This document shows, one piece after another, positions 1 to 64,000 of a stretch of DNA of 64,000 nucleotides; position 1 is the stretch's first letter, and every line of letters starts with the position of its first letter. Location: positions 62,001 through 126,000 of the forward strand of contig NZ_QMEM01000010.1 of the NCBI RefSeq assembly GCF_003390915.1, read 5' to 3'. This DNA is from Lewinella sp. IMCC34183. GTDB taxonomy: Bacteria; Bacteroidota; Bacteroidia; Chitinophagales; Saprospiraceae. Below the pieces are notes generated by a model. That model saw only the letters and a program-made list of their open reading frames with translations. It searched no databases and was not told the origin of the DNA. Position numbers and translations under genes: made by a program.

Positions 1-52
1 GCGCGGTCGGAGACCGCATCCTACTGCGCTGCCGGAGGCAGCATCGTACTGC
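1..52. repeat. REP-like double palindrome, copy 1
   Basis: Two perfect palindromic arms with a CGGAG core lie 10 bases apart: GCGGTCGGAGACCGC at 3-17 and GCTGCCGGAGGCAGC at 28-42. The whole block recurs in inverted orientation at 31270-31323 and partially at 151-218, so this is a dispersed intergenic element and not part of a gene. It may continue beyond the left edge of the window. Confidence 0.6.
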
Positions 53-150
53 CAGAAATCCACGTGAATCTGTGATGAAGCGAAGCGTCTCCGTGACGCC
101 ACAGGCGATCTGCGTTGAACTTCCCCTGCTGTGACCTCATGCGAGTCATC

Positions 151-218
151 AGCGCGGTCGGAGACCGCCCTGTACTGCCGCGGTCGGAGACCGCATCCTA
201 CTGCGCTGCCGCACTGCA
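151..218. repeat. REP-like palindromes, copy 2 (rearranged)
   Basis: The 15-base palindrome GCGGTCGGAGACCGC occurs twice, at 154-168 and 180-194. The second is followed by the same spacer as in copy 1 and by a truncated half of the second palindrome (GCTGCCG). It lies directly upstream of the small membrane protein at 269. The interval 1-268 otherwise shows no gene. Confidence 0.55.
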
Positions 219-268
219 CTTCACAGCCGTTAACCGCGTTGTACGGACAGCCAGAATACCCCTCAGCC

Positions 269-451
269 ATGCCCAAAAACCCCGCACCCGCGCCCGCGCC
301 CCCGCCCCCGAAGAAGACTTCCACCCTGAAGAAGGTGGTCTATGGAGTAATCCTGTTGATCGTGATCTCGCTGATCCTGCAGGCCCTCGGCGTCGGGGTG
401 ATGGACCGCCGGGAAGAGAACAGCTTCATTGAGCAGCCGCATAACGAATAG
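269..451 (+). CDS. Small single-pass membrane protein, unknown function
   Basis: This is a 60-residue protein. It has an Ala/Pro-rich N-terminus (residues 4-14), a short basic stretch (KKTSTLKK), one hydrophobic segment at about residues 24-42 and a charged C-terminal tail. I recognise no family. The ATG at 269 is preferred over the in-frame ATG at 131, because the upstream extension translates the palindromic repeats. The proline-rich start is encoded by a C-rich sequence resembling a motif found ahead of several other genes in the window, so the true N-terminus could be shorter. It is probably expressed; function cannot be inferred. Confidence 0.5.
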   Translation: MPKNPAPAPAPPPPKKTSTLKKVVYGVILLIVISLILQALGVGVMDRREENSFIEQPHNE

Positions 452-508
452 GCCCGCACACGACAGCGTGGCGCGACAGAAAATTCGGTAACCTTGGTGG
501 ATTGTAGG

Positions 509-970
509 CTAGCCCCAGCCTACGCTGGAAAGCCCCGGGTAGAAGGGCCAGGGGATAACGGCCAGGATGATGAACAGGCCGATGCCGTAGAATACCGCAA
601 TGGTCTTCCAGCCCACGTTGAGCTCCGCCTGCCGCTTGGCCTTGCTGTAGCCCACCGTAATGAGGATCGTAGCCAGGATCATGAGCCACCAGTGGAAGTA
701 GTTGTAGTAGCGGGCCACCGAAGTGCCTTCCGCATCGGGCACGTCCGCCGCCACGCCGTAGGGGCTCAGCCACAGGTATAGTACCAGGCCCAGCAGCAAC
801 TGAACGTGAACGGAGATCAGGCCGAACAGCGCGAGCTTGTCCTTGCCCGGGTATACGGTGCCACCGCCGCGCCGCGACAGGGCCCGGCCGATGGCCGCGA
901 TAAGCAGGATCAGGACCACCCAGCGAAGGCCGGAGTGCGCATGTTGGACGGCGGTGTAAAGAACTCCCAT
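509..970 (-). CDS. Cytochrome b561-like small integral membrane protein
   Basis: The protein has 153 residues and about four predicted membrane helices. It opens with YTAVQHAHSGLRW, a signature I associate with a small Bacteroidota family often named 'cytochrome B' in automatic annotation. Several histidines lie in or near helices (QHAHSG, SVHVQ, NYFHWW), compatible with haem ligation, but no haem site is proven here. I chose the ATG at 970; an in-frame upstream start at 997 would add nine polar residues. It lies just downstream of the AI-2E permease gene on the same strand and could be cotranscribed. Function is uncertain. Confidence 0.65.
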   Translation of the reverse strand: MGVLYTAVQHAHSGLRWVVLILLIAAIGRALSRRGGGTVYPGKDKLALFGLISVHVQLLLGLVLYLWLSPYGVAADVPDAEGTSVARYYNYFHWWLMILATILITVGYSKAKRQAELNVGWKTIAVFYGIGLFIILAVIPWPFYPGLSSVGWG

Positions 971-1013
971 AGGTGTACGTTGCTTGAAAGGGCGCAAGAT
1001 AGGCCCGCAGCGA

Positions 1014-2147
1014 CTATTCCTGCCCCAGTAGGTAGGCGTAGTCCTTCATCCCCTCGATATGCTTGAAGAGCACGCGCATCATGGCCACGACCGGAATGGC
1101 GACCACCGCCCCCAACGCACCCCACATCACCGTGAACGCGATGACGGCTACTACCGTCGTGAGCGGATTGATGTCGACCTCGTCGCCTACGATGAGGGGG
1201 GTAAGGATATAACTCTCCAGCAGCTGGGCGAGCGCCATGGTGCCCAGTACACCGAGGATCATGGTACTGCCACCCCCGCTCGCCACGGCGATGGCTACGG
1301 CGATAAAGCCGCCGATGATGTTGCCCAGGTACGGAATGATACTGAGGACCGCCACCAATACGGCGATCACGATGGCGTAGTCCAGCCCCACCAGGGTGAA
1401 GCCGATACCGTACAAGATGGAAAGGATGATGATGAGAATGAGGCGCCCCTTCAGGTAGTGTTGTACCACGCTCATGGATTCGTTCAGCGTCTGGTGCGTC
1501 TCCCCGCGGTGCTCGTCGGGGGTCCGGCGCAGGATGAACTCGCGCAGTCGTCCCTTCTGGGTGAGGAAGAGCACCACGTACACGAACATCAGGAGAAAAT
1601 CGCCCAGGATGCCCGCCGTCTGCGACAGCGCCCCCGTGATGCGGCTGACGCCGAAGGGCAGGTTACTGAGCATGCTGCCCTTCCCGCCGGAGGATACTGC
1701 GCCCGAGTCGGATCCCCCCCCGCCCCCGGTAGGTTGCTGCTGCTCCCGGGCCAGCGCAGTAGAATCGGAAGCGGTGGACGTAGACGTCTCCTGCTCGTCC
1801 TCACCGCCCGGCAGCATGGGAATCTGGTCGCGGGCCTTCTCGATCTGCTCGGTCAGCCGCTCCTCGATCTTCGGCCAGTTGCTGGCGAAGCGGGCGGCTT
1901 GCTTACCCACGGCAAAGAAGATCGCCGCGAAGAAGAGCAGCAGCAAAAAAGTAGCACCCGCGACGGCAAAGCCTGGCTTCCAGCCCCAGTCGCGCAGTTT
2001 CTCGTCCACCGGATTCAGCAGCACCGCCAGCAAACCCGCCACCGTAAGCAGCGCCAGAACCGATTGTCCAAAGTAAAGGATGACCACAACCCCGATGAGG
2101 GCTAGGAGGCGCAGGACAAAGCTGACCAGTTTCGGAGATGCTTGCAT
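1014..2147 (-). CDS. AI-2E family transporter (PerM/YdiK type permease)
   Basis: This 377-residue polytopic inner-membrane protein has the family layout: two N-terminal helices, a long hydrophilic central loop, and a C-terminal block of helices. The C-terminal half carries the family-like run YLGNIIGGF and a loop LIVGDEVDINPLTTVV near the end. The central loop (about residues 110-170) is unusually rich in Ser, Gly and acidic residues and looks disordered. Family members export autoinducer-2 or act as Na+/H+ antiporters; the substrate cannot be told from sequence. The ATG at 2147 was chosen because the open frame upstream is antisense to the YjbQ gene. Confidence 0.85.
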   Translation of the reverse strand: MQASPKLVSFVLRLLALIGVVVILYFGQSVLALLTVAGLLAVLLNPVDEKLRDWGWKPGFAVAGATFLLLLFFAAIFFAVGKQAARFASNWPKIEERLTEQIEKARDQIPMLPGGEDEQETSTSTASDSTALAREQQQPTGGGGGSDSGAVSSGGKGSMLSNLPFGVSRITGALSQTAGILGDFLLMFVYVVLFLTQKGRLREFILRRTPDEHRGETHQTLNESMSVVQHYLKGRLILIIILSILYGIGFTLVGLDYAIVIAVLVAVLSIIPYLGNIIGGFIAVAIAVASGGGSTMILGVLGTMALAQLLESYILTPLIVGDEVDINPLTTVVAVIAFTVMWGALGAVVAIPVVAMMRVLFKHIEGMKDYAYLLGQE

Positions 2148-2237
2148 AAGGGGGCGAATGTTTCTACTTGGATAAGTCAGTGCGGGGGCCTCTGTTCGCT
2201 GTGCCGTACTTTTACCCCCCAGCCAATCCCCCGCCCC

Positions 2238-2648
2238 GTGGTCTCCCAAATAGCCTTTAGCCTCTCCGCCCGCCCCCGCGGATTCCACGTCGTGACCCGC
2301 GAGGTCATGGAGCAGCTGCCCCCCCTGCCCCGCTCCGGCCTGCTGCACCTGTTCATTCAGCACACCTCCGCGGCGATCACCGTCAACGAGGCGGCGGACC
2401 CCGACGTGCTTACCGACTTCGAGTCCATCTTCAATCAGCTGGTCCCCGAAAATCTTCCCTTCCTGGTGCATACGCTGGAGGGCCCCGATGATATGCCCGC
2501 CCACATCAAAGCGGCCATGATCGGCCACAGCATCACCCTGCCCATCTCCGACGGCCGACTTAATCTCGGTACCTGGCAGGGCATCTACCTCTGTGAGTTC
2601 CGCAACCGGGCCTCAGCCCGCGGCCTCGTCGCTACGGTCTACGGCTGA
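2238..2648 (+). CDS. YjbQ/UPF0047 family protein (secondary thiamine-phosphate synthase-like)
   Basis: This 136-residue protein matches the UPF0047/YjbQ fold almost end to end: GFHVVTREV near the N-terminus, the HTSAAITVNEAADPDV segment, the histidine-containing GHSITLPISDGRLNLGTWQGIY core and the C-terminal RGLVATVYG. Family members have weak thiamine-phosphate synthase activity, but the physiological role is unsettled. A GTG start at 2238 gives the usual family length; the ATG upstream at 2142 lies in the divergent gene's start region. The 3' end overlaps the convergent pnuC gene by 36 bp. Confidence 0.88.
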   Translation: MVSQIAFSLSARPRGFHVVTREVMEQLPPLPRSGLLHLFIQHTSAAITVNEAADPDVLTDFESIFNQLVPENLPFLVHTLEGPDDMPAHIKAAMIGHSITLPISDGRLNLGTWQGIYLCEFRNRASARGLVATVYG

Positions 2649-3266
2649 TCGCCATTCCCGGTAGCCATATACGGCCAGAATCACGTACAGCACCATCAGC
2701 AGGGCAAACAACAAAGCTCCGGAGCGCAGGTAGATGTACACGTATACCGCGTCGATGACCACCCAGTACAACCAGTTCTCCAGCCGGCGGCCGATCAGCA
2801 GAAAGGTGGCGGCGACGCTGAAGGTGGTGGTGATCGCGTCCAGGTAGGTCTGGGTAGCCGTGGCCAGGGCACCGACCGCGTACCCCAGCAGCAGGCCCAG
2901 GGCCAGGCACCCCCCGATCATGATAGCGTGCTCGGCGGCGGTCATGGACCGGATATCGGTGGTCCCCTCCGACGGAGCCATAGCCAGGCTGTCCAGGGAA
3001 TCGGTGGCCGCGGCGGCGCGGCGCGAACGGTGCCACTGGAACAGGCCCACGCCGGCCATGATGAGGTAGAAAACCTGTAGCAAAGCGTCGGAGACCAGCT
3101 CATACACCACCAGGGACTGATGGGCCCACAGTACCGCGCTCACCGCGGCGAATCCCCAGCACCACTGGCTGTCACGAGCGGCGAGGTAGACGTACGCCAG
3201 CGCGGTAAGGGTGGCGACCCACTCCACGCCGTCGGTGGCGCTGATCTGTGCGATAAGGTCCTCCAT
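2613..3266 (-). CDS. pnuC: Nicotinamide riboside transporter PnuC
   Basis: This 217-residue inner-membrane protein has about seven hydrophobic segments. The PnuC signatures are visible: VYLAARDSQWCWGFAAVSA near the N-terminus and, in the C-terminal half, a GRRLENWLYWVVIDAVYVYIY-like stretch with the W-x-x-D residues that line the substrate path. PnuC takes up nicotinamide riboside for NAD salvage. A polar insert of about 30 residues (roughly 85-115) sits between helices. The ATG at 3266 is immediately preceded, on its own strand, by the C-rich leader motif. The gene converges on and overlaps yjbQ. Confidence 0.9.
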   Translation of the reverse strand: MEDLIAQISATDGVEWVATLTALAYVYLAARDSQWCWGFAAVSAVLWAHQSLVVYELVSDALLQVFYLIMAGVGLFQWHRSRRAAAATDSLDSLAMAPSEGTTDIRSMTAAEHAIMIGGCLALGLLLGYAVGALATATQTYLDAITTTFSVAATFLLIGRRLENWLYWVVIDAVYVYIYLRSGALLFALLMVLYVILAVYGYREWRSAVDRSDEAAG

Positions 3267-3287
3267 GGCGGCGGGGCGCGGGTGCGG
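3267..3287 (-). repeat. C-rich leader motif ahead of pnuC
   Basis: Read on the minus strand, this is CCGCACCCGCGCCCCGCC plus GCC, ending directly at the pnuC ATG. Close copies precede other genes in the window, always in the same orientation relative to the downstream gene (see the finding on this motif). Its function is unknown. Confidence 0.4.
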
Positions 3288-3293
3288 AGTTGG

Positions 3294-4208
3294 CTAGAGC
3301 GCCACGTGCATCAGGCTGGCGAACCGCTGCACGCGGGCGTCGATCTGGTCCTGATCCAGCGTCTGGAGGCGGCGCGTACCGAAATCCTCCACTACGAAGC
3401 TGGCCATGGCCGAGCCGTGGATCACGGCCCGCTTCAGGTTGTCGAAGCTCAGGTCGTCGGAAGCGGCAAGGTAGCCCATGAGGCCGCCGGCGAAGGTGTC
3501 ACCGGCGCCGGTGGGGTCGATCACCTGCGGCAGCAGGAGGGCGGGCGCGGAGAACAGTTCGTCGTTGTGGAACAGCAGGGCACCGTGCTCTCCCTTCTTG
3601 ATGATGAGGATCTTGGGTCCCATCTCGACAATGGCGGCAGCGGCCTTCAGCAGGCTGAGCTCACCGCTGAGCTGACGGGCCTCCTCGTCGTTGATGATCA
3701 GGATGTCGATGCGCTTCAGTACGGCCTTGAGGTCGTCGAGGGCGCTATCCATCCAGAAGTTCATGGTATCCAGGGCCACCAGCTTGGGGCGGTGGTCCAG
3801 CTGGTCGAGTACGCTGGACTGTACCGCCGGGGTGAGGTTGCCGAGCATTACGTAATCGCTCGTCCGGTATTCGGCGGGCACCTTGGGCTGGAAGTCGGCC
3901 AGCACGTTCAGCTGGGTATCGAGGGTATCGCGGCCCATCATGTCGTCGTGGTAGCGACCGGCCCAGTAGAAGCTCTTGCCGTCCTCGATCACCTCCACGC
4001 CGCCGAGGTCGGCCCCCCGCCGCTTAAGGTCGGCCAGGAAATCATCGTTGTAATCGCCCCCGATCACGGACACGATCTGTACCGGCTGCACGAAGTAGGT
4101 CGCGGCCATGGCGATGTAGGTACAGCTGCCCGCTTCGATCATTTTCACCTCTCCGTAGGGGGTGTAGACGTCATCGTAGGCAAGGGTTCCGAGGGCAAGG
4201 AGACTCAT
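3294..4208 (-). CDS. PfkB family sugar/nucleoside kinase
   Basis: This 304-residue cytosolic kinase belongs to the ribokinase/PfkB superfamily. It has the C-terminal signature DPTGAGDTFAGGLMGY with the catalytic Asp in GAGD, and an N-terminal substrate region with VIGGDYNDDF. The central NDEEARQLSG motif is typical of the adenosine/ribokinase-like branch in Bacteroidota. Substrate cannot be assigned. ATG at 4208 (MSLLALGTLAYD) is preferred to a TTG at 4217, since family members start just before this strand. It is transcribed away from the divergent tRNA-Asn promoter. Confidence 0.88.
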   Translation of the reverse strand: MSLLALGTLAYDDVYTPYGEVKMIEAGSCTYIAMAATYFVQPVQIVSVIGGDYNDDFLADLKRRGADLGGVEVIEDGKSFYWAGRYHDDMMGRDTLDTQLNVLADFQPKVPAEYRTSDYVMLGNLTPAVQSSVLDQLDHRPKLVALDTMNFWMDSALDDLKAVLKRIDILIINDEEARQLSGELSLLKAAAAIVEMGPKILIIKKGEHGALLFHNDELFSAPALLLPQVIDPTGAGDTFAGGLMGYLAASDDLSFDNLKRAVIHGSAMASFVVEDFGTRRLQTLDQDQIDARVQRFASLMHVAL

Positions 4209-4232
4209 AATTTTCAATTTGGGGCCACAAAG

Positions 4233-4264
4233 ATTGCAAAATAAACGGGGACGGCGTAAATTTG
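4233..4264 (+). promoter_or_regulatory. Bacteroidota-type promoter for tRNA-Asn
   Basis: TAAATTTG at 4257-4264 is an exact match to the TAnnTTTG -7 element used by the Bacteroidota primary sigma factor. ATTG (TTG at 4234-4236) lies 20 bases upstream, the usual spacing for the -33 element. A start about 7 bases downstream gives a leader of roughly 12 bases before the tRNA. Confidence 0.7.
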
Positions 4265-4282
4265 CGTCCGCTTATGCGTCCC

Positions 4283-4356
4283 GCCTCAGTAGCTCAGTTG
4301 GTTAGAGCGGCGGACTGTTAATCCGTAGGTCAAAGGTTCGAGCCCTTTCTGAGGCG
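4283..4356 (+). tRNA. tRNA-Asn (anticodon GTT)
   Basis: A complete cloverleaf can be drawn. The acceptor stem is GCCTCAG (4283-4289) pairing with CTGAGGC (4349-4355), with discriminator G. The D arm contains AGTTGGTTAGA. The anticodon stem GCGGA/TCCGT encloses the loop CTGTTAA with anticodon GTT. The T arm is AAAGG/CCTTT around TTCGAGC. The 3' CCA is not encoded, so it must be added post-transcriptionally. Confidence 0.95.
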
Positions 4357-4673
4357 CTACCAGCAAAGATGCCCCGCTTCCGTTTTGGAGGTGGGGTTTT
4401 CTTTTTGGGTGGATTGTTGGGTTGGTGCGTTGTTGGATTGTTGCGTTGGCCCGCAGGACACTTGCCCCTCGCTGCGCCCGGGTCCGCATGGGCTGAGGGT
4501 CTCTGACCCGATCCCCACCTGTGCGGAGCAACGGGCCGAAAGCGTGGGCGAAAGATCACGGCCTATCCATGGCGGGGTTGGGGATGGTGCGTCGCTGAGT
4601 TGGTGCGGTGGAGCGCACGGCATTTACCCCTCGCTACGCTCGGGTTTTGATCGCGCCGGAGGCGCTCAACCCA
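4357..4673. other. Intergenic stretch with degenerate short repeats, no gene
   Basis: About 317 bases between tRNA-Asn and the HMG-CoA reductase gene. It contains simple GTTG/GGATTGTTG-type iterations (4408-4450) and two imperfect copies of a CCTCGCTNCGC-CGGGT motif (about 4466-4490 and 4627-4646). The same motif also turns up inside the linker of the Ddl-PASTA gene (about 11545-11565). I see no coding potential or structured RNA. Confidence 0.5.
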
Positions 4674-6017
4674 TTAGCCCGCTCCCCCTTCCCGCAGCTT
4701 GTCCAGGAACTGCCGCACGCCGTGGTGGCTTACGGTGCGGCCGGAAAAGAAGCTTACCGCCTCGCGGCGTTCCGGGGCGCTGGCGTCGAGACTGGAAAGG
4801 ATGTTGTGCAGGTGCATCTTCATGTGGCCCCGTTGGATGCCGGTAGTGACCAGGCTGCGCAGGGCCGCGAAGTTCTGCGCCAGGCCGGTGACCGCGGCGA
4901 CGCACATTAGTTCTTCGGCGTCCGGCCGGCCAAGGAGGTTGAGCGATAAGTCGGCCAGCGGGTGGAGGCGGGTGAGGCCGCCGACGGTACCCAGGGAGAG
5001 GGGCAAGGTGAGCTCGAAGCAGAAATTGTCGCCCACGACCCGACAGCGGCTGAGCGACCGGTAGCGGCCGCCCTCCGCGGCGAAGGCGTGGGCGGCGGCT
5101 TCCACCGCCCGGAAATCATTGCCGGTGGCGAGTACCACGGCGTCCACGCCGTTCATGATGCCCTTGTTGTGGGTCACGGCCCGGTAGGGATCGGCGCAGG
5201 CGATGTCCACCGCCAGGCGGAACCGGCGGACGAAGTCCGCCGCGTCCACGCCGGAGCCCGCCAGGTTCATCTTTTCTATAGGGCAGCTTACCCAGGCCCG
5301 TACGACGGCGTTAGGCGTGTGGTTACTGAGGATGGCCATGATGACCTCCAGGTCGCGCTCCGCTTCGTTGAGGGCCGGGCTGTCGGCCGACCACCGTTCG
5401 ATCTCCGTAGCGTAGGCTTCCAGTACCGTATTGATGAAGTTGGCGCCCATACTGTCGCCGGTACCGAAGCTGACCAGCAGCTGGTAGCACTGGGGGTCAA
5501 CCGCGGGAAGGTGCTTCCACTGCATCCCGCGTACCCCGCCGCCCCGCTGCTCCATTCGCGCGGTGAGCTCGCGCGTGGCCGCCGACAGGCGCCGCTCCAG
5601 TTCGGGAAACAGGGTCGCGCGCCGGTCGGGATGCCCGTTCCAGCGAAAGTGAAGCTGGCCCAGCTTCTCACCGGCGATCACCTCGGCGTGGAATCCACCG
5701 CGGGTCGACCAGTATTTGGCCGAGCTGCTGGCCGCGGCGACCACGCTGCTTTCCTCGATTACCATGGGTACGGCGTACGTCTTGCCGTTAATCACGAAAT
5801 TGGGTGCCACGCCGAAGGGCAGGGGGAAATTGGCGACGGTGTTTTCGCTGAAATTGTCGACCACCTGCTGCAGGTCCGGGTGACCCGCCTCGAAAAAGGT
5901 GAAATCGTCTACCGCCTGCCCGGGCAGGAAGTGCTCCAGGAGCCACTGCCGGCGCTGTGCTTTATCGAATTTACTGAATCCGCTGATGCGGTGGGGATCG
6001 CGTACTTGTTCGGCCAC
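4674..6017 (-). CDS. Hydroxymethylglutaryl-CoA reductase, class II (degradative type)
   Basis: The 447-residue enzyme interconverts HMG-CoA and mevalonate. Family motifs are in order: SENTVANFPLPFGVAPNF with the catalytic Glu near residue 58, EESSVVAAASSSAKYW, the MGANFINTVLE segment, THNKGIMNGVDAVVLATGND with catalytic Lys and Asp near residues 285-300, and the C-terminal VSHHGVR with the catalytic His. Length fits class II enzymes, which lack a membrane domain. A GTG at 6017 starts the protein. The type 2 IPP isomerase gene lies 19 bases upstream on the same strand, so the two form an isoprenoid (mevalonate) operon; an anabolic role is inferred. Confidence 0.93.
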   Translation of the reverse strand: MAEQVRDPHRISGFSKFDKAQRRQWLLEHFLPGQAVDDFTFFEAGHPDLQQVVDNFSENTVANFPLPFGVAPNFVINGKTYAVPMVIEESSVVAAASSSAKYWSTRGGFHAEVIAGEKLGQLHFRWNGHPDRRATLFPELERRLSAATRELTARMEQRGGGVRGMQWKHLPAVDPQCYQLLVSFGTGDSMGANFINTVLEAYATEIERWSADSPALNEAERDLEVIMAILSNHTPNAVVRAWVSCPIEKMNLAGSGVDAADFVRRFRLAVDIACADPYRAVTHNKGIMNGVDAVVLATGNDFRAVEAAAHAFAAEGGRYRSLSRCRVVGDNFCFELTLPLSLGTVGGLTRLHPLADLSLNLLGRPDAEELMCVAAVTGLAQNFAALRSLVTTGIQRGHMKMHLHNILSSLDASAPERREAVSFFSGRTVSHHGVRQFLDKLREGGAG

Positions 6018-6036
6018 AGGCGAGGGTGATGAGGTA

Positions 6037-7095
6037 TTAAGGCCGCGGGCGAAGATAGGCCCTGGCTAACTCTAATCCGCGCAACTGTAACGTAACGTAC
6101 CGCTGCAGGCTGCCGTAATCGGCCTGGGCGTGCCGCAGAAAGGCCGATGCCTGTCCGTAAATGGCCGGCAACCGCGAAAGCTCCGTGAGGTAATATCCGT
6201 CGAGAAACCCCTGCACGCCACCGCTCACGATGAGGTGACCGCAGCGGACCTCTTTCCCCTCGGTGTCGACCAGTCCGTTGATCGTCCGTACCATCTCCTC
6301 GGCTCCGTGCCCCGCCTGGGCCAGTCCCGCGTAGGCCGCCCGCGAGAGGGCGTCGGAGCGGAATAGCTCCAGTTTGCTGAAGTTGGTCCCGCCGTTGGCC
6401 GCCGTATCCAGGGCCAGCAGGGGGAGCCGCAGCAGCGCGCGCAGACTGGCGGGTCCCATGCCCTGCCCTACCTCCTTGACGATGACGGGCAGGTCGGGCA
6501 ATTCCCTGAGGAGCTCCTGAAGCGTAACCAATGGCGCTACGGTGAACCGGTCGCCCTCCGGCTGCAGCCATTCCTGGAAGGGGTTGATGTGCACGATGAG
6601 CCCGTCCAGGGCCAGCGCGTCAATCATTTCGGTGACGAGGTGGGTCTCGCCGCGCTCCAGCAAATGCTGCACCTGGGCGACGCCAAGGTTGGCGAAGATC
6701 GGCGCGTCGGGCCCCGCCAGGGGACGGACGTTGAAGTCACCGAAGCGGTGGTCGTCGTAGAGCAGGCTCCGGCAGGAGCCCAGGCCCATGCCGATACCGA
6801 ATTCCCCGGCGGCGCGTGCCAGGTTGTGATTGATAGTCAGGGCCTGCTCCGTACCTCCGGTCATGCTGCTCACCCAGAGGGGAGCGCGGAGATTCTTGCC
6901 GCCCCAGGCTACCGGGGGCAGGCTGCCGGGGGCCGGATGGGCGGCCAGCAGGGGCTCGTAATCAAACCGCTCGTCGAGGGTGCCGCGCTCCGCCTGCGAC
7001 CGAAACGCCAGCTCGATGTGATCCGCCTTGCGCCCCGGAGCCGTAGGATCACTGGCGGAGGGGCCGGGCGGGGTAACGGGTAAGGTCTCAGACAT
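6037..7095 (-). CDS. fni: Type 2 isopentenyl-diphosphate delta-isomerase
   Basis: This 352-residue FMN enzyme converts IPP and DMAPP. Recognisable elements are RKADHIELAF at about residues 22-31, the SSMTGG flavin loop, HINPFQEWLQPEGDRF with the conserved Gln and Glu of the active site, VKEVGQGM, the GGTNF loop and ISGG-like IVSGGVQG for phosphate binding. The ATG at 7095 is chosen over the in-frame ATG at 7200, because the extension would translate a strong rho-independent terminator and is not family-like. It is followed after 19 bases by HMG-CoA reductase. Confidence 0.93.
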   Translation of the reverse strand: MSETLPVTPPGPSASDPTAPGRKADHIELAFRSQAERGTLDERFDYEPLLAAHPAPGSLPPVAWGGKNLRAPLWVSSMTGGTEQALTINHNLARAAGEFGIGMGLGSCRSLLYDDHRFGDFNVRPLAGPDAPIFANLGVAQVQHLLERGETHLVTEMIDALALDGLIVHINPFQEWLQPEGDRFTVAPLVTLQELLRELPDLPVIVKEVGQGMGPASLRALLRLPLLALDTAANGGTNFSKLELFRSDALSRAAYAGLAQAGHGAEEMVRTINGLVDTEGKEVRCGHLIVSGGVQGFLDGYYLTELSRLPAIYGQASAFLRHAQADYGSLQRYVTLQLRGLELARAYLRPRP

Positions 7096-7133
7096 AGAAG
7101 GGGCAACGTTGGGGAAAAAGAATGGTTGAGGCC

Positions 7134-7162
7134 AAAAAAAGGGAGCGCCGGATGGCGCTCCC
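7134..7162 (-). terminator. Strong intrinsic terminator just upstream of fni
   Basis: On the minus strand, GGGAGCGCC-ATCC-GGCGCTCCC forms a perfect 9-bp stem with a four-base loop, followed at once by seven T residues. It points toward fni, whose ATG is only about 40 bases further on, and no gene on the minus strand lies between it and 7815. It may be an attenuator in the fni leader or the end of a short untranslated RNA starting in 7170-7320. Confidence 0.75.
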
Positions 7163-7320
7163 TCGAAAAACGGTCTTTCCAAAAAGCAAACACTTGACAA
7201 AATTCTTTTCCCGCAGGGGAGTACGGCGTAGGCGTTTGCCTAATTCACCGGTTTTCCGAACCGACGCCGCACGTAATATCTTTAGGGTTCTAGAACGTAG
7301 CCATCCTACAGTAAAAGCCA

Positions 7321-7818
7321 ATGAAGAACTCATCAATCGTGGTCCCCGTGATTCTGGTCCTGTGCCTCGTCGCACTGGCCTTTCTAATCTCACAGGCCCT
7401 GGAGGCTTCGAAGAATCAATCTGTGCCCGAAGATAACGGCATTTCAGTCGAACCGCCAAAATCATCTTCGATAGATTCTGCCGCGATCCTGGAAAGTCAG
7501 GCCGGAAACGCCCCGGACGCCGCTGCCGAAGATCGGCGGTTCAGCGACCTGGTACCCGCCGGAGACCGCGATTCCGCGGTTACGTCCGACGGCGCGTTCC
7601 TCATCATCGGCGGCACCTTCCGGCAGGAAAGTAACGCCCACACCCGCATCCGGAACCTGAAACAGGCCGGCTTTGCGAATACGGCACTGGAACTTTTCGA
7701 CCGCGGCACCTTCGCCGTGGCGCTTGTCGACCGGACAGACACTTACGGAGCGGCTACCGACCTGGCCCGCCAAGTACGTTCCGCGGGCTTCGAAGCGGAG
7801 GTCTACCGTAAGCGCTAG
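7321..7818 (+). CDS. SPOR domain-containing membrane-anchored protein
   Basis: This 165-residue protein has an N-terminal transmembrane anchor (residues 6-26), a low-complexity acidic/Ser linker to about residue 90, and a C-terminal SPOR repeat (GAFLIIGGTFRQESNAHTRI to the end). In that domain the two alpha/beta halves are visible, the first opening with a beta-strand plus aromatic 'FLIIGGTF'. SPOR domains bind glycan strands stripped of stem peptides, typically at the division septum, so a periplasmic cell-wall role is likely. Its stop codon interlocks with that of the convergent rhodanese gene (4-bp overlap). Confidence 0.85.
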   Translation: MKNSSIVVPVILVLCLVALAFLISQALEASKNQSVPEDNGISVEPPKSSSIDSAAILESQAGNAPDAAAEDRRFSDLVPAGDRDSAVTSDGAFLIIGGTFRQESNAHTRIRNLKQAGFANTALELFDRGTFAVALVDRTDTYGAATDLARQVRSAGFEAEVYRKR

Positions 7819-8108
7819 CCCTGGTAGGCCAGCATGCCGCCCTCGAGGTTGCGCACGTTCTTGAAGCCGGACTGCCGGAGCAGCTCCTGGGCCATCCCCG
7901 AGCGCTTTCCACTGCGACAGTATACGATGATTTCCTGATCGCGGTAGGGCGTCAGTTTGTCCATCGACATACTCAGCTGACCGAGCGGCACGTGGATTCC
8001 GCCGACGTTGAATTCCGCCCGCTCGTAATCTTCGCGGACGTCCAGCAGGACGAAGTCGTCCTTGCCTTCCGCTTTTCTCTTCTTCAGTTCCTCTACGGTT
8101 GCTTCCAT
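7815..8108 (-). CDS. Single-domain rhodanese-like protein
   Basis: This 97-residue protein is one rhodanese module. The active-site loop CRSGKRSG places the catalytic cysteine at residue 64; the upstream LLDVRE motif and the C-terminal NLEGGMLAYQG helix are typical. It probably carries persulfide sulfur in the cytosol; the partner is unknown. ATG at 8108 is chosen over one at 8135 because the added residues are not conserved in this family. Confidence 0.9.
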   Translation of the reverse strand: MEATVEELKKRKAEGKDDFVLLDVREDYERAEFNVGGIHVPLGQLSMSMDKLTPYRDQEIIVYCRSGKRSGMAQELLRQSGFKNVRNLEGGMLAYQG

Positions 8109-8156
8109 GCGCGATCTGACATTTAGTGAGGCCAAACAGGAAAAAACGGAAATAGA

Positions 8157-10628
8157 TTACTGCCTGACAATTTTATGACGGCTTGTCCGATTGCCGATCC
8201 GGCACTCTAAGACGTACATCCCGGGGGGCAGGTCACCGAGATCGAGCCGATCGGTGCCCCGTTCCTGGCGCAGTAGACGGCCGGTGGCCGAGAAGAGACG
8301 TACAGCCAGGTCGGGTAAATGTAGCGTGGGAGCCAGCCGGATGTTCACCGCACCCCCCGTCGGATTGGGGAAAACCGCCGTAACCGCCTGTTTTTCGGGT
8401 AATTCCGTAGCCGTGGGCCGCACCTCGGCACCGGACAGCAGCGGGCGGATCATGATGGCACCCCCCGTGGCTCCGGCGAGGTCCTCCCAGCCGCTTCCCG
8501 CGTCGAAGTACTGCACGCCGGCCGCCACCGCGTTGTTGCGGTCGAACCCTACGGGCAGCGACCGGTCGGTATTCGCCTGCCGCCAGCCTACGTAAAAATC
8601 ACCCACGGGCAGGTCCAGCGGCTCGGTCAGGGCGTAGCTCGTGAAGGCCTGTAGCGAGTCGTTATAAAAATCCTCGGCGTAAAGCACGGGCTCGCTGGCG
8701 GAGTAGAGCAGCTCCCCGGGGCTACCGTCCGCGCCGGGCCCGTACACGACCAAGTTCAGCGTCTGATCGCCGATGCCGGTCAGTCCGCGGGGCAGCCGCA
8801 GCCGGATACCCACCAGCTGGTCGGCGACGAAGGCCGTGTACCGCTGCACGATCACGTTACCCGATTGCCCCTCGATGGCCACCTCCGCGGTACCGTCGTC
8901 GTAGGCCATGTAGTCGCCCAGCACGGTCTCCTGCGTGGCGGTGTTGTTGGAGGCTATGTACGGAGAGAATCCCGGGTCCTCGGTAGCCACCGTCAGGCTG
9001 TAGGTTGTCGCGAGCCGGTAGTCGCCGGCCGGGTCGAGCCCGAAGAGGTAGGAACGAATGGAGTTGTAGGTAGGCAGCTCCTCCAGCGTGGCTCCCCGGA
9101 TCTCCAGGCCCAGCGGCGCGATGCCGTTCTCCTGTCCGAAGTAGGCAGAGGGCAGCAGGCCGGCCACGGAGACGAAAGGAGGGGTGCCGAGATTCTCCAC
9201 CCGGTAGCTGGACCCGGTCACGGGCGTCACGTCGGCCCGGTGGTTCCAGAGCTTGAGAAAAATGGAGTCGGCCAGCAGCGCCTGCCCCGCCGCCTGCAGG
9301 TGACGCACGGGCAGGCTGGTATACGGTCCCACCAACCGAAAGGGGGCCTCACTGAGGGCAAGGTCCTGGGTGACGAGGGACGTCGACTGATCGCTCAGCT
9401 TTACGTAGTCCAGGTTCCAGTTGTCGACGGCCCCGCGCTCGGAACTCAGTCCCACGAAGCGGAACTGAAAGCCGTCGTACAGATACGGCTGCGGTACCGG
9501 CACCAACTCGCCCGAGAAGGCGCTCATCTCGGTATTGGACGTCGTGCTCAGCAGGCCGGCCCGGGCAAAGACCGTTTCCCACTCCCCTTCCGGGCTCAGG
9601 AACTGGACGAGAAAGCTATCCTGTACCTCCGGACGGTTACCGTAGCCGCGCGGCTGCAGGTAGAAGCTCAGTACGCTGCCGGACCGACCGGCCAGTTGCA
9701 GCGGGACGGAGGTGAGGTAATCGCGCGGGATGCTCCGTCGGGCGTTACCGGCGGGGGCGTAGGGCTGACCGTCGTAGTCGATGGCGTCGAAGGTGGCCAC
9801 CCCCACCGAAGGCGGGTTATAGCCGAAGCTCCTATTGACGAATACGTCCTCGTCCTGCCAGAGATCGATAGCCGGCCGTACCCCATCGTAGGAAAAGTCG
9901 TCGAAGAAGGGCAGTGATACCGCCGGACGGTCTATCGTAAAGCTGGCCCGGTAGGTGTCGCAGAGCCCGAATTCGTTGCAGATGGTTACGCACACGGCAT
10001 CCGTGCCCCCGTAGCGACCGGCCTCGTACACGAAGTTGTCCCCCGCCCCGAATCCGTTCAAAAACCGAAACCGCTGCCCCCGCCCCGTATAGTCGTCCGC
10101 GCAGCGGCTGATGGTCCGGCACGCCGCCCCTCCCGGCAGGGCATTGGCCGTAAGATTGACGCGCACCTCCCCGTCCGGCTGTACCAGCTGGTTGCCCAGC
10201 TCAATAGTACGCCCGGCTCGCTGGACCAGGAAAACGAGCTGCGTGGTGTCCGAGCACACTCCGCTGGGCGCGCAAACCGTGACGCCGATGGTGTCCAGCC
10301 CCTGTTCTACGCCGGGCAGTGCCGTGTAGGTGACCGTGTCGAGCCGTAACTCCACCGAACCGTACACGAGATCGTCGCAGCCGATGCAGCGGTAGTCGAT
10401 CAGGTCACTGCCCACCCCGGCCGTATCGAGCTCGATGCGGACCGTGCGGTTCTCCCCCGTCACGATGCGCTCGACTCCCGGCAGGTCCGGATTCCCGCAG
10501 GTGACCAACGCGGCCGGCAGCGGAGCCCGGTCACCTCGCAGCTCCGCCGTCTCCAGCAGGGGTACGAGACGCTGGGCGGCCACCGGGGCGGCTACGAGAA
10601 AGAGGAGGAGGGGCAGTAGGTTCTTCAT
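8157..10628 (-). CDS. Secreted protein with type IX secretion (type A) C-terminal sorting domain
   Basis: The 823-residue protein begins with a clear signal peptide (MKNLLPLLLFLVAAPVAAQ). The final ~75 residues form a T9SS type A sorting domain: VFPNPTGGAVNIRL, then VRLFSATGRLLRQ, DLGDLPPGMYVLEC and a basic KIVRQ end. The N-terminal ~230 residues are Cys-containing beta-rich repeats (several CxxxD-C patterns). The middle contains segments such as FFDDFSYDG that recur in T9SS cargo proteins. No catalytic motif was recognised. It is expected at the cell surface or released; the role is unknown. ATG 10628 starts exactly at the signal peptide. Confidence 0.85.
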   Translation of the reverse strand: MKNLLPLLLFLVAAPVAAQRLVPLLETAELRGDRAPLPAALVTCGNPDLPGVERIVTGENRTVRIELDTAGVGSDLIDYRCIGCDDLVYGSVELRLDTVTYTALPGVEQGLDTIGVTVCAPSGVCSDTTQLVFLVQRAGRTIELGNQLVQPDGEVRVNLTANALPGGAACRTISRCADDYTGRGQRFRFLNGFGAGDNFVYEAGRYGGTDAVCVTICNEFGLCDTYRASFTIDRPAVSLPFFDDFSYDGVRPAIDLWQDEDVFVNRSFGYNPPSVGVATFDAIDYDGQPYAPAGNARRSIPRDYLTSVPLQLAGRSGSVLSFYLQPRGYGNRPEVQDSFLVQFLSPEGEWETVFARAGLLSTTSNTEMSAFSGELVPVPQPYLYDGFQFRFVGLSSERGAVDNWNLDYVKLSDQSTSLVTQDLALSEAPFRLVGPYTSLPVRHLQAAGQALLADSIFLKLWNHRADVTPVTGSSYRVENLGTPPFVSVAGLLPSAYFGQENGIAPLGLEIRGATLEELPTYNSIRSYLFGLDPAGDYRLATTYSLTVATEDPGFSPYIASNNTATQETVLGDYMAYDDGTAEVAIEGQSGNVIVQRYTAFVADQLVGIRLRLPRGLTGIGDQTLNLVVYGPGADGSPGELLYSASEPVLYAEDFYNDSLQAFTSYALTEPLDLPVGDFYVGWRQANTDRSLPVGFDRNNAVAAGVQYFDAGSGWEDLAGATGGAIMIRPLLSGAEVRPTATELPEKQAVTAVFPNPTGGAVNIRLAPTLHLPDLAVRLFSATGRLLRQERGTDRLDLGDLPPGMYVLECRIGNRTSRHKIVRQ

Positions 10629-10709
10629 ACGTCGTCGATGGCAGTTACCCAACGCAGCGGCGGGGCAATTTGTACGTCGGCCCGGCGGCACCCGGCCGTT
10701 CGGGCGGGA

Positions 10710-13700
10710 TTACTCGCAGTCGGCGGGCCGGGTGGCGCTGAGGTAGACGTCTACCTTCGCGCCCGTTTCCAGGCTGGTACCGGCGGCGGGCACGGTGCGG
10801 GTGATCCAGGCCTCGTTGCGGTCGGCCACGTCGCCCACTACCCGGCCGATCAGCAGCTGGCTACCGGTGATGGCGAATTCCGCGGTGCCGAATTGCTGAC
10901 AGCGATAGTCCCCCAGGGTCACGTTATCGCCGCGGCGCTGGGTGATCACGAAATCCAGGGTACTGCCCATCGGCACCTTGACCCCCTCACGCAGGTCCTC
11001 GTCGGTGATCTTACGGCCGTCGTAGTAGAGGTACAGGATCGTCCCGTCTTCCTGCCGCGCGTCAAACTCCCGTTCGCGGACCCGGTAGTTCAGGTTCTTG
11101 ACCTTCAGCAGGCGCACGTACTGGTTGTAGTCGTAGTTGCCGACCAGGCTGGGCAGCTGTACGTCGGGCGCTTCGTCGCTGAGGATCGTGAGGTAGACCG
11201 TCCGGTTGTTCTTGACCCGGCTGCCCACGCGGGGCTGCTGCTGCACGACGAGGCCGGCGGGCTGGTTGGGGTCGAAGGCCCCGACCGTCACGTCGATCTT
11301 GAGGTCGTTGGATTCGGCCAGGGAGCGGGCCTCGTCGATCAGCTTACCCTCGAAGGTGGGGATCGCCATGCTCTCGCCGTGGTTGGTGTACCAGCCGAGG
11401 CCGGCACGCAGGATCAGGAAAAGCAGGCCCAGGAAGAGGGCGGCGGCGATGATGTTTTTGATCAGGGGACCCAAAAAGGAAGAAGTTTGGGCGGCGGGCG
11501 CGGGTGCGGGGTCGTCGGGGGCAGCGGCGGCGCGTACGGTCCGGGGCTCGCTGCGCTCGGGGGTAACGGGCGGCACGGCACCGGCCCGGCGGCGTCGCTG
11601 GCGGGCGAAGTCGAGCAGGGCCGCGATGAACTGGTAGGGCTGGTAGCCCGCGATGGCCGCCTGGTGGAAGATGGCCGTGGCCGGCGTGATGCCGGGCAGG
11701 CTGTTGACCTCGATAACGACCGTCTCGGCGCGGCCGTCGGCGAATACCCGCACGAAGGCGTCGATGCGGCAGTAGCCGGTCACGTCGAGCAGCCGGGCGG
11801 CCTTCTCCAGGTCACGCTTCACCTGGTCGGCCACGTGGGCGTAGGAATAGTCAGGGGTAGCGAGACGGGCGGGGGTCAGGTTCTGTCCTTCGCCGGCCAG
11901 GAATTTCTCTTCCAGGCTCAGGATCTCGCCCCCGGCCAGGGCTTCGCTCGGCTCGAAGACCTCGTAGCGAAGCTCCCCGTCCGGGCCGTAGTGGGTGAGC
12001 ATACCGCCCGTGATCTCGAGGAACTTGACCGCGCCGTCCGCCGTGATGGCCGCCTCGAAGAGGATCGTCGACTTGCCGAGGGGCCACTCGTCCTGCTCAC
12101 CGACCCGCAGGGTGCGGCGGGCGGCGGTGGCCGACGATCCGTCGGGCCGGAAGGTGAGCTCACAGTAGGCCGCCAGCTGCTCGCGGTTGCGGATCAGCAG
12201 GACCGCCGAACTGCAGCCATCGTCGACCGGCTTGGCAATGAGGGGATAGGCGAAGCGCTCCTCCACGCGGCCGTAAAAGGCCTGGGGATTGAGGAGAAAG
12301 TCTTCCCGCGGGGCCAGCCACTGCTCCGTGACGGGCAGCCCGCCCTCCCGCAGGCGCTGGAGGGTGGCATACTTGTCGATGGTGACGGCACTGCTGTCGG
12401 GCCCCGACCCATTGTAGGGAAGTCCGAGACGGTCGAGCTTGCGCTGCACTTGGCCGTCCTCGCCCGGGCGGCCGTGGAGGGCGATGAAGACCAGGTCCGC
12501 CACCTTCCGCAGATCCCGCAGCGGGACGTGGCGGGGGGTGAAGACGACGTCAGGGTCGGCGTAACGGTCGGTGATGGCGCGGCAGTCGCGGCGGATCTCA
12601 CCGATGACGGGGTGCTCCTTCGTTTTGGCGAGTTTGTCGCGGATATCGTCGGCGTTGTCCTTCAGCAGGAGATTGACGGGCAGCTGGTACAGCACGAAGT
12701 CTTCCCCCGCCTGCCGCTTTTCCAGTGGGGCCGTCAGGAACATGGGCAGGGGCCGGAAGCGCTCGCTGGAGCTTAGCTTTTCGTATACGTTGCGGCCGCT
12801 TTCGACGCTGATGTGGCGCTCGAAGCTGGTACCCCCCAGGAGTACCGCCACGCGATCCTTTGCACCCGCGCTGGCCGCCAGCGCATCGAGGTCGCGGTCC
12901 AGCTGTGCCATCAGTTCGTCGTGCCCGCGCTCCTGCAGGCTGGTACGCAGGATGTAGGTGAGGAACTGGGAGGGGCTCAGGCCGATCTCGGCCGCCTGGT
13001 GGAAGAAGAACGACGAGGGCATCATGCCGCTGGTCGTATTGGGATCGTTGAGGAAGATGGTGCCGTCCGGCGTGTAGAAGCCATCGATGCGGGCGTATAC
13101 CGCGAAGCCCAGCTCGAGGAAGAGGCGCTCCGTCTCCTGCCGGATGCGGAGGATGGCCTCGGCGGGCAGGTCGATCGGGGTCACCTTGCGGCTGCGGCCG
13201 GGCAGGTACTTGCTGCGGTAGTCGAAGAGCTCGCCCTGAAACTTGACGATCTCGGTCGGCGGAAGCGCGGCCACGCCGCCGTCGGGCAGGCGAAGAACGA
13301 TGGTGGAAAATTCCTTGCCGCGGATGAAGCCCTCGATGATGACGCGCTCTTCGCTCTGGTGCCCCTCCAGGACGATGAGCGGGTGGCCGTCGTCGGTCGT
13401 GGCCGATTCCAGGTAGTCGAACAGGTCGTCGGGGGTGTAGAGCGTGAGGCGGTGGTCGGCGCGCACGGCGTCCAGCGGGAACGCGATGCCGTCGCGGAGA
13501 TCACTGAGCTGGCGGACGTACTCGATGCGGGCGTCGGCATCGCGGTCGGCGTAATCCTGTACGAGTATGGCCTCGCGGAAGAAAGCGGCGTTGACGGCCC
13601 GCTCAAATCCGGCCAACCCCTCTTCCTCATCGAGGATAGCCACGCCGATACTGCTGCCCTGCCGCGCGGGGCGCACGACCATGGGCCAGCCGATCTTTTC

Positions 13701-14276
13701 CTCGGCGGCGGCAAAGTGGCGCTCGATGTCTCCGTTCAGGTCCTCCTTTTCGATGACCAGCATGGGCGGCGAGGGGTAGCCCGCCTTGCTCATCATTTCT
13801 TTCTGTACGGCCTTGTCCATCCCGATCTCGCTGGCCTCGATCCCGCTGCCGGTGTAGGGTACGCCGGCGTACTCCAGCTCGCGCTGCAGCTGGCCGTCTT
13901 CTCCGTATTCACCGTGCAGGGCCAGGAAGGCGATATCGATCAAGTCGGGCAGCTCTTCGCGGCGGATGCGGCGGCCGACGTGGCGGCCCATGTCTTCCAG
14001 GGCCAGCTCATCGAGGGGCCCGAGGCTCTCCTGGTACACCTGGAAGGCGTGGCGGCTCTCGGGGGCCAGGGCTACGGGTGGGAAGAAGTCGCGGATGCTG
14101 CCGCGGTAGAGGTACTGCCAGTCGAGCAGGTACCAGCGGCGGAAGCTGTCGACGAAGATCGGCACCGGCTCGAAGAGGGCCTTGTCGAGGTTATCGTAAA
14201 CCGTGCGTCCCCCGGCAAAGGAGATTTCGCGCTCCCGGGAGGGGCCACCGAAAAAGATGCCTACTTTAATACTCAT
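10710..14276 (-). CDS. Tandem D-alanine-D-alanine ligase fused to TM segment and PASTA domains
   Basis: At 1188 residues this is about 3.4 times a normal Ddl. Module 1 (about 1-435) has GGPSREREIS, LHGEYGEDGQ, an ATP-grasp core and FLNDPNTTSGMMPSS. Module 2 (about 474-890) has GGTSFERHIS, LHGRPGEDGQ and VVIEVNSLPGIT. Then come a Pro/Ala linker (about 895-930), one transmembrane helix (about 939-960) and three PASTA-like repeats (about 965-1035, 1038-1115, 1117-1183). Ddl makes the D-Ala-D-Ala dipeptide of peptidoglycan; PASTA domains bind uncrosslinked muropeptides. The topology puts the ligases in the cytosol and PASTA in the periplasm. Module 2 looks catalytically canonical. Module 1 has Asp where the metal-binding Glu is expected, so it may be regulatory. 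Confidence 0.88.
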   Translation of the reverse strand: MSIKVGIFFGGPSREREISFAGGRTVYDNLDKALFEPVPIFVDSFRRWYLLDWQYLYRGSIRDFFPPVALAPESRHAFQVYQESLGPLDELALEDMGRHVGRRIRREELPDLIDIAFLALHGEYGEDGQLQRELEYAGVPYTGSGIEASEIGMDKAVQKEMMSKAGYPSPPMLVIEKEDLNGDIERHFAAAEEKIGWPMVVRPARQGSSIGVAILDEEEGLAGFERAVNAAFFREAILVQDYADRDADARIEYVRQLSDLRDGIAFPLDAVRADHRLTLYTPDDLFDYLESATTDDGHPLIVLEGHQSEERVIIEGFIRGKEFSTIVLRLPDGGVAALPPTEIVKFQGELFDYRSKYLPGRSRKVTPIDLPAEAILRIRQETERLFLELGFAVYARIDGFYTPDGTIFLNDPNTTSGMMPSSFFFHQAAEIGLSPSQFLTYILRTSLQERGHDELMAQLDRDLDALAASAGAKDRVAVLLGGTSFERHISVESGRNVYEKLSSSERFRPLPMFLTAPLEKRQAGEDFVLYQLPVNLLLKDNADDIRDKLAKTKEHPVIGEIRRDCRAITDRYADPDVVFTPRHVPLRDLRKVADLVFIALHGRPGEDGQVQRKLDRLGLPYNGSGPDSSAVTIDKYATLQRLREGGLPVTEQWLAPREDFLLNPQAFYGRVEERFAYPLIAKPVDDGCSSAVLLIRNREQLAAYCELTFRPDGSSATAARRTLRVGEQDEWPLGKSTILFEAAITADGAVKFLEITGGMLTHYGPDGELRYEVFEPSEALAGGEILSLEEKFLAGEGQNLTPARLATPDYSYAHVADQVKRDLEKAARLLDVTGYCRIDAFVRVFADGRAETVVIEVNSLPGITPATAIFHQAAIAGYQPYQFIAALLDFARQRRRRAGAVPPVTPERSEPRTVRAAAAPDDPAPAPAAQTSSFLGPLIKNIIAAALFLGLLFLILRAGLGWYTNHGESMAIPTFEGKLIDEARSLAESNDLKIDVTVGAFDPNQPAGLVVQQQPRVGSRVKNNRTVYLTILSDEAPDVQLPSLVGNYDYNQYVRLLKVKNLNYRVREREFDARQEDGTILYLYYDGRKITDEDLREGVKVPMGSTLDFVITQRRGDNVTLGDYRCQQFGTAEFAITGSQLLIGRVVGDVADRNEAWITRTVPAAGTSLETGAKVDVYLSATRPADCE

Positions 14277-14346
14277 ACGCTGGTTTGAACGACCGCCACG
14301 GCCCGGTTCTTATCGGCCGCGAAGTTAATCCAAGCCAACGACTTAT

Positions 14347-14778
14347 CTACCGGAGCCTCAGCGGCGGAAGACCGCGCTGCGGATCGAAGACAAAGCTCAT
14401 TTCCCGGAAGCGCGGCATGCGGAACCAGCTCTTGAGTGGGCGGCTCAGCGCGTAGGGTTCCGCGGGCAGACCAAGGAAGTTGGTGTCCAGCTCCCCGTTG
14501 TCGTTCGTGTCCTGAAAGACGGCAATCGCGTAGCGGTGCCCGACCAGCAGGCCGTCGATCGGCACGCGCATGGTACCGCTGCCGCCAACGGGCAGGTGGA
14601 CCAGCCGGGCCTTCTCACGGTCGAGGAAATCGTCCGCGGAGCGGTAAATCCCGACCCAGAGGGTGCCGGTGGACGGCTGCAGGTTTTCCACCCGCAGTAC
14701 CAGGGTCGCGACCTCCGGGTCCGCCGGGGGCGCGGCGGCGGGCAGAAACAGGTAAAGCAGGAGCAGCAGGCCTTTCAC
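14347..14778 (-). CDS. DUF2141 domain-containing exported protein
   Basis: This 143-residue protein has an N-terminal signal peptide followed by one DUF2141 domain: LVLRVENLQPSTGTLWVGIY at the start, then YAIAVFQDTNDNGELDTNFL and the LPAEPYALS loop that mark the family. The DxNxNGxLD pattern resembles a calcium-binding loop. Function is unknown. Translation most likely starts at a GTG at 14778. It is transcribed in the same direction as degP, with a GC-rich hairpin in between. Confidence 0.85.
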   Translation of the reverse strand: MKGLLLLLYLFLPAAAPPADPEVATLVLRVENLQPSTGTLWVGIYRSADDFLDREKARLVHLPVGGSGTMRVPIDGLLVGHRYAIAVFQDTNDNGELDTNFLGLPAEPYALSRPLKSWFRMPRFREMSFVFDPQRGLPPLRLR

Positions 14779-14791
14779 GGTACCTAAACGA

Positions 14792-14828
14792 AGCGGGCGG
14801 CCCCTTTGTCAACCAGGGACCGCCCGCT
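14792..14828. terminator. GC-rich hairpin between degP and DUF2141 gene
   Basis: AGCGGGCGG (14792-14800) pairs perfectly with CCGCCCGCT (14820-14828). There is no long T tract on either side, so it is a weak terminator or an mRNA 3'-end stabiliser behind the degP gene. Confidence 0.4.
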
Positions 14829-14857
14829 CGCGGAAGAATGTCAGTCGTACGCCAGGC

Positions 14858-16381
14858 TTACTTCACGATTCCGTACTTGACGGTTTCGTTCGGCTTGTCG
14901 GGGTAGATGCCCTCCAGGGAGATGGTCTCGCTGCTGTTATCGAGCAGGCGCTTCAGGTCCTGAGCGTTGGAGACGCGGCGGCCATCGACGCGGGTGACGA
15001 CGTAGCCGGGCTGTACGCGGCTCTGCTGGGAGAGCTCGCCGGAACCAAGCCGGGTCACGGTGGCGCCGCCCTCGATGCCGAGGCTGCGGGCCTGGTCGGC
15101 CGAAAGGTCCTGAAAGGTAGCCCCGAGGCTGACGACCTCCGCTCCGGCCTCCTCGGGCCGGACTACGCCGGTAGTGCCTTCGGAGTTCTTGAGGGTGACG
15201 TTGAAGTCGCGGTTGTCGCCGTCGCGCTCGACGGTGATGGTCACCTGGTCGCCGGGGCGGTGGCGGCCGAGTTGCTCGAGCAGGACGCTGCTGCGCAGGG
15301 TACGGATGCCGTCGACGGCCACGATCACGTCGCCGCTCTCGATACCGGCTTCCTGGGCCGCGCTGCCGTCCATTACTTCGGCTACGTACACGCCGTTATT
15401 GCGGTCGAGGTCGTACTCACTGGCGCTGGCGGTGTTCAGCTGCTGGATGCGGGCACCGAGCAAGCCACGCTGTACCACGCCGTACTCGCGCAGGTCTTCG
15501 GCTACCTTCTTGACAATCGCCGAGGGTACGGCGAAGCTGTAGCCGGCAAAAACGCCGGTGGGGCTGCTGATGGCGGTGTTGATGCCGATCAGGTCACCGT
15601 TCTGGTTGACGAGGGCGCCGCCGCTGTTGCCGGGGTTGACCACGGCGTCGGTTTGAATGAAGGACTCGATGGCCAGATCGCCGCCGCTGCGGCGTACGAT
15701 GTCGATGCTGCGGCCCTTTGCCGAGACGATGCCCGCGGTAACGGTGCTGGTGAGGCTGAAAGGGTTACCTACGGCCACGACCCACTCGCCGACCTTCACG
15801 TCGTCGCTGTTGGCGAAACTTATGGGCGTAAGGTTGGTCTCGTCGATCTTGATGAGGGCGATGTCGGTGGTGGGGTCGGTACCGATCACTTCGGCGGTGT
15901 AGGTACGCTCGTCGTTCAGGACGACCTCCAGGGTTTCGGCCCCTTCGACCACGTGGTTGTTGGATACAATGTATCCGTCGGCACTGATGATCACGCCGGA
16001 GCCGCTGCCCTGCTGGAGGGGGGCTTCGCCGTCTTCCCCACGGCCACGGCCGGGATTACCGAACAGGTCACGGAAGGCGTCGGGGATGCGGTCGGGGTCG
16101 ATATTGCCGAAGGGCGACTGGCCACCGCGGCGCTCCATATGCTTACCGGCCTTGATGTGTACCACGGCGGGCAGGGCGCGGTCGGCGGCGATAACGAAGC
16201 CGTCGGTCGGCGCCGGTACCACCCGGGTGCCGGGTGCCACGTTAGCGAAGTTGGTCAGGCTGGAAGGGGTATTGGCTACCTCAACATATTTGGTGTTGCC
16301 CCAGCCGAGAAAATTGGCGCCACCGAGGGCGATCAGCCCCCCGAGCACCGCCACGAAGACGATTAACAGAAATCTTTTCAT
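14858..16381 (-). CDS. DegP/HtrA-type periplasmic serine protease
   Basis: This 507-residue Do-family protease and chaperone has an N-terminal membrane anchor or signal (residues 4-24) and a trypsin-like domain. The full catalytic triad is visible: His in VSNNHVV, Asp in TDIALIKID and Ser in NPGNSGGAL. Two PDZ domains follow, the first around LLGARIQQLN to VTITVERDGD and the second near the C-terminus (GATVTRLGSGELS to LEGIYPDKPNE). It acts in envelope protein quality control. A Gly/acidic-rich loop (about residues 85-115) corresponds to the LA loop of the family. ATG 16381. Confidence 0.95.
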   Translation of the reverse strand: MKRFLLIVFVAVLGGLIALGGANFLGWGNTKYVEVANTPSSLTNFANVAPGTRVVPAPTDGFVIAADRALPAVVHIKAGKHMERRGGQSPFGNIDPDRIPDAFRDLFGNPGRGRGEDGEAPLQQGSGSGVIISADGYIVSNNHVVEGAETLEVVLNDERTYTAEVIGTDPTTDIALIKIDETNLTPISFANSDDVKVGEWVVAVGNPFSLTSTVTAGIVSAKGRSIDIVRRSGGDLAIESFIQTDAVVNPGNSGGALVNQNGDLIGINTAISSPTGVFAGYSFAVPSAIVKKVAEDLREYGVVQRGLLGARIQQLNTASASEYDLDRNNGVYVAEVMDGSAAQEAGIESGDVIVAVDGIRTLRSSVLLEQLGRHRPGDQVTITVERDGDNRDFNVTLKNSEGTTGVVRPEEAGAEVVSLGATFQDLSADQARSLGIEGGATVTRLGSGELSQQSRVQPGYVVTRVDGRRVSNAQDLKRLLDNSSETISLEGIYPDKPNETVKYGIVK

Positions 16382-16499
16382 TTGATAGTTATTTTGTTCG
16401 TTGCACGTAGAAAGGCGTGGGATAATCCACGGTAATAAGACGGTTCAGCGCTACTTACGGTTGCAGGCGCACGCCGTTCTTAACAGCTTTTAACGCCGG

Positions 16500-18059
16500 T
16501 TACCGGACCACCGTAACCCCACCGGAAAACAGCTTGGCGGTTCCGTTGGTAAACTGGATATTGATCAGGTAGACAAATACCCCCAGCTGTACCGTAGTGC
16601 CATCCCATTCCGGCCCCTGATAGACGAGGCTTCCCCACCGGTCGTAGATGCGCATGTCCACGGCTTCGACGGTACCGACCGGCGCAAAGGGGCGGAATAC
16701 ATCGTTGGTATTATCTCCGTTCGGACTGAAAGCCGTAGGAAAGAATACGTCAAAGCTGGACAGCTGCAGCAACACCAGGCTGTCGCAGCCCAGCGAAGAA
16801 GTGAATACCAGCGGGTAGTCGCCCCCCGCCCGGAACCCGTAGTCCCCGATTTCGAACAGTTCTCCCCTCAGGACGGACGCCGCCACGGTATCGTAAGTTG
16901 CCCCCACCACCTCCAGCTCGAGGGTGACGATGCTGTCGCAACCGTTGCGGTTGCTGAAGGTATCCACATATATCCCCGGTTCACGCAACTGCGCCGCGCC
17001 GAAGGGGTAGACATCATCCTCGCAGATGGCTACCCGGGCGGGCGTACGGTAAGTGGGGATCACGTAGTCGTAGGTTTCCGTGATCCGGCAGGTGGTACTG
17101 TCGATGATCCTGACCTGGTACGCCCCCACTCCGTAATTCCTGCTCAGCTCGGCGGTGACTTCCCCCACCAGGGCCACACCCCCCAGGTACCACTGGTAAT
17201 CGAAAGCTACGTTGTTCGGGACGGAGAGGGTGAAGTCCGGGTCACAGGGGTGGGTGGTTTCGGAAATCTTCAGGTCGAATAACTCCTGATCCGCCAACAG
17301 CAGGTTGTCGAAGAAGTAATAGGTACTGACGGAGCTCGGCACCGGTGCGCAGCCCGGCCCGATCGCGATCGCGTGGATATTTTCCGTAGGGGTGATCTGG
17401 ATGAAGGTATTTACCCAGGAGCTCCCCCAGCCTCCGGATACCCGGACTTCCCCCAGCTTCTTCCAGTCCGGACTGTTCGTCGGGCAGCCAAACGCCTCGT
17501 TGAATTCACCGAACGGCAGGTATTCGCAGCTCGACGTACCGTAGAAGGTGATGTTGATCGGTGGCGATTGTGAGGGGTCGACGAACCCTACGTCAAACTG
17601 GAAGCGGTAGGTCGAATTGGCCAGCAGCGGGCTGGTCAGGCAGGCCCCCGCGTACTCCTTCCAGTAGGGTTCGGGTTGCCCTTCGCGGATGACCCGGCCG
17701 TCCCGGAAGCCCATGATCCCCTCCCCATCCGGAAACGGTTGGGGCGGCGGAAACTCGTCCCACCCCATCCAGTTGCACTGGTGGAGGAAGTCCGTGGTCG
17801 GGGCCGAGGCCTGGATCCAGTTCGATGCGCAGTTCAGCTGGCTCCGGTCGTTCGGGCAGCAGTTCATCTCCTCGAACGAGGGATTGGGGATGAGTGATAC
17901 GGGTTCGATGATCTCGCAGGCGCAGTCTTCGTCGTTCAGGTCGGTACGCCCGTCGCCGTCGTCGTCGATTGCGTTATCGCATATCTCTACCTGGGCCGCC
18001 AGACCCGGCGGCATCAGGAGTGACAGACAGAAGAGTAATATTGCTGCCGGATGCATCAT
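16500..18059 (-). CDS. Secreted protein with gliding-motility/CHU (T9SS type B) C-terminal domain
   Basis: The 519-residue protein has an N-terminal signal peptide ending near AAQ. Next comes a short Asp-rich DNAIDDDGDGRTDLND segment, probably a calcium-binding thrombospondin-3-like loop. The middle is a lectin-like beta region (about 45-250) and the ~85-residue end is a CHU-type domain starting FFPTAFSPNGDNTNDVF and including MRIYDRWGSLVYQG. That end is the type B sorting signal of the type IX secretion system. It is surface-exposed or secreted; ligand unknown. Two adjacent ATGs (18059, 18056) are possible starts. Confidence 0.85.
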   Translation of the reverse strand: MMHPAAILLFCLSLLMPPGLAAQVEICDNAIDDDGDGRTDLNDEDCACEIIEPVSLIPNPSFEEMNCCPNDRSQLNCASNWIQASAPTTDFLHQCNWMGWDEFPPPQPFPDGEGIMGFRDGRVIREGQPEPYWKEYAGACLTSPLLANSTYRFQFDVGFVDPSQSPPINITFYGTSSCEYLPFGEFNEAFGCPTNSPDWKKLGEVRVSGGWGSSWVNTFIQITPTENIHAIAIGPGCAPVPSSVSTYYFFDNLLLADQELFDLKISETTHPCDPDFTLSVPNNVAFDYQWYLGGVALVGEVTAELSRNYGVGAYQVRIIDSTTCRITETYDYVIPTYRTPARVAICEDDVYPFGAAQLREPGIYVDTFSNRNGCDSIVTLELEVVGATYDTVAASVLRGELFEIGDYGFRAGGDYPLVFTSSLGCDSLVLLQLSSFDVFFPTAFSPNGDNTNDVFRPFAPVGTVEAVDMRIYDRWGSLVYQGPEWDGTTVQLGVFVYLINIQFTNGTAKLFSGGVTVVR

Positions 18060-18110
18060 CCTCTGTAAGGTAATGGAACGGGGGCTGGTCTTGCAATAGG
18101 CCTTGCGTTA

Positions 18111-18207
18111 ACGGGATGAGGGCCTCCGGCCCGATGTGTTGGGTTGAGGGCCTCCGGTCCGATCATACCCCCCGTTAGCGGCGATCGGACCGGAGGTCCT
18201 CATCCCA
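18111..18207. repeat. 97-bp hairpin element, copy 1
   Basis: Begins ACGGGATGAGGGCCTCCGG and ends GGAGGTCCTCATCCCA. The outer arms of about 23 bases form an imperfect inverted repeat, with a further GGGCCTCCGGTCCGAT copy inside. Copy 2 lies 48 bases downstream at 18256-18352 with only a few differences. It fills the gap between the CHU-domain gene and the clpB terminator. Confidence 0.8.
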
Positions 18208-18255
18208 TAAAGAAGGTGAGGGCCTCCAGCCTGATGATGCCACCGGCTCGCGTTG

Positions 18256-18352
18256 ACGGGATGAGGGCCTCCGGCCCGATGTGTTGAACTGAGGGCTTCC
18301 GGTCCGATCATACCCCCCGTTAGCGGCGATCGGACCGGAGGTCCTCATCCCA
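18256..18352. repeat. 97-bp hairpin element, copy 2
   Basis: Near-identical direct repeat of 18111-18207, again with long complementary arms (GGGATGAGGGCCTCCGG against CCGGAGGTCCTCATCCC). A diverged partial unit, GTGAGGGCCTCCAGCCTGAT, sits between the two copies. The structure resembles paired REP sequences (REPIN-like). I see no coding potential here. Confidence 0.8.
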
Positions 18353-18353
18353 C

Positions 18354-18389
18354 AAAAAAACCCTGCCCCGGTAACACCAGGGCAGGGTC
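18354..18389 (-). terminator. Intrinsic terminator of clpB
   Basis: On the minus strand ACCCTGCCC pairs with GGGCAGGGT around a short loop and is followed by seven T residues. It lies about 30 bases beyond the clpB stop codon, the right position and orientation for its terminator. Confidence 0.85.
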
Positions 18390-18419
18390 AACTCATTGGT
18401 CGGCGGAAAAGGCGCGGCA

Positions 18420-21053
<2,634 letters not shown>

Positions 21054-21387
21054 AAATTTTATAGGTTGCGGCCACCGTCGTTTTCAGGAGAAAGCTCCGG
21101 CCGGCCGGTCGTTATCGAATCAGCGCTCCAGCTGTAGAACCGGACCCGTCGCCGGGCGGGTTCACTGGCGCGCACCCATATAAAGCAAAGCACGGGCCAC
21201 ACGGCGCATCGGAAAATATGTCATGCGTTTTCCGGAATGAACTGACTTTTTTTCATGCGCCGGGGCGCGGGTGCGGTGCGTATACTTTCGGGACCGGCCG
21301 CTGGCCCCCGAGTCCGCGTGAGTTCCCCACCCGTTCAGCCTGCGCCCCGCCCTATCCTGCCCCGCACCTGCGGCCTCGCCAACCTCG
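21054..21387. other. Intergenic region upstream of clpB
   Basis: About 334 bases between the start of clpB and the end of the LacI-family gene, both on the minus strand. It holds a copy of the C-rich leader motif at 21257-21276, oriented toward clpB. I see no gene, no RNA and no clear terminator for the LacI gene. Confidence 0.4.
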
Positions 21388-22494
21388 CTAGCTTCCCGTC
21401 ATGGCAAGGAGCGGATCCTCGACCAGGAAGTAATTGCCCCGGTTTTCCTGGTAGTTTTCGGGAACGACGATGTCCATCGGGATCAGCACTTTCTTGTGCT
21501 TGACGGTACCGTAGATGGAGTACTCCTGGCAGGCCTTCATGCCCAGGTAGCCCATGAGCTTGGGGTTCTGGCTGATGAGGTAGTGAATGCTCTCGTTGCG
21601 CAGGTGACCGACGTTCTCGGGCAGCACGTCGTAGCCGATGAGGATGGGTCGCGGCTCGACGCGCTCCAGGGCCCGTGCGATGACGTAGGTGCGCGAGGCG
21701 CTCACGTAGATACCTACGAGGCCGGGGTGCTCGGCGAGTACTTGCGCTACGTACCGGTCGACGGCCGCGTCGCTTTCGAAATCGGCGAAGTCGGAGACGA
21801 TGACCTCGACCGACGGATTGTGCTGCTGGAAAAAGTCGTGAAACCCGTTGCGCTTCTCCACCATGTGGCGGGCATTGACGTAGGCTTTCTCGAGGGGCAA
21901 CACGAGTACCTTATCGCCCGGAGAACAGTGATAGCTCATCAGTCGCGCGGCCAGTTTGCCACTCTGGTAGGAATCGGGACCGATGTAGGAAAGGTAGTTG
22001 GCGTCGATCTGCTCGGGAAAGGTGTTGATCAGCACGTACGGCATGTCGAGCTCGGCCAGCTGTTGCATCAGCTCCGGCCACTCCCGGCCGAAGAGGGGCG
22101 CGGTCAGGAGTACTTCGGCCTTCAGGCGTTTCAGCTTCTGCACCCCGCGCAGGAAATCGCGGGGATCGTGGAGGTCGAAGTAGACCGGCTCCAGCACGAA
22201 CGTCTCGATGGGCCGGTCGTCGATCGCCTTCTGTATGCCCTCGAGGACGAGATCCCAGTAGCCGTCGACGCCGGCGGCGGGTAGCAGGTAGGCCAGCCGC
22301 TTCACCTTATTGTTGGAGGCAAGCAGGGAAGCGTAGATATTCTTCTTGTAGCCGAGCTCCTCGGCGATGGAAAGGATGAGTTCCTTGACGTCCGGAGCGA
22401 TACGCCCGCGGTCGTGCATGGCGCGGTCGACGGTGCCGATGGAAACGTTGGCGCGGCGGGCAATGTCGGAAAGGGTAGGTTTCTTCTTGGGCAT
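21388..22494 (-). CDS. LacI family transcriptional regulator
   Basis: This 368-residue regulator has an N-terminal LacI helix-turn-helix (TLSDIARRANVSIGTVDRAM) with the hinge helix near ELGYKKN. A periplasmic-binding-protein-like sugar-sensing domain follows (about 65-350). The GTVDRAMHDRG recognition helix is of the Bacteroidota subtype with Asp-Arg in place of SR. It is divergent from a SusC/SusD pair across 265 bases and probably controls that pair in response to a sugar; the ligand is not evident. ATG 22494. Confidence 0.92.
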   Translation of the reverse strand: MPKKKPTLSDIARRANVSIGTVDRAMHDRGRIAPDVKELILSIAEELGYKKNIYASLLASNNKVKRLAYLLPAAGVDGYWDLVLEGIQKAIDDRPIETFVLEPVYFDLHDPRDFLRGVQKLKRLKAEVLLTAPLFGREWPELMQQLAELDMPYVLINTFPEQIDANYLSYIGPDSYQSGKLAARLMSYHCSPGDKVLVLPLEKAYVNARHMVEKRNGFHDFFQQHNPSVEVIVSDFADFESDAAVDRYVAQVLAEHPGLVGIYVSASRTYVIARALERVEPRPILIGYDVLPENVGHLRNESIHYLISQNPKLMGYLGMKACQEYSIYGTVKHKKVLIPMDIVVPENYQENRGNYFLVEDPLLAMTGS

Positions 22495-22571
22495 GAACTA
22501 AACTTACGGGATAAGCCGGCGATCGCCGGCGGCAGGATCGCGCGGGTGGGCACAAATAATTGGGCGGCACA

Positions 22572-22602
22572 TTGTGCGGAAGGTAAATATGAACTATGTT
22601 TA
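22572..22602 (+). promoter_or_regulatory. Candidate promoter of the susCD operon
   Basis: TTG at 22572-22574 is separated by 20 bases from TATGTTTA at 22595-22602, one mismatch from the Bacteroidota TAnnTTTG -7 box. It would leave a leader of about 150 bases before the SusC ATG. Confidence 0.45.
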
Positions 22603-22647
22603 ATGTAGCATTCCCTCGTCGATCAACGCTTTTGCCTCCGGGCACCC

Positions 22648-22655
22648 CAAATATA
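22648..22655 (-). promoter_or_regulatory. Candidate -7 element of the LacI-family gene
   Basis: On the minus strand TATATTTG is an exact TAnnTTTG match about 155 bases upstream of the regulator's ATG. A clear -33 TTG is not visible, so confidence is limited. Confidence 0.35.
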
Positions 22656-22759
22656 ACCGATATAGGTCGCCTTGCGTGTACCTTAACGCGGCTGATCCTG
22701 CTCACTTTACACTTGCGTTAACCTTCACGCATCCTTATAATCCATTAATTGCTAGTAGT

Positions 22760-25700
22760 ATGAGACACATTTTGACCCTTTTACTGGTGCTTTGCGCCGC
22801 CGGGCTGTGTCGGGCCCAAACCATATACGGCACCGTATCCGACGAGGCGGGCAACCCCCTCATCGGCGCGAACATCCTGGAGATCGGTACCGGCAACGGT
22901 ACGGTGACCGACGTCGACGGTACGTACACCCTCACCCTAGAGGGCGAGGATCCCCTCCTTCGCTTTTCCTACATCGGCTACGGCTCGCAGGAAGTCGCCG
23001 TCAACGGGCAGACGGTCATCGACCTGACCCTGGAGGAAGGCAACAACATCGACGAGGTGGTGGTAACGGCGCTGGGCATCTCCCGCGACCGCAAGGCCCT
23101 GGGCTACGCGACCGTCGAACTGGGGACCGAGGACATCACCACGACGCAGGTGACCAACTTCGCCTCGGCCCTCTACGGTAAAGCGCCCGGCGTGTCGATC
23201 CGCTCCACCCCCGGCGGGGCCACCAGCGGCATCAACATCAACATCCGCGGCCAGTCGTCCATCACCGGCAACACTCAGCCGCTGATCGTGCTGGACGGCG
23301 TACCGATCCGTAACGGGGAGTTCAACAACGCCGACTTCTGGGGCGACCAGCGCATCCGCGGCAACGGCCTGCTGGACATCAACCCCGAGGACATCGCCAA
23401 CATCTCCGTGCTGAAGGGCGCCTCCGCCGCTGCCCTCTACGGATCCGACGCGGTGAACGGAGTTATCCTTATCACCACCAAAAAGGGCAAGTTCAACCAG
23501 GGGCTGGGCGTGGAATTCAACGCGGCCCTCAGTACCGACGTCATTGCCTACCTGCCCCGCTACCAGAACGTACGGGGCCCCGGCTATCCGGTGTCGCTGA
23601 CCGATGCCGGACAGGGCGCCGACCGCTTCATCGAATACGATACCGACGGCGACGGCAACCCTGACGCCCGCGGCCTGATCAACACCAGCCTGAATTTCGG
23701 TCCGGAGTTCGACGGGCAGCCGGTACTGTCCTGGGACGGCGTGACGCGCCCCTATGTCGCCTCCAATAACAGCTACGCCGACCTCTTCCAGAACGCCGTG
23801 AGCTCCAACGTCAACCTGGCGGTGTCGAAGGGAACGGAGGACTTCAGCTTCCGCGTATCGCTGACCCGGCAGGACAACCAAATGATCTCCCTGGGCTCCA
23901 AGAACGAGCGCAACATCCTGACCTTTACCTCCAACTACAACATCAACAAGCGGCTCACCTCGACGCTGAACGTTCGCTACATCAACCAGTCGACCAAGAA
24001 CCGCCCCTACAAGGTGGACCGCATGGTCAACAACTTCAGCGGCATGATGGACCGCTTTGAGTCGGCCGACTGGTACTTCGACAACTACAAGACCAGCGAC
24101 GGCTATTACTTCCGCACCGGCACGCAGGCGAGCAGCACCCCGGACGAAAATATCGTCTACAACGGCTTCAAGAGTGCCATTGCCGACTACGTCTGGAACG
24201 TGCTGGAGAGCCAGTCGCGGGAATCCAACAACCGCATCATCGCGAACTTCACCCAGCGGTGGAACATCGTGGACGGCCTGAACCTGCAGGGTCGCCTCTC
24301 GACCGACTATACCGCCGAGGAAATCGAAGCGTGGGACCCCACCCGCTTCCCGAGCGCGCTGTACAACAACCCCGGCGGCTCGTTCTCGCTGGCCAACACC
24401 ACGGAGAACCTGCTGTACGGTGACGTCATCCTCAACTACGACACCGACCTGGCCGAGTGGCTCAGTCTGGGGGCGGTCGCCGGCTACACCGCCCGGAAGT
24501 ACGACTACGCGCGCACCTACATCGGCACGGTGAACGGTCTGAGCCCCGAGAACAAGTTTGACCTGTCGGCCTCGCGCGACATCCCCCAGGGCAGCGCTTC
24601 CCGCGCCACGGAGATCACCGACGGCCTGTTTGGCTCGGTAAACCTCGGCTTCAAGACCTTCTACTTCGTGGAGGGTACGATCCGCCGCGACCGGATTTCT
24701 ACCATCGCGCCGGGCAACAACTCCTTTACCTACCCCTCGGTAAACACGAGCCTGATCCTCAACGAGGCCTTCGACCTGCCGAGCAGCATCAGCTACGCGA
24801 AGGTGCGCGCCTCGTACGGTATCGTAGGCAACTACCCCAACCGCTACGACGCCAACATCAACTACCAGCAGAACACGCTGGGCGTACAGCGGGAGGGCGG
24901 CTCGGCCGTGATCTACACCAACCTAGGCTCCGCCTTCGGCAACGAGGTGATCCGCCCCGAGCGCAAGAAGGAGTTTGAGGTGGGCTTCAACGTCAACTTC
25001 CTCAATCGCTTCAGCTTCGACGCCACCTACTACGACGGCAAGATCATCGACCAGATCCTGCCCGTGGATGTTCCGACCAGCTCGGGCGCGACTACGGTCC
25101 TGACCAACATCGGCGTCCTACGCAACAAGGGCATCGAACTGGGTATCAGTGCCGACCTGATCCGCAGCGAGCGGTTCAACTGGAACTCGACCCTCAACTT
25201 CTCGCGCAACATCAACACCGTAGAGCAGCTGGCCAACAACGCCACGGAGCTGGTCCACGCCGACTACGACGGCAACGCCGCGCAGGTACGCTCGGTGGTC
25301 GGACGGCCCATGGGCGACATCTACGCCCACCCCGTAGCCACCAATGCGGCCGGCGAGCAAATCGTAGGCGCCAACGGACTCTACCAACTCGACGCGGACA
25401 ACTGGGAGGTGTACGGCAACGCGCTGCCCGACTTCGAGGGCGGATTCGTGAGCGGCTTGGCCCTGGACAACTTCACCCTCAACTTTGTGGCCGACTTCAG
25501 CTACGGCGGGGCCATTATGCCCACCGGCATCTACTGGATGACCAGCCGCGGCCTGACCGAGGAGAGCCTCAACTTCCGCGACGCCGAGAGCGGCGGCCTG
25601 CGCTACTACGTTAACGAGGAGGGCAAGGGCGTACAGACTACCGCGGACGCGGGCCCCAACGGGGAACTCGTTTTCAACGACGGCGTACTGCTGGAAGGCG

Positions 25701-26068
25701 TTCTCTCCACCGGCGAACCCAACACCAACGTGGTGTCCCAGGCGCAGTACTACAACGGCAGCTACAACTGGGGCGGGCCGCAGTATGGCAACTCGCGCTA
25801 CGACCTGTACGTCAACGAGAACAACTGGGTAAAGGTCCGCGAGCTTGCGCTGGGCTTCAACTTCCCCACATCCTGGATCAGCGGGATCGGCATGCAGAAT
25901 GCTAACCTCTCGATCTTCGGCCGCAACATCTTCTTCATCTACCGCTCCATCAAGGACCTGGATCCCGAGCAAACCGTGGCCAGCTCCCGCTGGTACCATA
26001 ACATCAACAACGCCGGCAATAACCCGTCGTTCCGCTCCTTCGGTCTCCAGTTTAAAACCAACTTCTAA
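22760..26068 (+). CDS. SusC/RagA-type TonB-linked outer membrane transporter
   Basis: The 1102-residue protein has a signal peptide (MRHILTLLLVLCAAGLCRAQ), a carboxypeptidase-regulatory-like beta-sandwich (about 20-105, TIYGTVSDEAGNPLIGANI), and a TonB box/plug with DEVVVTALGISR. The SusC signature region follows (NIRGQSS... LIVLDGVPI and SVLKGASAAALYGSDAVNGVILI), then a 22-strand type barrel. It imports glycan fragments with its SusD partner. The ATG at 22760 begins the signal peptide. The stop codon overlaps the SusD start (TAATG). Confidence 0.95.
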   Translation: MRHILTLLLVLCAAGLCRAQTIYGTVSDEAGNPLIGANILEIGTGNGTVTDVDGTYTLTLEGEDPLLRFSYIGYGSQEVAVNGQTVIDLTLEEGNNIDEVVVTALGISRDRKALGYATVELGTEDITTTQVTNFASALYGKAPGVSIRSTPGGATSGININIRGQSSITGNTQPLIVLDGVPIRNGEFNNADFWGDQRIRGNGLLDINPEDIANISVLKGASAAALYGSDAVNGVILITTKKGKFNQGLGVEFNAALSTDVIAYLPRYQNVRGPGYPVSLTDAGQGADRFIEYDTDGDGNPDARGLINTSLNFGPEFDGQPVLSWDGVTRPYVASNNSYADLFQNAVSSNVNLAVSKGTEDFSFRVSLTRQDNQMISLGSKNERNILTFTSNYNINKRLTSTLNVRYINQSTKNRPYKVDRMVNNFSGMMDRFESADWYFDNYKTSDGYYFRTGTQASSTPDENIVYNGFKSAIADYVWNVLESQSRESNNRIIANFTQRWNIVDGLNLQGRLSTDYTAEEIEAWDPTRFPSALYNNPGGSFSLANTTENLLYGDVILNYDTDLAEWLSLGAVAGYTARKYDYARTYIGTVNGLSPENKFDLSASRDIPQGSASRATEITDGLFGSVNLGFKTFYFVEGTIRRDRISTIAPGNNSFTYPSVNTSLILNEAFDLPSSISYAKVRASYGIVGNYPNRYDANINYQQNTLGVQREGGSAVIYTNLGSAFGNEVIRPERKKEFEVGFNVNFLNRFSFDATYYDGKIIDQILPVDVPTSSGATTVLTNIGVLRNKGIELGISADLIRSERFNWNSTLNFSRNINTVEQLANNATELVHADYDGNAAQVRSVVGRPMGDIYAHPVATNAAGEQIVGANGLYQLDADNWEVYGNALPDFEGGFVSGLALDNFTLNFVADFSYGGAIMPTGIYWMTSRGLTEESLNFRDAESGGLRYYVNEEGKGVQTTADAGPNGELVFNDGVLLEGVLSTGEPNTNVVSQAQYYNGSYNWGGPQYGNSRYDLYVNENNWVKVRELALGFNFPTSWISGIGMQNANLSIFGRNIFFIYRSIKDLDPEQTVASSRWYHNINNAGNNPSFRSFGLQFKTNF

Positions 26069-27675
26069 TGCAAACTTACTACCCCACCCCCCGGAGCTTT
26101 GCGTACGTCCTGCTGAGCGCCTACCTGCTGGTGACGCTATCGTGCACCAAGGACGACTTCGCGGATGCCTATCCCAATCCCGCGCGCATCAGCGAAACCA
26201 CGGTCGATAAGCAATTCACCGGCATACTGGTGGAGGGCCGCGACTACGTGGTCCCCGATTACTGGAACTACTTCGTCGTCCTGACGGGTACCCTCAACCC
26301 CTGGACGCAGTCGATCGGCTTCGTCAACAGCCCGGGTCAGTACGTCCCCGGCTCGTCGGGCGTCAACTCCTTCTGGGACAACTACTACGCCGTACTGACC
26401 CAGTACCGCGAACTGCAGCGCATCTACAATAACCTGGACGCCGACAGCCAGGCCGACCTGAAGATCTTCCGCATGGCCGCCGACGTGTACATGCACTTCG
26501 AGACCCAGCGGGCGGTCGACCTGTTCGGCATGATGCCCTACTTCGAAGCCGGCATGATCAGCACCAACGCCGGTGATTACACGGTCTCCTACGCCCCGTT
26601 CAACACGGGCAGCGAGATCTACACCTTCATGCTGGACGACCTGAAGTCGATCGCCGACGACATGCAGTCCGTCGAGCTCTCCGCCAACGCCACCGCTTCC
26701 TTCCGCAGCCAGGACCTGATCAACAATGGCGACGTGGAACTCTGGCAGCGGTTCACCAACTCGCTGCGCATGCGGATGCTGATGCGCGTACTGGAGGCCC
26801 CGGGTTTTACGGACCGGGCCATGACCGAGCTGGGCGAGATCGTGAACAACCCCGACCGCTACCCCGTCATCGAAAACAACGACCAGAACGCGATGATCAA
26901 CGTGTTCGATCCCAACTCCGTCATCAGCTCCCGCGGGTTCCAGCAGGGGATTAACTCCGCCGGCTGGGACGGCGACGACGCCAGCCAGATCATGATCGAC
27001 CTGCTTACGTCCAGCAACGATCCGCGCCTGGAGATCCTTTTCGAGCCCGGCACCGAGGCCGAGGGAGAATTTGTGGGCCTGGACCCCATGCTGGACGGAA
27101 CGGCCCAGCAGGCCCTGGTCAACGACGGCGAGATCGCCTATTACAACCGCACGACCTTCAGCGAGAACGAGTACTTCCCCGGCGTCCTGTTCAACGCCTC
27201 GGAGGTCAGTTTCCTGCGGGCGGAGTACTACGCGCGCACCGACAATGGCGAGGCCGCCGTGGAGGCCTACGAGACGGGCATCCGCCAGTCGATCGACTTC
27301 TACCTCTACGTGAATTCGCTGAGCACGGCTACCAACGGCGTGACCGTCACGTCGGTATCGGACGAGGCGTACCAGCAGCTCATCGCCAGCGAACCGGTCG
27401 CAATGACGGCCGGGCTCTCCGTGGAGGAGAAAGTAAAGCGGATCGCCCAGCAGAAGTGGCTGCACTTCAACATCGTCCAGCCCTACCAGAACTGGGCCGA
27501 AGTACGCCGGCTTGATTACCCCCAGCTCACCTTCTGGAGCGACAACTCTTCGGTGCAACCGCTGCCGCCGTCCCGCTGGGGCATTTCCGGGCGGGAGATC
27601 AGCTTCAACTACAACTACGAGGAGGTCAGCAGTATGGATAATCTGTCCACCAAACTCTTCTGGGACGTCGACTAG
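26068..27675 (+). CDS. SusD/RagB-like outer membrane lipoprotein (SusD-like_2 type)
   Basis: The 535-residue protein starts with a lipoprotein signal (LLVTLSCTKDD; lipidated Cys near residue 27) and has the alpha-helical TPR-like SusD fold. Features include an N-terminal YWNYFVVLTG segment, the long helical stretch YYAVLTQYRELQRIYNNLDA and the C-terminal VEEKVKRIAQQKWLHF motif. It caps the SusC barrel and binds substrate at the cell surface. It overlaps the SusC gene by one base and is followed by a terminator, so susCD is a two-gene operon without enzymes. Confidence 0.93.
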   Translation: MQTYYPTPRSFAYVLLSAYLLVTLSCTKDDFADAYPNPARISETTVDKQFTGILVEGRDYVVPDYWNYFVVLTGTLNPWTQSIGFVNSPGQYVPGSSGVNSFWDNYYAVLTQYRELQRIYNNLDADSQADLKIFRMAADVYMHFETQRAVDLFGMMPYFEAGMISTNAGDYTVSYAPFNTGSEIYTFMLDDLKSIADDMQSVELSANATASFRSQDLINNGDVELWQRFTNSLRMRMLMRVLEAPGFTDRAMTELGEIVNNPDRYPVIENNDQNAMINVFDPNSVISSRGFQQGINSAGWDGDDASQIMIDLLTSSNDPRLEILFEPGTEAEGEFVGLDPMLDGTAQQALVNDGEIAYYNRTTFSENEYFPGVLFNASEVSFLRAEYYARTDNGEAAVEAYETGIRQSIDFYLYVNSLSTATNGVTVTSVSDEAYQQLIASEPVAMTAGLSVEEKVKRIAQQKWLHFNIVQPYQNWAEVRRLDYPQLTFWSDNSSVQPLPPSRWGISGREISFNYNYEEVSSMDNLSTKLFWDVD

Positions 27676-27704
27676 CCAGTTCCAAGACTTACAGTATTCC
27701 TGAG

Positions 27705-27738
27705 GAGGTGCGCGGTCTTGCTGCGTGCCTCTTTTTTT
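27705..27738 (+). terminator. Intrinsic terminator of the susCD operon
   Basis: GAGGTGCGC (27705-27713) pairs with GCGTGCCTC (27723-27731), a 9-bp stem with two G-U pairs, and is followed by seven T residues. It lies 30 bases after the SusD stop. Confidence 0.85.
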
Positions 27739-27768
27739 GTGATAGATGGGTTGTAATTTGACCCGGGT

Positions 27769-28130
27769 ATGCTTCAGCACCCTGCCCTCACCCCCAACCA
27801 GTCCCTCAACAAAGCCTACCGGAAGGAGAAATTCGCCCGCGCCGATATCGACCAACTCAAGCACGAACTGCCGCTGCTGCTGAACCGCATCGCCAACGCC
27901 GCCGAGAGCGAGGAGAACCACAAGGGGCACTTCATGACCTTCCCGAAGGAGGTGTGGTACCGCGCCGCCGACTGCCTGGTATCGACCAAGGACCGCATCG
28001 ACGCCGTCATCCACGACGGGCCGAAGGCCAAGGACCCGTAGGCGTGATGATCGAAGCCAAGCGCGCGGCTAATTCCGGGGAAACGTGGCACCCGCGCCCC
28101 GCCGCCCGGCCCTCCAAAGCAACCTCATAA
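27769..28130 (+). pseudogene. Remnant of a DUF7149-type restriction-modification enzyme (frameshifted)
   Basis: The first 90 codons (27769-28041) match the N-terminal DUF7149 region of type IIG-like restriction/methyltransferase proteins: LTPNQSLNKAYRKEKFARAD, then ESEENHKGHF and STKDRIDAVIHDGPKAKDP. In that family the next residues read VGVxIEAKR. Here VGVMIEAKRAANSGE is encoded in the next frame from 28038, so one base has been lost in the Pro codon at 28036-28037. Beyond about 28080 homology ends in a C-rich repeat-like sequence, and all nuclease, methyltransferase and target-recognition domains are missing. This is a dead stub of a mobile defence gene. Confidence 0.75.
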
Positions 28131-28171
28131 GTCGTGCCTTAAAGAGGCATACCCCCCTGCCCCTAGACACC

Positions 28172-28930
28172 ATGAAACCAGAAGAACCAACCAACGAGGA
28201 TCGCGCCCAAGAATTGCTCTACGACGCCTACGAGGCGGAACCGGAGCACGCCGTCAGTTTGGTAAGGCAAGTCCTGAAATTGGACCCCGACAACGCCGAT
28301 GCCTACCTGTTGCTGGCCGACCTGGCCTACGCGTCCGACACGACACTAGCGCTCGACTATGCACGGAAGGGCGTGGCTGCGGGAAAACGCCGGATCGGGA
28401 AGAAATTCCGTAGCCTCCGGGGCCAATTCTGGGGCTTCCTCGAAACGCGCCCCTATATGCGGGCGAAGCTGGAGTGCGCTACGCTGCTGTACGAGCTCGA
28501 CCGAATCGACGAGTGTCTTGCCGAGTACGCCGAACTTATCGAACTGAACCCCTTGGATAACCAGGGCAATCGCTATCCCTACGCCTCCGTACTCGTCGAA
28601 AGCGGCCGGTGGAAAGAATACGCTGAACTGCAGGAGCGCTACGCGGAGGAGAGCTCGGCAATGTGGCTATTCCCTTACGCACTCTACCGTTTTAAGACAG
28701 AAGGTGATACCCCGGTATCCCTCGAAGCCCTGCGGCAAGCCGACTTGGCCAACGCGCACGTGATCCCGCTGCTGCTTAGGGAGGTGGAGCCCGAGGAGGA
28801 TTTGCTCAAGGATTACTACAGCCCCGGCGACGAGACAGAAGCACTCACCTACCTTCACTGGGGTGTCCACGGCTGGCTGGACGACGCGGCGGCGTTAGAG
28901 TGGCTATCCGCTTATCGATTGTCTTCCTGA
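28172..28930 (+). CDS. TPR-repeat protein, unknown role
   Basis: The 252-residue cytosolic protein is mostly helical, with tetratricopeptide-like repeats: ALLYDAYEAEP-type first helices, VLKLDPDNADAYLLLADLAY (about residues 35-55) and YAELIELNPLDNQGNRYPYA (about 135-155). The LNPLDNQGNRY block recalls a family of ST7/SEC-C-associated TPR proteins. It probably mediates protein interactions. The ATG at 28172 is preferred to one at 28085, because the latter would translate the C-rich repeat at the end of the restriction-enzyme remnant. Confidence 0.75.
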   Translation: MKPEEPTNEDRAQELLYDAYEAEPEHAVSLVRQVLKLDPDNADAYLLLADLAYASDTTLALDYARKGVAAGKRRIGKKFRSLRGQFWGFLETRPYMRAKLECATLLYELDRIDECLAEYAELIELNPLDNQGNRYPYASVLVESGRWKEYAELQERYAEESSAMWLFPYALYRFKTEGDTPVSLEALRQADLANAHVIPLLLREVEPEEDLLKDYYSPGDETEALTYLHWGVHGWLDDAAALEWLSAYRLSS

Positions 28931-28962
28931 CGGAAGGGCTCCGGGGCAAGCGTTACCTTCCC

Positions 28963-28974
28963 TGCGTTAACGCA
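28963..28974. promoter_or_regulatory. Perfect palindrome TGCGTTAACGCA upstream of the GH20 gene
   Basis: This 12-base palindrome ends 11 bases before the GH20 ATG. Its half-site GCGTTAA/TTAACGC also occurs as an inverted pair at 22683-22689 and 22715-22721, in the LacI/SusC divergent region. It may be an operator, but similar half-sites also occur near the 97-bp repeats, so specificity is unproven. Confidence 0.3.
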
Positions 28975-28985
28975 CCCGCACCCCC

Positions 28986-31259
28986 ATGCTCCGTAGTTTC
29001 TTTGTCTCCTCTGTGTTGCTGCTCGCCGCTTCCCTCTCCGCCCAGCAAGCCGTAACCCTCATCCCCTACCCCACCACCCTCACGCCAGGCCAGGGCACCT
29101 TCACCTTCGACGCCACCACCCGCCTCCGCACCGCGTCGGTCGCGCAGCGGCAGGTGGCCGACTTCTTCACCGAGCAGTATGCCCGGGCCACGGGCTGGGA
29201 CCTCAACGGCCCCGGGCGCGGCGGGAAGACCATCACCGTGAAACAGGATACCAGCCTGGGCGATGAGGCCTATCGGCTGCAGGTCGCGGAAGAGGGGATC
29301 ACCCTGGACGCCGGCTCCCTCCACGCGCTGGTGTACGGACTGCAAACCCTGCGGCAACTCCTCCCCCCTGAATTCGAGGACAGCACCGCCACATCCGATG
29401 TGGACTGGTCGGTGCCGCAACTGACCATCGACGACGAACCCCGCTTCGCATGGCGGGGACTGATGCTCGACGTATCCCGCCACTTCTTCCCGGTAGAATA
29501 CATCAAGGAAACCATCGACCGCATGGCCTTCCTGAAGCTCAATACGCTGCACTGGCACCTCGTCGACGATCAGGGCTGGCGCATTGAGATCAAGCAGTAC
29601 CCCCGGCTCACGGAGGTGGGAGCCTGGCGCGTCGACCAGGAGGACGTGGCCTGGAACGCCCGCGCCACCAACGACCCGGAAGAGGAGGCCACCTACGGCG
29701 GCTACTATACCCAGGCGGATATCGCCGACGTGGTCGACTACGCCTGGCGGCGGGGCATCACGGTAGTGCCCGAGATCGAGATGCCCGCCCACGTGATGAG
29801 TGCCATCGCTGCCTATCCCTGGCTCTCCTGCTTCGAGGACACTATTGCCGTGCCCTCCGGCGGGGTGTGGCCCATTACCCAGATCTACTGCGCGGGCAAG
29901 GAGTCGACCTTCACCTTCCTGGAGGACGTACTCACCGAGGTGATGGCCCTCTTCCCCTCCAGGTACATCCACGTGGGTGGCGACGAAGCCACCAAAACCA
30001 ACTGGGAGCTCTGCCCCCACTGCCAGCGGCGCATCGAAGCCGAGGGACTGGCCGGTACCGCCGAGCTGCAGAGCTACTTTATCCGGCGGATGGAACGCTT
30101 CCTGAGCGACCACGGCCGCACGCTGCTGGGCTGGGATGAAATTCTGGAGGGCGGCCTCGCCCCCGGTGCCACGGTGATGAGCTGGCGCGGTATGCAGGGC
30201 GGCTGGGAAGCCTCCAAAGCGGGGCACGACGTGGTCATGACACCCACCAGCCACGCCTATTTCGACTACTACCAGGGTAATCCCGACTACGAGCCCACGG
30301 CCTTCGGGGCCTTCACCTACCTCGAAACCGTGTACGGCTTCGAGCCGACGCTGGACTCCATGTCACAGGCGCAGCGCGACCACGTACTCGGTGGACAGGC
30401 CAACCTCTGGTCGGAGTACGTCCCTACGCCCGAGCACTCTGAGTACATGCTCTATCCCCGCCTCTGGGCGACGGCCGAAGTGCTGTGGTCACCGCAAGCG
30501 GCGCGCGACTGGGATGACTTCTCCGCCCGTACCCGGCGTATGATGGGCCGCTTCGACCGCATGGGCGTCAACTACGCCGGCAGCGCCTACCAGGTCCGGC
30601 TCGACGCCACATCCGACCTCGCCGCGCCGAGCGTCACGCTGGAGCTGAACAGCGAGTTTCCGGACACCCGCATCCACTATACCCTCGATGGCTCACCGGT
30701 GACGGCCGACTCACCGCGCTATACCGATCCGCTGGTCCTGCGGGAAACCACCCCGGTGCAGGCCGCCGTCTTCGAAGCCGGTGAGCGGATGACCCCGCCG
30801 AGCGAGGCAACCTTCACCTTCCACGCGGCGGCGAACGCGCAACCGGCCTATACTCCCGGCTACCACGAGGCCTATTCCGGCCAGGGAGACGGCACCCTCG
30901 TCAACCTGCTGCGCGGCAGCAAGAACTTCCACGACGGGCAGTGGCTTGGCTGGCTGAATACCGATGTTGATATGGTACTGGACCTCCGCGCAAGCCGGAA
31001 GATCGAGTCGGTCGAGGTCGGCTTCCTCGAAAGCCAGGGGGCCGGCATCTACTACCCCACCGATCTGACCGTAGCGGTCTCCAACGACGGGAAGACGTTC
31101 CGCGAGGTCGGCACCTTCCACCGCGCCCCGGCGGACAATCCGGACGCGACCATCGCGGACTTCGGAGTCACCTTCCCCGCTCAGGATGCCCGCTACCTCC
31201 GCGTGAGGGTGAAGCACGGGAGGTCGTGGCTGTTTGTGGACGAGGTCACCGTGCGGTAA
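28986..31259 (+). CDS. Secreted beta-N-acetylhexosaminidase, GH20
   Basis: The 757-residue enzyme has a signal peptide (ends LSAQ), a GH20b N-terminal domain (about 25-150) and a catalytic TIM barrel opening RGLMLDVSRHFFPVEYIKET. The catalytic Asp-Glu pair is in HVGGDEATK (Asp333, Glu334), and barrel motifs HWHLVDDQGWRIEIK and VMSWRGMQGGWEA are present. A chitobiase-like C-terminal domain (about 545-610) and a discoidin-like (F5/8) module (about 635-757) follow. It removes terminal GlcNAc/GalNAc from glycans in the periplasm or outside. A REP-like element follows the stop. Confidence 0.95.
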   Translation: MLRSFFVSSVLLLAASLSAQQAVTLIPYPTTLTPGQGTFTFDATTRLRTASVAQRQVADFFTEQYARATGWDLNGPGRGGKTITVKQDTSLGDEAYRLQVAEEGITLDAGSLHALVYGLQTLRQLLPPEFEDSTATSDVDWSVPQLTIDDEPRFAWRGLMLDVSRHFFPVEYIKETIDRMAFLKLNTLHWHLVDDQGWRIEIKQYPRLTEVGAWRVDQEDVAWNARATNDPEEEATYGGYYTQADIADVVDYAWRRGITVVPEIEMPAHVMSAIAAYPWLSCFEDTIAVPSGGVWPITQIYCAGKESTFTFLEDVLTEVMALFPSRYIHVGGDEATKTNWELCPHCQRRIEAEGLAGTAELQSYFIRRMERFLSDHGRTLLGWDEILEGGLAPGATVMSWRGMQGGWEASKAGHDVVMTPTSHAYFDYYQGNPDYEPTAFGAFTYLETVYGFEPTLDSMSQAQRDHVLGGQANLWSEYVPTPEHSEYMLYPRLWATAEVLWSPQAARDWDDFSARTRRMMGRFDRMGVNYAGSAYQVRLDATSDLAAPSVTLELNSEFPDTRIHYTLDGSPVTADSPRYTDPLVLRETTPVQAAVFEAGERMTPPSEATFTFHAAANAQPAYTPGYHEAYSGQGDGTLVNLLRGSKNFHDGQWLGWLNTDVDMVLDLRASRKIESVEVGFLESQGAGIYYPTDLTVAVSNDGKTFREVGTFHRAPADNPDATIADFGVTFPAQDARYLRVRVKHGRSWLFVDEVTVR

Positions 31260-31269
31260 GACGCAGAAC

Positions 31270-31323
31270 AGTACAATGCTGCCTCCGGCAGCGGGAGTAC
31301 GGTGCGGTCTCCGACCGCGCAGG
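31270..31323. repeat. REP-like double palindrome, copy 3 (inverted)
   Basis: GCTGCCTCCGGCAGC (31278-31292) and GCGGTCTCCGACCGC (31304-31318) reproduce, in reverse complement, the block at 1-52, including most of the spacer. It lies immediately after the GH20 stop codon. Confidence 0.6.
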
Positions 31324-31778
31324 GTAGGGTTTAACCGCGGAAACGCAGAGGTCTTCGCAAATTGGCAAGTGTGAGGTCCATACATAGGAGACCACGAAGG
31401 CAGCCCAACGGCCCGTACTAATCTGTGGTACTTACCGGGCAACACGAGCTGAGCCGACAGGTGGTCCGCGAGCCGAATCCACCAGAATCCATGGTCAAAT
31501 AATCCCCGGGTGACCATAGACGACGCAAAAATACACCGGCGGTACCCTCCACACGTATGTGGCCCAATATCCGGCCACGGCAGACCGACCGCTCACTTCG
31601 TTTAGAGAGATAAGCCCGAAACCACGCGTGTTAGCTGTTTTCCCACGCACACCGCACCAGCGGCCGCGCACTGACTGGGTCACGAGAAAATCGTGAACCA
31701 TTTTCCCGAAAGGCAATTAGGTGTCCGGCTCCCAACCCACGGGGGCCGAAACCTACTTACCTCGATCAACACCCAGCC
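31324..31778. other. Gene-free upstream region of the YcaO/inositol cluster
   Basis: About 455 bases of visibly lower GC than the flanks. The short open frames here (for example minus strand 31495-31716) show no recognisable features and none resembles a RiPP precursor peptide. The promoter of the following seven-gene operon should lie here, but I find no convincing TAnnTTTG element. Confidence 0.4.
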
Positions 31779-33011
31779 ATGTCTAATAACCCACCCGCCC
31801 ACTCCACCGCGCCCCTGGGCATCGCCATTATCGGTCTCGGCGGCGCCGTAGCGACCACCGCCGTCGCCGGATCCCTGCTGCTGCGCAAGGGCCTGCAGCG
31901 CCCCGTCGGCCTGCCGCTCGCCGAATTCGACCACCTCGACCTGGTCGACTACGCCAACCTCCGCTTTACCGGCTGGGACCTCTACCAGGACGACCTCTAC
32001 CAGGCCGCCGCCCATCACAAGGTGCTCGACCGCGAGCAGCTCGAGGCCGTACGGGAGGAGCTCTCCGCCATGTACCCCCTGCCCGCCATCCGCAAGGAAT
32101 CCTACTGCGAGGGCGTGGTGAACGGCGCCGACAGCACCGAGAGCCACCGCGAGCTCATCGCCACCATCCAGCAGCAGATCGCCGACTTCGGCCGGGAGAT
32201 CAGCGGCAACGTGGTGGTCATCAACCTGGCCAGCACCGAGTCGGCCCTGGACCTCACGGAAGAGAAGTACCAGAGCATCGCAGCCTTCGAGGAGGCGCTC
32301 GACGGCGGCCACGCCTGCATCAGTCCGGCCATGCTCTACGCCTACGCCTGCATTACCTCCGGCACCCCCTACGGCAACTTCACGCCCAGCGTGGCCGCCG
32401 ACGTACCCGCCCTGCGGATGCTGGCCGCCGAGCGCAACGTACCCATCGCCGGCAAGGACGGCAAGACCGGCCAGACCTTCCTCAAGACCGTCGTGGCCCC
32501 CGCCCTGCGCGCCCGCGCCCTGGAGGTCGACGGCTGGTTCAGCACCAACATCCTGGGGAACCGCGACGGCGAGGCCCTGCGCAAGCCCAAGAGCCTGCTC
32601 AATAAGATCAACACCAAGGGCGACGTGCTCACGAGCTGCCTCGGCTACGAGGTCGAGAACCACGTCGTGAAGATCAACTACTACAAGCCCCGCGGCGACA
32701 ATAAGGAGGCCTGGGACAACATCGACGTCACGGGCTTCCTCGGGCACCCGATGCAGATCAAGGTCAACTTCCTCTGCAAGGACAGTATCCTGGCCGCCCC
32801 GCTGGCCCTGGAGATCGCCCGCTGCCTCGACCTGGCGCGGCGCAAGGGACGCGGTGGCGTGGCCGAGTCGCTCGGTGTCTTCTTCAAGGCCCCGATGACG
32901 CCCGACGGCGGCGCGCCCAACCACAACTTCACCGAGCAGCAGATCGAACTGCTGCGCTGGCTGGAGGAGCTCAACGTACTGGAGCCCGTACAGGAAACGG
33001 CGGCGGTATAG
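31779..33011 (+). CDS. Inositol-3-phosphate synthase (myo-inositol-1-phosphate synthase)
   Basis: The 410-residue NAD-dependent enzyme converts glucose 6-phosphate to 1L-myo-inositol 1-phosphate. Visible features are the N-terminal Rossmann GLGGAVATTAVAG, the VINLASTES segment, the catalytic GKDGKTGQTFLKT block (about 225-237), DGWFSTNILGNRDG and the late CKDSILAAPLALE motif. It is the first gene of a tight seven-gene operon; its TAG stop overlaps the GTG start of the next gene. In this context it should supply inositol phosphate to the glycosyltransferase encoded downstream. Confidence 0.93.
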   Translation: MSNNPPAHSTAPLGIAIIGLGGAVATTAVAGSLLLRKGLQRPVGLPLAEFDHLDLVDYANLRFTGWDLYQDDLYQAAAHHKVLDREQLEAVREELSAMYPLPAIRKESYCEGVVNGADSTESHRELIATIQQQIADFGREISGNVVVINLASTESALDLTEEKYQSIAAFEEALDGGHACISPAMLYAYACITSGTPYGNFTPSVAADVPALRMLAAERNVPIAGKDGKTGQTFLKTVVAPALRARALEVDGWFSTNILGNRDGEALRKPKSLLNKINTKGDVLTSCLGYEVENHVVKINYYKPRGDNKEAWDNIDVTGFLGHPMQIKVNFLCKDSILAAPLALEIARCLDLARRKGRGGVAESLGVFFKAPMTPDGGAPNHNFTEQQIELLRWLEELNVLEPVQETAAV

Positions 33012-33940
33012 TGAAGGCCTCCGCCCATCTGTTTGCCGAGCTGCAGGACCTCAAGCGCCTGCGGCCCGCCGGGGTGCGCCACTCGCTGGCCGACGAGCTG
33101 TTCGTCGGGGCCTGGCGGGCGGTGTTGAACGGCGCCGACTGGAACGAGGCGGCCGACCGCACCGCCGCCCGCGCCCTGCTGTACGTGCTTTTTCCCGGCG
33201 TGGACGCCGCCTTCTTCCGCGCCGCCCGGCTGGATGCGGCGGCCATCCGCGAGGTCTGCACCAATGCCTTCGACCGCACGGTGGGCGACCGCCTCGATGC
33301 CGCTACGGTGGCGCGGCTCCGTGGTCCGCTGGAGCGTACGTTACGGGAACTGGCGGGGACGCAGGTGCAAGGTTTTCCGGAAACGGAGGAACTGCCGGCC
33401 TGTCTCACGCGGCTCCGCGAGCAACCCCGGGCCGGTGCCACCCACCCGGAGCACCCCCGGCTGGTGCTGCTGCCGGCCGAGAGCCACGCCGATCACTGCC
33501 TGCTGACCGGGGTATACGCTGCCCTGACCGCGGGGCGCTACGGAGCCGATCCCGGGGCGGCCTTCGTCTGCGGACTGGCCCACCACCTCCACAATGCCTA
33601 CCTGCCCGACTGCGGCTGGGCCGGCGAGCTGGCGCTGGAGCCCTACCTGCAGCAGGTGATCGACAACTGCCGGGCCACGGCGCTGGAGGAGTTTACCCCC
33701 GCCCTGCGCGAGCGGCTGACCGACGTGCTGCGCCACCACGAGTCGCTCGCCACGCCGGAGGGCTACGCCATCAGCGCCGGCGACGTCATCGACCGGGTGC
33801 TCGACGTGAAATGGCGCGTGCGGGCGGCGGCCGTCACCGAGCGGCAGGTGCTGGGCGACCTGGACCTGGTGCACCCCGGCCCCCTCAAGGATTTTCAAAC
33901 CGAGTTGCTCAACGAAACCGAACTGTGGAGTACCCTTTGA
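33011..33940 (+). CDS. HD-superfamily-like protein with altered metal motif
   Basis: The 309-residue protein has an N-terminal helical region and an HD-like fold from about residue 150. Candidate metal ligands are in order: His159/His162 (ESHADHC), His191-His192 with His194 (GLAHHLHN), His242-His243 (RHHES) and Asp258/Asp261 (AGDVIDRVLD). The signature HD doublet reads HH here. HD proteins are phosphohydrolases or, in the MIOX/PhnZ branch, diiron oxygenases. In this operon it could dephosphorylate the GlcNAc-inositol-phosphate or oxidise an inositol ring; neither is proven. GTG start overlaps the preceding stop by one base. Confidence 0.65.
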   Translation: MKASAHLFAELQDLKRLRPAGVRHSLADELFVGAWRAVLNGADWNEAADRTAARALLYVLFPGVDAAFFRAARLDAAAIREVCTNAFDRTVGDRLDAATVARLRGPLERTLRELAGTQVQGFPETEELPACLTRLREQPRAGATHPEHPRLVLLPAESHADHCLLTGVYAALTAGRYGADPGAAFVCGLAHHLHNAYLPDCGWAGELALEPYLQQVIDNCRATALEEFTPALRERLTDVLRHHESLATPEGYAISAGDVIDRVLDVKWRVRAAAVTERQVLGDLDLVHPGPLKDFQTELLNETELWSTL

Positions 33941-35019
33941 TCAGTCCGCGCACCGGCGAGGTGCTCCGCCCGGAGGGCGATCATTTCCTCACCGACGGTA
34001 CCGACCGCTGGCCGGTGGTGGACGGTATTCCCTACCTGCGGGACAAGGAAGCCGTACGCGCCGCGGCCGCAGCCGCCCTGGACGCGGGGGACATGGCCGC
34101 CGCCCGCCGCCAGCTGCTGGCCGACCAGGACCGCTTCAGTCCCACCCCGCCGCCGGGGGCGGACGCCATCGACCGGGCGGTCGACCGGCCGGAGCTCAGC
34201 CTGCGGGAGGCCATGCAACTGCTGAACTACGGAGCGGTCGGCGATTACTTCGCCTACCGCTGGTGCTCGCCAACCTTCACCGGGGGGCTGCACATGCTCG
34301 AGCGCACGCCCCACCACCTGCCGGTGATCGAGGTCGCCTGCGGCATCGGACACTTCCTGCACGCGCTGGAGGCGGCCGGCCGGCGCACCGTGGGCGTCGA
34401 TATCGTCTGGTCGAAGCTGTGGCTGGCACGCCGCTACCTCGGGGTACGGGGGCCGCTGATCTGTGGCGACATCGAGCGGGGACCGGTACTCGCCACCCGC
34501 AAGCCGCACACCGTCTTCTGCCACGATGCCCTCTACTTTTTCGAGCACAAGGGACCGGCGCTGGCGCACATGCGTAAGCTGAGCGGCGGCGGCAGCGTAG
34601 CGGTGGGGCACGTACACACGCGCAGCAGCGGCCACGCGGCCGGCTTTGCCGGGGAGCGGGCCGACTACACCAAGCTGACGGGAGCCTTCGTACGCGACGA
34701 TGCCGACTACCGCCTGGGCTGGTACGACCGGGAATCCGACACCGGGCACCCCGCCCCCATCGCCGTCGGCTGGATCGAGAACGAGACCGACCACCGGCCC
34801 ATCGACTGGACGCGCGACGGCACCAGCCTCCAATCCAACCCCCTGCTGACCGAAAATGGCGTTTCCTGGCCCAGCGACGGCTGGCGAAAGGAGTACACCG
34901 AAGACGGAGCCGGACTCGGGGAATACACCCTGGAGAAGCTGGCTGCCACCCCGGCACCCGCCAGTTCCCGGGAAGCCTTCCGCAGCCGTCACCTCCTCAA
35001 CCTCCCCGCCCGATGGTAG
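33925..35019 (+). CDS. Class I SAM-dependent methyltransferase with Trm112-like N-terminus
   Basis: The 364-residue protein starts with a short Trm112p-like module (YPLISPRTGEVLRPEGD to VVDGIPYLRDK) that lacks zinc-binding cysteines. A helical spacer and a Rossmann methyltransferase domain follow: motif I VIEVACGIGHFLHAL at about residue 135, motif II acidic VGVDIVWSK, and a motif IV-like TVFCHDALYFF. The acceptor is unknown; in this cluster it probably modifies the sugar/inositol scaffold. A GTG at 33925 is the most likely start, overlapping the preceding gene by 16 bases. Its stop overlaps the next ATG by 7 bases. Confidence 0.82.
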   Translation: MEYPLISPRTGEVLRPEGDHFLTDGTDRWPVVDGIPYLRDKEAVRAAAAAALDAGDMAAARRQLLADQDRFSPTPPPGADAIDRAVDRPELSLREAMQLLNYGAVGDYFAYRWCSPTFTGGLHMLERTPHHLPVIEVACGIGHFLHALEAAGRRTVGVDIVWSKLWLARRYLGVRGPLICGDIERGPVLATRKPHTVFCHDALYFFEHKGPALAHMRKLSGGGSVAVGHVHTRSSGHAAGFAGERADYTKLTGAFVRDDADYRLGWYDRESDTGHPAPIAVGWIENETDHRPIDWTRDGTSLQSNPLLTENGVSWPSDGWRKEYTEDGAGLGEYTLEKLAATPAPASSREAFRSRHLLNLPARW

Positions 35020-36914
35020 TGGCTCAGGTACGGTTCGGGATCGTCGGGCTGGGCTGGGTGGCCCGCGACTACATGCTGCCGGCGCTCGCCGCGGCGGGCG
35101 ACCGGGTACGGCTGACGGCGGTGGTGAGCCTGCGCCCGGCCGACTTCGAAGGATTGCCCGATCATGTGTGGTGTTTCGAGGAACTCGACGACCTGTTGGC
35201 CGCCGACCGGGTCGACGCCGTCTACATCGCCACGCCCAATCACCTCCACCGGGCGCAGACCATTGCCTGCCTAGACCGCGGCATTCACGTGCTCTGCGAA
35301 AAACCCCTGGCGCTGACGGCCGAAGACGCCACCGCGATGGCCGAAGCGGCCCGGCGCAGCGGGCGCCTGCTGGTGACCGCCTACGACCAGCGCCATCACC
35401 CCGCCCACCGGGCACTGCGGGCGGCCATCCGGGAAGGGCGGATCGGAACGCCCACCCAGGCGCGGATCGACTACGCCTGCTGGCTGCCGAAGGAGTGGAG
35501 CGGCGACAACTGGCGCATCGACTACGGCCGCGCGGGCGGCGGCGCGGTGATCGATCTGGCGCCCCACGGCCTCGACCTGCTGGAGTGGCTGCTGGACGAC
35601 GCCATCACCGACGTACACTGCTTCCTACAGCGGGCGGTGCAGGACTACGCGGTCGACGACGGCGGCGTGCTCAGCGTCCGCTTCCGCGGCGGCGCGCTGG
35701 CGACCCTCACCGTAGCGTACAACCGCCCGGAGACCCTGCCCCGCCGCCGCCTGGAAGTCATGGGGACTGGCGGCACCCTCCTCGCCGAAAACACCATGGG
35801 ACAGGACCCCGGCGGCACCCTAACCTTCACCGACGCCAGGGATGGTAGCTCACGCGATCTCCCCTTCGCCCGTGAAGAAGGGCCCTTCGCCCACCAGCTC
35901 CTCCACTTCCTCGATCGCCTCCTACTTCCACCGGATCACACCGACCTGGATACCACTCACCGCCAGGTCCAGCTCCTCCAGCGAGCCCTGACGGCGAGCG
36001 AAGCGAAGCCACCCAGCAACCAGCAACCAGCACCCACCAACCAGCAACCAGCAACTAAAAACCTCATGCCCCTAACCCACTACGCCTGTACCCACTGCGG
36101 CGGCTGGATCCTCTGGTTCGACAGCCGGGAGCCCGTCTACTGCCCCAACTGCATGGACGTGCGCAACGCCCTGCCCGACGAGGACTTCACCTACCTCCCG
36201 GTCGCGGAGGCGGAGGGCCGGTACCGTACCGAATGGCGGGAGACGTTGCCGGGCCTGTGGGAGTTCTGGACCGTCCCCCAGCTGGGCCTGGGCAGCCACG
36301 GCTGGCTCATCATCCGCGAAGCGGGCAACGTAGCCTTCGAGGCGGCGCCGTACTACGACGCGGCCGGCAAACGGAAAATTGAGGAACTGGGCGGCATCCG
36401 TACGCTGGCGGCCAGTCACCCCCACGGCTACGGAGCCCTGTGGCAGCTGCAGGAACAGCACGCGCCGGAGGAGCTTATCATCCACCGCGACGACCTGGTA
36501 CACACCAAGGCCTTCCGCGTCAACCGGCCCATCGACGACCACCACGCCCTCGGCCCTGACCTGGAATTCCAGCGGCTGGGCGGCCACTACGAGGGGCAGA
36601 CCGCGCTCTACGACGGACAGTACCGACTGCTGTTCCTGGGCGATGCCCTCAAGATCGACTTTGCCGAAGACGGCGAAACGCCGGTGGCCCTCAGCTGCCA
36701 CAAGGGATACCACTACAGCATCCCCCTGACGCGGGAGGAGCTGCTCCACTACCGGGAGGTCTTCGGGCGGTACGACTTCGACCACGTCTGTACCCCCTTC
36801 GAATTCGGGCGGGGCGTCGGGCGGGAGGCGGCCATCGCGCTGGTCGATTACCTACTCGCTACCGGCATCCACACCCGACCCGTATCCCTGCAAACCCTGC
36901 TCGATCATGCCTAA
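35013..36914 (+). CDS. Gfo/Idh/MocA oxidoreductase fused in frame to an MBL-fold-like domain
   Basis: The open frame of 633 residues carries two units. Residues 1-325 form a Gfo/Idh/MocA NAD(P)-dependent oxidoreductase: GIVGLGWVA (9-17), YIATPNHLH, EKPLA with its Lys at 97, and GGGAVIDLAPHGLD with Asp181 and His185. Residues 330-351 are a Gln/Pro/Asn-rich linker (PSNQQPAPTNQQPATKNL). From Met352 a second unit has a zinc-ribbon start (CTHCGG, CPNC) and a metallo-beta-lactamase-like body (HPHGYGAL, GGHYEGQTALYDG, LLFLGDALK). The linker DNA looks like intergenic repeat, so either this is a true fusion or the second gene starts independently at 36066. Confidence 0.8.
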   Translation: MVVAQVRFGIVGLGWVARDYMLPALAAAGDRVRLTAVVSLRPADFEGLPDHVWCFEELDDLLAADRVDAVYIATPNHLHRAQTIACLDRGIHVLCEKPLALTAEDATAMAEAARRSGRLLVTAYDQRHHPAHRALRAAIREGRIGTPTQARIDYACWLPKEWSGDNWRIDYGRAGGGAVIDLAPHGLDLLEWLLDDAITDVHCFLQRAVQDYAVDDGGVLSVRFRGGALATLTVAYNRPETLPRRRLEVMGTGGTLLAENTMGQDPGGTLTFTDARDGSSRDLPFAREEGPFAHQLLHFLDRLLLPPDHTDLDTTHRQVQLLQRALTASEAKPPSNQQPAPTNQQPATKNLMPLTHYACTHCGGWILWFDSREPVYCPNCMDVRNALPDEDFTYLPVAEAEGRYRTEWRETLPGLWEFWTVPQLGLGSHGWLIIREAGNVAFEAAPYYDAAGKRKIEELGGIRTLAASHPHGYGALWQLQEQHAPEELIIHRDDLVHTKAFRVNRPIDDHHALGPDLEFQRLGGHYEGQTALYDGQYRLLFLGDALKIDFAEDGETPVALSCHKGYHYSIPLTREELLHYREVFGRYDFDHVCTPFEFGRGVGREAAIALVDYLLATGIHTRPVSLQTLLDHA

Positions 36915-38379
36915 TACCTACGATTACGCTACCCCCACGGAGATGTACCGCAGCAGCCTGCCTGCCGGCGAATTGCAGGAATTCCGGATCGACCCGGTCG
37001 ACTACCTTGGCATTCCCATCATCAACGTAGACTTCCACGGGGCCGACGGCATCAATGCCAACGGCATCGGCTACGGCCGCAGCCTGCCCGCCGCCCGCCT
37101 GGGGGGCTACGGCGAGCTCTGCGAGGAGTACCATACCCTGGCCGGATTTGAGCAGTTGCTTATGCGCGAGGGCAGCTACCGCGAACTGGTCGCCGCACTG
37201 GGCGAAGACCGCGTCGTGGACCCGCTGACGCTGGTGCTCTCGGCCGGCAGCCCTTACCACGCCGACTATCCGCTGCGGTGGTCGCCGGTCGAGCGGCTGA
37301 CGGACGGGGAGACCTGCTGGGTGCCCGCGGAATTCGTGGCCTGTACCAACGGACAGGTCGATTACCCCAACCGCCTCATCACGGCGATCCGCAACGGCAG
37401 CGGGGCCGGCGATACCGAGGTGCGGGCCCTGCTGCACGGGACGCTGGAGCTGCTGCAGCGTGACGGCAACGCCGACTGCTTCCGCGCGCTGGACCGCGGC
37501 CTGGTGATCGACCCGGCGACCCTGCCGGAGGACTGCCGCGCCCTCATAAGGGAACTCGCCGACCGGGGCCTGCACGTCACCTGCAAGCTGGCCCGCGTGA
37601 CCTGCGGCTGCGTCAGCGTGTACGCCGTGGGGGACGACCGCACGGACGACGGCTTCCCCCTCGGCGTGACCGCTACCGGCGAGGGCGCGGACACCGACTA
37701 CCGCGTCGCCCTGCTAAAGGCCATCACGGAATGCGCCAGCAGCCACACCCGCAAGCGCTTCGACAACGTACCCTGGCCGAAGAAAGAAGCGACCATACCG
37801 CCGGGCTTCCGCGAGCGGCAGCTCGGTATGCTCGACCTGGACACCGAAGAGCCCCGGGCACTCCGGGCCATGGTCGATTGGCTGAACGAGGGCCGCGCGG
37901 CCCTGCGCGACAAACTTGACGACAACGTATTCCTGCACCGGGAGACCATTGACTGCCGCGACCTGCCCGCCCACTCCTTTGCCGACCAGTCCGCCCAATG
38001 GGCCTACGTGATGGACCAGCTGGCGCAGGAAGGACTGACGCCCTACGTATTTCGCTCTCCGACCACTGGCGGCCGCTGCCACGTCACCAAGGTCATCGTA
38101 CCGGGCATCGAGCAAGAACTGGGCAGCTACCACCGCCTGGGTGAGCGGGGCGTACGCCGGCTGCTGGAGCGCGACGACATTACCCTTATCGCCCGCGAAG
38201 ACGGCCCGGGCCGTAAACAAGTACGGCTGACAGCAGCGGCCGAGAAACGGCTCGGCGGCCCGGTCTGGCTGGAAACCGACCGCCTCGACGCCCGCATCGA
38301 GCCCGTCTACGCCCTTTACCGCGAGCCCAGCGCCCACGCCGCCCGCTACGCCATCGACAGCGGCTACTTCGATTCCTGA
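36907..38379 (+). CDS. YcaO family ATP-dependent cyclodehydratase-like enzyme
   Basis: The 490-residue protein shows the YcaO ATP-binding elements: GIGYGRSLPAARLGG then GELCEEYHT (about 53-75), RNGSGAGDTEVRALLHG (from about 162) running into LELLQRD (Glu181, Gln184, Arg185), and TGEGADTDYRVALLKAITE (Glu275). YcaO enzymes activate a peptide amide with ATP to form azoles, thioamides or amidines. Here the usual ER pair is QR, no PxPxP terminus is present, and no precursor peptide, E1-like partner or TfuA is nearby. The substrate may therefore be a small amide on the sugar-inositol scaffold. It overlaps the preceding gene by 8 bases. Confidence 0.85.
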   Translation: MPNTYDYATPTEMYRSSLPAGELQEFRIDPVDYLGIPIINVDFHGADGINANGIGYGRSLPAARLGGYGELCEEYHTLAGFEQLLMREGSYRELVAALGEDRVVDPLTLVLSAGSPYHADYPLRWSPVERLTDGETCWVPAEFVACTNGQVDYPNRLITAIRNGSGAGDTEVRALLHGTLELLQRDGNADCFRALDRGLVIDPATLPEDCRALIRELADRGLHVTCKLARVTCGCVSVYAVGDDRTDDGFPLGVTATGEGADTDYRVALLKAITECASSHTRKRFDNVPWPKKEATIPPGFRERQLGMLDLDTEEPRALRAMVDWLNEGRAALRDKLDDNVFLHRETIDCRDLPAHSFADQSAQWAYVMDQLAQEGLTPYVFRSPTTGGRCHVTKVIVPGIEQELGSYHRLGERGVRRLLERDDITLIAREDGPGRKQVRLTAAAEKRLGGPVWLETDRLDARIEPVYALYREPSAHAARYAIDSGYFDS

Positions 38380-38421
38380 CCCCCCATCAGTCCATCCGTC
38401 CTTTCCTACACGACCACGATC

Positions 38422-39717
38422 ATGCGCATCTGCTTCATTTCCCGCCGTTACTTCCCTGCCGTTTCCGGCATGAGCGTCTACGCCCGCAACCTCACCCACG
38501 CCCTGGCCGAGCGGGGCCACGAGGTGGTCATGATCAGCCAGTACCGCGAGGACCCCACCGGGGTGGAGATCTACGGCGGCGGGCCGCCCCCCAAAGAGCC
38601 CTGGATGGAGGTGCACGGCCTGCGCAGCACGGGGGAAGAACTCGGGGCGGAAGCTCCCCCGGCCGACTTCGAGTCTGACCTGCGGGCGATGGCCGACCTC
38701 GCCGAGCAACTGCACGCGAACAAGCCCTTCGACGTGGTCCACGCCCAGTACGCCTACCCCACCGGGCTGGCGGCACTGGAGGTGAGCCGCCGCCTCGGCA
38801 TCCCCAATGTAGTGAGCATCCAGGGGGGCGACGGACACTGGGTCGGCAGCTGCTGCACCACCCACCAGCTGGCCATGGACGCCGTGCTGAACCACAGTAT
38901 GGCCCTGGCGATCGGCTGCAACAGCTTCCGCGACGAGGTGGTGGAAAACCACGGTACCGATCCCGCGCGCTTTACCATCGTACCCGGCGCGACCAACGTC
39001 GACCAGTTCACGCCCCGCGGGGCCGCCCATCCGAACCTCATCGACAGCGTCGTGGCCCTGGGTGAACTGCGCGAACCGGCGCGCCTGCTGTACCACGGGC
39101 GGGTGGATAAGCGGAAGGGCAGCCTGGACTTCATCCGCTGCGGGGCCCGCCTGGTGGAGGAGGGGTACGACGTGAGTCTCACCGTGAGCGGCATCGGACC
39201 CGACTTCGCCGAAACCCGTCAACTTGCGCTGGAGCTGGGGCTGGGTGACCGCTGCTCCTTCCCCGGCGAGGCCGACTACGCCGACGCGCCGGCCCGCTAC
39301 CACGCCGGCGACATCTTCCTGAGCCCCACCTACGCCGAGGGCTTTTCCAATACCATCCTGGAGGCGATGGCGAGCGGATTGCCCATCGTGAGCACCCGCA
39401 CCGTGGGCGTGGTCGACTGCCTGCGCGACGGGGAGAACGCCCTGCTCGTCGAAGCCGGTGACCTCGAGGCGCTGACCGCCGCCACCCGTCGCCTGCTCGA
39501 CGACGAGCAACTGCGCTTCGACCTGGCCCGCGTCGCCTACCGCGAGGTGCGCGACAAGTACAGCTGGCCGGTCGTGGCCGAGCAGATCGAGACGGTGTAC
39601 CAGACCCTATTAGACCAACCGGTCGACCGCAGCTGGACCGACATCATCACCGCCGGGGCCAGCGTAGCGGACGCCGACCTGAGTTGTCGCTTCCGCACCC
39701 AACCCCACCTGCTGTGA
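38422..39717 (+). CDS. GT4 family glycosyltransferase (MshA/BshA-like)
   Basis: The 431-residue retaining GT-B enzyme has an N-terminal RRYFPAVSGMSVYARNL acceptor region with Gly-rich loop, the YHGRVDKRKGSLDFI donor-domain start and the EX7E signature EGFSNTILE (about 306-314) followed by MASGLPIVST. This is the family of MshA (GlcNAc onto inositol phosphate), BshA (GlcNAc onto malate) and PIG-A. With inositol-phosphate synthase at the head of the operon and a PIG-L deacetylase right behind, a GlcNAc-inositol product is the natural inference. The stop overlaps the PIG-L start (GTGA). Confidence 0.88.
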   Translation: MRICFISRRYFPAVSGMSVYARNLTHALAERGHEVVMISQYREDPTGVEIYGGGPPPKEPWMEVHGLRSTGEELGAEAPPADFESDLRAMADLAEQLHANKPFDVVHAQYAYPTGLAALEVSRRLGIPNVVSIQGGDGHWVGSCCTTHQLAMDAVLNHSMALAIGCNSFRDEVVENHGTDPARFTIVPGATNVDQFTPRGAAHPNLIDSVVALGELREPARLLYHGRVDKRKGSLDFIRCGARLVEEGYDVSLTVSGIGPDFAETRQLALELGLGDRCSFPGEADYADAPARYHAGDIFLSPTYAEGFSNTILEAMASGLPIVSTRTVGVVDCLRDGENALLVEAGDLEALTAATRRLLDDEQLRFDLARVAYREVRDKYSWPVVAEQIETVYQTLLDQPVDRSWTDIITAGASVADADLSCRFRTQPHLL

Positions 39718-40415
39718 TCCTGGCCCTGAGCCCCCACCTCGACGACGTGGTCTTTTCCTGCGGCGGCTACCTATACGACAAAGTTCAGGCGGGGACGCGG
39801 GTGCAGTGCGTGACCATATTCACGGCAACGGTGCCGGTACTGAGCGAATTTGCTTTGGCGTGCCGCCTTGATAAGGAGCTGGACGGCACGGTGGACTACA
39901 TGGCGCTGCGGCGAGCCGAGGACCGGAACGCAAGTGCCCTGCTGGGGATCGATCCCCTGCACTGGGAATTTGCCGAGGCGCCCCACCGCGGGTACGTTTC
40001 CGCCCCCGACCTCTTCGCCGGCGTGCACGATGACGACCCGCTGGAGCGCGCGCGGCTGGACCAAAAAATTCGGGAGCACCTAGCCGATGCCCCGTACACC
40101 GAGGTGTTGTATCCCTACGGGGCGGGCAATCACGCCGATCACCTGCAGCTTATCGCGGCGGTGGAGCGCGTTCGTCCGGCCTTTCCGGCGGTCCGCTTCC
40201 GGCGCTACTACGATATGCCCTACGCCGCCCGGTTCCGGGACCGCTACCCGGAACTCGGGGAGACGGTCCCGGCTTACCCGCTGGGCGACGCTACCCTGCG
40301 GCAAAAACTGGCGGCGTGTGCGGCCTACGCTAGCCAATTGGGCTTCCAGTTTGGAGACCGTGCGGGGATGGAAGCAACGTTGGGACTGGTGGAGTACCTT
40401 ATCTACGTCCGCTAG
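39714..40415 (+). CDS. PIG-L family zinc deacetylase (MshB/BshB-like)
   Basis: The 233-residue protein opens LALSPHLDDVVFSCGG, the PIG-L zinc/catalytic motif (His8, Asp10, Asp11; the usual PHPDDE has diverged to PHLDDV), and contains GNHADH at about 138-143, supplying the third ligand. These enzymes remove the N-acetyl group from GlcNAc conjugates (GlcNAc-inositol, GlcNAc-malate, GlcNAc-PI). GTG at 39714 overlaps the glycosyltransferase stop and puts the motif at the usual N-terminal position; a TTG at 39684 is possible. It is the last gene of the seven-gene operon. Confidence 0.87.
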   Translation: MILALSPHLDDVVFSCGGYLYDKVQAGTRVQCVTIFTATVPVLSEFALACRLDKELDGTVDYMALRRAEDRNASALLGIDPLHWEFAEAPHRGYVSAPDLFAGVHDDDPLERARLDQKIREHLADAPYTEVLYPYGAGNHADHLQLIAAVERVRPAFPAVRFRRYYDMPYAARFRDRYPELGETVPAYPLGDATLRQKLAACAAYASQLGFQFGDRAGMEATLGLVEYLIYVR

Positions 40416-40612
40416 GGACCGGTAACTCACTCCCCCCGCACCCGCGCACCGCCGCCCCGCGAGCTGGTGGACGGCACGGAGAGGGTTTCTCTGTCGCGTT
40501 AGTCCTGCGGGTATCCGCGCCCGGGCGGAGCGCCTCCGCGTCGACGTAGTCGCTCTGCGGTGAACCACCAAGTAGCAATTAATCCGGTACTTAGCAGTCT
40601 CAACGTGTGCCC

Positions 40613-41518
40613 ATGCCCCGCTTTATTTCCTGTCTCCTTTTCCTGCTACCCCTCGTCCTGTGCACCTGCGCGCGGCCGACGGCCCCCGACACTACCCTGC
40701 CCCGCGAAACGGGGGAATGGACCTCCCTCATCGATCCGGAACTTTCGGACTGGGACACCTACCTGAGTTTCAAGCACCAACTGGGCTACGACGGCTCGGC
40801 GCCGGTCGACGAAGCCGGGAACCCGATCGCGCCCATCGGGATGAACCCGACGGGCTACGACGTATTCACCACCGTGCAGGAGGACGGGGCCGACGTGATC
40901 CGCGTCAGCGGCGAATACTACGGTTGCCTGATCTCGAAGGAAGAATACGCCGACTACCACCTGCAGGTGAAGTTCCGCTGGGGCGATAGGAAGTGGGTAC
41001 CCCGCCGGGACCTGCTTAAGGACTCCGGCGTGCTGTACCACTCCATCGGCCCTCCCGGCGCGGAGCACTGGCGGACCTGGATGCTCTCCCAGGAATTCCA
41101 GATCATGGAGGGCCACACCGGCGACTACTGGAACCAGGCCTCCTCCGCCATGAACATCCGGGCCTATACCCCGGAGTACCTGATGAACCCCATGGCCGAC
41201 GCTACCCAGGACTACCTCCACATCGGTACCGGCGGACCCTATAAGAACTACTGCCTGCGCAGCAACAACTACGAGAATCCCCACGGCGAGTGGAACACCC
41301 TGGACCTGATCTGCTACGAAGACAAGGCCCTGCACATCGTGAACGGAGAGGTGGTCATGATCCTGAAAGACTCCCGCTACGTCAACGATGCCGGGGAGGT
41401 AGTGCCCCTCACCAGGGGAAAGCTACAGCTGCAGAGCGAGGCGGCGGAGGTATTTTACAAGGACATCCGGATCACCCCGCTGGAGCGGCTGGATCCTGCC
41501 TACGCGGCTTACTTCTGA
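40613..41518 (+). CDS. DUF1080 (3-keto-disaccharide hydrolase-like) lipoprotein
   Basis: The 301-residue protein has a lipoprotein signal (LVLCTCARP; likely Cys near 19) and one DUF1080 concanavalin-like domain. It opens EWTSLIDPELSDWDTYLSFK and includes KFRWGD, DSGVLYHSIG, a QEFQIMEGHTGDYW edge and EWNTLDLICY plus GKLQLQSEAAEVFYKDIRI at the end. Members hydrolyse 3-keto-glycosides made by Gfo/Idh oxidoreductases. It lies 197 bases after the PIG-L gene on the same strand, so a link to that cluster is possible but not shown. ATG 40613 is chosen over a GTG six bases upstream. Confidence 0.87.
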   Translation: MPRFISCLLFLLPLVLCTCARPTAPDTTLPRETGEWTSLIDPELSDWDTYLSFKHQLGYDGSAPVDEAGNPIAPIGMNPTGYDVFTTVQEDGADVIRVSGEYYGCLISKEEYADYHLQVKFRWGDRKWVPRRDLLKDSGVLYHSIGPPGAEHWRTWMLSQEFQIMEGHTGDYWNQASSAMNIRAYTPEYLMNPMADATQDYLHIGTGGPYKNYCLRSNNYENPHGEWNTLDLICYEDKALHIVNGEVVMILKDSRYVNDAGEVVPLTRGKLQLQSEAAEVFYKDIRITPLERLDPAYAAYF

Positions 41519-41576
41519 CCTCGCCTGAGGCTCCGGGACTCCCCCCGCACCGCCGCCCTACGGTATATTGGACGCC

Positions 41577-42635
41577 ATGAATAAGCTATTCCCTCTCCTG
41601 CTGCTGCTCGCGGCCTGCGGTACGCCCAAACCGGAGCCGGCTACCGCTACCGCCGCACAGGCAGACATGGCCGCTTACCTGATGACCTACTTCAAGGACA
41701 ACGACCACAGCCTCCACTTCGCGCTGAGTACGGACGGCTACACCTTCACCGACGTCAACGGCGGGGAAGCGGTCATCGGCGGCGACTCGATCGCCAGCCA
41801 GCGGGGCATCCGCGACCCGCACATCACGCGGGGACCGGACGGCGCCTTCTACGTGGCCATGACCGACCTGCACCTCTTTGCCCGGCGCCTGGGCTACCGG
41901 GAAACCACCTGGGAGCGGCCGGAGGAACAGTACGGCTGGGGGAATAACCGCGGCTTCGTACTGATGAAGTCGCACGACCTGATCGACTGGACCCACCACA
42001 ACTTCATCTTCGAGGAGGCCTTTCCGGAGCTGGGCCCGATCGGCTCCACCTGGGCGCCGCAGACCATCTACGACCCCGAGGAGGACAAGATGATGCTCTA
42101 CTTCACCATGCGCCTCGGCAACGGGAAGACCAAGATGTACTACGCCTACACCGACGACGACTTCACGCGGGCGGTGACCCGGCCCGAACTCATTTTCGAA
42201 TACCCCGACACGAATATCCAGGTGCTGGACGCCGACATTATCCGGATGCCCGACGGGCGCTACTGCATGACCTACGTGGCCCAGGAACAGCCGGGCGGCA
42301 TCAAGAAAGCCGTCTCCGACCACATCAACCGCGGGTACGTCTACGAATCCGAGATGGTCGACCGCGAACCCGGCGCCTGCGAAGCACCGAATATGTGGCA
42401 GCGGATCGGGGAGGAGGAATACGTGCTGATGTACGACGTCTTCAGCGTGGACCCCCACAATTTCGGCTTCGTTGAAACGACCGACTTCGTTACCTGGGAA
42501 GGCATCGGCCACTTCAACGAGGGGGTGATGAAGACGACGAATTTTACCTCTCCGAAGCACGGGGCGGTGGTGCAGCTCACGCGGAAGGAGGCCACCACGC
42601 TGGCCACGCACTGGGGGATGCCGCTCGAATTCTAA
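41577..42635 (+). CDS. GH43-like glycoside hydrolase lipoprotein
   Basis: The 352-residue protein has a lipoprotein signal (LLLAACGTP, Cys near 14) and one five-bladed beta-propeller of the GH43 type: GIRDPHITRGPDGAFYVAMTD near the N-terminus with the likely base Asp, WAPQTIYDPEEDKMMLYFTM, then DADIIRMPDGRYCMTYV and GACEAPNMWQ carrying a likely acid Glu. It closely resembles the first half of the tandem GH43 protein at 60079-62241, so the two are paralogues. Substrates are probably arabinose- or xylose-containing glycans. ATG 41577. Confidence 0.85.
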   Translation: MNKLFPLLLLLAACGTPKPEPATATAAQADMAAYLMTYFKDNDHSLHFALSTDGYTFTDVNGGEAVIGGDSIASQRGIRDPHITRGPDGAFYVAMTDLHLFARRLGYRETTWERPEEQYGWGNNRGFVLMKSHDLIDWTHHNFIFEEAFPELGPIGSTWAPQTIYDPEEDKMMLYFTMRLGNGKTKMYYAYTDDDFTRAVTRPELIFEYPDTNIQVLDADIIRMPDGRYCMTYVAQEQPGGIKKAVSDHINRGYVYESEMVDREPGACEAPNMWQRIGEEEYVLMYDVFSVDPHNFGFVETTDFVTWEGIGHFNEGVMKTTNFTSPKHGAVVQLTRKEATTLATHWGMPLEF

Positions 42636-42671
42636 CCCCCCTCGTTTGTAACGGCCGGGGTTGGAGGTTGG

Positions 42672-43532
42672 TTACCGGATCGAGGTGTGGCCGTCCATGG
42701 AGTGATCCAGGTCGAGGTCCGTCGCGGGTTGCTGCTTGAAGGATTTCGCGGCCTGGTCCCCGACGGGCCCCTTGCCGATGGTAATTCCTCCGTCGACCAT
42801 GTATACGGCGCCGGTCACGTAGCTGGCCTCGTCCGAAGCCAGGAAGAGGTAGACGTTGGCTACTTCCTCCGGCGTGCCCCGGCGGCCCATCAGGTTGGCC
42901 TGGTTGTTGAGCTTCTCCATCTTCTTGTCCATGGGGCCGGTCTCCTTGTGCGTCCAGGCCGTATCGATGGGTCCGGGTCCGACGATGTTGCAGCGTACCC
43001 CGTAGGCGGCCTGCTCGCCCGCGACCCCCTTGGCGAAGGCCATCACGAAGCCTTTGGTGCCGCCGTACGGCGTGTTCTGGGGGATACCTAGCACACCGGC
43101 CTCGGAGCCCGCGCATACGATGTTGCCCTTCGTCTTCTGGAGCTCGGGCAGGGCCGCCTTGGTCATCACGAAAACGGAGCGCACGTTGTTGCGGAGCATG
43201 TAGTCGAAGCCTTCCTCGGTATAGTCGGTCAGTTCGTTGGTCTCTACGAATACCCCGGCGTTGTTGATCAGGATGTCCAGCTTTCCGTACTCGTTGACGG
43301 CGGTCTTCACGCAGTCGGTGGCCGCCTGGAGGGTGGTAAGATCCCCCTTGAACGGCAGCGCGCTGCCCCCGGCGGTACGAATATCGGCGGCTACGTCGTC
43401 GACCGGGTCTTCCGGCAGGCCGGCGACGATCACCCGCGCGCCTTCGCGGGCAAATAGTTTGGCGATGGCTTCGCCGATGCCGGCTCCGCCGCCGGTCACG
43501 ATTGCTACTCTATCTTTCAGTCGGGTTCCCAT
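42672..43532 (-). CDS. SDR family NAD(P)-dependent oxidoreductase
   Basis: This 286-residue short-chain dehydrogenase has the Rossmann TGGGAGIGEAIAK (about 13-25), NNAGVFVETN, the catalytic YGGTK (Tyr and Lys) preceded by GSEAG, and the PGPIDTAW loop of classical SDRs. A C-terminal extension of about 30 polar residues (after VDGGITIGKGPVG) exceeds the usual 250-residue length. It probably oxidises a sugar or sugar alcohol; the substrate is unknown. It is transcribed convergently toward the GH43 gene and in the same direction as the upstream GH127 gene, 101 bases away. Confidence 0.88.
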   Translation of the reverse strand: MGTRLKDRVAIVTGGGAGIGEAIAKLFAREGARVIVAGLPEDPVDDVAADIRTAGGSALPFKGDLTTLQAATDCVKTAVNEYGKLDILINNAGVFVETNELTDYTEEGFDYMLRNNVRSVFVMTKAALPELQKTKGNIVCAGSEAGVLGIPQNTPYGGTKGFVMAFAKGVAGEQAAYGVRCNIVGPGPIDTAWTHKETGPMDKKMEKLNNQANLMGRRGTPEEVANVYLFLASDEASYVTGAVYMVDGGITIGKGPVGDQAAKSFKQQPATDLDLDHSMDGHTSIR

Positions 43533-43633
43533 AATTTTCTGATTTTAGGTTTCTTATCCTACGTATCGGGCCAATATGGAGTTCGGAACCAGCAGCCTTT
43601 TGGAAACATCCTGTTACCAAGCCGCCAGCCCCC

Positions 43634-46000
43634 TTATCGCAGAAGGCGGACATCGAAAATCGATGCCGTAGTACTTCCCGGCGCGGCTTCGAAGCGAACC
43701 GTGATCCCGTCGGCAACCGCGCGATCGGTCACCGCGGCGGGCAGCTCGTATTCGCGGGTGTAGAAGACCGGGGCGAGATCGTCCTGCAGGTCTACCGTAG
43801 CTACCTTTTTGCCGTTCACGACCAAGTCAAAGGAACGGTCGCGTTCGCCACCGAAGAAGGTGAGCTGTAGCCGCCGGCCCACGCCCTCCGGGTCACTGAG
43901 CGTATAGGCAAAGTAATCCCGCGTATTACGGTACAGGCGCCCTTCGCGGATGCCGCTGCGGTCCTTTTCCCCGGTATAGTCGTGTTCTACCTCGGGTTGC
44001 TGCTCGCCGGGGATCACCCGGTCCACGGTGCGCTCCTCCAGTTGCTGGCTTTTGGCCGCCTGCTCCTCCTGAAAGGCCTGCCATTCGGCCAGGTCCTCCG
44101 GGGTGGTGACGCGCCAGTAGATCATGTAGCGCGCGTCGTGCAGCCGGTAGAAGGGGATCAGGGTGAGGTCGGAGGCGGTTGCCGGATAGAGCACGTCGGG
44201 CGCGGTGAGTTGCAGGGGGCCGGTATCGGATACCCGGAATGCGTCGACGACCGTAGCGGGGTCACCGAGCAGCACCGGCGCGTCGGCGAGGGGCCGCGTA
44301 GGGCCACTGGCTACGTGGCCCATCCGGGAATCGTCCGCAACCAGCCCTTCGATGTCTTCGGTGCCGGTCTTGGCCGCCATGACCAGGGGGCCGTGTACGA
44401 CCGCGTAGTAGGCGCTCCCATCGGGCAGCCCCTCCAGCCGGGTGCGCATCGGCAGCGACAACACTACCCGGTCGCCGGGTGACCACGTACGGGTGAGCGA
44501 CAGGTAGCCCGCGTGAGAGGTATCCGCCTGCACCGCTTCGCCGTTGACCAGCAGGTCTGGCAGCCCGTCGGTCAGCCAGTCCGGCCGCCGCAGAAGCAGC
44601 GTGAAGCGGGCGGGCTCCTCTCCGTCGATCCGCAGTTCGGTGCGGGCCTCATCGGGGAAGGTATTGGTTTGCGCCACCTGCACGCCCCGCTCCCGCCAGT
44701 CGAGGGTGGAGGGGATATACAGATTGACCAGCAGGGTGTCGGAGCCGTAGTGGGCGTAGATCATCTCCCCGTACTTGGTGTGGTTCTCCAGGCCGGAGCC
44801 GACGCAGCACCACATGGAGGTCTGCGGGGCGGAGTACACCCGGTAGTGTTCGGGCCGCATGGGCGTGAAGTACACGAAGCCGCCCCGGTCGGGGTGCTCG
44901 GAGGACAGAATGTGATTGTACAGTGCGCGCTCGTAGTAGGTCAGGTACCGTTCTCCGCCCTCGGTCTCGTAGAGTTGCTTGCTGAGCCGCAGCATATTGT
45001 AGGTATTGCAGGTTTCGGGCCCCTGCACGTCTTCGATCATCGGCGAAAAGTTGTCGGCGGGGTGGAAGTGCTCCCGGACGCTGTTGCCGCCGATGGCCAC
45101 GGTACGGTTTTCCACGACTTCCGTCCAGAAGTACCGGGCCGCGGCGTGCCAGGCGGTGTCTCCGCTGAGTTCCGCGATCCGCTCGAAGCCGATCACCTTC
45201 GGGATCTGGGTGTTGGCGTGCATGCCGGTGAGCCGGTCCTCGTGCTCCAGCAGCGGATCCAGCAGCTCCCGGTCGGAGAAGCGGCGGGCCAGCTCGAGGT
45301 ACTTGTCATCGCCGGAGATCTCCGCCAAATCGGCGAAGCTTTCGTTCATCCCCCCCGGCTCGGCGTAGAGTATCTCCTGCAGCTGCTCGTCGCTCAGCGG
45401 GGAGAGCAGGTCATGGGCCCACGATCCCAGGGCGAGGAGCATGTCGCGGGCGCGGGCGCTGCCGGCGTAGGTCCAGGCGTCACGCAGGCCGGCGAAGAGC
45501 TTGTGCAGGTTGTAGATGGGCACCCAGCGGTCGTTCAGGGAGAAGCGCTGCGCTTCGATCTGTCCGGCCGCCAGCTCCCGCCACACCTCCCGGGCGTCCG
45601 GCACCCCGCCGACGTAGCCGTCCCCCCCGGCCTCCTGGGCGCGCTGGATGCCGTCGAGCATGTAGTCGAGCCGCATCCGCACGGAATCCGACCCGGTAGC
45701 CGCGTACAGCATCGACAACGCCGAAATGTAGTGGCCGCCGATGTGGCCGCCGAGGCCGCCGGATTCCCAGTTGCCGTACTTCGGTTGGTCGGGGGGAAGC
45801 CCCGCCCCCTCCAGGTAGGGGGCCAGGAGCCGGTCGGGGTCCAGCGCCATGAGGTAGTCGTAATCCCGCTCCTCGGCGTTCAGAAAAGGACTCTCCGCCA
45901 GGCGTACCGCCGAAAGGGGAAAGAGATCGGGGCCGGTAGACTGGCCGGTGAGCACCGGCAGAAAACTGACCGACAAAAGGAGGCTTGCAATGATCTTCAT
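43634..46000 (-). CDS. GH127 beta-L-arabinofuranosidase (DUF1680 family), secreted
   Basis: The 788-residue protein has a signal peptide (ends VLTGQ), the (alpha/alpha)6 GH127 catalytic domain and a beta-sandwich C-terminus. The zinc/nucleophile site is intact: GPETCNTYNML (Glu and Cys near 328-330) and MWCCVGSGLENH (adjacent cysteines near 397). The last ~130 residues resemble the DUF6805-type accessory domain. It releases L-arabinofuranose from arabinan or glycoprotein. ATG 46000 starts the signal peptide. A palindrome, AATTGT-N7-ACAATT, touches the start codon and is shared with the GH43/GH51 operon. Confidence 0.93.
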   Translation of the reverse strand: MKIIASLLLSVSFLPVLTGQSTGPDLFPLSAVRLAESPFLNAEERDYDYLMALDPDRLLAPYLEGAGLPPDQPKYGNWESGGLGGHIGGHYISALSMLYAATGSDSVRMRLDYMLDGIQRAQEAGGDGYVGGVPDAREVWRELAAGQIEAQRFSLNDRWVPIYNLHKLFAGLRDAWTYAGSARARDMLLALGSWAHDLLSPLSDEQLQEILYAEPGGMNESFADLAEISGDDKYLELARRFSDRELLDPLLEHEDRLTGMHANTQIPKVIGFERIAELSGDTAWHAAARYFWTEVVENRTVAIGGNSVREHFHPADNFSPMIEDVQGPETCNTYNMLRLSKQLYETEGGERYLTYYERALYNHILSSEHPDRGGFVYFTPMRPEHYRVYSAPQTSMWCCVGSGLENHTKYGEMIYAHYGSDTLLVNLYIPSTLDWRERGVQVAQTNTFPDEARTELRIDGEEPARFTLLLRRPDWLTDGLPDLLVNGEAVQADTSHAGYLSLTRTWSPGDRVVLSLPMRTRLEGLPDGSAYYAVVHGPLVMAAKTGTEDIEGLVADDSRMGHVASGPTRPLADAPVLLGDPATVVDAFRVSDTGPLQLTAPDVLYPATASDLTLIPFYRLHDARYMIYWRVTTPEDLAEWQAFQEEQAAKSQQLEERTVDRVIPGEQQPEVEHDYTGEKDRSGIREGRLYRNTRDYFAYTLSDPEGVGRRLQLTFFGGERDRSFDLVVNGKKVATVDLQDDLAPVFYTREYELPAAVTDRAVADGITVRFEAAPGSTTASIFDVRLLR

Positions 46001-46019
46001 AATTGTAAATATGACAATT
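46001..46019. promoter_or_regulatory. Candidate operator AATTGT-N7-ACAATT upstream of GH127 gene
   Basis: A perfect 6+6 inverted repeat with a 7-base spacer (AATTGTAAATATGACAATT) lies directly before the GH127 ATG. An identical arrangement is found at 59981-59999 ahead of the GH43/GH51 operon, suggesting a common repressor. Confidence 0.55.
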
Positions 46020-46068
46020 TTCAGCCGCTCCCGGTTGCCACCCTGTAAAGTTTGGTCATGCGGGCGCT

Positions 46069-46773
46069 CTATTTTGTACCGAGGCGCGCGGTCAGGTGTT
46101 CGGCGAAGGTCTCCCCGACCGGCAGCCAGTCCGGGCCGATCCGCAGCCGATATTTCTGTTTGGCATCGATCCGGGCCAGATTGACGAGGTAGCTGCGGTG
46201 GATCCGCTGGAAACCCCGCTCCCGCAGCTGTTCGGTAAGGTGCTTCAGCCGTTCCAGGGTAATGACGGGCCGGTCCTGCCCCGCCAGGTGGATCTTTACG
46301 TAGTCGCCCATACTCTCCACGAAGCGGATATCGGCCGTGACGATCCGCACTTCCTCGTACTCCGAATAGACGTAAAAATGGTCTGGCGGGGACGCAGGTG
46401 CCGGGCCCGGTTCCCGGAGCCGGATCCACTCGGCGGCCTTTCCCAACGCCCGCTGGAAGCGCTCGGGGCGCACGGGTTTCACCAGGTAGTCCACCACGTC
46501 GAGCTCGAAACCCTCGTGGGCGTGTTCCCGGTAGGCGGTAAGGAAGATGATCAGGGGCCGCTCCTCGGGCAGCTGCCGGACGAACTCCAGCCCGCTCACG
46601 TCGGGCATGTTGATGTCGGACAGCAGCAGGTCGACCGTATTCTCACCCAAAAAAGCGGCGGCGGCCGCCGCGTCCGTAAAGGTGCGCAGCAGCTCCCAGT
46701 CCGGCGCGTCGCGCGCCAGGCGCTCCACCAGGAGCAGAGCCAGGGGCTCGTCGTCGAGGGCGATGAAGGTCAT
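46069..46773 (-). CDS. LytTR family response regulator
   Basis: The 234-residue regulator has an N-terminal receiver (ALDDEPLALLLVERL acid pocket; phospho-acceptor Asp near 52 in LLLSDINMPD; Lys in LVKPVRPERF) and a C-terminal LytTR DNA-binding domain (DIRFVESMGDYVKIHL to FQRIHRSYLVNLARID). It is the partner of the histidine kinase whose stop codon overlaps its ATG by 4 bases. LytTR regulators of this type bind direct repeats at promoters; targets are unknown, and the divergent outer-membrane receptor gene beyond the kinase is a candidate. Confidence 0.93.
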   Translation of the reverse strand: MTFIALDDEPLALLLVERLARDAPDWELLRTFTDAAAAAAFLGENTVDLLLSDINMPDVSGLEFVRQLPEERPLIIFLTAYREHAHEGFELDVVDYLVKPVRPERFQRALGKAAEWIRLREPGPAPASPPDHFYVYSEYEEVRIVTADIRFVESMGDYVKIHLAGQDRPVITLERLKHLTEQLRERGFQRIHRSYLVNLARIDAKQKYRLRIGPDWLPVGETFAEHLTARLGTK

Positions 46774-47813
46774 TCGGCGAGGGTTAGGGCGAGGGCTACG
46801 CGGTGACGGTCGCCGCCGTTGTCCACCTGCAGGTCGTAGCGGCGGGCGTAGGAGTGATCGAGCCGCTGCCGCGTGTTCGCCATCCCGATTCCGGAAGGGT
46901 TGCCCTGCCGCTGCTTGCTGTCCGGCAGCAGGAGATTGACCACCTCCAGGCGAAGCCGTTTGTCCTCCAGGCGGATGCGCACCTCGATCGTACACGGCTG
47001 CCGCGTGGTGAGGCCGTGCTTGAAGGCGTTTTCCACGAAGGGGACCAGGATCATCGGCTCGATCTCCAGCCCCTCGGGCACCGACGCCGGCAATTCCACC
47101 CGCAGGTCGGCGTTGGGGGGGAGCCGCAGGCGCTGGAGGTCCACGTAACTTTGGATGAACTGGAGGTCGCGGACCAGCGGCACGCGCCGGCTCGCGCATT
47201 CGTAGAGGATGTAGCTCACCATCTCCGACAGTTTCAGCAGGGCATCGGGGGTACGGTCCGGCGCGGTCAGCGACAGTACGTAAAGGTTGTTGATGGTGTT
47301 AAGCAGGAAGTGCGGATTGATCTGCGATTTCAGCAGGGCGATCTCGGCCTCCAGGCGCTGACGGTTGGCCTGTTCCTCCGCTTTCTTCTTTTCCTCGAAG
47401 GCGGTAAAGCCGCGGAAGGTCGCCGCGACCCCGAAGACCGTCATGCCGAGGAAAATGGCCGGGACGACCATCCAGCCTATCGGCCGCGCGGGTTCCCCGG
47501 CACCTGCGTCCGCGCCCCCCCTGACCGCTTCCAGGAGCAGCCAATCGGTAGCGACCGAGAAGCTCACGTATACCAGGAACGCCAGCACCGCCCACCCGTA
47601 GAAACTGCGCTTGCGGCCGGAGAAATACAGCGGCAGCACCGCGTAGTACAGGAGGTTGTAGTAGACCGCGAAGCCCGCGACGCGCAGCGTGATCAGCAGG
47701 TAGCTGTCGAAGGAGCGGGCAGCCGTATCCCCCGTGAGGACGAAGAGCAGCCACAGCCCGATCCAGACGGTCGCCTGCAGGACAATGGAGCGGGAGATGC
47801 GGGGGGTGGACAT
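46770..47813 (-). CDS. LytS/YehU-type sensor histidine kinase
   Basis: The 347-residue inner-membrane kinase has four or five transmembrane helices in its first ~150 residues, a short coiled coil (FEEKKKAEEQANRQRLEAE) and the His_kinase domain with QINPHFLLNTINNLY (phospho-His near 168). A HATPase_c domain follows (VPFVENAFKHG N box, GIGMANTRQRL G box). No periplasmic sensor domain is visible. ATG 47813 is chosen over 47894, whose extension covers the C-rich leader motif. It forms an operon with the LytTR regulator. Confidence 0.93.
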   Translation of the reverse strand: MSTPRISRSIVLQATVWIGLWLLFVLTGDTAARSFDSYLLITLRVAGFAVYYNLLYYAVLPLYFSGRKRSFYGWAVLAFLVYVSFSVATDWLLLEAVRGGADAGAGEPARPIGWMVVPAIFLGMTVFGVAATFRGFTAFEEKKKAEEQANRQRLEAEIALLKSQINPHFLLNTINNLYVLSLTAPDRTPDALLKLSEMVSYILYECASRRVPLVRDLQFIQSYVDLQRLRLPPNADLRVELPASVPEGLEIEPMILVPFVENAFKHGLTTRQPCTIEVRIRLEDKRLRLEVVNLLLPDSKQRQGNPSGIGMANTRQRLDHSYARRYDLQVDNGGDRHRVALALTLAE

Positions 47814-48000
47814 AGGCGGAAGCGGCTGATGGGATAAAGATCGGCTTTTCAAACCGGCGGCGGCGGGGCGCGGGTGCGGGGTTCGTCGGGACAATCCCCG
47901 GGTTCACCGAGACACCCGCATCCGGGCTCAAACGCGCGCTGACCTTTGTGTTGCAACCAAGGAAACCGGCACGGATGCCGGCCCGCAAACGCCCCAAATT

Positions 48001-50556
48001 ATGAAATACACTATCCTCCTCGTCTTTGCCCTGCTGCTGGCTTCCGGCGCTTCCCTTCATGCTCAGTTTCCCGGCGGCGGCCCCGGCGGTCCGGGGGGTG
48101 CCCGGCCGGCCACGGCGGGACGCGTATACGGCAAGGTGGTCGACGAAACCGGCGCCGGCGTGTCCTACGCCACCGTGCAGGTAGAAGGCAAGGTGATGGA
48201 CCCCGCCACCAAGGAACTGCGCGATACCATCTATGCCGGACAGTTCACCCAGGACAACGGCGACTTCAACTTCGAGCAGGTATCCGCCAGGGGGCCGCTG
48301 GAAGTGGTGGTATCCTTCCTGGGCTACGCCGAGATCCGCCAGCCCTTCGACTTCAGCGGCGGCCCCACGAAGGACCTCGGGAACCTCTCCCTGGCCGCTG
48401 CCGCCAGCAACCTCGCCGAAGTGACGGTAACGGCGGAGGCCTCCCTCTCCACCCTCTCGCTCGACCGCAAGTCGTACCGCGTGGACAAGGACCTGAGCAC
48501 CGCCGGCGGTACGGCCGTGGACGCGCTGAAGAACGTGCCGTCCCTGTCGGTCGACCTCGACGGTAACGTCAGCCTCCGCAACGGTGCGCCCCAGGTCTTC
48601 ATCGACGGGCGGCCCTCCACCCTCACGCTCGACCAGATCCCCGCCAACTCCATCGAGAGCGTGGAGGTGATCACCAACCCCTCGGCAAAGTTTGACGCCG
48701 GCGGCGGGGCGGCGGGCATCGTCAATATCGTCCTGAAGAAGGACCAGCAGGTCGGCTACAACGGCAACCTGCGGCTGGGAGGCGACACCCAGGGGGGCTA
48801 CAACCTCGGCGGCGACATCAACGCCCGCGGCGGCAAGGTCAACCTCTTCGGGTCGGGCATGCTCATGAGTCGCCAGGGAACCACGGTGGGTACCACCGAG
48901 CGCGAAACCTTCTCCGACACCCCGAATACCCTCATCTCCCAGCGCAGCGAATCCGACATGAACGGCACCTTCGGGAACGTCCGGGCCGGCCTGGACTACT
49001 TCCTCGACAACCGCAACACCCTGACCCTGAGCGGCAACTATATGCGCGGCGCCTTCACCCCGACCGAGTACCTCACTAACACGACCGACTACCGCTACGG
49101 TACGGGCACCGAAACGACTTCCTACGAGCGCTTCAGCGACCAGGACCGCAACTTCCGCAACTCCGGCGCCTCCCTGCAGTTCAAGCACCTCTTCCCGAAG
49201 CAGGGGGCGGAATGGACGGCCGACGCGAACTACAACCAGGTCAGGTTCGACGGCAACAGCCTCTACCGCAACGTCTACGACAACGGCAACGTAAGCCAGC
49301 AGCGGCAGGAGTCGACGGGCAGCGGAAGCTTCCTGACCCTGCAGTCGGACTTCATCGCCGCCATCGACGACAAGACGAAGCTCGAGGGCGGCATCAAGGC
49401 AACCCTGCGCAGCAACAGTACCGACCAGTCCAACTTCGTCAACTACGGAGACGGCGAAGACTGGGAGCAGATCACCCAGTTGTCCGACCAGTTCTCCTTT
49501 CAGGACAATGTCTTCGCCGGCTACCTGCAGGCTGGCCGGGAGATCGGCGACTGGGGCTTCCAGGTGGGACTGCGGGCCGAGAGCTCCTTCTACAAAGGCA
49601 CCCTCACCGGCATGGATTCCTCCTTCACCATCGACTACCCCATCAGCCTGTTCCCGAGCGCCTTCCTGACCCGCAAGCTGAACGAGACCGACCAGCTGCA
49701 GCTGGCCTATACCCGCCGCATCAACCGGCCGAACTTCTTCCAGACGATGCCCTTCACCGACTTCTCCGACTCCCTGAACCTGCGCCGCGGCAATCCCCAG
49801 CTGCTGCCCGAGTTCACCAACTCGCTGGAGCTGTCGTACCAGAACATCTTCCCCAGCGGTAATAACCTGCTGGTGTCGCTTTACTACAAACAGGCCACCG
49901 ACCTGATCGCCGCCTACCAGATATCGGAGTATAACGAGCAACTGGGCGAGGACGCCATCGTGACCAGCTACGCCAATACCAACAGCGCCACCGCCTACGG
50001 TGCCGAGGTGACCCTGAAGAACAACTTCTTCGGCTGGCTCGACCTGACCTCCAACCTCAACGCCTACCAATCGGTCGTCGACGCCGGCAACCTCGAGTCC
50101 GGCCTGCAGGTCAACCGCCTCAGCGGCTTCCTGAAGGAGACCGCCCAGATCAAGTTGCCCAAGGATTTCGCCCTCCAGTTCAACGGCGAGTACCGCACCC
50201 GCGCCTCCTTCACCCCGACCACGAACAACGACCCCTTCGCCGGCGGCGGTGGCGGCCCCAGCCAGAACACGGCACAGGGCTACACCCAGTCGATATGGTT
50301 CGTCGACGCCTCCCTGCGCAAGGACTTCTGGAACAACGCCGCTTCCCTTACCCTCGGCATACAGGATATCTTCGGCAGCCGCAAGTTCGGCAGCTACACG
50401 CTCACGGACTTCTTCAGTCAGGAGACTTCCCGCCTGGCTAATCCGCAAACCGTTCGCCTCAACTTCTCCTACCGCTTCGGCAAGATGGATGCCTCGCTGT
50501 TCCAGCGGAAGAACACCAACTCCAGTTCCCAGGGATCGGACATGATCGGAGGATAG
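48001..50556 (+). CDS. Outer membrane beta-barrel receptor (TonB-dependent receptor-like)
   Basis: The 851-residue protein has a signal peptide followed by a Gly/Pro-rich stretch (FPGGGPGGPGG), a carboxypeptidase-regulatory-like domain (about 40-135), a plug (DKDLSTAGGTAVDALKNVP, then VEVITNPSAKFDAGGGAAGIVNIVLKK) and an OMP_b-brl_3 type barrel. It is not a SusC homologue and has no SusD partner. Substrate may be a small ligand or a peptide. It is divergent from the LytS/LytTR pair with 187 bases between. Confidence 0.9.
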   Translation: MKYTILLVFALLLASGASLHAQFPGGGPGGPGGARPATAGRVYGKVVDETGAGVSYATVQVEGKVMDPATKELRDTIYAGQFTQDNGDFNFEQVSARGPLEVVVSFLGYAEIRQPFDFSGGPTKDLGNLSLAAAASNLAEVTVTAEASLSTLSLDRKSYRVDKDLSTAGGTAVDALKNVPSLSVDLDGNVSLRNGAPQVFIDGRPSTLTLDQIPANSIESVEVITNPSAKFDAGGGAAGIVNIVLKKDQQVGYNGNLRLGGDTQGGYNLGGDINARGGKVNLFGSGMLMSRQGTTVGTTERETFSDTPNTLISQRSESDMNGTFGNVRAGLDYFLDNRNTLTLSGNYMRGAFTPTEYLTNTTDYRYGTGTETTSYERFSDQDRNFRNSGASLQFKHLFPKQGAEWTADANYNQVRFDGNSLYRNVYDNGNVSQQRQESTGSGSFLTLQSDFIAAIDDKTKLEGGIKATLRSNSTDQSNFVNYGDGEDWEQITQLSDQFSFQDNVFAGYLQAGREIGDWGFQVGLRAESSFYKGTLTGMDSSFTIDYPISLFPSAFLTRKLNETDQLQLAYTRRINRPNFFQTMPFTDFSDSLNLRRGNPQLLPEFTNSLELSYQNIFPSGNNLLVSLYYKQATDLIAAYQISEYNEQLGEDAIVTSYANTNSATAYGAEVTLKNNFFGWLDLTSNLNAYQSVVDAGNLESGLQVNRLSGFLKETAQIKLPKDFALQFNGEYRTRASFTPTTNNDPFAGGGGGPSQNTAQGYTQSIWFVDASLRKDFWNNAASLTLGIQDIFGSRKFGSYTLTDFFSQETSRLANPQTVRLNFSYRFGKMDASLFQRKNTNSSSQGSDMIGG

Positions 50557-50580
50557 CCGATGACGGGGCGGTGAACCCAA

Positions 50581-51441
50581 CTAGTTCAGCGGGGCCGCGC
50601 CCACGCGCAGGCTGTAGCGCCCGATGTAGGTGTCGATGGCCGAGACGAGCTTCCGGTAGTCGTCGATCCGGTAATAGGTGAGATCGACGCGCGTTTCCCG
50701 CCCCTCCGGGCCGACCAGGACCAGTACGGCCTCCGCCTGGTAGAGGCGGTACGCCAGGTAGTCGTGCCAGTAGTGCATCGTCAGTTCGGGTACCCGCAGC
50801 AGCACCCCGGCCGCACTGATCTCCAGTGCCGTGCCGCGGAAGGGCAGGTGACGGTACATCGACCAGTCGCGGTTCGGGTAGGCCGCCGCCACCAGCAACA
50901 CGAGGCCCGGATAGGGACGCGGAAAACGAAGCAGCACGACCGCCGCAACGAGTGCGATCGCCACGCGGGCCACCAGCGATACCAGCAGGTAACGCCGCCG
51001 CAGGCGGAAACCGTAGCGGCGCGGGGCATCCACACCGAAGTACAGGGTTTCGAGGGCCCGCATCTCGGCGTTTCGCTCCAGCACCTCCTGCATGCGTTGG
51101 CGGGGGTCGCCGCCGCGCCCGGGGGGGTCTACCGCCGCGCCGGAAGCGGGCAGCAGCCACCAGCGGGTGGCCAGGGTTTCGAGCCGCCACCAGTCGATTT
51201 CGTCGAGCCCGCTGAAGTGGTGGATCCGCCACCGGATCAGCGCCCCGGCCCGCCAGCGCCGGGCGCCGAGGTAGCCGCCGCCGAGCGCGGCCAGCACCAC
51301 GGGCACCGTCCACACCCAGCCCGCACCCCACACGGCCAGCGCGGCGGCCAAGGGCGTGCCGAGGAAGAGCAGGAGAGCGGGCACGGAGACCCAACAATGC
51401 CCCGTGATCACCCGGCGGAGCAGGTTGGAGGAGGATGCCAT
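50581..51441 (-). CDS. Integral membrane protein of unknown function
   Basis: The 286-residue protein has two hydrophobic helices near the N-terminus (about 18-60) and another pair around 150-185. A central Arg/Trp-rich stretch (IRWRIHHFSGLDEIDWWRLE) and a C-terminal soluble region (about 200-286) complete it. I recognise no family. It is convergent with the receptor gene upstream and lies back to back with the class V aminotransferase gene. Translation starts at the ATG at 51441. Confidence 0.6.
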   Translation of the reverse strand: MASSSNLLRRVITGHCWVSVPALLLFLGTPLAAALAVWGAGWVWTVPVVLAALGGGYLGARRWRAGALIRWRIHHFSGLDEIDWWRLETLATRWWLLPASGAAVDPPGRGGDPRQRMQEVLERNAEMRALETLYFGVDAPRRYGFRLRRRYLLVSLVARVAIALVAAVVLLRFPRPYPGLVLLVAAAYPNRDWSMYRHLPFRGTALEISAAGVLLRVPELTMHYWHDYLAYRLYQAEAVLVLVGPEGRETRVDLTYYRIDDYRKLVSAIDTYIGRYSLRVGAAPLN

Positions 51442-51634
51442 ACGGTAAGTACGCCGCCGTGCCCCCCCGTCGTACTCCGGGGATGGCCTTTAACCCGCGG
51501 CCGCAGGTGCGGTGTGCGCCCCCAGCCGGCCGGCCGCTGCGGGCGGGAAAAGGCAGATTTGTCCTATTTTCCAGTGGGGGTACCGGGCTGCCCGATTTCC
51601 GGTAACACATTACATCGGGTGCATATAAAGGATT

Positions 51635-53113
51635 ATGTCCATGTCCCATTCTCCGGCTTTGTCCACCGCATTCACCGCCATCCGCGACGGCATCATCGGT
51701 TCCCGTCAGCGTATCACCACCCTCCCCCACCCGGAGGGGATCCCCCTTGTCTACGCCGACTGGACGGCCAGCGGGCGGGCGTACGGTCCCATTGAGGATA
51801 CGATCCGCGAACGGATCCTGCCCTTCATGGCCAATACCCATACCGATACCAACTCCACCGGTAGCGCCATGACCCACGCCTACCATACGGCCCGGCAGGT
51901 CATCCGCGACCACGTCAATGCATCGGCGGACGACGTACTGATCTGTACGGGCTCCGGAATGACCGGCGCGGTAAACAAATTACAGCGGCTGCTGGGGCTG
52001 AAACGGGATTTCGCCGACCGCCCCGAACAGCGGCCGGTGGTCTTCGTCAGTGACATGGAGCACCACAGTAACCACACGAGCTGGCTGGAAACGGGCGCGG
52101 AGGTCGTGATCGTCGCGTGCAACGCGCGCGGCCTGGTGTGTCCGCGTCGCTTCGCCGCGGCCGTAGCGGACTATCCCGCGGACCGGCCGAAGTACGCCGC
52201 CGTGACGGCCTGCTCCAACGTCACGGGCATCGAATCGCCGTACCACGCGATCGCGGAGGTCATGCACGCCGCTGGCGGCTATTGCTTCGTGGATTTTGCC
52301 TGTTCGGCGCCCTACGTGCCCATCGATCTCCACCCCCCGGGCCGGCCCGACGCCGCCCTCGACGCCGTGTACTTCAGTCCCCACAAATTTCTGGGCGGAC
52401 CGGGCAGCTGCGGCGTGCTGCTGGTACACCGCCGGCACCTGCGCTCCGCCGTCCCCGATCACCCCGGTGGCGGAACCGTAAGCTGGACCAACCCCTGGGG
52501 GGAGCACCGCTTCCTGCCCGACCCCGAGCAGCGCGAGGACGGGGGCACGCCGGCGATCCTGCAGACCATCCGCGCCGCCCTGGCCATCCGTCTGAAAGAA
52601 CAAATGGGAACCGATGCCATGCGGGAACGCGAGAAGTCACTGATGTCCGTCCTGTGGGAGGGCCTGGACCGCATTCCGGAGGTGGAGGTGCTCGACGGCG
52701 AACACCGGGAACGGTTGGCCATCGTTTCCTTCAACCTGCGGGGCCTGCCCTTTGCCCTGGCCGTCAAGCTGCTGAACGACCGCTACGGCGTGCAGGTCCG
52801 TGGCGGATGCTCCTGCGCGGGCACCTATGGCCATCGCTTGCTGGGCATCGACCGGGCGACGTCGGCCCGCACGCTGCGCCGCCTCGACGAGGGACTGCCC
52901 GTCCGGCGGCCGGGTTGGGTACGCCTGAGTCTACACCCCACCACTACCCACGAGGAAGTCCACTACCTGCTCCAAGCCATCCGGGGCGTGGCGCGTCATC
53001 ACCGGGAGTGGGCGACGGAGTACACCGTGTGTCCTGATACGGGTACCGTAGCACCCTGTCGTCCCGCCGCCGACCGGCAGTTGCTCGGGCGTATCTCGGA
53101 GGTCTTTGCTTAG
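51635..53113 (+). CDS. Class V aminotransferase / cysteine desulfurase-like PLP enzyme
   Basis: The 492-residue PLP enzyme of the NifS/CsdA fold has the cofactor-binding SPHKFLGGPGSCGVLL (Schiff-base Lys251), the upstream VSDMEHHSNHTSWLETGAEV and VDFACSAPYVPID segments, and RGGCSCAGTYGHRLLGID with Cys392 and Cys394 in the active-site loop. A ~60-residue C-terminal extension is present. It may mobilise sulfur from cysteine or act on another amino acid; no Isc/Suf genes are nearby. Its stop codon interlocks with that of the convergent ECF sigma gene. Confidence 0.9.
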   Translation: MSMSHSPALSTAFTAIRDGIIGSRQRITTLPHPEGIPLVYADWTASGRAYGPIEDTIRERILPFMANTHTDTNSTGSAMTHAYHTARQVIRDHVNASADDVLICTGSGMTGAVNKLQRLLGLKRDFADRPEQRPVVFVSDMEHHSNHTSWLETGAEVVIVACNARGLVCPRRFAAAVADYPADRPKYAAVTACSNVTGIESPYHAIAEVMHAAGGYCFVDFACSAPYVPIDLHPPGRPDAALDAVYFSPHKFLGGPGSCGVLLVHRRHLRSAVPDHPGGGTVSWTNPWGEHRFLPDPEQREDGGTPAILQTIRAALAIRLKEQMGTDAMREREKSLMSVLWEGLDRIPEVEVLDGEHRERLAIVSFNLRGLPFALAVKLLNDRYGVQVRGGCSCAGTYGHRLLGIDRATSARTLRRLDEGLPVRRPGWVRLSLHPTTTHEEVHYLLQAIRGVARHHREWATEYTVCPDTGTVAPCRPAADRQLLGRISEVFA

Positions 53114-53700
53114 AATCTTGTCCGGAAGAACAGGAGTAGGAGGGCCAGCAGCTCGGGGTGGGAGCTGAGGTAATCCCGCAGAAAATGATTAGCGCGTGAG
53201 AGGTGCACGCGTACCGTGGCCTCGGCGATGCCCAGACGGCGGGCGATGCTGCCATTGGTCAGGCCCGAGCGGTAGTGCAGGTTAAATATTTCACGCTGCC
53301 GATCGGGCATGCGCTGGATCGCCAGCTCCGCGATCTCCAGGTAGTCGCTCAGGATCAGGTCCTCCTCCGCGCGTGCCGGCGCGGCGATCCGCTGGTCGGC
53401 TGCGTAGCGTTCTTCCTGGTGGTCGAGCCGGCGTTCCCGCTTCAGGTAGTTCCAGGCGAGGTCGCGGGTGATCTTGTGCAGGAGGGGGGAAACAGGCTGG
53501 TCCGGATCGACGATAGCCCGCTTTTTCCACAACTGGAGAAAAACGTCGGAGGTGATTTCTTCGGCCGCCGGTGCGCTACCCGTCAGCTTAAGCGAAAAGC
53601 CGTACACCCGTGGGTGGCACTGGTCATATATCCACGTGAAGCTTTGCAGATCACCCCCCCTGAGTTTTTCGAGGTGGCTCCGCCAGTTCTGGGTTTGCAC
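53110..53700 (-). CDS. ECF RNA polymerase sigma factor (sigma-70 family)
   Basis: This protein has sigma-2 (LQSFTWIYDQCHPRVYGFSLKLTG, EEITSDVFLQLWKK) and sigma-4 (LAIQRMPDRQREIFNLHY, NGSIARRLGIAEATVRVHLSRA) regions. A hydrophobic tail (LLALLLLFF) is typical of sigma factors paired with FecR proteins in SUS-like loci. A GTG at 53700 gives 196 residues; upstream TTG codons at 53745 or 53730 are alternatives, and no ATG is available. It is divergent from FecR, with which it should form the cell-surface-signalling pair controlling the downstream SusCD genes. Confidence 0.92.
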   Translation of the reverse strand: MQTQNWRSHLEKLRGGDLQSFTWIYDQCHPRVYGFSLKLTGSAPAAEEITSDVFLQLWKKRAIVDPDQPVSPLLHKITRDLAWNYLKRERRLDHQEERYAADQRIAAPARAEEDLILSDYLEIAELAIQRMPDRQREIFNLHYRSGLTNGSIARRLGIAEATVRVHLSRANHFLRDYLSSHPELLALLLLFFRTRF

Positions 53701-53814
53701 GATTGTCTTTTCACTAATAAAGTTTTTCAAGATACGACTTTTCAAAAAAAATTGCCCATTCAGTAAACGATCTTTATTTGTCTTTTGGACTATTGTACGA
53801 AGCGATCACTGCAA

Positions 53815-54786
53815 ATGTCCAAATCAGAACTGTCTATCCTGCTTGCGAAAGTTCGTTCAGGAACGTGTACGCCCACCGAGGCGGACCGCCTATACACCCT
53901 CGCCCGCCAGCTGCCCAAGTCCGAGGCGGAGCCCATTCTCTGGGCGCTCTGGGAGCGGGATGGCTTTACGGAGCGGTTGCCGCCGGCCTTCGCACAGCGG
54001 CTGCTTGATCGCGTAGGGCAGGAAGGCGGAACGACGAAGCGGGGACGCCGCCGCTGGATGCAGGTCGCCTCACTGGCGGCGGCCGTAGCCCTCGTCGTTT
54101 TCGCCGGTTTCTACGTGCTGGGTCGGGAAACTACCATCACCACTTCGACGGCCTTCGGCGAGCAACGCACGCTGGAGCTGCCGGACGGATCCCGGGTGCG
54201 GCTTAACGCGAATTCCGTCCTCCGCTATGCGGAGAGTTGGGACGATACCGAAGACCGGGAAGTCTGGCTCGACGGCGAGGCCTTCTTCGAGGTAACCAAG
54301 AAGCGGTCCACCGGTCAGAAGTTCCGCGTCATCACCCCTGACCTGTCTATCTCCGTGCTCGGTACGGTATTCAACGTGAACCGGCAGCAGGACCAGACCA
54401 GCGTGTACCTGGAGGAGGGCAGCATCGCCCTGGAGCTCACCGATTCCGGGTCTGCGGAGCAGCTGATGGAGCCCGGGGAGCTGGTCACCTATTCGGCCGT
54501 CCGGCAAGAAGTAATCGCCGACAAGAAGATTGACGAGCCGAAGGTGCATACGTCCTGGAAGGACGGCGTGCTCACCTTCGACGATACGCCCCTCGCCGAC
54601 GTCCTCGGGCGGGTCGAAAACCTCTACGGCGTGCACATCGCCGTGGAGGACTCCACCCTATTCCAACGAAAAATCACCGGAGGCCTCCCCATGGCCGACC
54701 TGGAGATCGTGATCCCCCTGCTCGAGCAGGTAAGCGGTTACCAGCTCGACGCCGTGAAGCCGGGCTCCTACATCATGCATCGATAA
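53815..54786 (+). CDS. FecR family anti-sigma factor
   Basis: The 323-residue protein has a cytoplasmic anti-sigma N-terminus, a transmembrane helix (about 80-98), a periplasmic FecR domain (FGEQRTLELPDGSRVRLNANS to ISVLGTVFNVN) and a DUF4974-type C-terminus (LTFDDTPLADVLGRVENLYG). It holds the ECF sigma until the STN domain of the SusC protein signals substrate binding. ATG 53815 is preferred to a TTG at 53785. A short hairpin lies between it and SusC. Confidence 0.93.
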   Translation: MSKSELSILLAKVRSGTCTPTEADRLYTLARQLPKSEAEPILWALWERDGFTERLPPAFAQRLLDRVGQEGGTTKRGRRRWMQVASLAAAVALVVFAGFYVLGRETTITTSTAFGEQRTLELPDGSRVRLNANSVLRYAESWDDTEDREVWLDGEAFFEVTKKRSTGQKFRVITPDLSISVLGTVFNVNRQQDQTSVYLEEGSIALELTDSGSAEQLMEPGELVTYSAVRQEVIADKKIDEPKVHTSWKDGVLTFDDTPLADVLGRVENLYGVHIAVEDSTLFQRKITGGLPMADLEIVIPLLEQVSGYQLDAVKPGSYIMHR

Positions 54787-54803
54787 TCAACCCGTAGTCG
54801 ATC

Positions 54804-54826
54804 GCCCCGTCGGAATTCTCCGGGGC
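54804..54826 (+). other. Small GC hairpin between fecR and susC
   Basis: GCCCCG (54804-54809) pairs with CGGGGC (54821-54826). It is not followed by a T run, so it is probably an mRNA processing or attenuation element that could separate expression of FecR from the abundant SusC. Confidence 0.3.
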
Positions 54827-54852
54827 ATTCATGCCTTTAAATCACGCCACTC

Positions 54853-57800
54853 ATGCAAAGAATATTTTACCAACTTTCGGGATTGCTCCTGCTGGCTCTA
54901 TTGGCCACGGGCATGAAAGCTCCCGTGCCGGGCACGCACGCCGGCTTGTCTACCGGCCCCGCACCCGCGGCCTCCGACCGCTTAGCGCAGCGGCAGCTTA
55001 TTGAAGTACTGAAGGAGATGGAGCAACGCTACCGGGTTTTCTTCACCTACGAACGGCAACTACTGGCCGACGTGGAGGTAGACTTCGACTTTCGCGCCGA
55101 AGAAGACCTGGAGGAGGCCATCGCCCGCCTGCTGTCGGAAACCGGCTTCCTCCACAAGACGTACGGAGACAAGTACCTGGTCATCTTCCGCGATACCGAA
55201 GAAAGCCGTAGCAACGCCCGTAAGCTGGGCCGTAAGCTCCGGCAGATCAAGCGACTGGAGGAAAGCTCCGGCATTTCCGTGCAGTCCAGTTCCGCAGGGC
55301 CCATCGAGCGGTTCAGCACCGTGGCCCGGGCCATCGCCGCCCAGAAGACGGCCATCACCGTCACCGGGCGCGTCACCGACATCACCGGCACGACCCTGAT
55401 CGGCGTGACCGTCCTGATCAAGGGGACTTCCTCGGGTACGATCACCGACATCGACGGCGACTACAGCCTGAGCGGCGTAGAGGACAACGACACCCTGCTG
55501 TTTTCCTCCATCGGCTACCTCAGCGCGGAGCTGCCGGTCAACGGCCGCACGACCATTGACGTGCAGCTGCAGGAGAACGTGGAGGCCCTCGAGGAGGTGG
55601 TCGTGATCGGCTACGGTACCCAGAAGAAGTCGGATATCACCGGATCGGTGGCTTCCGTGCCGAGCGACCGGCTGGAGAACCTGCCGGTGACGAACGTACT
55701 CTCCGCCATCCAGGGTACGACCGCCGGGTTACAGATCTCGCAGGGGTCGTCGGTTCCCGGCAGTACCGGCAGCATCCAGGTGCGGGGCATCAACTCGATC
55801 AACGCGAACAACAGTCCCTTCATCGTGCTCGACGGCGCTCCCTTCTTCGGTGACATCAACGACATCAACAGCAACGACATCGCCTCGATCGAGATTCTCA
55901 AGGACGCCTCGGCGGTAGCCATCTACGGTACCCGCGGCGCCAACGGCGTCATCCTCATCACGACCAAGCGCGGAAAGACCGGTGCGCCCCGCATCGGCTA
56001 CGCCGGCTACGTAGGCCTGGAACGGGTCAACAATACCCTGGAGTTTTTGGGGCCGGACGCCTACGTCGATAAGTACGCCGACTACGTAGAGGCGGTCGGG
56101 CTCGACCTGGATCGCGCCCTGCCCAACCAGGAGGAGATCGACAACCTGGAAGCCGGTCGTACGGTGGACTGGATCGACGAGGTCACCAGAACCGGCGTCC
56201 TGCAGGAACATAACCTCACCGTCTCCGGGGGTACGGACAACATCCAGTACTACGTGACCGGCGGCCGCCTCGACCAGCAGGGCGTAATAGCGGGCTACCA
56301 GTACGAGCGGACCAACGTGCGGACGAACCTGGACGCCACGCTCACCGACTGGTTCAAGGCCGGCACCTCCCTGGCCTTCACGCTGAATAACTACGACGGC
56401 GGCCGCGCCAACTTCCTCAACGCCACGGCCGCCAGTCCGTACGGCACGCTCTACAACGAGGAGGGGGGCTACAAGATCTTCCCGATGGAGCCGGAACTGC
56501 TCTTCGCCAACCCCTTCCTGGGTACCACTACCGACCAGGTACGGCGGCGCCACAACCTGATCGGGGGCGGCTACATCGAGCTTACGCCCGGCTTCCTGCC
56601 CGGCCTGAGCTACCGGCTCAACGGGAACTATACGTTGGAGCAGCGGCGCAACTCCGGCTACGAGGGTGCCGCCGCCAACAACCCCGCCGGCTATGCCTTC
56701 TCCGACTTCAACCAGACCGACAACTGGGTCCTGGAAAACATCCTGAACTACAACCGGGAGTTCGGCCGCCACACCATAGGGGCTACCGCGCTGTACAGCG
56801 CCCAAAAGTCACAGTACTTCTCCTTCGACGCCAACGCCAACACCTTCGTCAACGACCAGCTCTCGTACTTCAATATCGGGTCGGGGCAGAACCGCAACGC
56901 GGGCAGCTACGGCGACGGGCAGAGCCTGCTTTCGCAAATGATCCGTGTGAACTACGGCTTCGACAGCCGCTACCTGCTGACGGTGACCGCCCGCCGCGAC
57001 GGCTACTCCGCCTTCGGCGATAATACCGACAAATACGGCCTGTTCCCCTCCTTTGCTCTAGGCTGGAATATCGCCAACGAATCCTTCATGGACGGCCTCG
57101 GCGCGATCGACAACCTGAAGCTGCGCTTCAGCTACGGGCAGTCGGGCAACCAGGCCATCGGCGTGAACCAGACGGCCACCATCGCCTTCCCCGTCCGCTA
57201 TCCCTTTGGCGGCTCCAGCCAGATCGGCACCCTGATCGGCGACCTGGGCAACGAGAACCTGGAGTGGGAGACCACCACCTCGGCCAACCTGGGCGTCGAC
57301 TTCGGCCTCTGGGACGGCCGCGTGAGTGGCAGCCTGGAGGTATACCAGTCCCGCACCACCGATATCCTGCTCCGGCGCGCCCTTCCGCTCATCACCGGAT
57401 CCGGCTCGATCTGGGACAACCTCGGCGTGCTGGATAATAAAGGCATCGAGTTCTCCTTCAACAGCGTCAACCTCCGCGCCGGCAACTTCCGCTGGGAGAC
57501 CAGCTTTAATATCGCCTCCAACCGCAACAAACTGGTGGAGCTCTACGGCGACGGACAGGACGACATCGGCAACGGCTGGTTCCTGGGTGAACCGCTGGGT
57601 ACCGTCTACACCCAACGCTGGATCGGCGTGTGGCAGGAGGGCGAAGACCCCTCCGAGACCGATCCGGGTGCCGTTCCCGGTGACCTGAAGTTCGAAGACA
57701 TCAACGGCGACGGCGTGATCAACGGCGACGACCGGGTGATCGTCGGCAACAACCTGCCCGACTACTACGGCGGCCTGACCAACACCTTCCACTACAATAA

Positions 57801-58227
57801 TTTCCACCTCAGCGTCTTCCTGCAGTACTCGCAGGGCGGACTCAAGTACAACCCCGACGCCTTCTACGGCGACGAGGTAGGCCGCCGCAACATCCCCACC
57901 AACTACCAGTACTGGACCGAGGGCAACCCTATCGGTACGGCGCCTTCCCTCTCCTACCGCGGACGGTTGGGATCCTGGAACCTGAACGACCCGAGCTACG
58001 TCCGGCTCAAGGACGTACGGCTGAGCTACGCCGTTCCCTCCAACGTGCTGAACCGGGTCGGCATGCAGGCCCTGACGATCTACGTCACCGGCCGCAACCT
58101 GTACACCTGGACCGACTGGCAAGGCTGGGATCCGGAAAACAACCTCGACGGCCGGGGTTCGGGAAACTGGACCAATAACTACCCCTTCGTCCGCACCTTT
58201 TCCTTCGGCGTCAACCTGACCCTCTAA
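54853..58227 (+). CDS. SusC-type TonB-linked outer membrane transporter with STN signalling domain
   Basis: The 1124-residue transporter has a signal region and an STN domain (about 45-115, LIEVLKEMEQRYRVFFTYE to DKYLVIF). A carboxypeptidase-regulatory-like domain follows (about 170-250, VTGRVTDITGTTLIGV), then a plug with EEVVVIGYGTQKKSDITGSV and SIEILKDASAVAIYGTRGANG, and a large barrel ending FSFGVNLTL. The STN domain contacts FecR, so substrate uptake and ECF-sigma activation are linked. The SusD gene follows after 11 bases. Confidence 0.96.
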   Translation: MQRIFYQLSGLLLLALLATGMKAPVPGTHAGLSTGPAPAASDRLAQRQLIEVLKEMEQRYRVFFTYERQLLADVEVDFDFRAEEDLEEAIARLLSETGFLHKTYGDKYLVIFRDTEESRSNARKLGRKLRQIKRLEESSGISVQSSSAGPIERFSTVARAIAAQKTAITVTGRVTDITGTTLIGVTVLIKGTSSGTITDIDGDYSLSGVEDNDTLLFSSIGYLSAELPVNGRTTIDVQLQENVEALEEVVVIGYGTQKKSDITGSVASVPSDRLENLPVTNVLSAIQGTTAGLQISQGSSVPGSTGSIQVRGINSINANNSPFIVLDGAPFFGDINDINSNDIASIEILKDASAVAIYGTRGANGVILITTKRGKTGAPRIGYAGYVGLERVNNTLEFLGPDAYVDKYADYVEAVGLDLDRALPNQEEIDNLEAGRTVDWIDEVTRTGVLQEHNLTVSGGTDNIQYYVTGGRLDQQGVIAGYQYERTNVRTNLDATLTDWFKAGTSLAFTLNNYDGGRANFLNATAASPYGTLYNEEGGYKIFPMEPELLFANPFLGTTTDQVRRRHNLIGGGYIELTPGFLPGLSYRLNGNYTLEQRRNSGYEGAAANNPAGYAFSDFNQTDNWVLENILNYNREFGRHTIGATALYSAQKSQYFSFDANANTFVNDQLSYFNIGSGQNRNAGSYGDGQSLLSQMIRVNYGFDSRYLLTVTARRDGYSAFGDNTDKYGLFPSFALGWNIANESFMDGLGAIDNLKLRFSYGQSGNQAIGVNQTATIAFPVRYPFGGSSQIGTLIGDLGNENLEWETTTSANLGVDFGLWDGRVSGSLEVYQSRTTDILLRRALPLITGSGSIWDNLGVLDNKGIEFSFNSVNLRAGNFRWETSFNIASNRNKLVELYGDGQDDIGNGWFLGEPLGTVYTQRWIGVWQEGEDPSETDPGAVPGDLKFEDINGDGVINGDDRVIVGNNLPDYYGGLTNTFHYNNFHLSVFLQYSQGGLKYNPDAFYGDEVGRRNIPTNYQYWTEGNPIGTAPSLSYRGRLGSWNLNDPSYVRLKDVRLSYAVPSNVLNRVGMQALTIYVTGRNLYTWTDWQGWDPENNLDGRGSGNWTNNYPFVRTFSFGVNLTL

Positions 58228-58238
58228 AAAGAATCATC

Positions 58239-59876
58239 ATGCAATCAGTACAGAATTACCTTAAGGCCGCGGTGTGTGGGGTTTTAATCCTCACGACCGC
58301 CGCTTCCTGCCAGAAAGAGTTCCTCGACGAGGAAGTCCTGAACAATTTCGCCCCGGAAACCCTCACCGATGAGGCCGGCCTGGAGGCCTCCCTTCTGGGC
58401 CTCTACAATCACTTCAGTACCCTGTACACCTACAGCGGTCCGCAGGGCTGGCCGGCGGTGTGGCAAACGGGTACCGACATCGCCTGGTCTACGCAGCCGC
58501 AGGGGATCGAGATTCCCTTTTTCAACTACAACCTGCTTTCCTCGGACAACGAGGCGGCCGGCTACACTTGGAACTGGGCCTACGTAATGATCAAGAATAC
58601 TAACTTCATCATCGCCAACCTCGAATCCGACGCCGTGGCTACGCTGCCCGAGGAGCGCGTGACTGAGCTGCTGGCCGAGGCGCGCTTCTTCCGCGGCCAC
58701 GCCTACAATACCCTGGCCACCGCCTTCGGCGGCGTACCGCTCGTGACCGAGCCGATCACCGAACCACGGACCGACTTCGTACGTGCCCCGCTCGAGGAGG
58801 TCAACGCCCTCATCGAGAGTGACCTGATGTACGCGGCGGAAAACCTGCCGGACATTGAGAACGTGACCGTAGTGGACAACGTACGGGCCACCTCGCGCGC
58901 CAACCGCCACATGGCCAATCACCTGCTGAGCGAGTTCTTCCTCCGCACCGGCGACAACGCCGCCGCCGAGGCCCAGGCCGATATCGTGATCAACAGTGGC
59001 CTCTTCAGTTTGATCACCGAACGGTACGGCATCCAGGCCAGTGAACCCGGTACTCCTTTCTCCGACATGTTCCTCTACGGCAACCAACGCCGCCGGCAGG
59101 GCAACACCGAGGGCATCTGGGTACTGGAGGCCGAGAATCCGCGCGACGTGCCCGGCGGACAGACCAACGCCCCGCAGCAGCGCCGCATCTGGGGAGCGGC
59201 CTACCACCAGAAGGACGGCATGGCCATCGCCGACTCCCTCGGCGGTCGCGGTATCGCCCGGATCCGCCTGAATAATTACGTACTTTACGACCTGTACCCC
59301 GAAGGCGACATCCGCAACAGCCGTCACAGCATCCACCGGCAGTTTTACTACAATAATCCTGCGGAGCAATACAGCGACATCTACGGCGAACCGGTCCCCT
59401 ACGCGGGTCCCGACACCATCTTCATCATCCCGCCCTACACCCTCAAGTGGGGTCACTTCGATCCGCTGGACCTGTTCGGCTTCGGGATGTGGAAGGACTT
59501 CATCCTGATGCGCCTGGGCGAAACCTACCTGTTCCGCGCGGAAGCGGAGTTCAAACAGGGTAAGCTCGAGGAAGCCGCCGAGACGATCAATATCCTGCGC
59601 GAACGCGCCGAAGCCCCGCTGGTGGAGGCCGGCGACATCGACCTCGACTTTATCCTGGACGAACGCATCCGCGAACTGCTCGCCGAGGAGAACCGGCGCT
59701 TTACGCTCATGCGGACCGGCACCCTCGTCGACCGAGCTTACCGCTACTTCGGAGACAACCCGGTAGAGAACTACCAATTGCAGGGGCTCACCGAAACCCA
59801 CCTGCTGCTACCGATCCCCCAGCGGGAAATCGACCTCAACAAGGACGCCGAACTGAAACAGAACCCCGGCTACTAA
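58239..59876 (+). CDS. SusD/RagB family nutrient-binding lipoprotein
   Basis: The 545-residue lipoprotein (signal ends TTAASCQKEFLDEE, lipidated Cys near 24) has typical SusD motifs: LTDEAGLEASLLGLYNHF, RFFRGHAYNTLATAFGGVPLV, LGETYLFRAEAEFKQG and the C-terminal LLPIPQREIDLN. It binds oligosaccharide at the surface and works with the SusC just upstream. A strong terminator follows, separating it from the hydrolase genes. Confidence 0.96.
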   Translation: MQSVQNYLKAAVCGVLILTTAASCQKEFLDEEVLNNFAPETLTDEAGLEASLLGLYNHFSTLYTYSGPQGWPAVWQTGTDIAWSTQPQGIEIPFFNYNLLSSDNEAAGYTWNWAYVMIKNTNFIIANLESDAVATLPEERVTELLAEARFFRGHAYNTLATAFGGVPLVTEPITEPRTDFVRAPLEEVNALIESDLMYAAENLPDIENVTVVDNVRATSRANRHMANHLLSEFFLRTGDNAAAEAQADIVINSGLFSLITERYGIQASEPGTPFSDMFLYGNQRRRQGNTEGIWVLEAENPRDVPGGQTNAPQQRRIWGAAYHQKDGMAIADSLGGRGIARIRLNNYVLYDLYPEGDIRNSRHSIHRQFYYNNPAEQYSDIYGEPVPYAGPDTIFIIPPYTLKWGHFDPLDLFGFGMWKDFILMRLGETYLFRAEAEFKQGKLEEAAETINILRERAEAPLVEAGDIDLDFILDERIRELLAEENRRFTLMRTGTLVDRAYRYFGDNPVENYQLQGLTETHLLLPIPQREIDLNKDAELKQNPGY

Positions 59877-59897
59877 GCTAATGTGTTAACTGTGTCC

Positions 59898-59940
59898 GAC
59901 CGGGTAACGGGCCACGTGGCGTGTTACCCGGTCTTTTTTT
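59898..59940 (+). terminator. Intrinsic terminator after susD
   Basis: GACCGGGTAAC (59898-59908) pairs perfectly with GTTACCCGGTC (59923-59933), followed by seven T residues. It ends the fecR-susC-susD transcript. Confidence 0.92.
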
Positions 59941-59980
59941 AGCCCCGCCGGCAGCGGACTTAGAAACGGACGCAGCGGTT

Positions 59981-60013
59981 AATTGTCGTAAAGACAATTT
60001 ATAATTATCTTGG
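59981..60013 (+). promoter_or_regulatory. Promoter with overlapping palindromic operator for GH43-GH51 operon
   Basis: AATTGTC-GTAAA-GACAATT (59981-59999) is a perfect inverted repeat. Its first half contains a TTG (59983-59985) that lies 20 bases before TATCTTGG (60006-60013), close to the TAnnTTTG -7 box. A repressor bound to the palindrome would cover the -33 element. The same palindrome type precedes the GH127 gene at 46001-46019. Confidence 0.6.
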
Positions 60014-60078
60014 CCTATTCCCCGATCTGCGCTTCGGATCCCTTCCGGGGCAGGTCGATCATCTCCTACCTTATCATC

Positions 60079-62241
60079 ATGCGCTTCCTTCCTTTCGTAT
60101 TACTTGTTGGCCTGAGCCAGCTTTTGTCCGGCTGTGCGGGCACCCCGTCCGGTACCGGAGAACCCTCCGGCAGTGAATATTCCGCTTACCTGTTTACCTA
60201 TTTCACGGGCAATGCCCAGGCGGACGAGCAGGTTCATTACGCCGTGAGCCTCGACGGCTACAACTACCACGCCCTGAACGGCGACGCGCCGGTGCTGGAC
60301 TCCCGCGCGATCAGCTCTACCGGCGGCGTACGCGACCCCCACATCCTGCGCGGCCCCGACGGCAATTTCTACATGGTCGTCACCGACATGGTCTCCGCCA
60401 ACGGCTGGTCGTCGAACCGGGCCATGGTCCTGCTGAAGTCTTCCAACCTCATCAACTGGACCTCCAGCGTGGTCAACATCCAGGAACGGTTCGACAATCA
60501 GGACAGCCTCCTGCGGGTGTGGGCACCCCAGACCATTTATGACCCCGCGGAGGACAAGTTCATGGTCTACTATTCCATGAAGCACGGCAACGAGCCCGAC
60601 AAGATCTACTACGCCTACACCAACGACGACTTCACCGACCTGGCCACCGAGCCCAAGCAACTGCTCTACACCCCCGACGGCGGGGCGGCCATCGACGGCG
60701 ACATCATCCCCTTCGACGGCAAGTACTATATGTTCTTCAAGACCGAGGACCGCGGCAAGGGCATTAAGGTCGCGGTTTCCGACAGCCTCACGGGCGAGTA
60801 CGCGGTCGGCGACGACTTCGTGCAGCAGACCACCTTCCAGGTGGAAGGCAGCAGCGTCTTCAAGCTGATCGACAGCGACGACTATATCCTGATGTACGAC
60901 ATGTACACGAAGGGCGAGTACCAGTTTACGCGCACCTCCGACCTGCAAAATTTCGAAGTGATCGACGAGGACGTGAGTATGGACTTCCACCCCCGCCACG
61001 GCACCGTCATCCCCATCACTTCCCGCGAACTGGAGCGTTTGCTGTCGGCCTACGGCCGCCCCGATGACCTGATCGTCCAGGCCACCGCCCCCGAGATCCG
61101 GAAGATCAACATCCGGCTCGACAGCACCGCCAACGAACTGGAGCTCCCCCTGCTGCCCGACACCGACCTGAGCGCCTTCGACCCCCAATTTCCGGAAATG
61201 GCCGGCTTGCGCATCACCCCCGCCGGCCCGCAAGACTTCACCGACGGCCCCGTCACCTACACTCTCCAGCTGGAGGGGCACGAACCGGAGACCTACGACG
61301 TGTCGGCCACCGTGCGCAACAACCCCGTCCTGACCGGCTACTACGCCGACCCCGACGTGCTGTACTCCGAAAAGACCGGCAAGTTCTATCTCTACCCTAC
61401 CTCCGACGGCTTCAACGGCTGGTCGGGCACCTACTTCAAGACCTTCTCCTCCCCCGACCTCGTGCACTGGACCGATGAGGGCATCATCCTTGACCTCGAG
61501 AAAGACGTCGAATGGGCCGACCGCAACGCCTGGGCACCCTGCATCCTGGAAGCCGAGATCGACGGCGAATACAAGTACTTCTACTACTTTACGGCCGCCC
61601 AGAAAATTGGCGTGGCGACGAGCGATTCCCCCACCGGCCCATTCACCGACAGCGGCAAGGCGCTCATCGACTATAAACCCGAAGGCGCCCGGGGCGGCCA
61701 GGAGATCGATCCCGAGGTCTTCGCCGATCCGCAGTCCGGCAAGACCTACCTCTACTGGGGCAACGGCTATATGGCCGTGGCCGAACTGAACGATGACCTG
61801 GTAAGCCTCAAGCCGGGTACCACCAAGCTACTGAACCCCGGCAGCACCTACCGGGAGGGCACCACCATATTCTTCCGCAACGGTACGTACTACTTCCTCT
61901 GGAGCGAGAACGACACCCGCGATCCTTCCTACCGCGTCCGCTACGCCACGGCCCTGTCACCGTTGGGCCCGCTGACCATTCCCGAGAATAATCTGGTCAT
62001 CCAGACCAACGAGGAGGCCGAGATCTACGGCACCGGCCATAACTCCGTGATCCAGGTACCGGGCACCGACGACTGGTACATCGTTTACCACCGCTTCAAC
62101 TACCCCAACGGCATCAGTATGGGCCGCGCGGCCGGCTTCCACCGCGAGACGGCCATCGACAAACTCGCGTTCAACCCCGACGGCAGCATCCGCCCGGCAA
62201 CGCCCACCCACGCAGGCATCCGGCCGGTCACCCCACGCTAA
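60079..62241 (+). CDS. Lipoprotein with two tandem GH43 domains
   Basis: The 720-residue lipoprotein (LSQLLSGCAGTP, Cys near 18) carries an N-terminal GH43-like propeller (about 30-340: GGVRDPHILRGPDGNFYMVV, WAPQTIYDPAEDKFMVYYSM), a beta linker (about 345-415) and a second GH43 domain (about 425-715: GYYADPDVLYSEKTGKFYLY, GQEIDPEVFADPQSGKTYLY, GTGHNSVIQVPGTDDWYIVY). The second resembles arabinofuranosidase/xylosidase GH43 enzymes with the expected Asp and Glu. Domain one is a paralogue of the lipoprotein at 41577. It acts on arabinose/xylose side chains at the cell surface or in the periplasm. ATG 60079. Confidence 0.92.
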   Translation: MRFLPFVLLVGLSQLLSGCAGTPSGTGEPSGSEYSAYLFTYFTGNAQADEQVHYAVSLDGYNYHALNGDAPVLDSRAISSTGGVRDPHILRGPDGNFYMVVTDMVSANGWSSNRAMVLLKSSNLINWTSSVVNIQERFDNQDSLLRVWAPQTIYDPAEDKFMVYYSMKHGNEPDKIYYAYTNDDFTDLATEPKQLLYTPDGGAAIDGDIIPFDGKYYMFFKTEDRGKGIKVAVSDSLTGEYAVGDDFVQQTTFQVEGSSVFKLIDSDDYILMYDMYTKGEYQFTRTSDLQNFEVIDEDVSMDFHPRHGTVIPITSRELERLLSAYGRPDDLIVQATAPEIRKINIRLDSTANELELPLLPDTDLSAFDPQFPEMAGLRITPAGPQDFTDGPVTYTLQLEGHEPETYDVSATVRNNPVLTGYYADPDVLYSEKTGKFYLYPTSDGFNGWSGTYFKTFSSPDLVHWTDEGIILDLEKDVEWADRNAWAPCILEAEIDGEYKYFYYFTAAQKIGVATSDSPTGPFTDSGKALIDYKPEGARGGQEIDPEVFADPQSGKTYLYWGNGYMAVAELNDDLVSLKPGTTKLLNPGSTYREGTTIFFRNGTYYFLWSENDTRDPSYRVRYATALSPLGPLTIPENNLVIQTNEEAEIYGTGHNSVIQVPGTDDWYIVYHRFNYPNGISMGRAAGFHRETAIDKLAFNPDGSIRPATPTHAGIRPVTPR

Positions 62242-62274
62242 GCTCTCATTAGGCTTATCTTCATATCCTCGATC

Positions 62275-64000
62275 ATGCACTTCAGATTCCCGTTACTCCC
62301 TCTCCTGCTTACCACGCTGGCCGCTTCCCTGTCGGCGCAGGTGACGCTCAACGTAGCCGTCGACAAGCCCGGGGGCGACATTGCCCCGACGATGTACGGC
62401 ATCTTCTTCGAGGACATCAATTTCGCGGCCGACGGCGGGGTCTACGCCGAGCTCGTCAAGAACCGCTCCTTTGAATTCGACCGCCCCCTTATGGGCTGGG
62501 CGCTTGCGCCGGAGGGCGGGGCCGCGGGTGCCGTGCTCGTCGAAAACCAGCAGGCCGACAACCCCAACAACCCGCGTTACCTGAAGGTCAGGGTCGAGGC
62601 GCCGCGGGGTACGTACACGATGCGCAACGAAGGTTTCCGGGGGATGGGCGTGCGCGCGGGGGAGCACTACGACTTCAGCCTGCTCGTTCGCCGGCCCACC
62701 GGCAACCTCCAGCTCGAGGTGGCCCTCGTCGACACCTCCGGATCGGTCCTGGGCCGTGCGCCCGTCGAGTTGTCGGCCGCCAGCGATGCATTCAGTAAGG
62801 CGACCGCCACCCTGACCTCTTCCGTCACCGACGTCCGGGCCGCCCTGGAGCTCCGCTTCGGCGGCACGGGGACCGTAGAACTGGATATAGTTTCCCTCTT
62901 CCCCCGGGATACGTGGCGGGGCCGCCAGGGCGGTATGCGCAAGGACATCGTCAGCCTCTTGGACAGCCTGCAGCCCGGCTTCGTGCGGTTTCCGGGCGGC
63001 TGCATCGTCGAGGGGCGCGACCTGAACAACCGCTACCAGTGGAAGAAGACCGTCGGCGACGTCGCGGACCGCAAACTCATCGTCAACCGCTGGAATACGG
63101 AGTTCTCCGCACCGCGCAACGCGCCGGACTACTATCAGTCCTACGGCCTCGGCTTCTACGAGTACTTCCTCCTGGCCGACGACCTGGGGGCCGAGCCGCT
63201 GCCCATCCTCAACTGCGGTATGGCCTGCCAATTCAACACCGCCGAGGTGGTGCCCCTCGACGATCTCGATCCCTATATTCAGGATGCCCTCGACCTCATC
63301 GAGTTCGCTAATGGCGACACCACCTCGGAGTGGGGCGGACTGCGCGCCGAAATGGGCCACCCCGAACCCTTTGGCATGAAGTACCTGGGCGTGGGCAACG
63401 AGCAGTGGGGCCCGCAGTACGTCGAGCGCTACGAGATATTTGTGGAGGCCCTCAAGGCCGCCCACCCGGAGATCGAACTGGTCACTACCGTCGGCCCCTT
63501 CGCCGGGGGAGAGATGTTTGATTACCTGTGGAACGAGCTGCGGCCGCTGAACCCGGATATCGTGGACGAGCACTACTACATGCCGCCCGGGTGGTTCTTT
63601 TCCCACGCCGACCGCTACGACGACTACGACCGCGACGGGCCGGCCATCTTCGCGGGGGAGTACGCCGGCCACGGACCGGCCGACGACACCCCCGAGTCGC
63701 GGAACAACTGGCTCAGCGCCCTGTCCGAAGCCGCCTACATGACCGGTCTCGAGCGCAATGCCGACGTGGTACGGCTGACTTCCTACGCTCCCCTCATGGC
63801 CCACGTAGAGGCCTGGCAGTGGCGCCCCGACCTGATCTGGTTCGACAACCTGGAGGTGGGTCCCACGCCTAACTACTACGTTCAGCGGCTCTTCTCGACC
63901 CACGCCGGCACGCACACGCTGCCCGCCCTGGCGGACGGGCGCGCGCTGACCGGGCAGGACAGCCTCTACGCCAGCGCGGTGACCGATACCGTCAGCCAGG
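62275..64000 (+). CDS. GH51 alpha-L-arabinofuranosidase (3' end outside window)
   Basis: An open frame runs from ATG 62275 to the window edge (575 codons, no stop), so the gene is partial. It has a signal peptide (ends LSAQ), a start resembling GH51 enzymes (IAPTMYGIFFEDINFAADGG), a carbohydrate-binding-like insert (about 95-205), RFPGGCIVEG, the acid/base motif KYLGVGNEQWGP and the nucleophile motif FAGEYAGHG. It releases terminal alpha-L-arabinofuranose. It follows the tandem GH43 gene by 33 bases and is in the same operon. Confidence 0.92.
   Translation, partial: MHFRFPLLPLLLTTLAASLSAQVTLNVAVDKPGGDIAPTMYGIFFEDINFAADGGVYAELVKNRSFEFDRPLMGWALAPEGGAAGAVLVENQQADNPNNPRYLKVRVEAPRGTYTMRNEGFRGMGVRAGEHYDFSLLVRRPTGNLQLEVALVDTSGSVLGRAPVELSAASDAFSKATATLTSSVTDVRAALELRFGGTGTVELDIVSLFPRDTWRGRQGGMRKDIVSLLDSLQPGFVRFPGGCIVEGRDLNNRYQWKKTVGDVADRKLIVNRWNTEFSAPRNAPDYYQSYGLGFYEYFLLADDLGAEPLPILNCGMACQFNTAEVVPLDDLDPYIQDALDLIEFANGDTTSEWGGLRAEMGHPEPFGMKYLGVGNEQWGPQYVERYEIFVEALKAAHPEIELVTTVGPFAGGEMFDYLWNELRPLNPDIVDEHYYMPPGWFFSHADRYDDYDRDGPAIFAGEYAGHGPADDTPESRNNWLSALSEAAYMTGLERNADVVRLTSYAPLMAHVEAWQWRPDLIWFDNLEVGPTPNYYVQRLFSTHAGTHTLPALADGRALTGQDSLYASAVTDTVSQ

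Follow-up and report, generated by a model that had tools for sequence, protein, structure and literature searches.

Comparison of genomes showed that nine gene families travel together as a cluster, the first of them encoding a predicted carbocycle-forming cyclase, which is either Ino1 or a member of the DHQ-synthase family. The cluster was followed from the window, i.e. the whole stretch of 64,000 nucleotides from Lewinella sp. IMCC34183 that was analysed. On balance and with moderate confidence, we favor the view that it specifies a horizontally mobile nine-enzyme pathway, which makes a cyclitol-aminosugar small molecule.

The window carries seven same-strand ORFs at 31779..40415, and their products agree with those named in the first-pass annotation (Table 1). 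The junctions were also as described there: successive genes overlap by 1, 4, 7 and 8 bases, the gap of 42 bases follows YcaO, and the last two genes overlap by 4 bases. Among the window proteins, Ino1, the methyltransferase, Gfo/Idh, YcaO, GT4 and PIG-L had Pfam matches above cut-off. For PIG-L a TTG at 39684 was listed first as the start; the family alignment favors the GTG at 39714, which overlaps the GT4 stop.

Table 1. Features of the operon in the window (positions of the window, forward strand +).
Feature	Position	Strand	Matches
Ino1, inositol-3-phosphate synthase (cyclase, first step)	31779..33011	+	PF07994, PF01658; solved match 7nwr
HD-fold protein, predicted phosphatase-like, HD dyad changed to HH	33011..33940	+	
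SAM-dependent methyltransferase, TTG start	33937..35019	+	Methyltransf_25, Methyltransf_11 barely above cut-off
Gfo/Idh-MBL fusion ORF, whole	35013..36914	+	
Gfo/Idh/MocA oxidoreductase half of fusion	35013..36068	+	PF01408, PF22725
Zinc-ribbon and metallo-beta-lactamase-fold (MBL) half of fusion	36069..36914	+	
YcaO-domain protein, distinct subfamily	36907..38379	+	PF02624, 159 bits
42-base gap; gene X sits here in relatives	38380..38421	none	
GT4 glycosyltransferase	38422..39717	+	PF13692, PF00534; alignments
PIG-L family deacetylase	39714..40415	+	PF02585, 46 bits

The gene set of the window is not due to chance, because the same set and order recur across phyla. The order ino1-HD-MT-Gfo-MBL-YcaO-X-GT4-PIGL, with MT for the methyltransferase, was kept in 38 of 59 well-flanked loci from seven phyla; this set comprises 59 of 80 loci, the other 21 being without the required flank. 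Thus the conserved co-occurrence that had been proposed as a check of the cluster was strongly evident, and the cluster is not the peculiarity of Bacteroidota as which it had been framed. Because the loci were fetched through YcaO, partly with the pattern ELLQRDGN, the locus counts are conditional on YcaO, and close relatives among them are not independent. The median spacing between cluster genes was -4 to -2.5 bases. Pairwise distances of the nine genes in 42 loci correlated with coefficients of 0.89-0.97, uncorrected for shared ancestry. YcaO stood alone at the locus in 3/59 well-flanked loci. Both YcaO and the HD protein were found in the same two of 296 Bacteroidota genomes. Within the window's genus YcaO occurs in 6 of 21 genomes, so that cluster-bearing and cluster-free genomes stand side by side in one genus. 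Carriers of the cluster include named isolates of Methylobacterium, Geodermatophilus, Myxococcus and others.

Genes missing at the locus were in several cases located elsewhere in the same genome. This applied to GT4 in 5/5 cases, each time with X and PIGL adjoining it; a Pyxidicoccus locus (L073) was left out of this count because GT4 is in place there. One relocated GT4 (L067) shares its contig with YcaO at a distance of about 16 kb, and one displacement (L026) may stem from a contig break. An MBL gene absent from the locus was found elsewhere in 2/2 Methylobacterium genomes, and the Pyxidicoccus locus had just an MBL fragment, with a weak match of 123 bits elsewhere. The methyltransferase was not found by tblastn in loci L007, L053, L056, L076 and L147; methyltransferase counts from a later profile survey were not used, since that profile was built partly from fusion ORFs of the methyltransferase and Gfo/Idh. 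Such fusions, with a shared frame and end, were seen in L064 and L079. Conversely, the single Gfo-MBL ORF of the window corresponds to two ORFs in relatives, e.g. to a separate Gfo/Idh gene in L001.

Gene X, which fills the gap between YcaO and GT4 in relatives, encodes a sugar-isomerase-like TIM barrel. X absent from the locus was present elsewhere in the genome in 2/2 cases, and in the window's genome it is encoded beside a second ino1 (G000:C34:58221-59051). X is part of the pathway, also in the window's genome, though it is encoded there on another contig. A pabB-pabC pair adjoins the cluster in three loci (L003, L004, L005) and adjoins X in the window's genome and in G004. It was not kept as a cluster partner, because a single lineage shows it, perhaps as old synteny.

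The first enzyme of the window's operon is an inositol-3-phosphate synthase, as it has the MIPS domains and closely matches a solved MIPS: among solved structures its best match is 7nwr, an inositol-3-phosphate synthase, with 302 bits across residues 9-387. The window's genome has two PF01658 matches, one of which is the operon Ino1. In five loci a DHQ-synthase-family gene replaces ino1 directly upstream of the HD gene, and 3 of the 58 loci having upstream DNA have neither cyclase at this site. All five alternative cyclases scored above cut-off with the NCBIfam model PRK06203, '3-dehydroquinate synthase' (465-549 bits, cut-off 333), and below the cut-off of TIGR01357 aroB. Judged from sequence, they may therefore make dehydroquinate and no cyclitol. 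They have the motif DFGH like the solved 'Cyclase' 4p53, which we take to be an EEVS-type enzyme, instead of the NLGH of DHQ synthases. Counted at the locus, X was present at 50 of 51 Ino1 loci and at none of the five with the DHQ-synthase-family gene. This implies that a carbocycle is probably the starting point of the pathway and that X probably serves the inositol route; if it acted there only, its lack beside the other cyclase would be explained. Because of the replacement in these five loci, inositol may not be essential, with the absence of Ino1 judged at the locus only.

A sugar phosphate cyclase together with a TIM-barrel enzyme (EboD and EboE) is also a feature of the ebo cluster, for which a role of the lipid carrier or glycan type is proposed (PMC6282210). 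By this parallel the product could be a lipid carrier or surface glycan with a cyclitol in it, which we consider quite unlikely. It would fit an MdoH-like glycosyltransferase in 17 fetched loci and an epimerase-like component, read as GalE, in 24 loci; Pfam Epimerase matched 3 of 125 flank ORFs (125 of 159 were used, many being spurious long ORFs of GC-rich DNA). However, the neighboring genes differ between phyla, and both genes were dismissed as cluster parts because they are confined to some families. The resemblance of X to EboE amounts to a match of 21.6 bits in one of four X proteins scanned, far below the cut-off of 250, with the other three not listed for EboE. EboA, EboB, EboC and EboF were not seen among the conserved components, which were inspected without a model search.

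The combination of Ino1, GT4 and PIG-L had suggested the logic of GlcN-inositol formation as in mycothiol (MshA and MshB with Ino1), and a GlcN-inositol modified by YcaO with sulfur or an amidine. The identity of Ino1 and the residues of PIG-L, in which HLDD and HxDH (HxDD...HxDH) are invariant in 28 rows, are in line with this logic. The best solved matches of GT4 include 2jjm, 3mbo, 5d00 and 3c4q; 5d00 is BshA, 2jjm and 3mbo are presumably BshA as well, and 3c4q presumably is MshA. Yet the action of GT4 on UDP-GlcNAc and inositol 1-phosphate is only putative. In the alignments GT4 has a motif of its own, QGGDGHWVGxCCxxH, which is invariant, and its conserved C-terminal tail closes with HLL; it lacks the MshA residues that we take to bind inositol phosphate, and its acceptor region differs from those of MshA and BshA. 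Its scores were far below the equivalog cut-offs for MshA (91.9 vs 462.5 bits) and BshA (96.8 vs 273.7 bits), as was that of the deacetylase for BshB1 (22.6 vs 182.5 bits), and Ino1 likewise was far under its mycothiol equivalog cut-off. Five loci have no Ino1 at the locus, the cluster has six enzymes beyond those of mycothiol synthesis, and neither MshC nor MshD was seen among the cluster proteins scanned. Bacillithiol synthesis (BshA, BshB) shares the GT4 and PIG-L relatives and has no place for Ino1, YcaO and X.

All four actinobacterial hosts tested carry an MshA apart from the cluster that reaches the MshA cut-off, and four of five other hosts, the window's genome included, carry a separate BshA. 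Because these are encoded apart from it, a thiol role of the cluster is unlikely. Thus the cluster is neither the mycothiol nor the bacillithiol pathway, and a modified GlcN-inositol of the mycothiol kind appears decidedly improbable. A gene for an S-(hydroxymethyl)thiol dehydrogenase near YcaO formed one component of six loci; the members in L008 and L047 proved to be two distinct alcohol dehydrogenases and positions vary, and it was dropped as a chance neighbor.

The YcaO protein belongs to the YcaO superfamily by its Pfam score (cut-off 25.7 bits) and is the only PF02624 match in the window's genome. Like E. coli YcaO, MJ1094 and the azoline-forming LynD it retains E75, E78, E199, R203 and E290 (E. 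coli numbering, 23-row alignment). In contrast to these proteins, all 23 rows have Q in place of E202, and either R (17 rows) or Q (6 rows) in place of E191. E202 is kept in E. coli YcaO and in 14/14 alignable other Bacteroidota YcaOs, while E191 varies; of 16 background sequences L131 was removed for want of a match to the family profile and L127 as a member of the family. From the alignment, the loss of the two glutamates appears to leave the protein without the canonical YcaO ATP site. Because two canonical acidic ligands are absent, use of ATP by this YcaO is only putative. Two Mg ions were modelled with E. coli YcaO (PMC13063428), and one Mg ion is given for the YcaO family (PMC13397572). 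Formation of a thioamide, amidine or azoline, as first suggested, is only one option for this enzyme, given its non-canonical ATP site.

Peptides or proteins are the usual targets of YcaO domains, so the cluster might be a RiPP or protein-modifying system with the sugar genes as mere neighbors. We regard this as very improbable, since YcaO is co-inherited with eight sugar or tailoring enzymes. Moreover, TfuA was not found in the window's genome; of 11 host genomes, one has two TfuA genes and the other 10 have none. When 233 small ORFs from 1.2-kb flanks of seven operons were compared, those of the window had no counterpart at any other locus, although a precursor may be encoded at a distance.

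The HD protein had no Pfam match at E 0.01, and a Foldseek search with its model came back empty at E<=0.001. The HD domain, proposed earlier as an HD-like protein, is nevertheless supported by fold models with a second structure aligner and a profile alignment, and an invariant HH replaces the canonical H-D metal dyad in 29/29 rows. An oxygenase of the MIOX or PhnZ type was not among the fold matches listed, and this idea led nowhere. Gfo/Idh reached 111.6 bits with the NCBIfam model for xylose 1-dehydrogenase and 103.6 bits with that for inositol 2-dehydrogenase, in each case far under cut-off. The MBL part had a Lactamase_B match below the Pfam cut-off and no solved relative by sequence; its domain is supported by fold models, which matched broad MBLs and flavodiiron proteins and gave no pointer to a substrate.

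For the cyclitol-aminosugar pathway we envisage the following steps, the order of which is a guess. Ino1 would form inositol-3-phosphate, the phosphate would be taken off by the HD protein, and the Gfo/Idh enzyme may oxidize a ring hydroxyl to a ketone. X could then isomerize or dehydrate the keto-cyclitol, in the inositol route only, and the methyltransferase would methylate the ring. GT4 may add an N-acetylhexosamine, the amine of which would be freed by PIG-L. YcaO with ATP might make a ring carbonyl, amide-like or vinylogous, reactive towards an amine, and the MBL enzyme could hydrolyze or trim an intermediate. The end product most likely is a protective or specialised metabolite that is additional to the thiol of the cell and does not replace it.

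A specific form of such chemistry would yield a UV-absorbing, mycosporine-like compound. Mycosporine biosynthesis combines a cyclase, a methyltransferase and an ATP-using enzyme, the ATP-grasp enzyme MysC being the one that couples. The cluster has putative counterparts of all three, including a DHQS-family cyclase in some loci with the DFGH motif. Here an enol ether would arise from a keto-cyclitol through dehydration and O-methylation. In the role of MysC, YcaO would activate the enol oxygen for an amine, perhaps that of the freed hexosamine, to give a chromophoric enaminone. Spore photoproduct lyase homologues adjoin PIGL in 4/4 Actinomycetospora; Roseomonas has one close to the cluster on a plasmid, and a contig of Isosphaeraceae has a partial match near its end. 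Some hosts come from air or lichen according to their records, and others we take to live on leaves, on rock or in deserts. UVA-absorbing methylobamine is reported to be made by Methylobacteria (PMC9664959).

On the other hand, the link to photoproduct lyase was drawn post hoc and concerns three lineages only, marine Lewinella is no obvious fit, and the NCBI model names the alternative cyclase a DHQ synthase. Pfam scans, which covered the window's genes and X, showed no ATP-grasp domain, so that YcaO would stand in for it; the cluster mostly uses Ino1, has additional sugar transfer and deacetylation, and at some loci is without the methyltransferase. We therefore look on a mycosporine-like product as somewhat unlikely. 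Unlikely, too, is the wider proposal of an unrecognised, widely transferred photoprotectant pathway. Its YcaO, the ATP site of which would be rebuilt, would act on a small cyclitol ketone instead of a peptide to form an amino-sugar-linked enaminone chromophore; two unrelated cyclases would serve as entry points, and in some lineages photoproduct lyase would accompany the pathway for UV repair.

The cluster had been put forward as an undescribed pathway, which apparently it is: the gene set is conserved and no description of such a cluster was found in search listings of open-licence PMC papers. If the cyclitol-aminosugar reading is right, at least seven phyla possess a complete pathway that has had no name. 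It would also widen the range of YcaO roles to a substrate that is probably not a peptide, handled with an altered ATP site. Two interchangeable, unrelated cyclases and the concomitant loss of X provide a direct handle on the core chemistry. Because named isolates carry the cluster and genomes with and without it occur within one genus, the compound should be findable.

The seven ORFs of the operon were found where the first-pass annotation had placed them, all on the + strand, and the 42 bases after ycaO were the only junction without overlap. Pfam concurred with the gene names given there except that the HD protein had no match and the metallo-beta-lactamase-fold (MBL) domain scored below cut-off. 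Because all NCBIfam equivalogs among the matches listed for the operon proteins were far under their cut-offs, these proteins represent distinct subfamilies. The Gfo/Idh oxidoreductase (Gfo) and MBL genes are fused, yet MBL retains an ATG of its own inside the fused ORF, so that translation as a fusion or as separate proteins is possible. Neither of the two flanking carbohydrate-enzyme genes (table) adjoined the cluster in the related loci L001-L006 by tblastn.

Coordinates of the features in the window and in related loci
Feature	Place	Position	Remark
Operon	window	31779-40415	ino1, HD, methyltransferase (MT), Gfo-MBL, ycaO, GT4, PIG-L
Gfo-MBL fusion junction	window	36020-36070	repetitive SNQQPAPTNQQPATKN linker
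GH20 hexosaminidase	window	28986-31259	upstream of operon
3-keto-disaccharide hydrolase	window	40607-41518	downstream of operon
Second cluster-type ino1, X, pabB-like, pabC-like in a row	window's genome, contig C34	~56956-60718	L093 8457-12219
Gene X	window's genome, contig C34	58221-59051	directly 3' of second ino1
bshB1	Hymenobacter volaticus plasmid cluster, L147	16522-17256	adjoins PIG-L on opposite strand; Gfo of this locus annotated as two pieces
Stand-alone ycaO of the same clade, then sugar ABC transporter	L018	3955-8549	binding protein and two permeases
Spore photoproduct lyase homologue	Roseomonas plasmid, L148	14786-16907	after MdoH-like gene
Spore photoproduct lyase, partial match	Isosphaeraceae, L016	10176-10412	80.9 bits; near contig end

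One genome per species was scanned with two peptide patterns, and 220 places encoded a relative of the window's YcaO; the best 80 were retained with flanks. Tblastn with the window's proteins against 86 loci detected the cluster, whole or partial, in seven phyla: Bacteroidota, Myxococcota, Pseudomonadota (Acetobacteraceae, Skermanella, Methylobacterium and a Polaromonas bin), Actinomycetota (Geodermatophilaceae, Micromonospora and Actinomycetospora), Planctomycetota, Verrucomicrobiota and Armatimonadota. Conserved co-occurrence, which had been suggested as a check of the candidate pathway, was evident. Flanks exceeding 6 kb on the upstream side of ycaO and 5 kb on the downstream side were available for 59 loci. 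The full order ino1-HD-MT-Gfo-MBL-ycaO-X-GT4-PIGL was present in 38 of these, while 18 had a partial set or a different order and three had ycaO with no other cluster genes at the locus. Median intergenic spacing was -4 to -2.5 bases. Pairwise distances correlated between genes at 0.89-0.97 in the 42 loci with all nine genes, values that are inflated by shared ancestry. YcaO was encoded in 6/21 genomes of the window's genus and in 2/296 genomes sampled from its phylum, the identical two carrying the HD gene. Copies of the cluster were plasmid-borne in Roseomonas, Hymenobacter and two Methylobacterium, and in the YcaO tree the Hymenobacter protein stood apart from other Bacteroidota, with the caveat that its branch is long. 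The cluster seems to move as one unit. A component of 24 loci, placed near the PIG-L end in L050, L058, L065, L068, L017 and others, was read from one member as a GalE-like UDP-hexose 4-epimerase; the donor sugar may accordingly have the galacto configuration.

Most loci have a gene X of ~280 aa between ycaO and GT4, encoding a TIM-barrel protein that resembles sugar isomerases; it was absent at that place in the window and in L001. The window's genome carries X beside a second ino1, which resembled the window's own ino1 less than it did those of L003-L005; in the genome of L001, X was at the matching site. GT4 missing at a locus was found elsewhere in the genome in 5/5 cases with X and PIG-L adjoining. 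In L067 it shared a contig with ycaO at a distance of ~16 kb, and in L026 the separation of GT4 from the locus may stem from a contig break. MBL was located elsewhere in both Methylobacterium genomes without it at the locus (2/2); Pyxidicoccus (L073) had only an MBL fragment at the locus and elsewhere nothing better than a weak 123-bit match. That nearly all searched-for missing genes were kept elsewhere in the genome is good evidence that the cluster genes would serve one pathway, which is likewise favoured by gene fusions: of Gfo with MBL in the window, and of MT with Gfo in L064 and L079. MT was the least constant member, with no tblastn match in L007, L053, L056, L076 and L147. In L003, L004 and L005 the pabBC pair is also found next to the main cluster; a chorismate or p-aminobenzoate link is possible, as is old synteny.

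For 58 loci the sequence extended 1.4 kb or more upstream of HD. The gene preceding HD was ino1 in 50 of them, a DHQ-synthase-family gene in five (one each from a planctomycete, an armatimonadete and a Polaromonas bin, and two from verrucomicrobia) and neither in three. These five DHQS loci occupied three places in the YcaO tree, in which the deep forks are poorly supported. All five cyclases scored above the cut-off of NCBIfam PRK06203 ('3-dehydroquinate synthase') and under that of the aroB model. The two aligned to solved enzymes had DFGH in place of the NLGH of DHQ synthases, as did cyclase 4p53, which we take to be an EEVS-type enzyme; this residue difference separates the EEVS-type and DHQ synthase classes. 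HD, Gfo, GT4 and PIG-L were all present in 62 loci, which were scored for the presence of X. It occurred in 50/51 Ino1 loci, the exception being L001 with X elsewhere in its genome, versus 0/5 DHQS loci, and in 5/6 loci with neither cyclase. Judged by this distribution, X would go with the inositol route.

The YcaO proteins were compared in 23 family rows taken from a protein search, independent of the pattern scan, one of whose patterns includes the Q described here. In E. coli numbering, E75, E78, E199, R203 and E290 were kept in 23/23 rows, while position 191 was R in 17 and Q in six, and position 202 was Q in all 23. E202 was retained in E. coli and in 14/14 other Bacteroidota YcaOs, among which E191 was variable. 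Both residues presumably bind Mg. The window's YcaO is the only one of its genome, TfuA was absent from that genome and no conserved small ORF was found beside the operon; the cluster is probably not a RiPP system. In E. coli YcaO, substitutions of ATP-binding residues, E202A among those shown, led to incomplete thioamidation according to PMC13063428. A role as a thiol pathway is unlikely because the hosts mostly encode MshA or BshA separately from the cluster (above cut-off in 4/4 actinobacterial hosts for MshA and in 4/5 Bacteroidota and Myxococcota hosts for BshA).

Homologues of spore photoproduct lyase adjoined PIG-L on the same strand in 4/4 Actinomycetospora (L136-L139), with 61-63% identity to a Roseomonas gene. 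In all, three lineages had such a homologue close to the PIG-L end of the cluster, an association spotted post hoc. Some cluster hosts come from air and lichens by their records; others inhabit leaves, rock and desert. Methylobacterium is said in PMC9664959 to make UVA-absorbing methylobamine. Lyase neighbours, host habitats and methylobamine motivate the reading that the product is a mycosporine-like, UV-absorbing compound with YcaO in the role of MysC. However, the NCBI model matched by the second cyclase bears the name DHQ synthase, the methyltransferase is inconstant among loci, and three lineages are few for a post hoc link, so we regard such a product as rather improbable.

A description of the pathway was not found in text searches confined to the open-access PMC literature, and an earlier description elsewhere is therefore possible. 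To our knowledge neither the combination of genes, nor the exchange of one cyclase for another, nor this variant of YcaO has been described. Taken together, the cluster is rated as a variant of cyclitol-aminosugar pathways composed of enzyme kinds already known, where the currency common to both cyclase variants is probably a carbocycle.
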